Virus record (IMG/VR): IMGVR_UViG_3300046000_001897
Span: 1 to 34,809 of that record
Strand: one strand, 5' to 3'
DNA from: a virus
Length of the DNA: 34,809 nucleotides
Below, one piece after another: positions 1-34,809 of the stretch (positions are counted from its first letter, which is position 1; every line of letters begins with the position of its first letter). Made by a program: the position numbers and the translations under genes. The notes under the pieces are model-generated. The model made no database searches. It saw only the letters and a program-made list of their open reading frames with translations, and had not been told where the DNA came from.

Positions 1-2
1 AC

Positions 3-86
3 CAAGCAAACATAATGCTTAACAGCTTTATTAATAATAAATGCAATTGTTACGGTAATAATTATTTAAACAATAATATGTACTAA
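3..86 (+). CDS. C-terminal end of an upstream gene (partial)
   Basis: This frame is open from the first bases of the window to a TAA at 84-86, which lies one base before the next ATG at 88. The other two forward frames close within the first 25 bases. The visible 27 residues end in an Asn/Tyr-rich tail and include a CxCYG motif. The tight spacing and the Cys content match the small genes that follow, so I read it as the tail end of another small structural or conserved phage protein. Its function cannot be told from this fragment, and the call rests only on frame and spacing. Confidence 0.5.
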   Translation, partial: QANIMLNSFINNKCNCYGNNYLNNNMY

Positions 87-87
87 T

Positions 88-231
88 ATGGCAAGTTGTG
101 GTAAGTGTGGTACTAAGGTTGGTTGTGGCTGTCAGTTAATTAATGGACTATGTGCAGCGTGCAATCAGAAATTAAAACAAGCAACTAAAAGAGTAAAAGA
201 TGTTATATCCAAGACTTACAGATTGTATTAG
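88..231 (+). CDS. Small Cys-rich conserved phage protein (47 aa)
   Basis: The ORF starts at ATG 88 and ends at TAG 229-231. It encodes a 47-residue protein with six cysteines at residues 4, 7, 13, 15, 22 and 25 (pattern CxxC, CxC, CxxC), followed by a Lys-rich helical tail. The paired Cys spacing suggests a small zinc knuckle, although disulphides are also possible. It resembles small Cys-rich proteins I associate with crAss-like tail regions, but I have no specific function for it. Its 3' end overlaps the next ORF by 32 nt. The gene is too short for most gene callers; the start follows the preceding stop by one base, which supports translational coupling. Confidence 0.65.
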   Translation: MASCGKCGTKVGCGCQLINGLCAACNQKLKQATKRVKDVISKTYRLY

Positions 232-466
232 TTGTACAACAATCCCAGTTCTTATGGCAGACATTGATTGTAAGCTTACAGAGTTGGCTAATGATGAATA
301 TAATAATATTGTATTCTCTTTAAATTATTATACAAACGGACCTGTGATAGGTGATCTTCTTAATTACAAAAGAATCTTAACATTTAAGTATTGTAATCTA
401 GATTACGGAGCACCGTTCACTGTAGAACAGATAGCAAGTAGAGTTAAACTATTAATTCATAAATAA
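200..466 (+). CDS. Conserved hypothetical small protein (88 aa)
   Basis: This 88-residue protein has an N-terminal YPRLTDCISC segment, an IDCKL segment and a YKRIL segment near residue 58. I associate this pattern with small conserved proteins next to crAss-like tail fibre genes; the function is unknown. The first ATG at 200 overlaps the upstream gene by 32 nt. A later ATG at 254 would remove the overlap but would also delete the conserved-looking N-terminus, so I keep 200. No signal peptide or membrane segment is visible. It ends 9 nt before the collar fibre gene, in what looks like one transcript. Confidence 0.7.
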   Translation: MLYPRLTDCISCTTIPVLMADIDCKLTELANDEYNNIVFSLNYYTNGPVIGDLLNYKRILTFKYCNLDYGAPFTVEQIASRVKLLIHK

Positions 467-475
467 AATAAAAAC

Positions 476-1591
476 ATGTCTTGTTCAAATTGTTTTAACG
501 GATGTGCTGAAATAGTTTCAGATAAATGTGTCAGATATACAGGAATCAATGTCCCTGTTCTAGGAATAGAAACAGGAGATTCTCTTTCGTATGTTGAACA
601 GGCTCTGATAGAATTTCTTACATCCACATTAAATGGCACAGGAATTATACCTATTGTTGATCCAACAATTATATGTGAGGCTGTAACAGCTAAGCTCCCT
701 ACCTGTGGAGATCTTACATTAAATGCTTATATATCAGCCCTTATTGAAATTGCTTGTGATATACAGGATCAAGTGAGTGCAATAGATGTTGAGCTTGCAA
801 CATTAAATGCTAATTACACTATAGATTGTTTAGAAGGTGTAGCTTCAAATGATGGTACACATGATGTTTTACAAGCTGTAATAAATAAACTATGTGCTCT
901 TGAAATTGATATAACAGCTCTTGCTCTTGACCTAGATACAAACTATGTTAAGATTTCAGAACTAGATGTATTGATTCAGGCATACCTAGATAGTTTACCT
1001 GCATCATCTTTACAATCAAGCAAAATGATCCCTTACGCTGCTGTTGAATATTATGGCTCTTTGAGCTATTTTGATGCTACAGGAGCTGGTCTTGGTGATT
1101 GGGATAAGATATATCTATGTAATGGTTTAAATGGAACTCCTGATAAACGTGGTAGAGTTCCTGTTGGAGCGATTGTTGCTGTTCCTGGTGGAGCACTTAA
1201 CTCTATTGTAAATCCTGCTGTTGCTGGTAATCCAAACTATGCTGTAGGAGATGCTATATATGGTGCTAACACTGTTACACTTTCTGCTTCTCAGATTCCT
1301 GCACACACGCACGCAGCTACAGTTACAGACACACACTATCACTTCCTTGCTACAAATGAATCCACTGGAACAACAAGTGTGGTGGATAGTACAAATGGTG
1401 TAGCTAGACAGGGTACATATGCTACAAATGAAGAATATGCACTTCGCCCTTCAGCAGATCCTATAACATTAGGAAGGTCTAGTACAAAACAAGGGACTAT
1501 AGCTGTTACGAATGCTCCAAATGTTGGAGGTCAATCTCACAGTAATATTCAGCCTACGCTTGCTTGTTACTACATTATTTACATTCCTTAA
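476..1591 (+). CDS. Tail fibre protein with tail-collar domain
   Basis: A 371-residue protein. Residues 1-50 are Cys-rich and carry a YTG...LGIETGD motif shared with the next gene, probably a virion attachment module. Residues 60-175 are predicted helical. The C-terminal half has tail-collar family hallmarks: a LCNGLNGTPDKRGRVPVG block at about 214-231, SASQIPAHTH at 270-279, a second HxH (HYH) near 287, and a closing HSNIQPTLACYYII block at 355-369. In related short tail fibres the collar fold trimerises and HxH motifs bind metal; here that is inferred from the motifs. Its likely role is receptor binding or baseplate decoration. It lies in the transcript that ends at the terminator near 1970. 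Confidence 0.85.
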   Translation: MSCSNCFNGCAEIVSDKCVRYTGINVPVLGIETGDSLSYVEQALIEFLTSTLNGTGIIPIVDPTIICEAVTAKLPTCGDLTLNAYISALIEIACDIQDQVSAIDVELATLNANYTIDCLEGVASNDGTHDVLQAVINKLCALEIDITALALDLDTNYVKISELDVLIQAYLDSLPASSLQSSKMIPYAAVEYYGSLSYFDATGAGLGDWDKIYLCNGLNGTPDKRGRVPVGAIVAVPGGALNSIVNPAVAGNPNYAVGDAIYGANTVTLSASQIPAHTHAATVTDTHYHFLATNESTGTTSVVDSTNGVARQGTYATNEEYALRPSADPITLGRSSTKQGTIAVTNAPNVGGQSHSNIQPTLACYYIIYIP

Positions 1592-1608
1592 TAAATAAAC
1601 TCCAAACA

Positions 1609-1905
1609 ATGGCTTGTGCCCCAGGAACTCCATGTAACCCTGTACAGGTGGATGTTACTCCAAAGAAATGTAACAATGGCTGGTTTGCTGGTTACCCAGT
1701 AAATAGTAGTCTCATCTGTTACAATGGACCAAACTTACCAAATTCAGGGGTGATCACTGGAGATGACTTAAACGTTGTGCTAGGTAAACTAGATGACGAA
1801 CTTGATCCCGTGGTGCTAGTTCAAACAATAATTCAAATACTCCAAACTAATCCAGCTCTTAAGGTGGTGTTTTGTGAAATAGTAAATGAATGTCTAGCCC
1901 CTTAA
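1609..1905 (+). CDS. Short tail-fibre N-terminal-like protein (98 aa)
   Basis: A 98-residue protein starting at ATG 1609. A longer reading from ATG 1564 would overlap the collar gene by 28 nt and begin with unlikely sequence, and the A-rich leader just before 1609 resembles that of the neighbours. It is Cys-rich at the N-terminus. Residues 34-65 (CYNGPNLPNSG, TGDDL, then a helical LDDEL) align by eye with residues 18-48 of the collar fibre protein (YTG...LGIETGDSL). This looks like a fibre attachment domain without a distal receptor-binding domain, so it may be an adaptor or a fibre remnant. It is the last gene before a strong terminator. Confidence 0.7.
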   Translation: MACAPGTPCNPVQVDVTPKKCNNGWFAGYPVNSSLICYNGPNLPNSGVITGDDLNVVLGKLDDELDPVVLVQTIIQILQTNPALKVVFCEIVNECLAP

Positions 1906-1945
1906 TAAATAATTAAAATCCTGTTTTGTTGGTTTTACAGGGTTT

Positions 1946-1973
1946 CCCTCAGACTTAGGTTTGGGGGTTTTTT
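1946..1973 (+). terminator. Intrinsic (rho-independent) terminator
   Basis: CCCTCAGAC at 1946-1954 pairs with GTTTGGGGG at 1959-1967 over nine base pairs, including two G-T wobbles, around a TTAG tetraloop. Six T residues follow directly. It sits 40 nt after the stop of the fibre-stub gene and before a promoter, so it cleanly separates two transcription units. A weaker five-bp CCTGT/ACAGG pair at 1920-1941 lies just upstream. Confidence 0.88.
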
Positions 1974-1993
1974 GTTTAAACTATAACCATTTT

Positions 1994-2010
1994 GATTATT
2001 ATGGATAATC
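1994..2010. repeat. Small inverted repeat upstream of promoter
   Basis: GATTAT at 1994-1999 and ATAATC at 2005-2010 are perfect inverted copies separated by five bases. They lie about 17 nt upstream of the -33 element of the promoter for the tail operon. The position would suit an operator, but in DNA this AT-rich a six-base palindrome can arise by chance. The rest of the 180-nt intergenic region holds only the terminator and the promoter. Confidence 0.3.
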
Positions 2011-2026
2011 TAATTAATTAAATAAA

Positions 2027-2059
2027 TTTGGAGAATTTCAAAAAAGATTCGTATCTTTA
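2027..2059 (+). promoter_or_regulatory. Bacteroidota-type promoter for the tail operon
   Basis: TTTG at 2027-2030 and TATCTTTA at 2052-2059 are separated by 21 nt. This matches the Bacteroidota housekeeping consensus (TTTG, 19-21 nt, TAnnTTTG) except for the last base of the -7 box. It lies just after the terminator and 26 nt before the start codon of the phosphoesterase gene, giving a leader of roughly 20 nt. Host RNA polymerase is therefore the likely reader of this late operon. Confidence 0.65.
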
Positions 2060-2085
2060 CTCAATTTTAACCAAATAACAACACT

Positions 2086-3339
2086 ATGGTGGGCAATCAA
2101 CATTTACTAGATCAGCTTCAGCAGATGCTAAATTGGAAGAAAAGTAAAAAGTTTTACGCAGAAAAGCTAGGAGTTACAGAGGTTGAGGTGGATGAATTGA
2201 TTAAGGAACTTAAAAAGAATAGTGAATCTATAAGAAATGAAGCAGAGGCTTCTGAATATATAAGTGCTCTTGAGGAGACAATAGTTAGGTTTGAGGAAGA
2301 TTTTATAAAAGGTACAGGAGAAATAATCATGAACTCCCCAGAAGAGATTCGCTCTCTGGAAGAACTAATAGTGAAGTGCAAAATAGATACAGATGTTTGG
2401 GAGATTAGTAAATATGTCCAGAACTATTGGGGAAATGGTGATAATCCACGTTGGCAGGTTAAGGCTTGGCTAAACAAGAAATCAGATAAAGAAGTTTTTC
2501 AAAGCTCATTTATAGAATTTTTAGATTCATATTCTCCTGTATCTCAGGACATTATGTCTCCAAAGATGTATCCTGGGAAGAATCAAGCTGCTCTTGTTAT
2601 TAACAAACAAGATGCTCATTATAATAAGCTTGATGTAAATGGAGAAAATAACATATATGAGAGGTTTGCTAGAATGGCTTATAGGGTGGAAACTATCCTA
2701 AGTCAAGCAGCCCTATCTAACAACCTTGATAAGGTGATATACATTATTGGCTCAGATGAGTTTAATAGTGAGTTCACTGGAATGACAACTAAAGGAACTC
2801 CTCAACAGAACATTGGTAGCTATCATGCGTCCTTTCAAGCAGTCTGCGATCATGAGGTGCTAATGATCACTCTCCTACTTCAATATGCTAAAAATGTAGA
2901 CATTGTTTATGTGGCAGGTAATCATGATGAGTATGTAGGATGGCATTTGATCAATTGGTTACAAACCTATTTCAGAAATACAGATAGATTAACATTTGAT
3001 TGTTCTTCCAAATATAGAAAGTATATAAGTTATGGTATTAGTGCTATGATGTTTAATCATGGTGACGCAATTAAACCAGCAAAGCTTGCAGCTATGTTCC
3101 CTATGGAATATAAGAATGAGTGGTCAAATCATGAAACATATTACATATTTACAGGTGATAAGCATCATGAGGTGAGTCTTGATTTTAACGGAATTAAATT
3201 TTATCAAATCCCTGCATTCTCAAATGCTAAAAGTGGATGGGATGAGAAAAATGGATACACGTGCGCAAGAGGTGAAGTGACAGGATTTCTCATAGACATT
3301 CAAGATGGGATGACAAACATTTTCAAACAATATTTATAA
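2086..3339 (+). CDS. HTH-containing calcineurin-like metallophosphoesterase
   Basis: A 417-residue protein. Residues 18-45 look like a helix-turn-helix (FYAEKLGVTEVEVDELIKEL). Residues 165-380 carry the ordered metallophosphoesterase motifs: DAH at 176-178, GSDEFN at 222-227 (family form GDxxD/N), GNHDEY at 278-283, NHGD at 324-327 and GDKHH at 357-361. These would hold a two-metal centre that hydrolyses phosphodiesters or phosphomonoesters; the substrate is unknown. The last motif is usually GHxH, and here the first His is Asp. The gene follows the promoter and overlaps the next by one base (TAATG), so it is co-expressed with structural genes. It may act on nucleic acid or on signalling nucleotides. 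Confidence 0.82.
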   Translation: MVGNQHLLDQLQQMLNWKKSKKFYAEKLGVTEVEVDELIKELKKNSESIRNEAEASEYISALEETIVRFEEDFIKGTGEIIMNSPEEIRSLEELIVKCKIDTDVWEISKYVQNYWGNGDNPRWQVKAWLNKKSDKEVFQSSFIEFLDSYSPVSQDIMSPKMYPGKNQAALVINKQDAHYNKLDVNGENNIYERFARMAYRVETILSQAALSNNLDKVIYIIGSDEFNSEFTGMTTKGTPQQNIGSYHASFQAVCDHEVLMITLLLQYAKNVDIVYVAGNHDEYVGWHLINWLQTYFRNTDRLTFDCSSKYRKYISYGISAMMFNHGDAIKPAKLAAMFPMEYKNEWSNHETYYIFTGDKHHEVSLDFNGIKFYQIPAFSNAKSGWDEKNGYTCARGEVTGFLIDIQDGMTNIFKQYL

Positions 3340-4064
3340 TGTCAACTTTAAGGAAATTAGTTTCAGATGTACGCTCACTGCATAAGCTGCTCTCTACAGA
3401 CAGTCTTATCACTGATAGAGCTATTGCGTCTGAGATTAGGAACAATACAATTTTACTAGTTAAACGTGAGACCAATCTCAGAAAGCTTTGGGCTACGGAT
3501 ACACTATACACCACCATTCCTTGTTTAGAGATGGTGCAAGTTCCTATTTCAGAATGTTGTGATTTTGTAGATCCATGCACTATAGCAAGAAGTACCTATA
3601 AGCTCCCACGTATATCTGAAGGTAATTATCAGTATGTTATACAGGGTGTGTATTCAATTAACGCCATGGGTGGCAAAGGAAAGAAACTTAAAGAAATTAC
3701 AATTAATAGATACACCAATCTTTTAAAACTTCCTATTATCAAAAGGGAAGAATACTATTGGATAATGAATGGTTATCTATACATCAGTAACCCTTTGTTA
3801 CAAGCTATTAGAATCTCTGCATTCTTTGAACAAGATGTTCCAAATGAGACATTATATCCTGCATGTGATTGTGGTAATAATGTTACAGATGAACAATGGT
3901 GTATCAATCCTCTAGACAAAGAATATGCATGTCCTGGATATTTGGAGAAACAAGTGCTAGAGCTTACATCACAAAAGTTATTACAAACATACTTTAGCAT
4001 TAAAACAGACATGACATCTGACGGTATAGATGGACAAGCACCAAATGCTAAACCAACAAATTAA
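3339..4064 (+). CDS. crAss-like structural (head-tail ring) protein
   Basis: A 241-residue protein whose start codon shares one base with the previous stop. The N-terminus (1-45) is helical. The middle has a beta-rich pattern, with YYWIMNGYLYISN at about 143-155 followed by ISAFFEQDVP. A Cys-rich patch (CDCGN, EQWC, YACP) lies at about 175-200, before a C-terminal helix. This arrangement, and its position just before the HU/IHF-like gene and the tail adaptor, match a conserved crAss-like virion protein that I take to be one of the ring proteins below the portal. No enzyme motif is present. The structural role is inferred from family resemblance and gene order. Confidence 0.6.
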   Translation: MSTLRKLVSDVRSLHKLLSTDSLITDRAIASEIRNNTILLVKRETNLRKLWATDTLYTTIPCLEMVQVPISECCDFVDPCTIARSTYKLPRISEGNYQYVIQGVYSINAMGGKGKKLKEITINRYTNLLKLPIIKREEYYWIMNGYLYISNPLLQAIRISAFFEQDVPNETLYPACDCGNNVTDEQWCINPLDKEYACPGYLEKQVLELTSQKLLQTYFSIKTDMTSDGIDGQAPNAKPTN

Positions 4065-4540
4065 TGAGAGTAAAAGTTGACTGGAGAAGTTCCAGTAGAG
4101 AAAACTACAATAATTTCTGTAAAAAGAATCCTTCTATAAAGATTTCATTTGATGAATGGAAAAACATAGTTTATTCGTTCAATGATTCTTTTAAGAACTA
4201 TATATTAGAAACTGGAGAAAGGGCTAAACTTCCTGCTGGTTTTGGTGAGTTTTCAATTAATAAAAAGAAGAGAAGAAAAATGAAGGGCGTTGATGGGAAA
4301 GAGTTTGTTAACCTTCCTATTGATTGGCAAAAGACAAAAGAGAAAGGAAAGGTTATATATAACTTCAACTATCATACAGAAGGTTATTTCTTTGGGTGGG
4401 TGTGGTTTAAAGAAACTGCCAGACTCAAACAATCAGATCTTTGGTATTTCAAACCTACAAGAGTGACATCTAGGCTTCTGTCACACTACCTCAAAACCAA
4501 CGACAAATATCAACATATTTATCGTGAGTATAAAAAATAG
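4064..4540 (+). CDS. HU/IHF-like fold protein of the tail gene cluster
   Basis: A 158-residue basic protein starting within the upstream stop (TAATG). Residues 27-75 match the HU/IHF pattern: a helical SFDEWKNIVYSFNDSFKNYI segment, then LPAGFGEFSINKKKRR, which is close to the family's GFGxFxxxxRxxR core. Residues 76-158 are an added Trp/Tyr-rich and basic tail. An IHF-related gene at this place is a known feature of crAss-like phages. Because it sits between ring and tail adaptor genes, it may be a structural protein built on the HU fold and not a free DNA-bending factor, though DNA contact remains possible. It is one of two genes here that end in TAG. Confidence 0.7.
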   Translation: MRVKVDWRSSSRENYNNFCKKNPSIKISFDEWKNIVYSFNDSFKNYILETGERAKLPAGFGEFSINKKKRRKMKGVDGKEFVNLPIDWQKTKEKGKVIYNFNYHTEGYFFGWVWFKETARLKQSDLWYFKPTRVTSRLLSHYLKTNDKYQHIYREYKK

Positions 4541-4544
4541 TTAA

Positions 4545-5513
4545 ATGTCATATTACTACAAGTATAATTTTACAACACCTGAGGTTGTTTATTCCACTGT
4601 AAAAGAAGAGCTAAAGAGCTATTTTGATACAGGAGCTATAGATGATCTATTGTTCCCAACCTACCTGGACAAGTGTCTTAGGAAGTTAGGTAGGGCAACT
4701 TATGTCATTGCAGAGGATACAATCCACATAGATGATTTTGTAGCCAGGCTTCCAGATAATTTTTATGCTGTTAGAGAAGCTTGGATGTGTTCAGAAATTC
4801 CTCAGACTCCTTACCAAACAGCAACTTCATTTTATTCTCAAGCTGCTGATGTCACTACTATTCAGGTGAGCCCTGTTATATCTAATGGTCAACCCTGTAC
4901 CAATTTTAATTGTACAACAGGTTGCCCTGAATGTATGCCTGAATTAATTCAAGCTGTATATAAAACAAACGGTCAAGTTACAAGAGGGTATAGGAAGGAA
5001 TATCTTCTTAAACCAGGCAATATATCTACAAGAGGTCAGTGTGATGTAAGTTACACAAATGCTTGGGAGTTTGCTAGTGCTGTTCCTTCACCTAATGAGT
5101 TTACACCAAACTCTGCTGGATATGATTCATTCGACATTAGGGATAATAAGTTTGTAACAAACTTTAGAAATGGTACAGTTAACCTTATATTCTACGCTGT
5201 TGAATATGATGGACTAGGAAATCAATTGATTCCAGATAACTACCGTATAAGAGAATATGTTGAGGCATTTATTAAGTATAAGGTTTTTGAAACTTTGTCT
5301 AATCAAATCAATGATGAAACATTTAATCAGATTCAACAGAAGCTGATGTACTATAAACAAATGTCCGAAGAGGCATTCATTATGGCTGATATTGAAATTA
5401 AGAAACAAGATTCTTGGAGCAAACAAAGAAGAATCAAGAATGATCTTAATAGGTTCAATATGTATGAATTACCTAATAGAACCAGTAGGTATGGTTGGAG
5501 ACGTAATAATTAA
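4545..5513 (+). CDS. Tail adaptor / tail tubular protein A-like connector
   Basis: A 322-residue protein with a helical N-terminus (1-60), a beta-rich and partly Cys-rich centre (NFNCTTGCPEC near 122-132), and a long helical C-terminus (235-300). This layout resembles the P22 gp4 / T7 gp11 class of head-to-tail connectors, which crAss-like phages carry directly upstream of the stabilisation (muzzle) protein. It would form a ring under the portal and seat the muzzle. It starts 4 nt after the HU/IHF-like gene and ends 6 nt before the muzzle gene. The assignment rests on gene order and secondary-structure pattern; no short diagnostic motif exists for this family. Confidence 0.65.
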   Translation: MSYYYKYNFTTPEVVYSTVKEELKSYFDTGAIDDLLFPTYLDKCLRKLGRATYVIAEDTIHIDDFVARLPDNFYAVREAWMCSEIPQTPYQTATSFYSQAADVTTIQVSPVISNGQPCTNFNCTTGCPECMPELIQAVYKTNGQVTRGYRKEYLLKPGNISTRGQCDVSYTNAWEFASAVPSPNEFTPNSAGYDSFDIRDNKFVTNFRNGTVNLIFYAVEYDGLGNQLIPDNYRIREYVEAFIKYKVFETLSNQINDETFNQIQQKLMYYKQMSEEAFIMADIEIKKQDSWSKQRRIKNDLNRFNMYELPNRTSRYGWRRNN

Positions 5514-5519
5514 TAGAAC

Positions 5520-8500
5520 ATGGCAGATGAACTAGAACAGATAAAAAGTATTCTTGGTGGTGGTAAAAGCAACATCAATCAAGAATATAATAATGCAACC
5601 GCAGGCTTAAACTTAGATCAAACTGTAAACCAGATTGAGAAGGGTAAGCTTACATATGCTCTAAATGCTGCTGTAGAAAACTTTGATGCTAGTTCTGTTA
5701 ACTATCAGAATGAGCCAGGCAATGAGCTGTGCCTAAACTTTCCTGAGGAATACCATCTTATTGGAGAACACTTTATAAATGAACAAAACAAACATATATT
5801 CTTTCTTACAAACCCAAATACAGGGGCATCTGAAATTGGGTATATGGATAATAATGACTGTATTTATCACACTTACATTAGTGGCAATTGCCTTAATTTC
5901 AATATTGATAATCCTATTCACAAAGCTGTACATAAAATTACAAACTGCACTACAGAGATTTATTGGACAGATGGGCTTAATCCGAGAAGATATTTAAATA
6001 TTGAAGATGTTGCATCTGCATATTTTATCAAGCCTGGTACAGATGTTTGTGATAATGAAACAATCCCTCAGCTAGATTGTAATAAATTAAAGATTCAGCC
6101 TAATTTTACCATCCCTCAACTGAATGTTGTAGATGTAGTTAATGGGGGAAATCTCACAGCTGGAACTTACCAATTTGCTATTCAGTATTCAAATGCTGTA
6201 GGAGATGGTTACACATCATATTATTCTGTAACTAACCCTACACCAATTGCAATTACCACAATCACCACTGCAGAATTTAACTATGCTGTTGGAAGATCTA
6301 TTGTATTGAATGTTAATAACATAGATGTTACAGGATATTTTAATTACTACAATCTTGCTGTAATTAAAACAGTGAATGATATTACATCTGTAGAACTTGT
6401 AGGTACGTATTTTATAGATGATAACTATAACCAGATAACATATAGTGGTCAAAACCAAACACAAATAAGGCTCACTGCAAATGATATATTTGAAAAGTTT
6501 CCTTATTATGAAATAGCCCAGGATTTAACAGCTGTACAAGATATTCTTGTTTGGGATAATATTACATCTATAGATAGGATTAATTATCAGCAGATAGCAA
6601 ATAAGATTCAACTGAATTGGCAAACTTATAAACTTTCAGCTGATGAAAATTATTCTGATCCAATTGTTGCTACAAACCTAAGAGGTTATCTTAGAGATGA
6701 GATATATGCTTTTGAAATAGTATTTCTTTTAGATAACGGTAAACAAACAGACGGATTTCACATCCCTGGAAGAATTAAGAACTTTAATGAATTTTCTGAA
6801 CCAGATGTTCCAGATACAAATCCTGACTTTATAGGAGAACCTGAGTATGTGTCTGGCGGTGTTGGGTATAGTCCTTATTGGAAAATATATAATACAGCAT
6901 CTGTAATTGGTGCTGCATCAGGATCAAATATTAATAATGCCACACCTTATGAGTTTGGAGAGTTTGCCTATTGGGAATCTACGGATGTTTATCCGTGTAA
7001 TGTTGATGTTTGGGGAGATTTAGCAAATACACCAATTAGACATCATAAGTTTCCTGATGTTCTTGTAAGTCCTATATTTGAAAGTGGTACACCCATTATT
7101 GATTTTGATGGCACTTATGTGGGTTTAAAGATGGCAAATGCTGCCATCTATCCTATAGGCGTAAGTTTAAATATTTCTCAAGTTTATCAATATATAATAT
7201 CGTCTGATTTAACTCAAGATCAAAAAGATAGTATTGTTGGATTTAAGATTGTTAGAGGTAATAGAAGTACAAACACATCAATCATAGCTAAGGGTATTCT
7301 TAGAAACCTTGGTGAATATGAGAGAGAAGGAACATCTTACTATTTTCCTAACTACCCATATAATGACCTTAGAACAGATCCTTTTCTCCTTAAAGAGAAC
7401 AATGCCTTTGATGCTGTTTGTAGAGAGTATCAAGTGACAATCACCGCTGTTACCACAATAGTTACATATTATAGTTGTGACACAGGATTGCAGGTGAATG
7501 TAGCTGCTACAATAGGAGAAATTCTTAACATATGTTCTACAAACTTTCCTACATTCTCAACTTCTGGTGATGGCACTGTAACTGCAACCAATTATGGTGT
7601 ATATAAGTTATGTACAAAAGCAGGTGCTGCTGGAAACAGATTTTCCTATCATTCACCAACTTCCTCTGAACCTACAGTGATATGGGTTTCTGGTGATTTC
7701 TTTGCTCCAAACTGTGAAACAGTTAGCTCTATTACAGAGCCTGTACAAGTGGGAGGAAGTGGTAGATATACTATAAAACTTCTGTACAAACAAACAGGAA
7801 CATTAAATTGTACAGTTAGTGTTGATCAACTAGATGCATTTAATAATGTAAAGTCTCCATATAGATTTGTATTCAACTCCCCTGAGACATCTTTTGGAAA
7901 ACCTTTTCTTGGAAACATTCTAAAACTAGAGAATGCTATTTATGGTGGAGGATCTGCCCACTTTGTACAAGTGACTAAAAACGCAATGTATAAACTTCTT
8001 ACAAAAGAAGCTCAACAAGATGCACTAAAATCAAGTGAGGCTATTGCTAATATAACCAATCCATTTAACTCAACTGCAATGTTTACAGCTTATCAAGCTT
8101 ATTTGCAGATTTACATAAATGGTATTACTAGAAGGAATTATGCTAAGTCATACAACTCAATAGCTAAATATAACTATTGGGCACCTATTGATAATAATAT
8201 AGGCGTTAAACAAAGAGATCTTCAGTTACAACAATATCTAATTCCTGGAGTTCAAAACGTTGGTGATGATTTAAACATAAACAACTTTAATAGAGAATCT
8301 TCCGTATACCTTAAAACAATTGATACAAGAGAGGGGAACGCTGTTTCTAGTCTCCCATATCCTAGTAATACACCAAGTCTTCTTATAGGAGGATTAACAC
8401 CTGCTATTGAGGACAAATCAAGATATACTATTTCTGAAAGAGGAAACTGTCTTCAGCCAGAAAATGAGTTTGATATAACCACTGTTACATATTATGGAGC

Positions 8501-10244
8501 AATAAAGAACATAGCTCTTAATCAGTGGGGTCAAATATATTCTTATGAGACAATAGATACAGGATATCAAAATCTAGTATCTGAAAACTCTAGTTTTGGA
8601 GTGGTTTTTGGAGGAGATACATTTATCAGCAAGTTCTCGTTTAAAACTAAACTACCATTCTTTATAGATAATAGAGTGGGGGCTCCTGATGATAGTGATA
8701 TATTCTATGATGAAATAGGTAATGTGGCCTATCCTAAATACTGGCACTCAGCCAGATCTATACTTAGTGACTATACAGCAACAAATACATCAACTTCTGC
8801 CACTGCAGAAATGAAAAATATTATTTCCTACAAGGCTCATAACTTTGACTGTCCAAATAGTCAAGCTATAGGTAGTCCTGGAAGAACCTTCTATGATGGA
8901 AGTTTCTATTTATTTGCCTATGGTATTCCTACATTCTATTGTGAAACAGCAGTGAATGTTGATCTTAGGCAAGCATTTAATAATAGAGAGGGAGATTTCT
9001 TCCCACACGTGAGTACAGGTATTCCTGATAGTTGGTTACAAGAAAGCTTTGTTCCTATTGTACAGGATAATACATATTATTACAACACTACATTCTCTAA
9101 GCAGAATAAAGAGAACTTCTTCTCACATCTGCCTATAGACTGGACAAGTCAACTTTGCTACACGAACTTTCCATTTAGAGCAATTTATTCTGAGAGGCAG
9201 CAAAGTTTTACAGACAATAGAGTTAATAGTTGGTTAATCTACCGTCCTATAAGCTTTTTTGATTTTCCACAAAACTACGGAAACTTAAATAGTTTAGATG
9301 GTATTCAAAATAGAGCGGTTCTTGCTAGATTTGATAATAAGTCATTACTTTATAACACACTTCTTACAGTAGAAACGAGTAATCCTCAAGCTGCTTATTT
9401 GGGAAATGATACATTATTTAGAAGTGCACCTCCAATAGATTTTGCAGAAACAGATCTTGGATATGTAGGAAGTCAGAATAAAATGCTTCTAAAGATTCCT
9501 CAAGGACAAATTACCATAGATGCTAAAAGAGGACAAGTGTTCCTGATAGCTGGAAACCAAGCTACGGATTTGTCAGCTTTTGGATCTGGACTTAATAGGT
9601 TCTTTACAGACCATTTGGCTTTTGAAATACTTAGGTATTTTCCAAATGTTCCTACAGATAACCATTTTAATGCAATAGGGCTACATGGTGTATATGATAG
9701 TAAGTATGATAGAGTTATCATATCTAAGCTTGACTATATTCCAAATAGCCCAGATGTTAAATATGATTCTACAGCAAACGATTTTTACATAGATAAAGTT
9801 TATGGTGATTTAATTATAAAACAAGTTGTTTATTTAACAGATCTTGAATATTTTTGTAACAAGTCTTGGACACTCTCATTTAACTTTAACACAAAGAGTT
9901 GGGTAAGTTTTCACAGCTATATTCCAAATTGGTATGTTGGTGAAAACAATTTCTTCTATTCTGGATTAAATGGAGGTTGTGACCTAGAAGCTATAGCTGC
10001 TGAAGAAGTACCAACACCTTCTACAACATCTACATCCACCACCATAATTCCTCCAGAACCCCTTTGTCAACTAGTGGGAACTGCAGTAAGGTTGGGTGAT
10101 TGTGAATTAGATGGTGTTGCAGAAAGAACAGAAGACTGTTCTCTTGCTGGGTACACTGAATCGTTTGTTACAACAACTACCACTACTACTACCGAAGTAC
10201 CAATAACTACAACAACAACTACATCTGCTGCACTTCTTCCTTAA
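5520..10244 (+). CDS. Tail stabilisation ('muzzle') protein, main body
   Basis: A 1574-residue protein. The N-terminus (GLNLDQTVNQIEKGKLTYAL near 29-48, then beta-propeller-like strands) and the block before residue 1496 (KSWTLSFNFN, KSWVSFHSYIPNW) match crAss-like stabilisation proteins, related in role to P22 gp10 / T7 gp12. It would form the long nozzle below the tail hub. From residue 1497 the sequence changes. A Ser/Thr/Pro stretch is followed by three 12-residue Cys-led repeats (1516-1551), Thr tracts at 1551-1558 and 1563-1568, and then a stop. The C-terminal domain that normally follows SFHS...NW appears to be encoded separately at 10881-11753. No transmembrane segment is visible. Confidence 0.8.
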   Translation: MADELEQIKSILGGGKSNINQEYNNATAGLNLDQTVNQIEKGKLTYALNAAVENFDASSVNYQNEPGNELCLNFPEEYHLIGEHFINEQNKHIFFLTNPNTGASEIGYMDNNDCIYHTYISGNCLNFNIDNPIHKAVHKITNCTTEIYWTDGLNPRRYLNIEDVASAYFIKPGTDVCDNETIPQLDCNKLKIQPNFTIPQLNVVDVVNGGNLTAGTYQFAIQYSNAVGDGYTSYYSVTNPTPIAITTITTAEFNYAVGRSIVLNVNNIDVTGYFNYYNLAVIKTVNDITSVELVGTYFIDDNYNQITYSGQNQTQIRLTANDIFEKFPYYEIAQDLTAVQDILVWDNITSIDRINYQQIANKIQLNWQTYKLSADENYSDPIVATNLRGYLRDEIYAFEIVFLLDNGKQTDGFHIPGRIKNFNEFSEPDVPDTNPDFIGEPEYVSGGVGYSPYWKIYNTASVIGAASGSNINNATPYEFGEFAYWESTDVYPCNVDVWGDLANTPIRHHKFPDVLVSPIFESGTPIIDFDGTYVGLKMANAAIYPIGVSLNISQVYQYIISSDLTQDQKDSIVGFKIVRGNRSTNTSIIAKGILRNLGEYEREGTSYYFPNYPYNDLRTDPFLLKENNAFDAVCREYQVTITAVTTIVTYYSCDTGLQVNVAATIGEILNICSTNFPTFSTSGDGTVTATNYGVYKLCTKAGAAGNRFSYHSPTSSEPTVIWVSGDFFAPNCETVSSITEPVQVGGSGRYTIKLLYKQTGTLNCTVSVDQLDAFNNVKSPYRFVFNSPETSFGKPFLGNILKLENAIYGGGSAHFVQVTKNAMYKLLTKEAQQDALKSSEAIANITNPFNSTAMFTAYQAYLQIYINGITRRNYAKSYNSIAKYNYWAPIDNNIGVKQRDLQLQQYLIPGVQNVGDDLNINNFNRESSVYLKTIDTREGNAVSSLPYPSNTPSLLIGGLTPAIEDKSRYTISERGNCLQPENEFDITTVTYYGAIKNIALNQWGQIYSYETIDTGYQNLVSENSSFGVVFGGDTFISKFSFKTKLPFFIDNRVGAPDDSDIFYDEIGNVAYPKYWHSARSILSDYTATNTSTSATAEMKNIISYKAHNFDCPNSQAIGSPGRTFYDGSFYLFAYGIPTFYCETAVNVDLRQAFNNREGDFFPHVSTGIPDSWLQESFVPIVQDNTYYYNTTFSKQNKENFFSHLPIDWTSQLCYTNFPFRAIYSERQQSFTDNRVNSWLIYRPISFFDFPQNYGNLNSLDGIQNRAVLARFDNKSLLYNTLLTVETSNPQAAYLGNDTLFRSAPPIDFAETDLGYVGSQNKMLLKIPQGQITIDAKRGQVFLIAGNQATDLSAFGSGLNRFFTDHLAFEILRYFPNVPTDNHFNAIGLHGVYDSKYDRVIISKLDYIPNSPDVKYDSTANDFYIDKVYGDLIIKQVVYLTDLEYFCNKSWTLSFNFNTKSWVSFHSYIPNWYVGENNFFYSGLNGGCDLEAIAAEEVPTPSTTSTSTTIIPPEPLCQLVGTAVRLGDCELDGVAERTEDCSLAGYTESFVTTTTTTTTEVPITTTTTTSAALLP
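10065..10172 (+). repeat. Three 12-residue Cys-led tandem protein repeats
   Basis: Within the muzzle C-terminus, residues 1516-1551 form three consecutive units: CQLVGTAVRLGD, CELDGVAERTED and CSLAGYTESFVT. The shared pattern is C-x-L-x-G-x-A/T. The third unit is more diverged and runs into the Thr tract. The units are similar as protein but not identical as DNA, so this is an old or selected repeat and not a recent slippage product. Confidence 0.7.
10170..10223 (+). repeat. Poly-Thr codon tracts at the muzzle C-terminus
   Basis: Eight Thr codons, a four-residue EVPI break and six more Thr codons form an ACA/ACT/ACC low-complexity tract, followed by SAALLP and the stop. A related tract lies at 10490-10543 in the next gene. 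These tracts encode flexible, potentially glycosylated linkers, and their near-repetitive DNA could promote slippage or recombination. Confidence 0.85.
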
Positions 10245-10261
10245 TTTTATAAATTTAATAT

Positions 10262-10870
10262 ATGGCACAAACAGTAACAATAACATTAACCATAGCTGGA
10301 TTAGATACAGGTCCCTTTGATTTGTATTCTGATGCAGATGGATATGTGGCACCTTTTGAAACAGGTGTTTTGAAAGCTCTATTAGTGGCAGGATACACAT
10401 CTATATTGGTTCCTGATGCAGCTACAATAATTCGTGTAGACTCTACAGGAGTTTGTACAAACTTTATAGATTTACCAATAGATGTAGTTACTCCAACTAC
10501 CACCACCACTAGTACTAGTAGTACAACAACAACCACAACAACAGCATCGCTTGCTCCATTGTTTGTTTATGCTAAATCTATAAATACTGCTGGTGATATT
10601 CAGTATAGCATAAATGCTGGATCTGACGTATTTTTAGCTAATATAAGTGGAATAAACTGTGATTATGTAAATCAAATTACTGGTTTGGTTGGTGGGGATG
10701 TTATAACATTCACTGAAGTTTCTGGAAAAATGATTGATGGAAACAATGGATTTAATGCAGGTTGTCCAAATACTACCCCTGTTCCTAACTGTAACCATGT
10801 TATAACAGTGTCTAGTGGACCAAACTTTGTATATTTAACTGTGGATGGCAGCTCACCGTGTACTCCATAA
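10262..10870 (+). CDS. Two-domain tail appendage protein with poly-Thr linker
   Basis: A 202-residue protein. Residues 1-75 are a beta-rich domain that resembles the first 73 residues of the next gene (VTITL...AG...GPFDLYSD, ending in a Cys and an IP-like strand). Residues 77-94 are a Thr/Ser linker. Residues 100-202 form a second beta-rich domain with four cysteines (INCDY, AGCPN, PNCNH, SPCTP), perhaps Ig-like. There is no signal peptide. It lies between the two parts of the muzzle, so it may be a muzzle decoration or adhesin module. I do not recognise a named family; the domain duplication and linker are read directly from the sequence. Confidence 0.6.
   Translation: MAQTVTITLTIAGLDTGPFDLYSDADGYVAPFETGVLKALLVAGYTSILVPDAATIIRVDSTGVCTNFIDLPIDVVTPTTTTTSTSSTTTTTTTASLAPLFVYAKSINTAGDIQYSINAGSDVFLANISGINCDYVNQITGLVGGDVITFTEVSGKMIDGNNGFNAGCPNTTPVPNCNHVITVSSGPNFVYLTVDGSSPCTP
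10490..10543 (+). repeat. Thr/Ser-codon linker tract inside the appendage gene
   Basis: Residues 77-94 of the 202-residue protein are almost all Thr or Ser, built from ACA/ACC/ACT/AGT codons, and are followed by ASLAP. The tract mirrors the muzzle's terminal TTTTTT-SAALLP but continues into a further domain. Confidence 0.85.
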
Positions 10871-10880
10871 AAATAAATAA

Positions 10881-11753
10881 ATGGCTAAGACAATTGTTGT
10901 ACGAATAAAAAAAGCAGGAAGTAGACTGGGAACATTTTCTATATCTGACGATAGAGGAAATGTCCTTGCTACAGATGTGTCTAAGGCTACGCTCATTTCT
11001 GGGCTAGCTCTTAGCATAGGGGATGACGTGAAGGTGATTGTTTTGACATCTGTAGGAATAAATTGCTGCAGTAAAACTTGGAACATTCCTGTAACAACAA
11101 TAACAATTGAGGAACTTGCAGCCATTCAATATCAAGAAAAGAACACAGCATCTCTTTGGAGGCATCTTACTAATCCTGTTATATATAATACATACTATGG
11201 CTGTATTAAACCATATATTATAGAATATCCATTCTCATATCAATTCAATGATGAAATTCTTCAGAATGTAAAAGATTACACAAGGGCATATAAATATCTT
11301 CCAAGTGTAAAAGGTGTGTTTGATGATAGTAGAAAAATAGAAATAGACAACGAATGGTTTAATAAAGCAGTGTTATATAATGGGCAACAGAGTTCTGGAG
11401 TGCTTGAACTTGTTCCAAAACCAATGAACAACCTAAAGGACTACTTGAAGTATCCTATATATAACGTTGATAGTAAGACAATTACATTTACCAAGAGTGA
11501 TAACTTCTATCAATACAATACATTCTGGGGATTAGTAAAAAGTAAACAAGTGCCTTTATTTGTTAACACTTGCGAAACTATGTCTATTGATAAGATAGTG
11601 AACCAAGAGAATATGGATTATGGCAAGAGATCATTTAAGAAGGAACCTTTAAGAGCTAAATATTTAAAGGTGAGACACATATTGGATAACAAAGATGACG
11701 TACATTTGGTAAGTCAATTCATCACCACCCCTGCTCAAATTTCTTACAAATAA
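10881..11753 (+). CDS. Muzzle C-terminal domain fused to a duplicated beta domain
   Basis: A 290-residue protein. Residues 1-73 repeat the N-terminal domain of the upstream 202-residue protein (AKTIVVRI..AG..GTF, closing with a Cys-Cys and NIPV). Residues 85-290 match what I recognise as the C-terminal part of crAss-like stabilisation proteins. The segments are YPFSYQFNDEILQNV, FNKAVLYNGQQSSGVLEL, YPIYNVDSKTI, FYQYNTFWG, and a closing LKVRHILDNKDDVHL. The domain normally ends a single long muzzle chain, so here it would join the 1574-residue body as a separate subunit. The start follows an A-rich leader 10 nt after the previous stop, and the stop overlaps the next ATG by one base. Confidence 0.72.
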   Translation: MAKTIVVRIKKAGSRLGTFSISDDRGNVLATDVSKATLISGLALSIGDDVKVIVLTSVGINCCSKTWNIPVTTITIEELAAIQYQEKNTASLWRHLTNPVIYNTYYGCIKPYIIEYPFSYQFNDEILQNVKDYTRAYKYLPSVKGVFDDSRKIEIDNEWFNKAVLYNGQQSSGVLELVPKPMNNLKDYLKYPIYNVDSKTITFTKSDNFYQYNTFWGLVKSKQVPLFVNTCETMSIDKIVNQENMDYGKRSFKKEPLRAKYLKVRHILDNKDDVHLVSQFITTPAQISYK

Positions 11754-13888
11754 TGGCAAATAAGATTACATGCCCTAATTGCGGACACTCATGGGATAAA
11801 TCAACGTCCACAGCTAAAGATGCACACGTGTGTCACATCTGTGGTAAGGGTAATGTTAATATGAAAAACGGTGGATGGCTGGATAAATATGAAGCCCCAG
11901 AAGCACAGAATGGTAAAGAATTAACACCAAAAGAATTTACATTACAATATATTAATTCACCTAAATATAGAGAAAGACTTACAAAAAGTGAGTATGGAGA
12001 CATTGATGCTGAGATAAAGAGAAGATATGATAATGTAAAAAATACAAATAATATCATAACTCAATCAGGTCCTTCTGGTGTTTTGGATTCTTTTAAAGGA
12101 TTTGTATTTAATAAACCTTATAATCCTACAGGAGGATCAAATGCTTCAAGTAAAAATACAATTTTTTACGACCCAACAGAAGCAAAAAAAATTGGATCTA
12201 CAAAAGATGAAACATTATCTCATGAGTTTTCTCATAAAGAAACAATGGGGGACAATGATGGTACAATCTTTTTAAACAATAGAGACATTAAAGAACTTAC
12301 AGGAAGACTTAATCCAGGAGCTAAAAAAACGATGCATGATGCTAGAGCTGATGAGAACAAGGCTGACATGAATGCTGTAAGATATTGGTTATATAATAAT
12401 GGTGTAGATGTTTTTAATAAAGATCTTACACCAGAAGATTTAAAGAAGGCTAAAGCTTCTGGAAAATTTACTAGTAATAGATTGTTTAAAAATTATAAAT
12501 CAGATGAAGATTTATTATGGTTATTAAATAATGTAGCTAAAAATAAATCAAATCAAGAAGTACGTATAGCACAGAACGGTATAGAGGGAACAATGGGTGG
12601 ATTGACAGATGTAGGATTTAATTATAATGGTGCATGGGGAGGTCCTTCTATGGCTATGGGTGGAAGTCTTCCAGGATCTGTAGGATTCACATACGCACGT
12701 ATACAGGGGTCTGCTCCTGCCAATGGTAAGTATACCAAGAAGACAAAAGCTAGTGCTCAGAATGGGGCTGAAATGTCTTTCTATCAGAATGGATTAGATT
12801 GGAAACCAAGGAATATTAGTAGGGATGGTGCATGGTTGGATAAGTATGACGATATTCCTAAAGCTCAAATGGGAACAATGACAACACCTCTTGATTTCTC
12901 TAAACCAATAGGAACGTTAGAAGGTGTTTCAGAAGTGATGTCTGCTCCTGCTAGAACAGCAACATACCTACTTACAGGAAAGTATCAAGATCCTTCTCAA
13001 GCTCTTGGTATTAAAAATCCTTGGGGGGCACTTGCTGCAGACATGGTTCTTGATCCTGTTAATTTAATAGGAGCAGGAGTTGCTACAAAAGCTGCTAAAG
13101 CTACAAAAGCTGCAACCAAAGCTTTAAATCCTATGAAAAAAGCTATTGATAAAGCTGTTGTTTATAGTTCAGAATTACAGTATCATCCCAGTTTTGAAGA
13201 AGCATTGGATAAAGGTTATCTACAGGCTGTAAAAAATATGGATAAACTTTCTGAAACTAACAAAGCTTTAGCTAATAATCCTTGGAAATTTTTACCTGAT
13301 GAAATAAAAAAATATAAAATACAGAATGATTTAGATGAACAAATGAGAACTATTCATGAGATTCATCCTGAAACTATAACAAGTTTACAAGAATTAAAAC
13401 CAGAATCTGTTTTATTTGATAATATGTCAAAAAGAACGTTAGAAAATTTTGCAGGTGATGTAACTTCTGGAACTAATTGGAGTAGTGGAATAAATAAGTA
13501 TTTTAGTAAATTGGATATGTCTAAATTTAAAAACGAAGAAGAGTTTTTAAAAGATGTAAGAAAAAAAGAGTATCAAGAATTCTTAAAGAAACATCCTAAA
13601 GATTATAAATTTTCTATGACAGATTTAATTTCTCTTCCTAAAAATAAACAAGGTGGAGAAATAACTAAAGACGACATGGGCTATTGGAATCCAGACAACT
13701 GGGGAGAGCCTGTAGAAATAGGAAGCAACAATATAACAATGCAAGGAGTGTATGAACCTCTCCTTGGCATATCTGATGAAGGAGATACAAAGATGATGTA
13801 TCCTGGGAAAGATTATAAGTTCAAGGGTAAGAAAGTGAGAGAATACCCTATAAGTAAAAATGGTGGTTGGTTAGATAAATATAAATAA
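11753..13888 (+). CDS. Cargo-type protein with zinc ribbon and HExxH metallopeptidase domain
   Basis: A 711-residue protein starting within the preceding stop. Residues 7-30 form a CxxC...CxxC zinc ribbon. Residues 150-265 contain HEFSH (157-161) and ENKAD (201-205), the pattern of a zincin whose third ligand is a downstream Glu or Asp. The following NAVRYWLY and LLWLLNNVA segments match a peptidase-like domain I associate with crAss-like cargo proteins. Residues 425-455 are hydrophobic and Ala-rich and could touch a membrane. GGWLDKY or GAWLDKY occurs at about 40-46, 359-365 and 704-710, and AQxG occurs at 51, 273, 335 and 371. Likely role: an ejected virion protein acting on cell envelope or capsid proteins. 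Residues 470-655 are markedly AT-rich in coding DNA. Confidence 0.68.
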   Translation: MANKITCPNCGHSWDKSTSTAKDAHVCHICGKGNVNMKNGGWLDKYEAPEAQNGKELTPKEFTLQYINSPKYRERLTKSEYGDIDAEIKRRYDNVKNTNNIITQSGPSGVLDSFKGFVFNKPYNPTGGSNASSKNTIFYDPTEAKKIGSTKDETLSHEFSHKETMGDNDGTIFLNNRDIKELTGRLNPGAKKTMHDARADENKADMNAVRYWLYNNGVDVFNKDLTPEDLKKAKASGKFTSNRLFKNYKSDEDLLWLLNNVAKNKSNQEVRIAQNGIEGTMGGLTDVGFNYNGAWGGPSMAMGGSLPGSVGFTYARIQGSAPANGKYTKKTKASAQNGAEMSFYQNGLDWKPRNISRDGAWLDKYDDIPKAQMGTMTTPLDFSKPIGTLEGVSEVMSAPARTATYLLTGKYQDPSQALGIKNPWGALAADMVLDPVNLIGAGVATKAAKATKAATKALNPMKKAIDKAVVYSSELQYHPSFEEALDKGYLQAVKNMDKLSETNKALANNPWKFLPDEIKKYKIQNDLDEQMRTIHEIHPETITSLQELKPESVLFDNMSKRTLENFAGDVTSGTNWSSGINKYFSKLDMSKFKNEEEFLKDVRKKEYQEFLKKHPKDYKFSMTDLISLPKNKQGGEITKDDMGYWNPDNWGEPVEIGSNNITMQGVYEPLLGISDEGDTKMMYPGKDYKFKGKKVREYPISKNGGWLDKYK

Positions 13889-13909
13889 AAACCTGTATAA
13901 CAATACATT

Positions 13910-16900
13910 ATGAAAAAAGACATTCTAAAAATTGCTGGTGTTAAGTCTGAAAAGGAATTCTACAAGAAATATCCTACAGAGGAAGCGTTTAAAAAAGCTT
14001 TTCCAAAAGAGTATAAGAAAGCTGCTATGGGTGCTTCCATGGTGAAAAAGCAATTAGACCAGCTCACTGATTTTGGTAATCCTCCACAAGCTCAAGTTGG
14101 AGCATTTATTGGTGGTGAACAATCATCTTATCAACCAGTAAACTATGCAGATGTTTCTGATCAAGTGGATTATTCTGTAACAGGAGTGAATCGTCAAATG
14201 AGAATGGATCAAGACAATCTTGCATCTCAACAACAAGTTGCTGAGAACACCAAGAAGAAGGGTGGAATAATGGGATCAATTGGAGACATTGCTAGTATGG
14301 CAGAATCTCTAAGATATGGTGGTGGTGTTCGTAAAGCTCAGTTTGGAGATTATATGAAGCAATTTGGACCACAGGTAGCATCGTACGATAAAGGTATGAT
14401 TCAATCTCCTACAGGACAAGTTAGTATGCAACAAACAGAAGGTCTAGGGTTTAAATCTGATGGAAGTAACTATGGAATGAATAAGCTTTCTTTAGGCATG
14501 CAGAATTTTGGAAAAGACATTGGTGCAGGATATGATAAACTTGATGCAGGTCTTGGAAAGGTTGGTGGTGTGCAGGGTGCTATGAGCATTGGTACTGATT
14601 TGATTGAAGGCTTTCAGCAACTTAAACAAGAAAAGAATCAACAGAAACAAGCAAACCAATCTTTTCAGTTAAGTGGATTAACAAGACAAGCAGCAGAACT
14701 CACTCCAGATATAGCTCAACGCAAATATACTAGACCTGAGGATATGGCATTTGGTACACAAGAGATGGGTCAATCGTATGGTGCAGGAACAAACTTCTTA
14801 GCAGCAAATGGTGCTATGGTTGGTGGTAATCCAACAGAAATACAAAACATGTACAATCCTGGAGACATCTATTCTGATATGGGATATGAGCCTCTTAGTG
14901 ATAGTGAAATAGTTAAACAATACAGAAGAGGTGGATTTATTAGAAAAGCTCAGCTTGGTGGTGGGGTGGATAAAATGGCAGGAAATCTTGGAGGTAGTCT
15001 AGGAAGTTTGATTGGTGGAGGTAAAGGAAGACCAACAGCTGGTGGTAAAATAGGAAGCACTATTGGGTCTACAGTGGGTAAATTCATTCCTATCCCTGGA
15101 GCATCTGCAGTTCTTGGTGCTGTTGGAGGTCTTGTAGGTGGTGCGTTTGGTGGAAAGAGCGCAAAGAAAACAGCAGCTTGGGAAACTGGAACAGAGCAAA
15201 ACCTTGCAGGTCAAAAATTTACAGCAGGGGTGAGAGGTATACAAGGGCAGAATACATCAGTTATGGAAGATGGTGGATGGGTTAGTCATGATTGGCAGCC
15301 ACAGGTGATAACACAATTTGGTGGATATGATATGAAGGATCTTCTTAGAGATGATCCAACAATGGATACATTAAGGGCTGGTGGTCATCTTAAAAATTAC
15401 ACTGCTCCTAGTGCAAGAGCTATGTCTACAGAAAGACCTGACTATTTTGCTATGGGTGGTCAATTAAAGACTACATGGGGTGGTGATGCTGAAACAATCT
15501 CACAAAATCCATATCTCCCAGGAACAGGAGAAACTGTTATGTTCAGAGGACAATCTCATGATGAGTCTGATGGAAATGGAAACACAGGAATAGGTGTTAA
15601 ATATGGTCAAGGGGCTCGAGATAGCTATACAGACTATGCTGAATATGGAACAAATCAAGCTGATGCTGATGTTGAGGTGGAAAGAAATGAGCCTGCTACA
15701 GAACTTCTTGATGGAGAAACAGGGGACACTAGTCTTGTTGTATATGGTAATATGAAGATTCCTTCCTATGGTGTGAGTGAGCTTGGTGATCCAAAAGCTA
15801 AGGGTAAGAAGTTTAAATCTTATGCTAATGATTTGAGCAAGCAAGAAGCAAAATATAACAAAACTGTAGAGAAAGGAACTAAACTAATAGATTCTGTAGA
15901 TGGAGATAATCCTTTTGACCTACTTAAGTTGAATTCTGGTAAAGCAATGGTGATGGGAGCTAATGAATCACTGAAAGGACTTGCTATTCAAAAGCAACGT
16001 CTTGCAGGTATACAGAATGCTATTCTAGATACAGCAGAAGAAATGGGTCTAGAAAGTGATGATCTTGCTAATGGTAAGATTAAACCTATGAAAAATTCAG
16101 ATATGGCTAAGTTTGGAGCTAAGCTTGACACAGCGCAAAAAGGTAAAAAGCTTTCTGCCAAATTGGACAGACCATCATTTATGGATCCTATTTCTTTTCC
16201 TAAACCTTCTCTAGGATATACACCAATGGGATTAACTGATTCTAGAGCTGAGGGAGCTATTCCAGAGTCTGTATATGAAACTACAGGCCAAGATAGATAT
16301 TATGATATGTTACCTCCAAGAGTTAAACCTATGTATGGAACTCCTATTGATTCAATACCAGCAGTTGATCAATCAACAACTGGTGAGAAGAAAGATAAAT
16401 TTGACTTGGCAGATGTTTTAAGGCAAGCTCAACCATATCTAATTCCAAGTAACCAAGAAGATTTTGATTATGGTTCAATTAATCCTGAATTAAACGCATT
16501 AGCTCAGAATCAATTAGAACCTGTACAAGCACAGACATTCCAACCCCTATTAGAACAACCATATAGTGTTTCTCTACAAGACCAGTTAAATGCTAACCAG
16601 GCTGACTTCAATGCTTTACAAAGGCAAGTGGGATATAACCCAGCAGCTCTTTCACAATTAGCTGCTCAGAAATATTCTGCTAATTCTGCTGTCCTTGGAC
16701 AACAATCTAGAATTAACCAAGAGATGCAAATGGGTGCATTTAATAGAAACAGAGGACTGTTGAACGAAGCCACCCTTAAAAACTTTGATATTCTAGATAG
16801 ACAATATACAAGACAATCTGAAGCTAAATCTAAAACAAAGGAACAAACACAGGCAGCTCTTACTTCAATAGCTGACAAAATAGCTAAACATAAGCTAGAT

Positions 16901-17131
16901 AACAGAACATTGGGTGTGTACGAAAATATGTACAATTACAGATTTGGTCCTAAGGGAAGAGCTATTAATGCTAATGCTCCTGCTGATTTTAACATGCAAG
17001 GTAACCAAGCTAGTAATAGTGGTATGCCAACTCTTCCTGAGGGTTACGAGTATTCAACAGAAATAAGAAAGAAGAAAACAAAAGATAACGCTAAGAATGG
17101 CTCTATTGTAAAAGCTATAAAAAACCTATAA
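13910..17131 (+). CDS. Gly-rich cargo / ejection protein
   Basis: A 1073-residue protein. The N-terminus (VKSEKEFYKKYPTEEAFKKA, 11-30) is typical of crAss-like and other Bacteroidota phage cargo proteins. Residues 350-416 are a glycine-zipper stretch (GGSLGSLIGGG, GSTIGSTVG, LGAVGGLVGGAFGG) that could insert into a membrane. A FRGQSHDES segment, followed after about 40 residues by VEVERNEPATE, matches a domain I recall as common in these proteins. The C-terminal part (860-1000) is Gln-rich and helical. AQxG motifs occur at 61, 143 and 347, with GGWVSHDW...TQFG at 455-471. It probably travels inside the capsid or tail barrel and helps form the DNA channel during ejection. Confidence 0.7.
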   Translation: MKKDILKIAGVKSEKEFYKKYPTEEAFKKAFPKEYKKAAMGASMVKKQLDQLTDFGNPPQAQVGAFIGGEQSSYQPVNYADVSDQVDYSVTGVNRQMRMDQDNLASQQQVAENTKKKGGIMGSIGDIASMAESLRYGGGVRKAQFGDYMKQFGPQVASYDKGMIQSPTGQVSMQQTEGLGFKSDGSNYGMNKLSLGMQNFGKDIGAGYDKLDAGLGKVGGVQGAMSIGTDLIEGFQQLKQEKNQQKQANQSFQLSGLTRQAAELTPDIAQRKYTRPEDMAFGTQEMGQSYGAGTNFLAANGAMVGGNPTEIQNMYNPGDIYSDMGYEPLSDSEIVKQYRRGGFIRKAQLGGGVDKMAGNLGGSLGSLIGGGKGRPTAGGKIGSTIGSTVGKFIPIPGASAVLGAVGGLVGGAFGGKSAKKTAAWETGTEQNLAGQKFTAGVRGIQGQNTSVMEDGGWVSHDWQPQVITQFGGYDMKDLLRDDPTMDTLRAGGHLKNYTAPSARAMSTERPDYFAMGGQLKTTWGGDAETISQNPYLPGTGETVMFRGQSHDESDGNGNTGIGVKYGQGARDSYTDYAEYGTNQADADVEVERNEPATELLDGETGDTSLVVYGNMKIPSYGVSELGDPKAKGKKFKSYANDLSKQEAKYNKTVEKGTKLIDSVDGDNPFDLLKLNSGKAMVMGANESLKGLAIQKQRLAGIQNAILDTAEEMGLESDDLANGKIKPMKNSDMAKFGAKLDTAQKGKKLSAKLDRPSFMDPISFPKPSLGYTPMGLTDSRAEGAIPESVYETTGQDRYYDMLPPRVKPMYGTPIDSIPAVDQSTTGEKKDKFDLADVLRQAQPYLIPSNQEDFDYGSINPELNALAQNQLEPVQAQTFQPLLEQPYSVSLQDQLNANQADFNALQRQVGYNPAALSQLAAQKYSANSAVLGQQSRINQEMQMGAFNRNRGLLNEATLKNFDILDRQYTRQSEAKSKTKEQTQAALTSIADKIAKHKLDNRTLGVYENMYNYRFGPKGRAINANAPADFNMQGNQASNSGMPTLPEGYEYSTEIRKKKTKDNAKNGSIVKAIKNL

Positions 17132-17141
17132 TCAACTCAGT

Positions 17142-17184
17142 TATAGCAACTTAACAAAATTCGTTATTACTCTTGGTTGTTATA
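17142..17184. repeat. Inverted repeat overlapping the -33 region
   Basis: TATAGCAAC at 17142-17150 pairs with GTTGTTATA at 17176-17184 over nine base pairs with one G-T wobble. A nested TAAC/GTTA pair sits in the loop (17152-17155 and 17163-17166). It begins 11 nt after the stop of the cargo gene, and its right arm directly abuts the -33 TTG of the next promoter. No T-run follows, so it is a poor terminator. An operator or transcript-end stabiliser is possible. Confidence 0.35.
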
Positions 17185-17203
17185 ATATTTTAAATTAAAT
17201 TTG
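17173..17203 (+). promoter_or_regulatory. Bacteroidota-type promoter for the RNA polymerase module
   Basis: TTG at 17173-17175 and a perfect TAnnTTTG box (TAAATTTG) at 17196-17203 are separated by 20 nt. It lies in one of only two intergenic gaps over 80 nt in the window. The start codon is 14 nt after the -7 box, so the transcript leader would be only about 8-9 nt. This indicates that host RNA polymerase expresses the packaged viral RNA polymerase and its neighbours. Confidence 0.75.
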
Positions 17204-17217
17204 CTAACTCATTAATC

Positions 17218-19881
17218 ATGGCTTCATTTACAGACGCAATATCGCAATTTAACCCCTATGTTTCCCAGCTTCCCATACAGGCTATGAAGGAAGTGGGTAT
17301 GTACAAACAAGCCAAGTATGAGGAAGGGGTACAGAAAATCCAAGGAGAGATAGATAAAGTGGCAGGATTGGATATTACCAAACCGTTACATAAACAATAT
17401 CTTGAATCTAAGCTCAATCAACTTGGCAGTAAATTAAAAACTGTAGCTGCTGGGGACTTCTCAAACTTCCAATTAGTTAACTCTGTAGGAGGAATGGCTA
17501 CACAAATTGGTAAAGATAAAGTTATTCAAAATGCTGTAAGGTCTACACAACAGGCAAGACAAGAACAAGAAAAGATACAAATTGCCCAAAAGGCTGGAAA
17601 ATCATCTGTTAACAATGAAGACTATTACTACGATGATTATAGTAAATGGTTGAATGATGGTAAATTAGATACAACATTTACTGGTGAGTTTGTTGAGTAT
17701 AAAGACGTAGATGCTAAACTTAGAGACCTAACAAGTAAGTTAAAAGAAGATGAGACATCAGTTGAGAACCCTTTTGAGAGAGATGGAAATGGAAAAACCT
17801 TATATTATTACACAGATCCTAAAACAAAAAAGGAAATGTCTTCTACAGATCCTTCTAAAGGGCAGCCAAGATGGGCTTTAGATATGTTAAAGGTTTCAGT
17901 TAAAGGATTGCCTGCACAAAGAATTCTTAACAACTTTTATAATAGTTTAGATGCTAATGATCAAAGGCAATTAAGAATAGATAGTTGGGCACACTACAGA
18001 GGAGCAGGTCCTGAAAAATTTACAGCTAGCATAAAAGAAGCTTATGCTAATAAAAAGGAAATGCTTTCTGAAGAGCTGGTTGATTTAGCTGTTAATCTTA
18101 AAAATCCTCAGATAACAGGTGTAGATAAACAAAAGATAGAGGCCAGAATGGCAGAGGTGAATGATATAATCAACAATAAGGTTATAGAAAAAGAAATGTC
18201 TGACGATCTTCTGGAGTTACAAAATCCTAAAAATCTAGAAGATTTTAAATACAAAACGTATACACAAAACCATCTCACTGGTCTTGCAAAAGATTTAGCT
18301 AACAGGAGTTACATAGAAGAAAGAAAAGCCAACCCTGCAGAACAAGCTAACTTGGCAAGGCAGAAGTTCCAGTTTGACCAAATTCAGGAGAATAACAAAC
18401 TGATGATGTTTAGAACTACAGAAGGAAGACTTGAAAGAGAGTTTGAATATAAAAAAGATAAAGATTACTTAGAGAAAGTTTCAAAGGGATATAGAGTGAC
18501 TCCTGGTGAGTGGAAGACAGGTGAACGAGCTCCTGAAGTAAACGATTTGCAAAATGATCTTGCCATTTCAGCAAAACAATATGTTGAGACGCAAAATAAA
18601 TTTGCAGAACGTTTATATCCAAGTGGTACTGGAAGATATAAAAACATGACGCTAGATCAAAAGAGAAAAGCGTTAGACACAATGACCTCAAACTATAGAA
18701 AGAATCCTAATATGGAACTAACTCCTGATGAGCAGGAATATTTAGAACAGAATAGGCAAGTTGAGAATGGGCTTTCAAAAACAATAAATCAATTAAATTC
18801 TGCACAACAATTTGAAATAGATTTTAAGAAGAAATATGTAGATGATAAGTTACAAAACCAAACTATATCTGCTGGGGGAACTACATACAGTGGAGGTGAT
18901 GTTGTAGATTTTAATTCAAACATAGATAAATTTAACAAGTCTGGAATATCTATGGGCAGAAGTGGTACTCCTGTTGCATCACAATATTTTGATGATAAAG
19001 AAGCATTAAAGTTTTATACAACATATAAAGGTGGAAAACTTTTACCAATATATAATGCTTGGAGTAAAGATAGAACACCTTTTGCAATGATGAGTAAAGA
19101 TGATGAAAACTTAGTTAATTTTTCCAAAAATGTAAAAGCATCAGTGGGTGATGTAGATGCTGTAGCAAAAGATGCTGTAGGAAAACACATTGCTACAATT
19201 AGTCCTAAATACACTGTACAGAGAGCAGCAATCGACATGTCTGATCCTAATAAAGTGAAAGATCTTGATGAGTTTCTTGCAACAAAGCAAGGTCAATTTA
19301 ATGCAAAAGGTGCACTTGATGTAAGTTTTGGAGAATATACTCCTACAGGATCTGCAGAAATTAGAGCAGCAAAGGGCTCAAGCTTCCTAATAGAAAAAAA
19401 TAAAGATGGTAGTGCTAATGTAGTATTAATGGGAGCAAATGGAAGTAAGCAAATAGTTCCAGCACAACCAAGTGAGGTGGCTCTATTTTTCCGAGAGGTT
19501 GCTGTAACAAGCCCTTTTGCTGATTTGAAAGAAACTATACTATCATCTAAAACAAAAACAACAAATTCAGCAAATGTAAGATTTGAGCCTGGTTCTGGAA
19601 GTGGTGCTATAAATGCAATGCTTAGTGGATATCAGCTTGGTCAACTTAATGGTTCTGGATATGAATCTAAAGTGAGAGTTGATGTTGAGGGTAATCTAAG
19701 TAATACTGGAAATCCTGAAACTGATTCATACACTGTAGTGATGTACGTACCAGACATGAAGACAGGTGGATGGAAAGGGAATTATGTTAGTGGTGGATAT
19801 GTTTCAGAGTCAGATGTAATAAGTGTATTAAGTAAGATTAGTCCTGATAATATAAATCAAGCAATTAAAAGATTTAAGTAA
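17218..19881 (+). CDS. crAss-like cargo protein (887 aa)
   Basis: An 887-residue protein with the conserved N-terminus I recognise from crAss-like phages: FNPYVSQLPIQAM at 11-23, KYEEGVQKIQGEIDKVAGLD at 33-52, HKQYLESKL at 60-68 and a GDFSNFQLVNS block near 79-89. Residues 130-150 include the Tyr-rich NNEDYYYDDYSKW. Residues 260-560 are highly charged and predicted to be mostly helical or coiled coil. The C-terminal 300 residues are more beta-rich and Gly/Ser-rich. No enzyme motif is seen. It is the first gene after a strong promoter and overlaps the RNA polymerase gene by one base, so the two products are probably made together and packaged together. Confidence 0.72.
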   Translation: MASFTDAISQFNPYVSQLPIQAMKEVGMYKQAKYEEGVQKIQGEIDKVAGLDITKPLHKQYLESKLNQLGSKLKTVAAGDFSNFQLVNSVGGMATQIGKDKVIQNAVRSTQQARQEQEKIQIAQKAGKSSVNNEDYYYDDYSKWLNDGKLDTTFTGEFVEYKDVDAKLRDLTSKLKEDETSVENPFERDGNGKTLYYYTDPKTKKEMSSTDPSKGQPRWALDMLKVSVKGLPAQRILNNFYNSLDANDQRQLRIDSWAHYRGAGPEKFTASIKEAYANKKEMLSEELVDLAVNLKNPQITGVDKQKIEARMAEVNDIINNKVIEKEMSDDLLELQNPKNLEDFKYKTYTQNHLTGLAKDLANRSYIEERKANPAEQANLARQKFQFDQIQENNKLMMFRTTEGRLEREFEYKKDKDYLEKVSKGYRVTPGEWKTGERAPEVNDLQNDLAISAKQYVETQNKFAERLYPSGTGRYKNMTLDQKRKALDTMTSNYRKNPNMELTPDEQEYLEQNRQVENGLSKTINQLNSAQQFEIDFKKKYVDDKLQNQTISAGGTTYSGGDVVDFNSNIDKFNKSGISMGRSGTPVASQYFDDKEALKFYTTYKGGKLLPIYNAWSKDRTPFAMMSKDDENLVNFSKNVKASVGDVDAVAKDAVGKHIATISPKYTVQRAAIDMSDPNKVKDLDEFLATKQGQFNAKGALDVSFGEYTPTGSAEIRAAKGSSFLIEKNKDGSANVVLMGANGSKQIVPAQPSEVALFFREVAVTSPFADLKETILSSKTKTTNSANVRFEPGSGSGAINAMLSGYQLGQLNGSGYESKVRVDVEGNLSNTGNPETDSYTVVMYVPDMKTGGWKGNYVSGGYVSESDVISVLSKISPDNINQAIKRFK

Positions 19882-22800
19882 TGCCAATTTTTGACGATGA
19901 GCTTATTGATAATGTTCGTGGGGATGGTTCTTTAGAAGGACCAGAACCTGTGCTTCGTTCTTCTCCAGGAACTAATCTTAATTTAAATGATGGTGTTGTT
20001 GCGTACGCTCCATCAAGTAAAAGAGGATTTAGTCTTGAAGAATTAAAACAAATAAAAGGAACTCCTAAAGATAAAGGGTTTGGTCAAACATTTGCCTCTG
20101 CTCAAAAATCTGAATTGCTTGCTAATCAACGTTACCCTGTGTATGAGAGGGGTGTTGACCTTGAAAATATATATGGACTACAACAAACCTGGTATCAACA
20201 ACTTGGAAACGGTGTAGCTAAACTTGGTGTAAACCTTGTTGGTACATTTGCTCAAAGTTTAACAAACATACCTAATACAATATCTGCAGCAAAAGAAAAA
20301 GATTTTGCAAAGCTATCAGGTGACCCAAATGGATATGAAGGAACAATAGATAATTGGATGAAGAACGTAGATGATGTTCTTCCTAATTACATGACTAGAT
20401 GGGAAAGAGAACACCCATACAGAACAGCTATTCCTTTTACAAGAGGATCAGCAAACTGGTGGGGAGGTAAGTTTCTTCCTAATCTAGGATTTATGGGAGG
20501 TGCTGTATTGGGTGCTGTTGCACAAGACGTTGCTATTGGATATGTTACAGCTGGTATTGGTGAAATTCCTTTAGTAGCTTCTCAAATAGGTAAAGCTTCT
20601 CTCTATCTGAATAAACTCTTCACTGGAACAAATGCTGCTGAAAGAGTGGCAACAATAGCAATGGGTCTTGGTAAGACAGAGAGTCAGATTTTAAATATGA
20701 CAAAACTTGCTCAGCTTTCTGCTGCTGCAAAGGTGGGTAGTGGTTTTAGATATGGTACCACCATCATCACATCAGCTATGACTGAGGGTGGTGTGGAAAG
20801 TAGGGATGCATATAGACAAGTGAAGAAAGATCTCACTGAACAATACATTTTTGATAATGGTAAAGAACCAAATTTTGCTGCTGCACAAGAAATAGAAAAT
20901 TATGCAACAAATGCTATGAATGCCAGGTTTGGTGTAAACATGGCACTTCTTATGGCATCAAACACCTTACAGTTTGGAAACCTTTTTAAATCAATCACTG
21001 CTGCAAAAGGTGTAACACAACAACTTGGGGATATTGGAAAAATAGGATTAGTAGAAGGATCTCTTGATGTCTTTGAAAAGAAGGTAGCAAAAGGTATTGC
21101 TGGGAAGGTTTGGGAATCTGTTAAGCCTGGTGTTGGTAATATATTTAGAGAAGGTGTGCTTGAAGAAGGTTCACAGTTTGCTGCTGAAAGAGGAACATAT
21201 GATTATTATACAAGAAAGTATAAAAGCGATAACTATAAAAGTACCTGGGATGATCTAAATGAGGTGATAAAGTCAACCACATTTGGAATGAAAGAACAGT
21301 TTGGTAGTCAAGAAGGCATAGAGAATATGCTAATAGGAGGACTCACAGGATTGCTTGTTGGTAAGGTTCAGAATATATATGAAAATAAAAAGGGCATTAG
21401 TAAAGATGCAAAACTTGGATCTGCTCTTAATATCGTAAATAGGTTTGGTATTACAAACACTTTACAAAGACAATATGATAGCACAACTACACAAGCTGGT
21501 ATAGCAAAAGACATGCAGGAAGCTGCTAATTCTGGAGATGTATTTAGATATAAGAACTTCCAGGAAGACGCATTCTTTGATTTTGTAAACTATCGACTTC
21601 CTTCAGGGATGCACGATGTTACGGTTATGCAATTGGAAATGCTTAAAGAGCTTCCAAAGGATCAGTTTGAACAAATGTTCCAATTAGATTTTAATCAAAC
21701 AAACAAGTCTACTGTTAATGAATATGTAGATAAATTGATTGATAAAGCTAATGATATTAAGAAAACATCAGATGCTGTAAATGATGTATTCAGAAATCCA
21801 TTTAAAAATAACCCAAAAGAGGGTGATGTAGAAAGTCAAGTGGAGGCTGATAATCATGACACATTTGAAAAGTATAAACTAGATTTATCCTATTATGCAG
21901 CAATAGCTCCAAATGTACATAGAAGACTTACCTCTATCCAACAAGATGTAAACAATATTGTACCTAGTGTACCTGTTAATATGTTAGGTCAACTTGTTAA
22001 TGATGAGGAGCTTAAGTCATTAAGTGATTTGTACGAGCAAAAAGCAAATCAGTTAAACTCTACAGTTACAGAATTTACATCTGTTCAAGATAAGATCAAC
22101 ATTAAGAACCAAGTTAAAGCTCTTCGTACAAGATCTGAAAGGATAGCTATGGCCCTTGGTGAGGGTGTGATGACAGATAAGCTATTCCAAGACCTTTTAA
22201 ACTTTGAAATCAATGGGCAAGATGCTACAAAAGATAACATCATTCCTATAGAACAAGTTCAAAAGTTACGTAGCTATGGTATAGATGCAAACAGATTGAA
22301 TGAAAGAAAGAAAACAGCATCTGATGCTTATGATAAACTTTCTACAAAAGAAGGGTTTGAGAAGTATTTTGAAGAGGCTGAAGAAATAGCCTCTGATAAA
22401 GAGGCTGTAGCAAAAGAAGAAGAAGAGGAAAAGAAGCCTGAAGTAAAACCAGAAGAAAAGAAAGAGCCTACATATAAGAACAAAGCTGGTTTAGAAGAAC
22501 CGCTTGAGAAAGGAAGAGAATACCAAATACCTAAAGCTAAGGTGGCTTCTATAAAGAAGATAGCTGATGATAGATGGGAAGTGTCATATCCTGGAGGAGT
22601 TCCTGCATTCTATAAATCACAAGAAGACGCTAAGCTGGCTGTTGATGATGCTAACGCTGAGTTAGGCAATCTTCAGAAGGTGAAGGTTTTAGGATTTAAT
22701 GAAGATGGATCTATTAAGGTGGAAAACTTAAAGGGTGATATAATCAAAATTCAACCATCTAGGCTTGCAGGATATGAGAGAGTTGAAACTAAAGAAGAGA

Positions 22801-25800
22801 AGTTTTCTAAAGCTGCTGGTAATATAAAAAGACAGCAAGAAGAACTTGAAAAAGAAAGTGGTAGTGTTATTTCTACAGAAACTTTACCTCGTGGACCAGA
22901 AGGTAAACTTAAAGAAGGAAGTGAATATTTTGCTTCTAGCACAGGTGTTTCTGAAGCTGCAGAAGATATCACTCAAACAAGTCCACATGTAATTAGATCT
23001 AGGGTGTTTTTGAACAATGTTAAAAACTTCAAGAACAGAAACAAGATTAGGACATTCCTAGTTACTCCAAAACAATTGTCTGCTCTTGGATTAGATGGAC
23101 TATTAGAATTGCAATACAATGGATCAGAAATTGAGAATGTAGACAATACAGATTTAGGACTGGTTGCACAGGTGTTTGTTGAAGAAGATGGTAGTAAGAT
23201 ATATTTTGTAGATGAGAAGGGTGAGCGTATAAGTGAGGTGAATGGACAACCTACTGATATGGGTAGAATAGTGTTTAAACCCATGTCTACAACAAGTATA
23301 TACTATAATTATAAAGATGAAAAAGGTAATCCTGTCCCAAAATATAGAGAAGGGGAAAAGGAAATCTTTCAAGCATATGCTAATAGTTGGGGAAAAGAAA
23401 GAACAATCTTGTTTAACAAGGCTGCATTCCCAATTAAACTTTACAAGTTTAAGATATCAAGAGGTGTTGCTAAAAAGAATACTATAAATGGTGAGGTTGA
23501 AAGAACACAAGCTGGTGGCACTATTCTTCCTGAAAGTAAAATAGCAACACAACAAGGGCTTATTGTAATCAATGATGAAGGGTTCATTACACATCAAGGG
23601 AAAAACATTGGTTGGCCTAAGGGTAACCCAGCTATACAGTTTGCTGATACGCTAGAGTTTTTAAATAACAATAAGTTTAGTCGCAACAATGCTACATCAG
23701 TTTATCAAGTGATAAAGGCTTTTGCTGATGACATAATGAAGCAATACAATGCTGGTAAGGAAATTAAGTTAAATAAAGGATATATAACCTACCTACAAAA
23801 CGTTTTATACTATCGTAGGAAAGGAGGAGTGGCAAAAGAAAGTAACCAATTTACAATAGACACAGAAACAATGTCTTTGCTTTTTGGTGGAAAGTCTTAT
23901 AAGCTTGACGAGATTGCTAACAGTGAATCAGAAATGATAGAGCAGTTGACAAACACCTTTCATAATTTAAATTCATTTACATTAAAAGACAACTTTTACA
24001 AACCATTCTATGAGTATGTTTATGAGAATGGTGCACTAAAAGAAGTTGAGTGGGCAAACTATCAGTCTTATCTGCTGTCTTCAAAACAACCAGATGGTAA
24101 GTCTAGGGGAGTTAAAGAAACACCTTATGTTACAAATGTAGCTAAGCCTACACCAGCAGTACCATACTCATTTGAACAAAAATACACCACACTACTTGAT
24201 TTTGAATTCCCTCCAATAGAGATGCCTAAAGCTGCTCCTGCTGCAAAAGCTGAGTCTGGTGTTGTTAAGGTGGGTGAGTATGATATGAGTGGGAAGGGTG
24301 TATCTAATGAATACCCTTCTTCGTTCGGTCCTGTTAGTTTTACAGGAAAAATAGTAAATGGATTACCATCAATTGAGGTGGTAGAGAATGATACAGTTAG
24401 AAAGGTTGCAGAAGATAGTGAGTTTGTACAAGCAACGGTTGTTCCTACATTAAAAAATCTAAATCAGTTTAATGAAAACGCAACAGATGTACAATCAGTT
24501 GCTGACTGGATGCAATTAGTTGTTGAGTCTAAACTTCGTGAGCTTCAACAAGCTCCTACAACAGCTGCTACATTCACCCCCACCACTCCTTATGGTACAC
24601 CAACAGGTGCTCCTATAACAACAGCTGTTTCTACAGATGCTGCTAAAGCTGATATAGAAAGAAGAAGACAAGAGGAATTATCAGGTATAAGATTTAGAGA
24701 GAGGAACAGTGATTCTGCAAATCTTGGTTCTAAAACATTTGAAGCAGAGTTGAAGAGAATGATGGCTGTTAGAAAAGAAGAAGGTCAAAAAAATATTGAT
24801 GAAGAATATTTAAAAACATTAATAGAAGAAAGACATAAAGATACTAAACAACTTAAGTCAGAAATTAATGCTAAATATGACGCAGAACTAGCTGCTCAAG
24901 AAGGAGCTAAACCTGCTGAAGGATTTGATGTAAATGATGCACTTCCTCCTTCAGATAATTACATGAGGATAGGTGTTAATCAAGATGATGTCCCAATGAC
25001 AGATGCTGAGCTTGAGTTCTTTAAAAAGTTTCATGCTGAGAAAGTTCCTGGTATTCCTTTTGAAGTATTAGATAATGTAGTTACTACATATGATAACGAG
25101 AAAGCTTTTGGTGTATTTGAGAATGGTGTAGCTAAGTTTCACAAGCTTGCTCCTGCCACAACTCCCTATCATGAAGTAGGTGAAGGTATATGGAAAGCAT
25201 TTCTCACTCCCGAACAAAGACAATTAATCCTTGATGATGAAAAGGCTAGGTCTGGTCAGTTTACAGATAGAGCTTCTAAAAAGAAAATCTATTATGCTGA
25301 TGCTACAGACCAACAGCTTAAAGAAAGAATTTGGGATGATTATGCTGAGTTTAGAGTTGGTAAGATAAAAGCTAAATCTTTAGGCCAAAGAGTTCTTGCT
25401 TTCTTCAGAAGCATTATGGAATTCTTCAAACAGTTTGTACAGAAACCTTCTATAAAGGAACAACTGTTTAAAGCAATTGGTGCTGGTAAGTTTAAAAGCT
25501 ACAAGGTTTCTGAAGGCGTAAGAGCAGATGCTCCTGAATATATGCGTATCCCTGGACTTACAGAGAAGCAGGCTTATAATTTTGTACAGGACATGGTTAT
25601 TCGTGCTGGAAGAATTATGTTTGGCGGAAGTAAGATGTCTATATATAAACTTGACGAAGCTTCTGGAGAAGGAGTTTTTGATAAAATTGAAGAAGAATAT
25701 ATAAGAGAAAACAAGAGGCAACAGTTATCTGATGCTGCTTGGGTAATGCTTAAGAAAAGAACAATAGAAAGCCTACGCCCAATAGGTATAAACATAACAG

Positions 25801-28800
25801 ATGACGATGTTACAAACATCAATGCTGAAGGAACAACTGGTCTTGGGTATGCCCCAGAACCATTCTCAGTTAACTGGAAAAAGAACTCTCCATATGCAAT
25901 TAAGTTTTTGGCTTATTCAATGCCTAAAACAAAACCTACAAATCAACAAAACTCATCATCAATTAGACTTCCAGAAAGAGAATTGAGTGATGATGTAAAA
26001 GGATTAAAGATGGCAGGGTATGGAAGGATTATGGGTACGCTTTTTGATAAGCTATCTAACACCACTGATCCAAAAATAATGGTTAATAAACTTATTGAGT
26101 TAGCTAAATATGATGCTGACTTTGTAAGGTTTTATCAATATATTGGCGGTATAATATCTAATGATAAAACAACTGTTTCTGCAGGAGTTGATTTTAATAA
26201 CTTTAAAGGCGAAGACTGGAGATTGTTTATCAATTTCTTCCAGACATTCAGCTTACAAAAACCTGAGGCATATATACAATATGTTACAGGAGCTCAAGTT
26301 TATACACAGCCTGCCAATCAATTCACTGCTGCTAAAGAAATTGAGTTTGGATGGTATCAAGAAATAAAAACTCTATCACAAGATCCTACATCATTAGTGG
26401 TTTATGATAGAGAAGCAAAGACTTATAAGGTTGATGTAGATAGTAAAGATAAAAATGGTGAATTTAAATACCCCACCTCAGTACCAAAAGGACCTACTGC
26501 ACAAATTGAGTTTCTTAAAAAGATTGGTATTGACTTTGGACTAGCTGCCTATGCTAATTTAAAAGATGAGGGAGTTGACAAGTTTTCAGAAGCTGTAGGA
26601 GATATATATGCATATTTAAAGAAAACAAAAGAGATTGGTAAGATTAGTGGAAAAGAGTTAGGTATTAATCCTCAAGTGGCAACCTTATCAAATCTGTTAA
26701 TACAAGCAACAAACCCTATTCAAGAAAGCACCTACCCAGGAGTGGATGGTACAAGGCTACAATCTTATACACAGAACAACTATAGCTCTGTGTTTGAAAA
26801 TAAGTTTAATAGTGTAAATAGCTTAGAAGATTTAATTAAAATAAGACCAGAACTTCAAGATGTGTTCTCTAAGAACAGTGTTGTTCTTATGAACAATGGA
26901 TTATTTTATAATGCTGAGGGTGAAAGAATGAAGCTTTTTAAAGTTTCATACATTCAGGGTGAACTGATTAATGATACAAATAGTGGAACAACTACAGCTG
27001 ATCTTACGCTTGGCCTTAGGATGACACAAGAGATTAATCAAAACCTTAATGGTAATTATTACATATTACTTCCAGCAGACTCAGCTACAGAGTGGATGTT
27101 GAATCTTGGTAATTACATTACGTTTGAAGAGGTATCAACTGGTAGATCTTGGAATAGAATATACAAGGTGTTTAAGGGGTATTTGATGGATGACATAAAC
27201 CTTGCACTTGATTGGGAGAATAGATCAAAGATTAAAAATGTTGGCAATAAAGCCAAAGAACTTCGTTTCTTTAAGGAAATACTCTCAACCTTTGATAAAG
27301 AAGGAAACCTTATTCCTTCAAAAACACTCACTGGAATTAATAAAAGAATTGAGGAAGGTCAGTCTATTGATCAGATAATGGAATATGTTAATAATAAAGA
27401 TGTCTTAGAAAGCATTAATGCTTCAGTAAAAACGGCTATTGAAGAAAATGTAGAAAGAACAAAAGACATATTGATGTCAGAAGGACAGATTACAATACTT
27501 CCTAAGTTTGAGGATGCTGCACCAACTACATATTCTTATTTGAAGCTAGACAATAAGTTTGCTAGTAAGAGAGATGTAGGATTGAACAAGTTTAACCTAT
27601 CAGAGGAAGAAGTTAATAACATTCTAACCTTTGCTAGAGCAAACTACATGATTGCTAACATAGAGTTCCACAAAGTTCTATTTGGTGATCCCTATCAGTT
27701 TAAAGTGAAAGATGGTATTCTTGACGAACTTAAGCGTATTAAATCATTTGGTTCTCCAAGAAGAACTACGTTTGACACTCCTGAATATAATGCCTCTTTA
27801 AATATTGAAGAAAATACAGTGGCAGGCGAACTTCTTGATCCTGAGGAGATTGGTTATCACCTTTATAAAGACTATGCTAGAACAGTTACATTTGAAGATG
27901 TTGAATTCTCTACAGATAACTACCCAGATGTAAATGAGGGGGATGCTGATTCCTGGTTGATGGATGCTGCTTATAAAGAACTTAAGCTTAAAAATGGACA
28001 ATGGCCTCAAGAAGCTGAAGATTTTCACCAATGGCAAATGGCTTACACAAGGCAGAATATGCCAGGCTATCAATATAAGAGTGAGTCTCTAAAGAAACAT
28101 GACACAGACCTCCTTAAGAAACCTGAGCCTGTATTTGTAATAGAAAAACTTAAACCTGTTGTCACTGGATCAAAAGCTGGTAGTACAAAAATAGACCTTG
28201 TAGTTGATAAGTTTGCACAACTTCCAATATATTATAAAGCTGTTCAGCGTAGAAACCTAGCAAAGCTTTATGAGAAGATGTGGAATGCTAAAGCTGATTA
28301 TGGCATAATGGTTAGTGGTAGAAAGCTTGGTGCTGAAAAACTTCAAAGTTTATATGATAATAGCAATGAATTTAACGAAACTCCTTATGATAACTTTATT
28401 GATGTTCCTTGGGACACATTAGGTATTCAGGTGGAGAACTCATATGATCATGAAAAGGATCAAACCTGGGGATCTCAACCATCAAAGATATCCAGTATGG
28501 ATATGTTTAGTGATGGTGAAGAAGCTATGCCTGGTGCAAGGAAAGCTTATGATACATACGTAGATGCCACAAAGAGGTACCATTTAAATAAATACCAACA
28601 GTTTCTTAATAAGCTTGGATTGGAAGATCTTGGTAATAGCTTCCGTCTAGTTGATCCAACTGCTGTAGCAAACACTCTTGAAGGAGAATTGTTTAAAAGA
28701 CAACTTTCTGAGAATGTGAAATATGCAATTAAATTGGATGAGAACAATCAGTTCCCTATTCCTTTTGAAGCATCCACTCACTACAAGCAAATAAAGGACA

Positions 28801-31800
28801 TCCTTTATTCAATGATTAATAAGTCTTTGGTTAGTCCTAAATTGAACGGTGGTCCTAAACCATTGTCTTCTGTAACTCTTTGGGAAAAAGGAAAAAGAGA
28901 TCCAAATGCAGTTAATCCAGAATTAAAGTTTTATACTGAGGGCAGTCCATATATTGAGATACTGCTTCCTTATAAATATAGAAATAAGTTTAATAAGAGG
29001 AGATTCCCAACAGATGAATCAGTTTTAGAATACTTAAATAGTTCAGAGGAAGGAAAGAAAATCATCAGAGGTGTTGCCTTCCGTATTCCTTGTGATGCAC
29101 AAAATAAGATTGAAACATATAAAATAGCAGGATTTCTCCCACAGTTTATGGATGTTGTAATTGGTCCATCTGAACTTGTAACAAAATCTGGTCTAGACTT
29201 TGACTTTGATAAAGAGAACATGTATCTAAAATCTATATATGTAGATAAGAATGGTAATGTTCGTTTAGTTAAATATCTTAACTCTGAAGAAGAAACAAAA
29301 GAGTTCTTTGGTAAGGTGTTTGACGATAGGCTTGATAAGAAGAAAGTTAACAAAGCTGAGCTTCTTGATGCTTTGCAAATTCTTGATCTAGGACTTGATG
29401 ATCCAAACAATCTAGTAAATAAGTATTCAGAACTTCTTGATATTTTATTAGAGGACACTACGCCAGAAGATAGAGCTGACACCCTTGTGCAAGAACTTGA
29501 AAAGCTTGGGAATGCTGATTTACAAACTGCTTTAAGGGAAAAGTACGTAGATGATATGTACAACCGTGCTCTTGAGAATGATTACATTCAAGCTCTTGAA
29601 GACATGCTTGTTCTTCCTGACAATTTTAAGAGAAGACTTGTTCCAACAGATGATGCTGGATTAAAGAAAGAATCTGAAGATATAAATGACCTTAGAGGAA
29701 CAGGTAAGCAGAATATTAAAAATAGGTTATTAGATGGTGCATTTATGACCAGCTCTAGGCACTTCTTCTCAATGGGTAAGAAGTGGGTTGGTATTGTTGC
29801 TACAAACATTACATCACACTCTTTGTTCCAAAAGACAAAGGTGACATTAGATACATCTAGATTTAGTCAGCTTACTGATTTTGAAAAAAAGATACTTGGT
29901 GATGGTAAGATTGTTCTTCCACATAACAAAACAAAAGTTAATGGGCAAGAAAGAGTGTCACTATCTGGAACTAAAACTGCTGATGGTAATGATTTCTACA
30001 TCTCTGATAGACTTGCTGGATATGGTACAGCTGTTGTGGATATAGTTAAAGATCCGTTTATAACAGATATTGTATATTCTGATTTATTGATTAGTCCAGC
30101 CATATTCCTTGAAAGAATAGGCTCAGGAAAATATGTTTCCAAATTTTTAAACCAGCCTATTATTAGAAAATATATATCTATAATAGAATCAAAAGGAGAA
30201 AGAGGGTTATTTAATCAAGGTAATATAGATGAGGTTAGTCAATTTTTCCCAACAACAACTGGGTTAATTCGCAGTGTTGGTATAGATATAAACAATCTTG
30301 ATGGTAATATTAAAAAGTATGCTACAGGAACTCTCACTGAGGAACAGAATGCTGAACAGCACAATATACTCAAGGAGTTTATGAAATACGCTAAGATGGC
30401 TCAATATAACTTTAAGCTTACACAAGCTATAAACTATGATACATCTAGATTTAAAAACTCAAATACGTTCTCAAGAAAAAATACCAAAACAGAAATAGCT
30501 CAACAAAAAAACATATTTTGTTGTGCAGAAGATATTCTTAAAAACTCATTCATAGAGAACCAAAGAGAGCTGATTGATTTTTCAATGTCTTCTATGGGAG
30601 AGCTGATTAAAACAGAACAGGATGAGTTTACAATTATAACTGATTCAGTTATAGGCCCTTATGAAGAAGTTGAGTATATGACAGATGAAAGCTTTGAGAA
30701 AATAGCAAGCAAGGCTAAGGCAAGTTTTCTTGATTTCATTATACAAACTAGTTCTAAACTGAATGAAGAACTTGTAGAGCTTACACTAGGTGATGATTCT
30801 GTAGCAAATCAATTAGCAAGAGCTAAGAAGAAATACTCTAATATAAAGATTCTTGAGGATCTTGAGGTGGTAAGTTCTGATATAGAAGGTGGTGCAAAAA
30901 GCGTTAAGCTTAGAGTGAGAATAACTGATCCTGTTGATGAAAACATATATACAGAAAATATGAGAGAGTTGTATGACGTTGATCCTCAACTGTTTAACAA
31001 CCTTTTAAAGCTTTCCATTATACAAGGCACTTATGATTCTAGTATATCTATAAGAAACATCATTCCTCCAGAGAAGTATTCTGAATTTGTAAAGCCTATT
31101 ATTGATTCTTTGGCTCCAACATTAGATGTACAAGCTTTCTCAAAAGGAAGTTTCCAAAAGAACAACTGGAAAGATAATGATGTTGTTCCTGTTGCTAATA
31201 TAAAGTTTATGTTAGATGAGGATGTTATGCCATACGAAGACCAATATGGTAATGAGTATAGTAAATACAAATCTCCATCGTTTGTAGAAATAGAAGGGGT
31301 TGGGATTGATAGTGAGCTAGATAGAAGAATAATGCTTCTCAGTCCTAAATATAACTCTACAGACATCCAGTATGAATTTTTAAAGGTGCGTAGAGTCACT
31401 ACGGTTAATAAAAAAACTGGAGAAAAGATAGACATACAAACAGGGGTGACAATCACTGATGCAAATATTGTAAACAGGAGAAATCTAGGAGACTTTTCTG
31501 TAGATGAGGTGTATGGGTATCAGAAAATGAGAGATGGTTTAGGTAATCCTGTAACAACTTCAGATGGCAGATATGTATATAAACAAGTTAATCTATTAGG
31601 AGACGGTGCTTTTGCATCTGAACATTACACAGACAATAGGCCATCTATATACAACAATGGTTCTGTAAAGGTGGAGGATGAGATTTCTGATGGAGATGTA
31701 ATTAATTTCTACAAACCTGTAGCAAAGGCTGAAAAAGAAGTTGTACCTTCGCAACCTGTAACAGAAGCTAATAAAACAACTAGGATTATGTCTGACGCTG

Positions 31801-32192
31801 ATGTTCAAGCATATGATACTTATTTGAAAAAATCTGGTGGAATTCTTCCAAAAGAGTTCTTTACAGCAACCACTACGTTCAAAGAGTTTTATAATCCTGC
31901 AACAGGCAGGCGTGAGAAAGCTCCTCAAACTTCTAAGTGGTTATTGCAAAACAACGGATTATACAATCTTATAGATAAGGATAGTGGGGAAATATATATT
32001 ACAGATGTAGATTTGAAAACTGGAATGAAGACAGTTTCAGAACCTACACAAACTGGTATTACTACACCTTTTGGAAAACTTAAGTTGAAAGATGGTAAAG
32101 AATATCTAATCTCTGATATAAATGCTCAACTACTAGAAAGTATAGGATATAAACCTTCTGAAATTGGTAAACTATTAAAATCAATCTGTTAA
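19881..32192 (+). CDS. Giant virion-packaged RNA polymerase polyprotein (4103 aa)
   Basis: The N-terminus (about 1-510) matches crAss-like cargo proteins: ANQRYPVYERG, EREHPYR, hydrophobic stretches near 201-245 and 480-500, and GVLEEGSQFAAE. A Lys/Glu/Pro linker lies at 831-866 and a Thr/Pro/Ala linker at about 1556-1590. YHEVGE at 1763-1768 recalls a zincin helix but lacks the second His. From about 1900 onward it matches the crAss-like virion RNA polymerase: RIP at 3068-3070, GFLP, then the catalytic DFDFD with metal-binding D3106, D3108 and D3110, and a GKKWVGIVA segment with K3300-K3301 for the second double-psi barrel. The polymerase of phage phi14:2 is about 2180 residues, so this chain carries roughly 1900 extra N-terminal residues. 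It would transcribe early genes after ejection. Confidence 0.9.
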   Translation: MPIFDDELIDNVRGDGSLEGPEPVLRSSPGTNLNLNDGVVAYAPSSKRGFSLEELKQIKGTPKDKGFGQTFASAQKSELLANQRYPVYERGVDLENIYGLQQTWYQQLGNGVAKLGVNLVGTFAQSLTNIPNTISAAKEKDFAKLSGDPNGYEGTIDNWMKNVDDVLPNYMTRWEREHPYRTAIPFTRGSANWWGGKFLPNLGFMGGAVLGAVAQDVAIGYVTAGIGEIPLVASQIGKASLYLNKLFTGTNAAERVATIAMGLGKTESQILNMTKLAQLSAAAKVGSGFRYGTTIITSAMTEGGVESRDAYRQVKKDLTEQYIFDNGKEPNFAAAQEIENYATNAMNARFGVNMALLMASNTLQFGNLFKSITAAKGVTQQLGDIGKIGLVEGSLDVFEKKVAKGIAGKVWESVKPGVGNIFREGVLEEGSQFAAERGTYDYYTRKYKSDNYKSTWDDLNEVIKSTTFGMKEQFGSQEGIENMLIGGLTGLLVGKVQNIYENKKGISKDAKLGSALNIVNRFGITNTLQRQYDSTTTQAGIAKDMQEAANSGDVFRYKNFQEDAFFDFVNYRLPSGMHDVTVMQLEMLKELPKDQFEQMFQLDFNQTNKSTVNEYVDKLIDKANDIKKTSDAVNDVFRNPFKNNPKEGDVESQVEADNHDTFEKYKLDLSYYAAIAPNVHRRLTSIQQDVNNIVPSVPVNMLGQLVNDEELKSLSDLYEQKANQLNSTVTEFTSVQDKINIKNQVKALRTRSERIAMALGEGVMTDKLFQDLLNFEINGQDATKDNIIPIEQVQKLRSYGIDANRLNERKKTASDAYDKLSTKEGFEKYFEEAEEIASDKEAVAKEEEEEKKPEVKPEEKKEPTYKNKAGLEEPLEKGREYQIPKAKVASIKKIADDRWEVSYPGGVPAFYKSQEDAKLAVDDANAELGNLQKVKVLGFNEDGSIKVENLKGDIIKIQPSRLAGYERVETKEEKFSKAAGNIKRQQEELEKESGSVISTETLPRGPEGKLKEGSEYFASSTGVSEAAEDITQTSPHVIRSRVFLNNVKNFKNRNKIRTFLVTPKQLSALGLDGLLELQYNGSEIENVDNTDLGLVAQVFVEEDGSKIYFVDEKGERISEVNGQPTDMGRIVFKPMSTTSIYYNYKDEKGNPVPKYREGEKEIFQAYANSWGKERTILFNKAAFPIKLYKFKISRGVAKKNTINGEVERTQAGGTILPESKIATQQGLIVINDEGFITHQGKNIGWPKGNPAIQFADTLEFLNNNKFSRNNATSVYQVIKAFADDIMKQYNAGKEIKLNKGYITYLQNVLYYRRKGGVAKESNQFTIDTETMSLLFGGKSYKLDEIANSESEMIEQLTNTFHNLNSFTLKDNFYKPFYEYVYENGALKEVEWANYQSYLLSSKQPDGKSRGVKETPYVTNVAKPTPAVPYSFEQKYTTLLDFEFPPIEMPKAAPAAKAESGVVKVGEYDMSGKGVSNEYPSSFGPVSFTGKIVNGLPSIEVVENDTVRKVAEDSEFVQATVVPTLKNLNQFNENATDVQSVADWMQLVVESKLRELQQAPTTAATFTPTTPYGTPTGAPITTAVSTDAAKADIERRRQEELSGIRFRERNSDSANLGSKTFEAELKRMMAVRKEEGQKNIDEEYLKTLIEERHKDTKQLKSEINAKYDAELAAQEGAKPAEGFDVNDALPPSDNYMRIGVNQDDVPMTDAELEFFKKFHAEKVPGIPFEVLDNVVTTYDNEKAFGVFENGVAKFHKLAPATTPYHEVGEGIWKAFLTPEQRQLILDDEKARSGQFTDRASKKKIYYADATDQQLKERIWDDYAEFRVGKIKAKSLGQRVLAFFRSIMEFFKQFVQKPSIKEQLFKAIGAGKFKSYKVSEGVRADAPEYMRIPGLTEKQAYNFVQDMVIRAGRIMFGGSKMSIYKLDEASGEGVFDKIEEEYIRENKRQQLSDAAWVMLKKRTIESLRPIGINITDDDVTNINAEGTTGLGYAPEPFSVNWKKNSPYAIKFLAYSMPKTKPTNQQNSSSIRLPERELSDDVKGLKMAGYGRIMGTLFDKLSNTTDPKIMVNKLIELAKYDADFVRFYQYIGGIISNDKTTVSAGVDFNNFKGEDWRLFINFFQTFSLQKPEAYIQYVTGAQVYTQPANQFTAAKEIEFGWYQEIKTLSQDPTSLVVYDREAKTYKVDVDSKDKNGEFKYPTSVPKGPTAQIEFLKKIGIDFGLAAYANLKDEGVDKFSEAVGDIYAYLKKTKEIGKISGKELGINPQVATLSNLLIQATNPIQESTYPGVDGTRLQSYTQNNYSSVFENKFNSVNSLEDLIKIRPELQDVFSKNSVVLMNNGLFYNAEGERMKLFKVSYIQGELINDTNSGTTTADLTLGLRMTQEINQNLNGNYYILLPADSATEWMLNLGNYITFEEVSTGRSWNRIYKVFKGYLMDDINLALDWENRSKIKNVGNKAKELRFFKEILSTFDKEGNLIPSKTLTGINKRIEEGQSIDQIMEYVNNKDVLESINASVKTAIEENVERTKDILMSEGQITILPKFEDAAPTTYSYLKLDNKFASKRDVGLNKFNLSEEEVNNILTFARANYMIANIEFHKVLFGDPYQFKVKDGILDELKRIKSFGSPRRTTFDTPEYNASLNIEENTVAGELLDPEEIGYHLYKDYARTVTFEDVEFSTDNYPDVNEGDADSWLMDAAYKELKLKNGQWPQEAEDFHQWQMAYTRQNMPGYQYKSESLKKHDTDLLKKPEPVFVIEKLKPVVTGSKAGSTKIDLVVDKFAQLPIYYKAVQRRNLAKLYEKMWNAKADYGIMVSGRKLGAEKLQSLYDNSNEFNETPYDNFIDVPWDTLGIQVENSYDHEKDQTWGSQPSKISSMDMFSDGEEAMPGARKAYDTYVDATKRYHLNKYQQFLNKLGLEDLGNSFRLVDPTAVANTLEGELFKRQLSENVKYAIKLDENNQFPIPFEASTHYKQIKDILYSMINKSLVSPKLNGGPKPLSSVTLWEKGKRDPNAVNPELKFYTEGSPYIEILLPYKYRNKFNKRRFPTDESVLEYLNSSEEGKKIIRGVAFRIPCDAQNKIETYKIAGFLPQFMDVVIGPSELVTKSGLDFDFDKENMYLKSIYVDKNGNVRLVKYLNSEEETKEFFGKVFDDRLDKKKVNKAELLDALQILDLGLDDPNNLVNKYSELLDILLEDTTPEDRADTLVQELEKLGNADLQTALREKYVDDMYNRALENDYIQALEDMLVLPDNFKRRLVPTDDAGLKKESEDINDLRGTGKQNIKNRLLDGAFMTSSRHFFSMGKKWVGIVATNITSHSLFQKTKVTLDTSRFSQLTDFEKKILGDGKIVLPHNKTKVNGQERVSLSGTKTADGNDFYISDRLAGYGTAVVDIVKDPFITDIVYSDLLISPAIFLERIGSGKYVSKFLNQPIIRKYISIIESKGERGLFNQGNIDEVSQFFPTTTGLIRSVGIDINNLDGNIKKYATGTLTEEQNAEQHNILKEFMKYAKMAQYNFKLTQAINYDTSRFKNSNTFSRKNTKTEIAQQKNIFCCAEDILKNSFIENQRELIDFSMSSMGELIKTEQDEFTIITDSVIGPYEEVEYMTDESFEKIASKAKASFLDFIIQTSSKLNEELVELTLGDDSVANQLARAKKKYSNIKILEDLEVVSSDIEGGAKSVKLRVRITDPVDENIYTENMRELYDVDPQLFNNLLKLSIIQGTYDSSISIRNIIPPEKYSEFVKPIIDSLAPTLDVQAFSKGSFQKNNWKDNDVVPVANIKFMLDEDVMPYEDQYGNEYSKYKSPSFVEIEGVGIDSELDRRIMLLSPKYNSTDIQYEFLKVRRVTTVNKKTGEKIDIQTGVTITDANIVNRRNLGDFSVDEVYGYQKMRDGLGNPVTTSDGRYVYKQVNLLGDGAFASEHYTDNRPSIYNNGSVKVEDEISDGDVINFYKPVAKAEKEVVPSQPVTEANKTTRIMSDADVQAYDTYLKKSGGILPKEFFTATTTFKEFYNPATGRREKAPQTSKWLLQNNGLYNLIDKDSGEIYITDVDLKTGMKTVSEPTQTGITTPFGKLKLKDGKEYLISDINAQLLESIGYKPSEIGKLLKSIC

Positions 32193-32193
32193 C

Positions 32194-34809
32194 ATGGCAA
32201 CTTGTCCAAATATAAATCTTGAAAGCTGGGAGAACTTAGTAGTCGCTAGAGGTGAGGATACTGCTTACTATCTATGGGATGTTTACAATGGAAATATTCC
32301 AGAATCAGAAAGCAAATCAGAAATTATAAAGAGTGGATTAAAGTCTACAAACATTCTAAGATCTCCTAAAGCAGACCAATTCTTTGCTTCTGTAGCTAAG
32401 AATAAAATTTCTGGTGAGTTCTTTTGGAAGAAGATGCAAGCTGATCTTGGTATTCCTAAGGATCAAGTGGAGCTTCTTAAGTCATTTAATACAGAAGATC
32501 GTAATGAATTGGTTACTAACATGTTAGCTAATTATAGCTTTGCTATTGAGATTAACACTTCTTTAGATAAAACTACAGTTAATTCAGATGACTTAATGTT
32601 TGATAATGAAGGTGGTTGGGAAGCTTTTTATATAGGTGATGATAAATATTTAACATCCACATATACACCTGAATTTTATGGGGATGAAGGAAGTACTACT
32701 TATTATAAAAATAAACAAATTATTACTGAGAAAGAGTATATAAAAGCTAGAGAAGATAAATTTACTAATAAAATAAAAACGCCTTCTAAATATTATTCTA
32801 ACCTAACAGTTCCAGGAGGAACTAATTATACAGAGAATGAAATAGCTACACCAGCTATTACACCAAGTATAAAAGGACATGCTCAGTTTGCTACAGATAA
32901 AGGAATAGGTTGGTTTAGAGCTGATGATTCTGTAGTTGGTATTCAAAATAGAAAAGCATTGCCTCAAGAAATTGAAGAAATAAGAGATACTGAAGGTGCT
33001 CAAGCAGCTAAAGAATTAGAAAAAAATGGAATTCCTGATACTGGAGGAGATGTAACTAAAACTCGTAGAATACTAGAAGTACAATCTGATTTGTTTCAGA
33101 AGGGTAGGGGTAAAGAAATACTTACTGGCAAATATGAAGAAGCAAGACTTGTAAAAGGATATCCTCAATATAATTTACAAAAAGAAACTAAAGAAAATCA
33201 ATTCCTTCAACTTCTAAACCAAGGATCTAACTGGGTAACATTCTTTGTTAAATCTATCATCCAGGATTCTGCTAAGAAAGGATATGAGAAAGTGTTATTC
33301 CCTTCTGGTAATACAGCTAGTAAAGTTGAAGGACATACAACATTAGAAGAGTTTAAGAAGCAGAAAGAAGATAGGATTAACCAACTTGAAAATAAAAAAT
33401 ATGAATCTTTTCCATTAAAAAATGGAAAGTTTACAGATAGGTCAGGTTTAAAAACTTATGAAACAGCAGAAGAAGCTAATGCTTTAAGTATTAAACAAGA
33501 TTTAAATGAAATAAATCAACTTAAACAAGAACTTGAAAGAGTGGAAGGTCCAGAAGGATTTGGAGCATTAAAACCTATTTATAATTTTTATGAAAACACT
33601 GTAACAAATGTTCTCAACAAACAATATGGTAAAGAGAATGTAAAGCAAGTTACAGATGAGTATGGTAATACATGGAATGAGATAGATATTGTTCCTGAGA
33701 GAGAGCAGCAGCCTATTCTTCTACAAAAGAAAGGAACAGAAACATCAACAGCTTCTCCTGCTACAATAGCCATGTTGAAAGACTTCACCAAACGTATTGG
33801 TGTAGACATTAAACCTATGCAACAGATTGTTGTAAATGGTGTGAGACAGGATGCTAATGGTGCTGCTCTCATTATGCAGAAGCTAATACAGGTGGTAGAA
33901 GGTAAAGAAGCCTCCGCCCTTCCTGAGGAAGCTATGCACTTTGCTGTAGAAATCATAAAACAAACAAACCCAGCTCTTTATAAGAAGCTTCTTAAGGAAA
34001 TAAATAACTACACTATACTTAAGCAAGTGTTTGCTGACTATGCATCTGATCCTTCTTATCAAACAAAGGAAGGTAAGCCAGATGTAGTGAAGCTTAAAGA
34101 TGAGGCTATAGCTAAGGTGTTAGCTGAAACTGTAATTAAAAGAACAGAAGGCACTACAGAAAAACCTGAAAACCTTGAGAAAGCACTTAGTTGGTGGGAA
34201 GAAATAGTTGACTGGCTTAAGAATCTATTTGTTAAAAGTGGATTTGATAGAGCAGCAATGGATATCATATCTGGAAAAGCTATTGGTACAGCAGATGATA
34301 TTAGGGCTAGTATTGATACAGTGTTTCTTCAACAGGCTAGTGATCCTCAGACAACCATTATTAATAAGATAAGAGATGTTGCTTCTAAGATAACAAAGAA
34401 AACAGTTGTGGAAGATGGTGAAGAGGTTGAGAAGTATTTTATAGACGGTAATGTAATTAATAGAAGAGTTACCCAACTTGCTAAAGATTGGTACTCAAGA
34501 CAGCGTGATCAAAAAGATCTTACCAAAAGTGAGTATCAAACAGCACTGGATGATCTTAAAAAGGAAAAAGGTACACTAGGTCATAAATATCTTGAGCTAG
34601 CGTTTAAGATGTTTGTAGATGAAAATGGATTTGTAAGAGATGTTCCTTTAGATGAGGCTGACGCTTTATCAAAAATACCAGCTCCAGAAAGGGCTGTGTT
34701 TAATGTTCTTAGGGGTAACCTTGAAGAAAGAATTAACACTATTAATGCAGAAGGTGGTGGTAAAGTGAGATTCCTATCTGAAGTTACTATATATGATCCT
34801 AAAAGATCC
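32194..34809 (+). CDS. Second giant cargo / polyvalent-type protein (partial, N-terminal 872 aa)
   Basis: The ORF starts one base after the RNA polymerase stop and is still open at the window end, giving 872 codons. Residues 206-325 contain VPGGTNY, GIGWFRADD, RRILEVQSDLFQ (EVQSD at 295-299) and NWVTFFVKSIIQDSAKKGYEKVLFPSG. This matches a domain I recall from phage polyvalent proteins with an EIQSDW signature; its activity is unknown. Residues 575-640 carry PEEAMHFAVEIIKQTNPALYKKLL, followed by an AIAKVLAETVI helix. This is a crAss-like giant-protein domain with a zincin-like EExxH in place of HExxH. SWWEEIVDWLKNLF near 670 is amphipathic. It is probably co-packaged with the polymerase. Confidence 0.75.
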   Translation, partial: MATCPNINLESWENLVVARGEDTAYYLWDVYNGNIPESESKSEIIKSGLKSTNILRSPKADQFFASVAKNKISGEFFWKKMQADLGIPKDQVELLKSFNTEDRNELVTNMLANYSFAIEINTSLDKTTVNSDDLMFDNEGGWEAFYIGDDKYLTSTYTPEFYGDEGSTTYYKNKQIITEKEYIKAREDKFTNKIKTPSKYYSNLTVPGGTNYTENEIATPAITPSIKGHAQFATDKGIGWFRADDSVVGIQNRKALPQEIEEIRDTEGAQAAKELEKNGIPDTGGDVTKTRRILEVQSDLFQKGRGKEILTGKYEEARLVKGYPQYNLQKETKENQFLQLLNQGSNWVTFFVKSIIQDSAKKGYEKVLFPSGNTASKVEGHTTLEEFKKQKEDRINQLENKKYESFPLKNGKFTDRSGLKTYETAEEANALSIKQDLNEINQLKQELERVEGPEGFGALKPIYNFYENTVTNVLNKQYGKENVKQVTDEYGNTWNEIDIVPEREQQPILLQKKGTETSTASPATIAMLKDFTKRIGVDIKPMQQIVVNGVRQDANGAALIMQKLIQVVEGKEASALPEEAMHFAVEIIKQTNPALYKKLLKEINNYTILKQVFADYASDPSYQTKEGKPDVVKLKDEAIAKVLAETVIKRTEGTTEKPENLEKALSWWEEIVDWLKNLFVKSGFDRAAMDIISGKAIGTADDIRASIDTVFLQQASDPQTTIINKIRDVASKITKKTVVEDGEEVEKYFIDGNVINRRVTQLAKDWYSRQRDQKDLTKSEYQTALDDLKKEKGTLGHKYLELAFKMFVDENGFVRDVPLDEADALSKIPAPERAVFNVLRGNLEERINTINAEGGGKVRFLSEVTIYDPKRS

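What the first reader, a model, noticed from the sequence alone, without database searches (positions are those of the whole stretch)
9890..11753. Muzzle protein appears split into two genes with an insert between them
The 1574-residue body ends just after the SFHS...NW block that I recall as being followed, in a single chain, by a C-terminal domain. That domain (ILQNV, AVLYNGQQSSG, YPIYN, FYQYNTFWG, LKVRHILDN) instead starts at about residue 80 of the gene at 10881, with a 202-residue protein encoded in between. Reassembly of a tail nozzle from two polypeptides would be an unusual variation on a conserved crAss-like structure.
Basis: partly seen in the sequence, partly recalled or inferred. 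Interest (0 to 1): 0.72.

Follow-up and report, generated by a model that had tools for sequence, protein, structure and literature searches.

The report
crAss-like phage muzzle split between genes
In a large, apparently uncultured group of crAss-like phages, the protein that forms the tip of the tail is made as two separate chains (in a few relatives three), cut at the tight turn of a beta-hairpin and carrying variable adhesin-like arms at the cut; a chain that is single in every solved or cultured relative examined has become a multi-piece display platform.

Summary
Gene 5520-10244 is a crAss-like muzzle protein lacking its last ~200 residues. Those lie in gene 10881-11753 (residues ~89-290), with a separate 202-residue gene between. 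PHROG 15100 (1783 positions) is hit at 12-417 by the first gene and at 1587-1780 by the third. The cut falls in the tight turn between two strands of one beta-hairpin (crAss001 gp44 ~1232-1236). It is not peculiar to this contig: all 92 distinct contigs of this clade are cut there (one origin), 16 others at a neighbouring loop (several origins), and four of the 92 at both, giving three-gene muzzles. 32 relatives are single chains. Broken ends carry fast-evolving Thr-linked arms; the muzzle pieces evolve under strong purifying selection. The C-terminal piece begins with a ~75-residue Ig-like domain that also begins the middle protein. A Cys just past the break in the body is present exactly when a Cys just before the break is present in the C-terminal piece (92/92), suggesting an inter-chain disulfide, though only 3-5 evolutionary changes underlie this. 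Best reading: the pieces rebuild the muzzle non-covalently, perhaps disulfide-stapled, and the break serves as an adhesin-display site. No earlier report was found. Assembly and arm function are untested.

The parts
5520..9965 (+). Muzzle body: muzzle-homologous part of gene 5520-10244 (residues 1-1482), up to the third strand of a propeller-like blade (..NNFFYSG)
   Evidence: PHROG 37948/15100 and Pfam crAss_MUZ hits; all four N-terminal segments lie in one chain in 87 of 88 loop-B-only contigs, the other being truncated
9840..9965 (+). Strands between loop A and loop B (EYFCNKSW...NNFFYSG, ~42 aa); start of a separate gene in three-gene relatives
   Evidence: HMM P2; AlphaFold strands E289-294, E299-304, E310-313, E318-322 in fused L217
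9966..10241 (+). C-terminal arm of the body: Cys- and Thr-rich linker tail, 92 residues, variable between relatives; includes Cys 1487 (nt 9978-9980)
   Evidence: 55% identity to nearest relative against 90-93% in the muzzle parts; dN/dS 0.48
10262..10870 (+). Middle gene, 202 aa: X domain (residues 1-77), poly-Thr linker, variable C-terminal domain
   Evidence: X-domain HMM hit E 3e-11 at residues 1-77; no Pfam/PHROG function
10881..11105 (+). X domain at the N-terminus of the C-terminal muzzle gene (residues 1-75), predicted beta-rich Ig/FN3-like fold
   Evidence: present in 91 of 92 loop-B-split contigs; AlphaFold pLDDT 76-88
11130..11750 (+). Muzzle C-terminal part (residues 84-290): outer strand of the split hairpin (SLWRHL) and the C-terminal domain
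   Evidence: PHROG 15100 positions 1587-1780; 73-89% identity in 80 relatives; dN/dS 0.07-0.09
4545..5513 (+). Ring protein 1 homologue (tail barrel), the upstream partner of a crAss-like muzzle
   Evidence: Pfam CrAss_Ring_1 E 3e-10, PHROG 34036
11753..13888 (+). Next gene, 711 aa, PHROG 24249 tail protein; zinc-ribbon-like N-terminus and an HExxH-type motif (HEFSH)
   Evidence: sequence

Best explanation
The window encodes a crAss-like tail muzzle in two polypeptides. The gene was broken once, in the ancestor of this clade, at the tight turn between strands 3 and 4 of what is probably the last beta-propeller blade. The body keeps the N-terminal ring-joining, propeller, Ig and crass parts up to strand 3; the second chain supplies strand 4 and the C-terminal domain. 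The two chains are inferred to rebuild one muzzle subunit in the hexamer by strand complementation, probably locked by disulfides across the broken hairpin (body Cys 1487 to the X-domain Cys 62/63 here; a second body Cys to Cys 91 in about half of relatives). The break is exploited as a display site: the body ends in a variable Thr-linked arm, the C-terminal chain starts with an Ig-like X domain, and the middle gene makes an extra X-domain protein with its own variable adhesin-like end, which I propose docks on or beside the C-terminal chain. Shown: gene split, homology to one chain, position in a predicted hairpin, clade-wide conservation, purifying selection on the muzzle pieces, fast arms, concordant cysteines. 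Inferred: assembly in the virion, disulfides, docking of the middle protein, receptor role of the arms.
For: Adjacent non-overlapping coverage of PHROG 15100. Fused homologues joined by a short turn. Profile of fused chains aligns to crAss001 gp44 988-1304 (96.4%, E 1.3e-9), placing the break at gp44 ~1232-1236, next to the Pfam boundary between crAss_MUZ (ends 1235) and crAss_MUZ_C (starts 1244). AlphaFold of fused L217 (pTM 0.65) has strands 318-322 and 325-329 with a two-residue turn at the break; Foldseek best hits are the crAss001 muzzle (7qok, 7qol, E ~1e-11, probability 1.0). 92/92 contigs of the clade cut at loop B; 4 of them also at loop A; 16 others at loop A; the tree needs one change for loop B and at least seven for loop A. 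No other place in the ~1500-residue chain was found cut. dN/dS 0.01-0.09 in muzzle pieces, 0.24-0.56 in arms. Body Cys and C-terminal Cys 91 concordant 92/92 and 54/54 tree rows; fused chains lack this pair. Arms carry ice-binding-like, PKD and Fib_succ_major domains in relatives.
Against: No direct evidence that the two chains meet; co-folding could not be run. The Cys concordance rests on 3 supported (5 best-tree) changes, too few for a sign test, and one (L015/L035) looks like exchange of the whole block. AlphaFold of the C-terminal chain alone is poor (pLDDT 26-68 in the muzzle part), which fits dependence on the body but may reflect a less diverse alignment. The X domain has no significant structural match. 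Arm function is unknown.
Confidence: 0.77

Rival explanations
1. The muzzle is still one protein in the virion: an intron, split intein, frameshift or stop read-through joins the parts.
For: crAss-like phages are known for introns, inteins and recoded stops (PMC7886860).
Against: No Rfam intron in the window; the intervening DNA is coding, with Thr-linked domains; the body ends in TAA and the middle gene lies in another frame; the C-terminal gene has its own ATG in an A/T-rich context in the 54 relatives inspected; no intein-like ends seen by eye; the N-terminal X domain is shared with stand-alone proteins.
Confidence: 0.04
2. The split is real but the C-terminal chain has left the muzzle and works as a separate tail or decoration protein.
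For: It carries a new N-terminal domain, found also on stand-alone proteins.
Against: The body then lacks the strand and C-terminal domain that every fused relative has; both pieces are about equally constrained (dN/dS 0.04 and 0.07 against L001); Cys states at both sides of the break change together; in all split contigs seen only arms or a few small genes lie between them.
Confidence: 0.1
3. The split is a neutral scar: a mobile adhesin cassette landed in a tolerant hairpin and the pieces still assemble, but the arms and middle protein have no selected role on the muzzle.
For: Arms are highly variable and unrelated between close relatives; an unrelated gene (GH108 endolysin, L111) also sits in the gap.
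Against: Repeated splitting at the same two neighbouring loops, retention of the X domain in 91/92, and open in-frame arms across lineages argue for use. It does not contradict two-chain assembly.
Confidence: 0.2
4. Artefact of assembly or an inactive gene in this one contig.
For: None found.
Against: Same structure in 92 distinct contigs from many metagenomes with strong purifying selection.
Confidence: 0.01

Closest known systems
PhicrAss001 muzzle protein gp44 (PDB 7QOK/7QOL; Pfam PF25731 crAss_MUZ + PF25729 crAss_MUZ_C)
   Same: Same family and gene neighbourhood (after a ring protein); sequence-profile match and best structural match of a fused relative; the break lies at the boundary between the two Pfam models.
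   Different: gp44 is one 1371-residue chain; here the last ~200 residues are a second chain, with a new N-terminal domain and an intervening gene.
Single-chain muzzles with a loop A insert (Cellulophaga phi4:1, FpV4, L113, L114, L127)
   Same: A muzzle loop used as insertion site for variable sequence, 780-1400 nt long at loop A.
   Different: Chain remains unbroken; the insert is within one gene.
Loop-A-split muzzles found here (L094, L095, L098, L099, L104, L106, L110, L116, L117, L121, L234-L238, L240)
   Same: Muzzle in two genes with variable arms at the break; extra middle genes in L104 and L110.
   Different: Break one loop earlier; the 3' gene starts with a Cys-rich segment instead of the X domain; separate origins.
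T7 gp12 / P22 gp10 nozzle-stabilisation proteins
   Same: Propeller plus ring-joining architecture (PMC10172136).
   Different: Single chains without crass domain or display arms (general knowledge; not compared here beyond weak Foldseek hits to T7-like nozzles).
Intron- or intein-interrupted crAss genes (Yutin et al. 2021, PMC7886860)
   Same: A conserved crAss gene appears in pieces.
   Different: Those are rejoined by splicing; here no intron or intein signature and each piece has its own start, stop and extra domain.

Membership tests
crAss-like muzzle protein (PF25731 + PF25729 / PHROG 15100) | Sequence match to the muzzle profile over the N-terminal and central parts | tested here: met
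   crAss_MUZ E 3.7e-35; PHROG 37948 E 1e-105
crAss-like muzzle protein (PF25731 + PF25729 / PHROG 15100) | C-terminal domain present in the same chain | tested here: not met
   It lies in gene 10881-11753; so the pair of genes, not the first gene alone, is the full muzzle homologue
crAss-like muzzle protein (PF25731 + PF25729 / PHROG 15100) | Gene position next to a crAss ring protein | tested here: met
   4545-5513 hits CrAss_Ring_1
crAss-like muzzle protein (PF25731 + PF25729 / PHROG 15100) | Hexameric muzzle with gate at the tail tip | not testable with these tools
   Needs virion structure
Crassvirales-like phage | crAss-type portal in long relatives of the clade | tested here: met
   crAss001 portal gp20 matches 7 of 8 relatives' contigs, E 1e-25 to 3e-32; the eighth is an 8 kb fragment
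Crassvirales-like phage | crAss major capsid protein | tested here: inconclusive
   crAss001 gp32 found no match in the same contigs; divergence can explain this
Gene interrupted by intron or intein | Self-splicing RNA or intein domain at the break | tested here: not met
   No Rfam match in the window; no intein-like ends in sequence by eye; Pfam shows no intein domain in the three genes

The most novel reading that the evidence does not exclude
A structurally essential hexameric tail-tip protein has repeatedly been dismantled into two or three separately translated chains at neighbouring loops of one propeller blade, with inter-chain strand complementation and disulfide staples replacing the lost peptide bonds, turning the blade into an exchangeable multi-arm adhesin platform to which extra X-domain proteins dock.
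Probability: 0.42. Interest if true: 0.78.

Novelty: new variant of a known kind. Interest (0 to 1): 0.66.

Why it matters
The muzzle is a hallmark protein of the crAss-like phages and the gate for DNA and cargo release. If the clade builds it from separately translated pieces, then a covalent chain is not needed for the gate, and the break explains how variable adhesin-like domains are displayed and exchanged at the very tail tip. It gives natural split sites (one hairpin turn, sometimes two loops) for dissecting muzzle assembly, supports a receptor-contact role for this face of the muzzle, and warns annotators that single-gene muzzle profiles will miss or truncate the protein in these phages.

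Tried and rejected
phmmer of body and of the 290-aa protein against PDB: no relative. Profile hmmsearch of fused fragments against PDB: no hit; the gp44 link needed profile-profile alignment and Foldseek. hhalign of the C-terminal profile alone against gp44 was weak (E 0.065) though in the right place. AlphaFold of the C-terminal gene alone: only the X domain is confident, and its Foldseek hits are all non-significant. Genome-contig scan for host or integrated copies: none. crAss001 capsid protein against long relatives: none. Considered and dropped: intein or trans-splicing, intron, programmed frameshift, second intact muzzle copy (only one match in the record), assembly error, additional hidden splits in the N-terminal part (none). 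Paper searches for split muzzle, nozzle or crAss Thr-rich arms gave no prior report; the library is open-access only, so a report elsewhere is possible.

Full report
OBSERVATION. PHROG 15100, a 1783-position crAss-like muzzle family, is hit by the first gene at 12-417 and by residues 89-287 of the third gene at 1587-1780; PHROG 37948 adds 1191-1759 for the first gene. Pfam identifies the first as crAss_MUZ and the gene before it as CrAss_Ring_1. Muzzle homology stops at residue ~1482 (nt ~9965..NNFFYSG) and restarts at residues ~84-91 of the third gene (..NTASLWRHL). What follows residue 1482 in the body is a 92-residue Thr/Cys-rich arm, so 'ends just after the block' is slightly off.

REFERENCE CHAINS. 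In five phage records the two parts are one chain: Leptolyngbya phage Lbo-JY46, csAssE-Sib, Cellulophaga phi4:1, Flavobacterium FpV4 and MT837925. There the strands run straight through, e.g. NFETGIQKNSRSSVWSHN. A profile of fused chains aligns to crAss001 gp44 residues 988-1304 (96.4% probability, E 1.3e-9), with the break at gp44 FYAF-KDG-KMWEQF, about 1232-1236. gp44 is the solved muzzle chain 7qok/7qol/8ckb. Pfam ends its muzzle model at 1235 and starts the C-terminal model at 1244 in gp44, so its curators put a boundary at the same place.

STRUCTURE. AlphaFold of the fused fragment of L217, one of the two fused contigs that group as sisters of the clade, gives pTM 0.65 with strands 289-294, 299-304, 310-313, 318-322 and 325-329. 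The break is the two-residue turn between the last two, i.e. a hairpin of one blade. Foldseek returns the crAss001 muzzle first (E ~1e-11, probability 1.0). The published structure describes a ring-joining domain, a seven-bladed propeller, two Ig-like domains and a crass domain, with length variation by insertions in the crass and IG2 regions (PMC10172136). The C-terminal gene folded alone shows a confident X domain (residues 1-75, strands with one short helix) but a poor muzzle part; this fits a chain that needs its partner, but the alignment was less diverse, so it is weak evidence.

HOW COMMON. The best 80 of 402 viral-contig relatives of the C-terminal part are all split. Five scans gave 140 distinct contigs or records: 32 single chain, 88 split at loop B (as here), 16 split one loop earlier (loop A, between the DYIP strand and EYFCNKSW), and four split at both loops (L030, L126, L196, L211). 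In those four the ~42-residue strand set between the loops begins a gene of its own, followed by a variable arm, so the muzzle is three genes. The tree of 91 sequences needs one change for loop B (clade support 100/99, with fused L217 and L218 as sisters) and at least seven for loop A, including up to three within the window's clade. Nowhere else was the chain found cut: apart from truncated or very diverged rows, every body carries its N-terminal parts. Several fused relatives have 780-1400 nt inserts at loop A, a plausible intermediate step. The sampling is of best matches, so proportions are not prevalence.

WHAT SITS AT THE BREAK. Between the window and five close relatives the muzzle pieces are 76-93% identical with dN/dS 0.01-0.09, while body arm and middle-protein ends are 33-57% identical with dN/dS 0.24-0.56, and many are plainly different domains (dS is near saturation, so ratios are rough). 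Arms in relatives include an ice-binding-like domain (E 3e-48), PKD and Fib_succ_major domains, of kinds common on Bacteroidota surface proteins (general knowledge). L111 has a GH108 endolysin in the gap. An X-domain profile hits the N-terminal part of 91 of 92 loop-B C-terminal genes, 42 middle genes including the window's (E 3e-11), and 26 stand-alone genes, those listed lying upstream of the muzzle block. Its closest folds are Ig/CnaB/FN3-like but none significant. In loop-A-split phages the 3' gene starts instead with a Cys-rich segment that, by eye, also starts their middle genes.

CYSTEINES. In all 92 loop-B contigs the fourth residue after FFYSG in the body is Cys exactly when the residue before [LIV]W in the C-terminal chain (window residue 91) is Cys: 49 with both, 43 with neither. 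In the 54-sequence alignment it is 54/54, against 7-30 concordant for the other Cys columns tested. The fifth residue (window Cys 1487) and X-domain Cys 63 are near invariant, and L215 lacks both. Fused chains lack this pairing. This is what inter-chain disulfides across an opened hairpin would give. Caution: only three changes lie on supported branches (five on the best tree), all concordant but too few for significance, and L015/L035 probably changed by exchange of the whole block. The window itself is of the other type (one body Cys, Ser 91, X Cys 62/63). The crAss001 tail barrel and hubs are reported to be stabilised by disulfides (PMC10172136).

ALTERNATIVES. No intron in Rfam terms; starts are ordinary; intervening DNA codes for domains; only one C-terminal copy exists in the record. 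Introns and inteins in crAss genes are known (PMC7886860) but do not fit. The C-terminal piece acting elsewhere is possible but disfavoured.

MEMBERSHIP. The gene pair meets the muzzle family's sequence and neighbourhood features; the single-chain feature is not met. Long relatives (110-119 kb contigs) carry a crAss portal; the capsid search was empty and inconclusive. No INPHARED record is close: the best matches to the C-terminal gene are 25-30% identical, so the clade appears to lack a sequenced isolate there.

VERDICT. Finding confirmed and enlarged: a clade-wide, once-originated split at a hairpin turn, with recurrent splits nearby and three-gene forms. Two-chain reassembly is likely; disulfide stapling and adhesin display are reasonable but untested.

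Noticed in passing
L126:2902-10630, L030:3899-10627, L196:3778-10618, L211:3206-10612: Muzzle encoded by three genes, the middle one starting with only ~42 conserved residues of muzzle strands followed by a variable arm.
   Followed up: yes
L126:8604-9770: The arm of the second muzzle piece carries an ice-binding-like domain (PF11999, E 3e-48); the arm of the first carries a Fib_succ_major domain.
   Followed up: partly
L111:7838-8308 and 8314-8538: A GH108 endolysin and a small membrane-protein-like (holin-like) ORF lie between the two muzzle genes.
   Followed up: partly
L074:263-745, L067:738-1313, L174:214-1152 and others: Stand-alone X-domain genes in 26 cases, those listed upstream of the muzzle block; the X domain looks like a general N-terminal module of small, probably virion-associated proteins.
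   Followed up: partly
L015 and L035: These lie in the double-Cys part of the tree but carry window-type hairpin ends and X domain, suggesting exchange of the whole break region as one block.
   Followed up: partly
L109:1445-10663: Single-chain muzzle ORF of about 3070 residues nested among loop-A-split relatives, with only a short loop A; possible re-fusion or loss of the split.
   Followed up: no
L082 (PP438436, Leptolyngbya phage Lbo-JY46): A phage recorded from a cyanobacterium has a crAss-like muzzle 31% identical to the window's; the other named relatives with a recorded host infect Bacteroidota, so the host record deserves checking.
   Followed up: no
window 13910-17131, 17218-19881, 19881-32192: Three large proteins (1073, 887 and 4103 aa) without any Pfam or PHROG match at E 0.01.
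   Followed up: no
window 11753-13888: 711-residue tail-type protein with a zinc-ribbon-like N-terminus and an HEFSH (HExxH) motif, possibly a virion-carried metallopeptidase.
   Followed up: no
L110:2809-3201: A nucleotidyltransferase-like ORF (by eye) sits in the gap of a loop-A-split muzzle.
   Followed up: no
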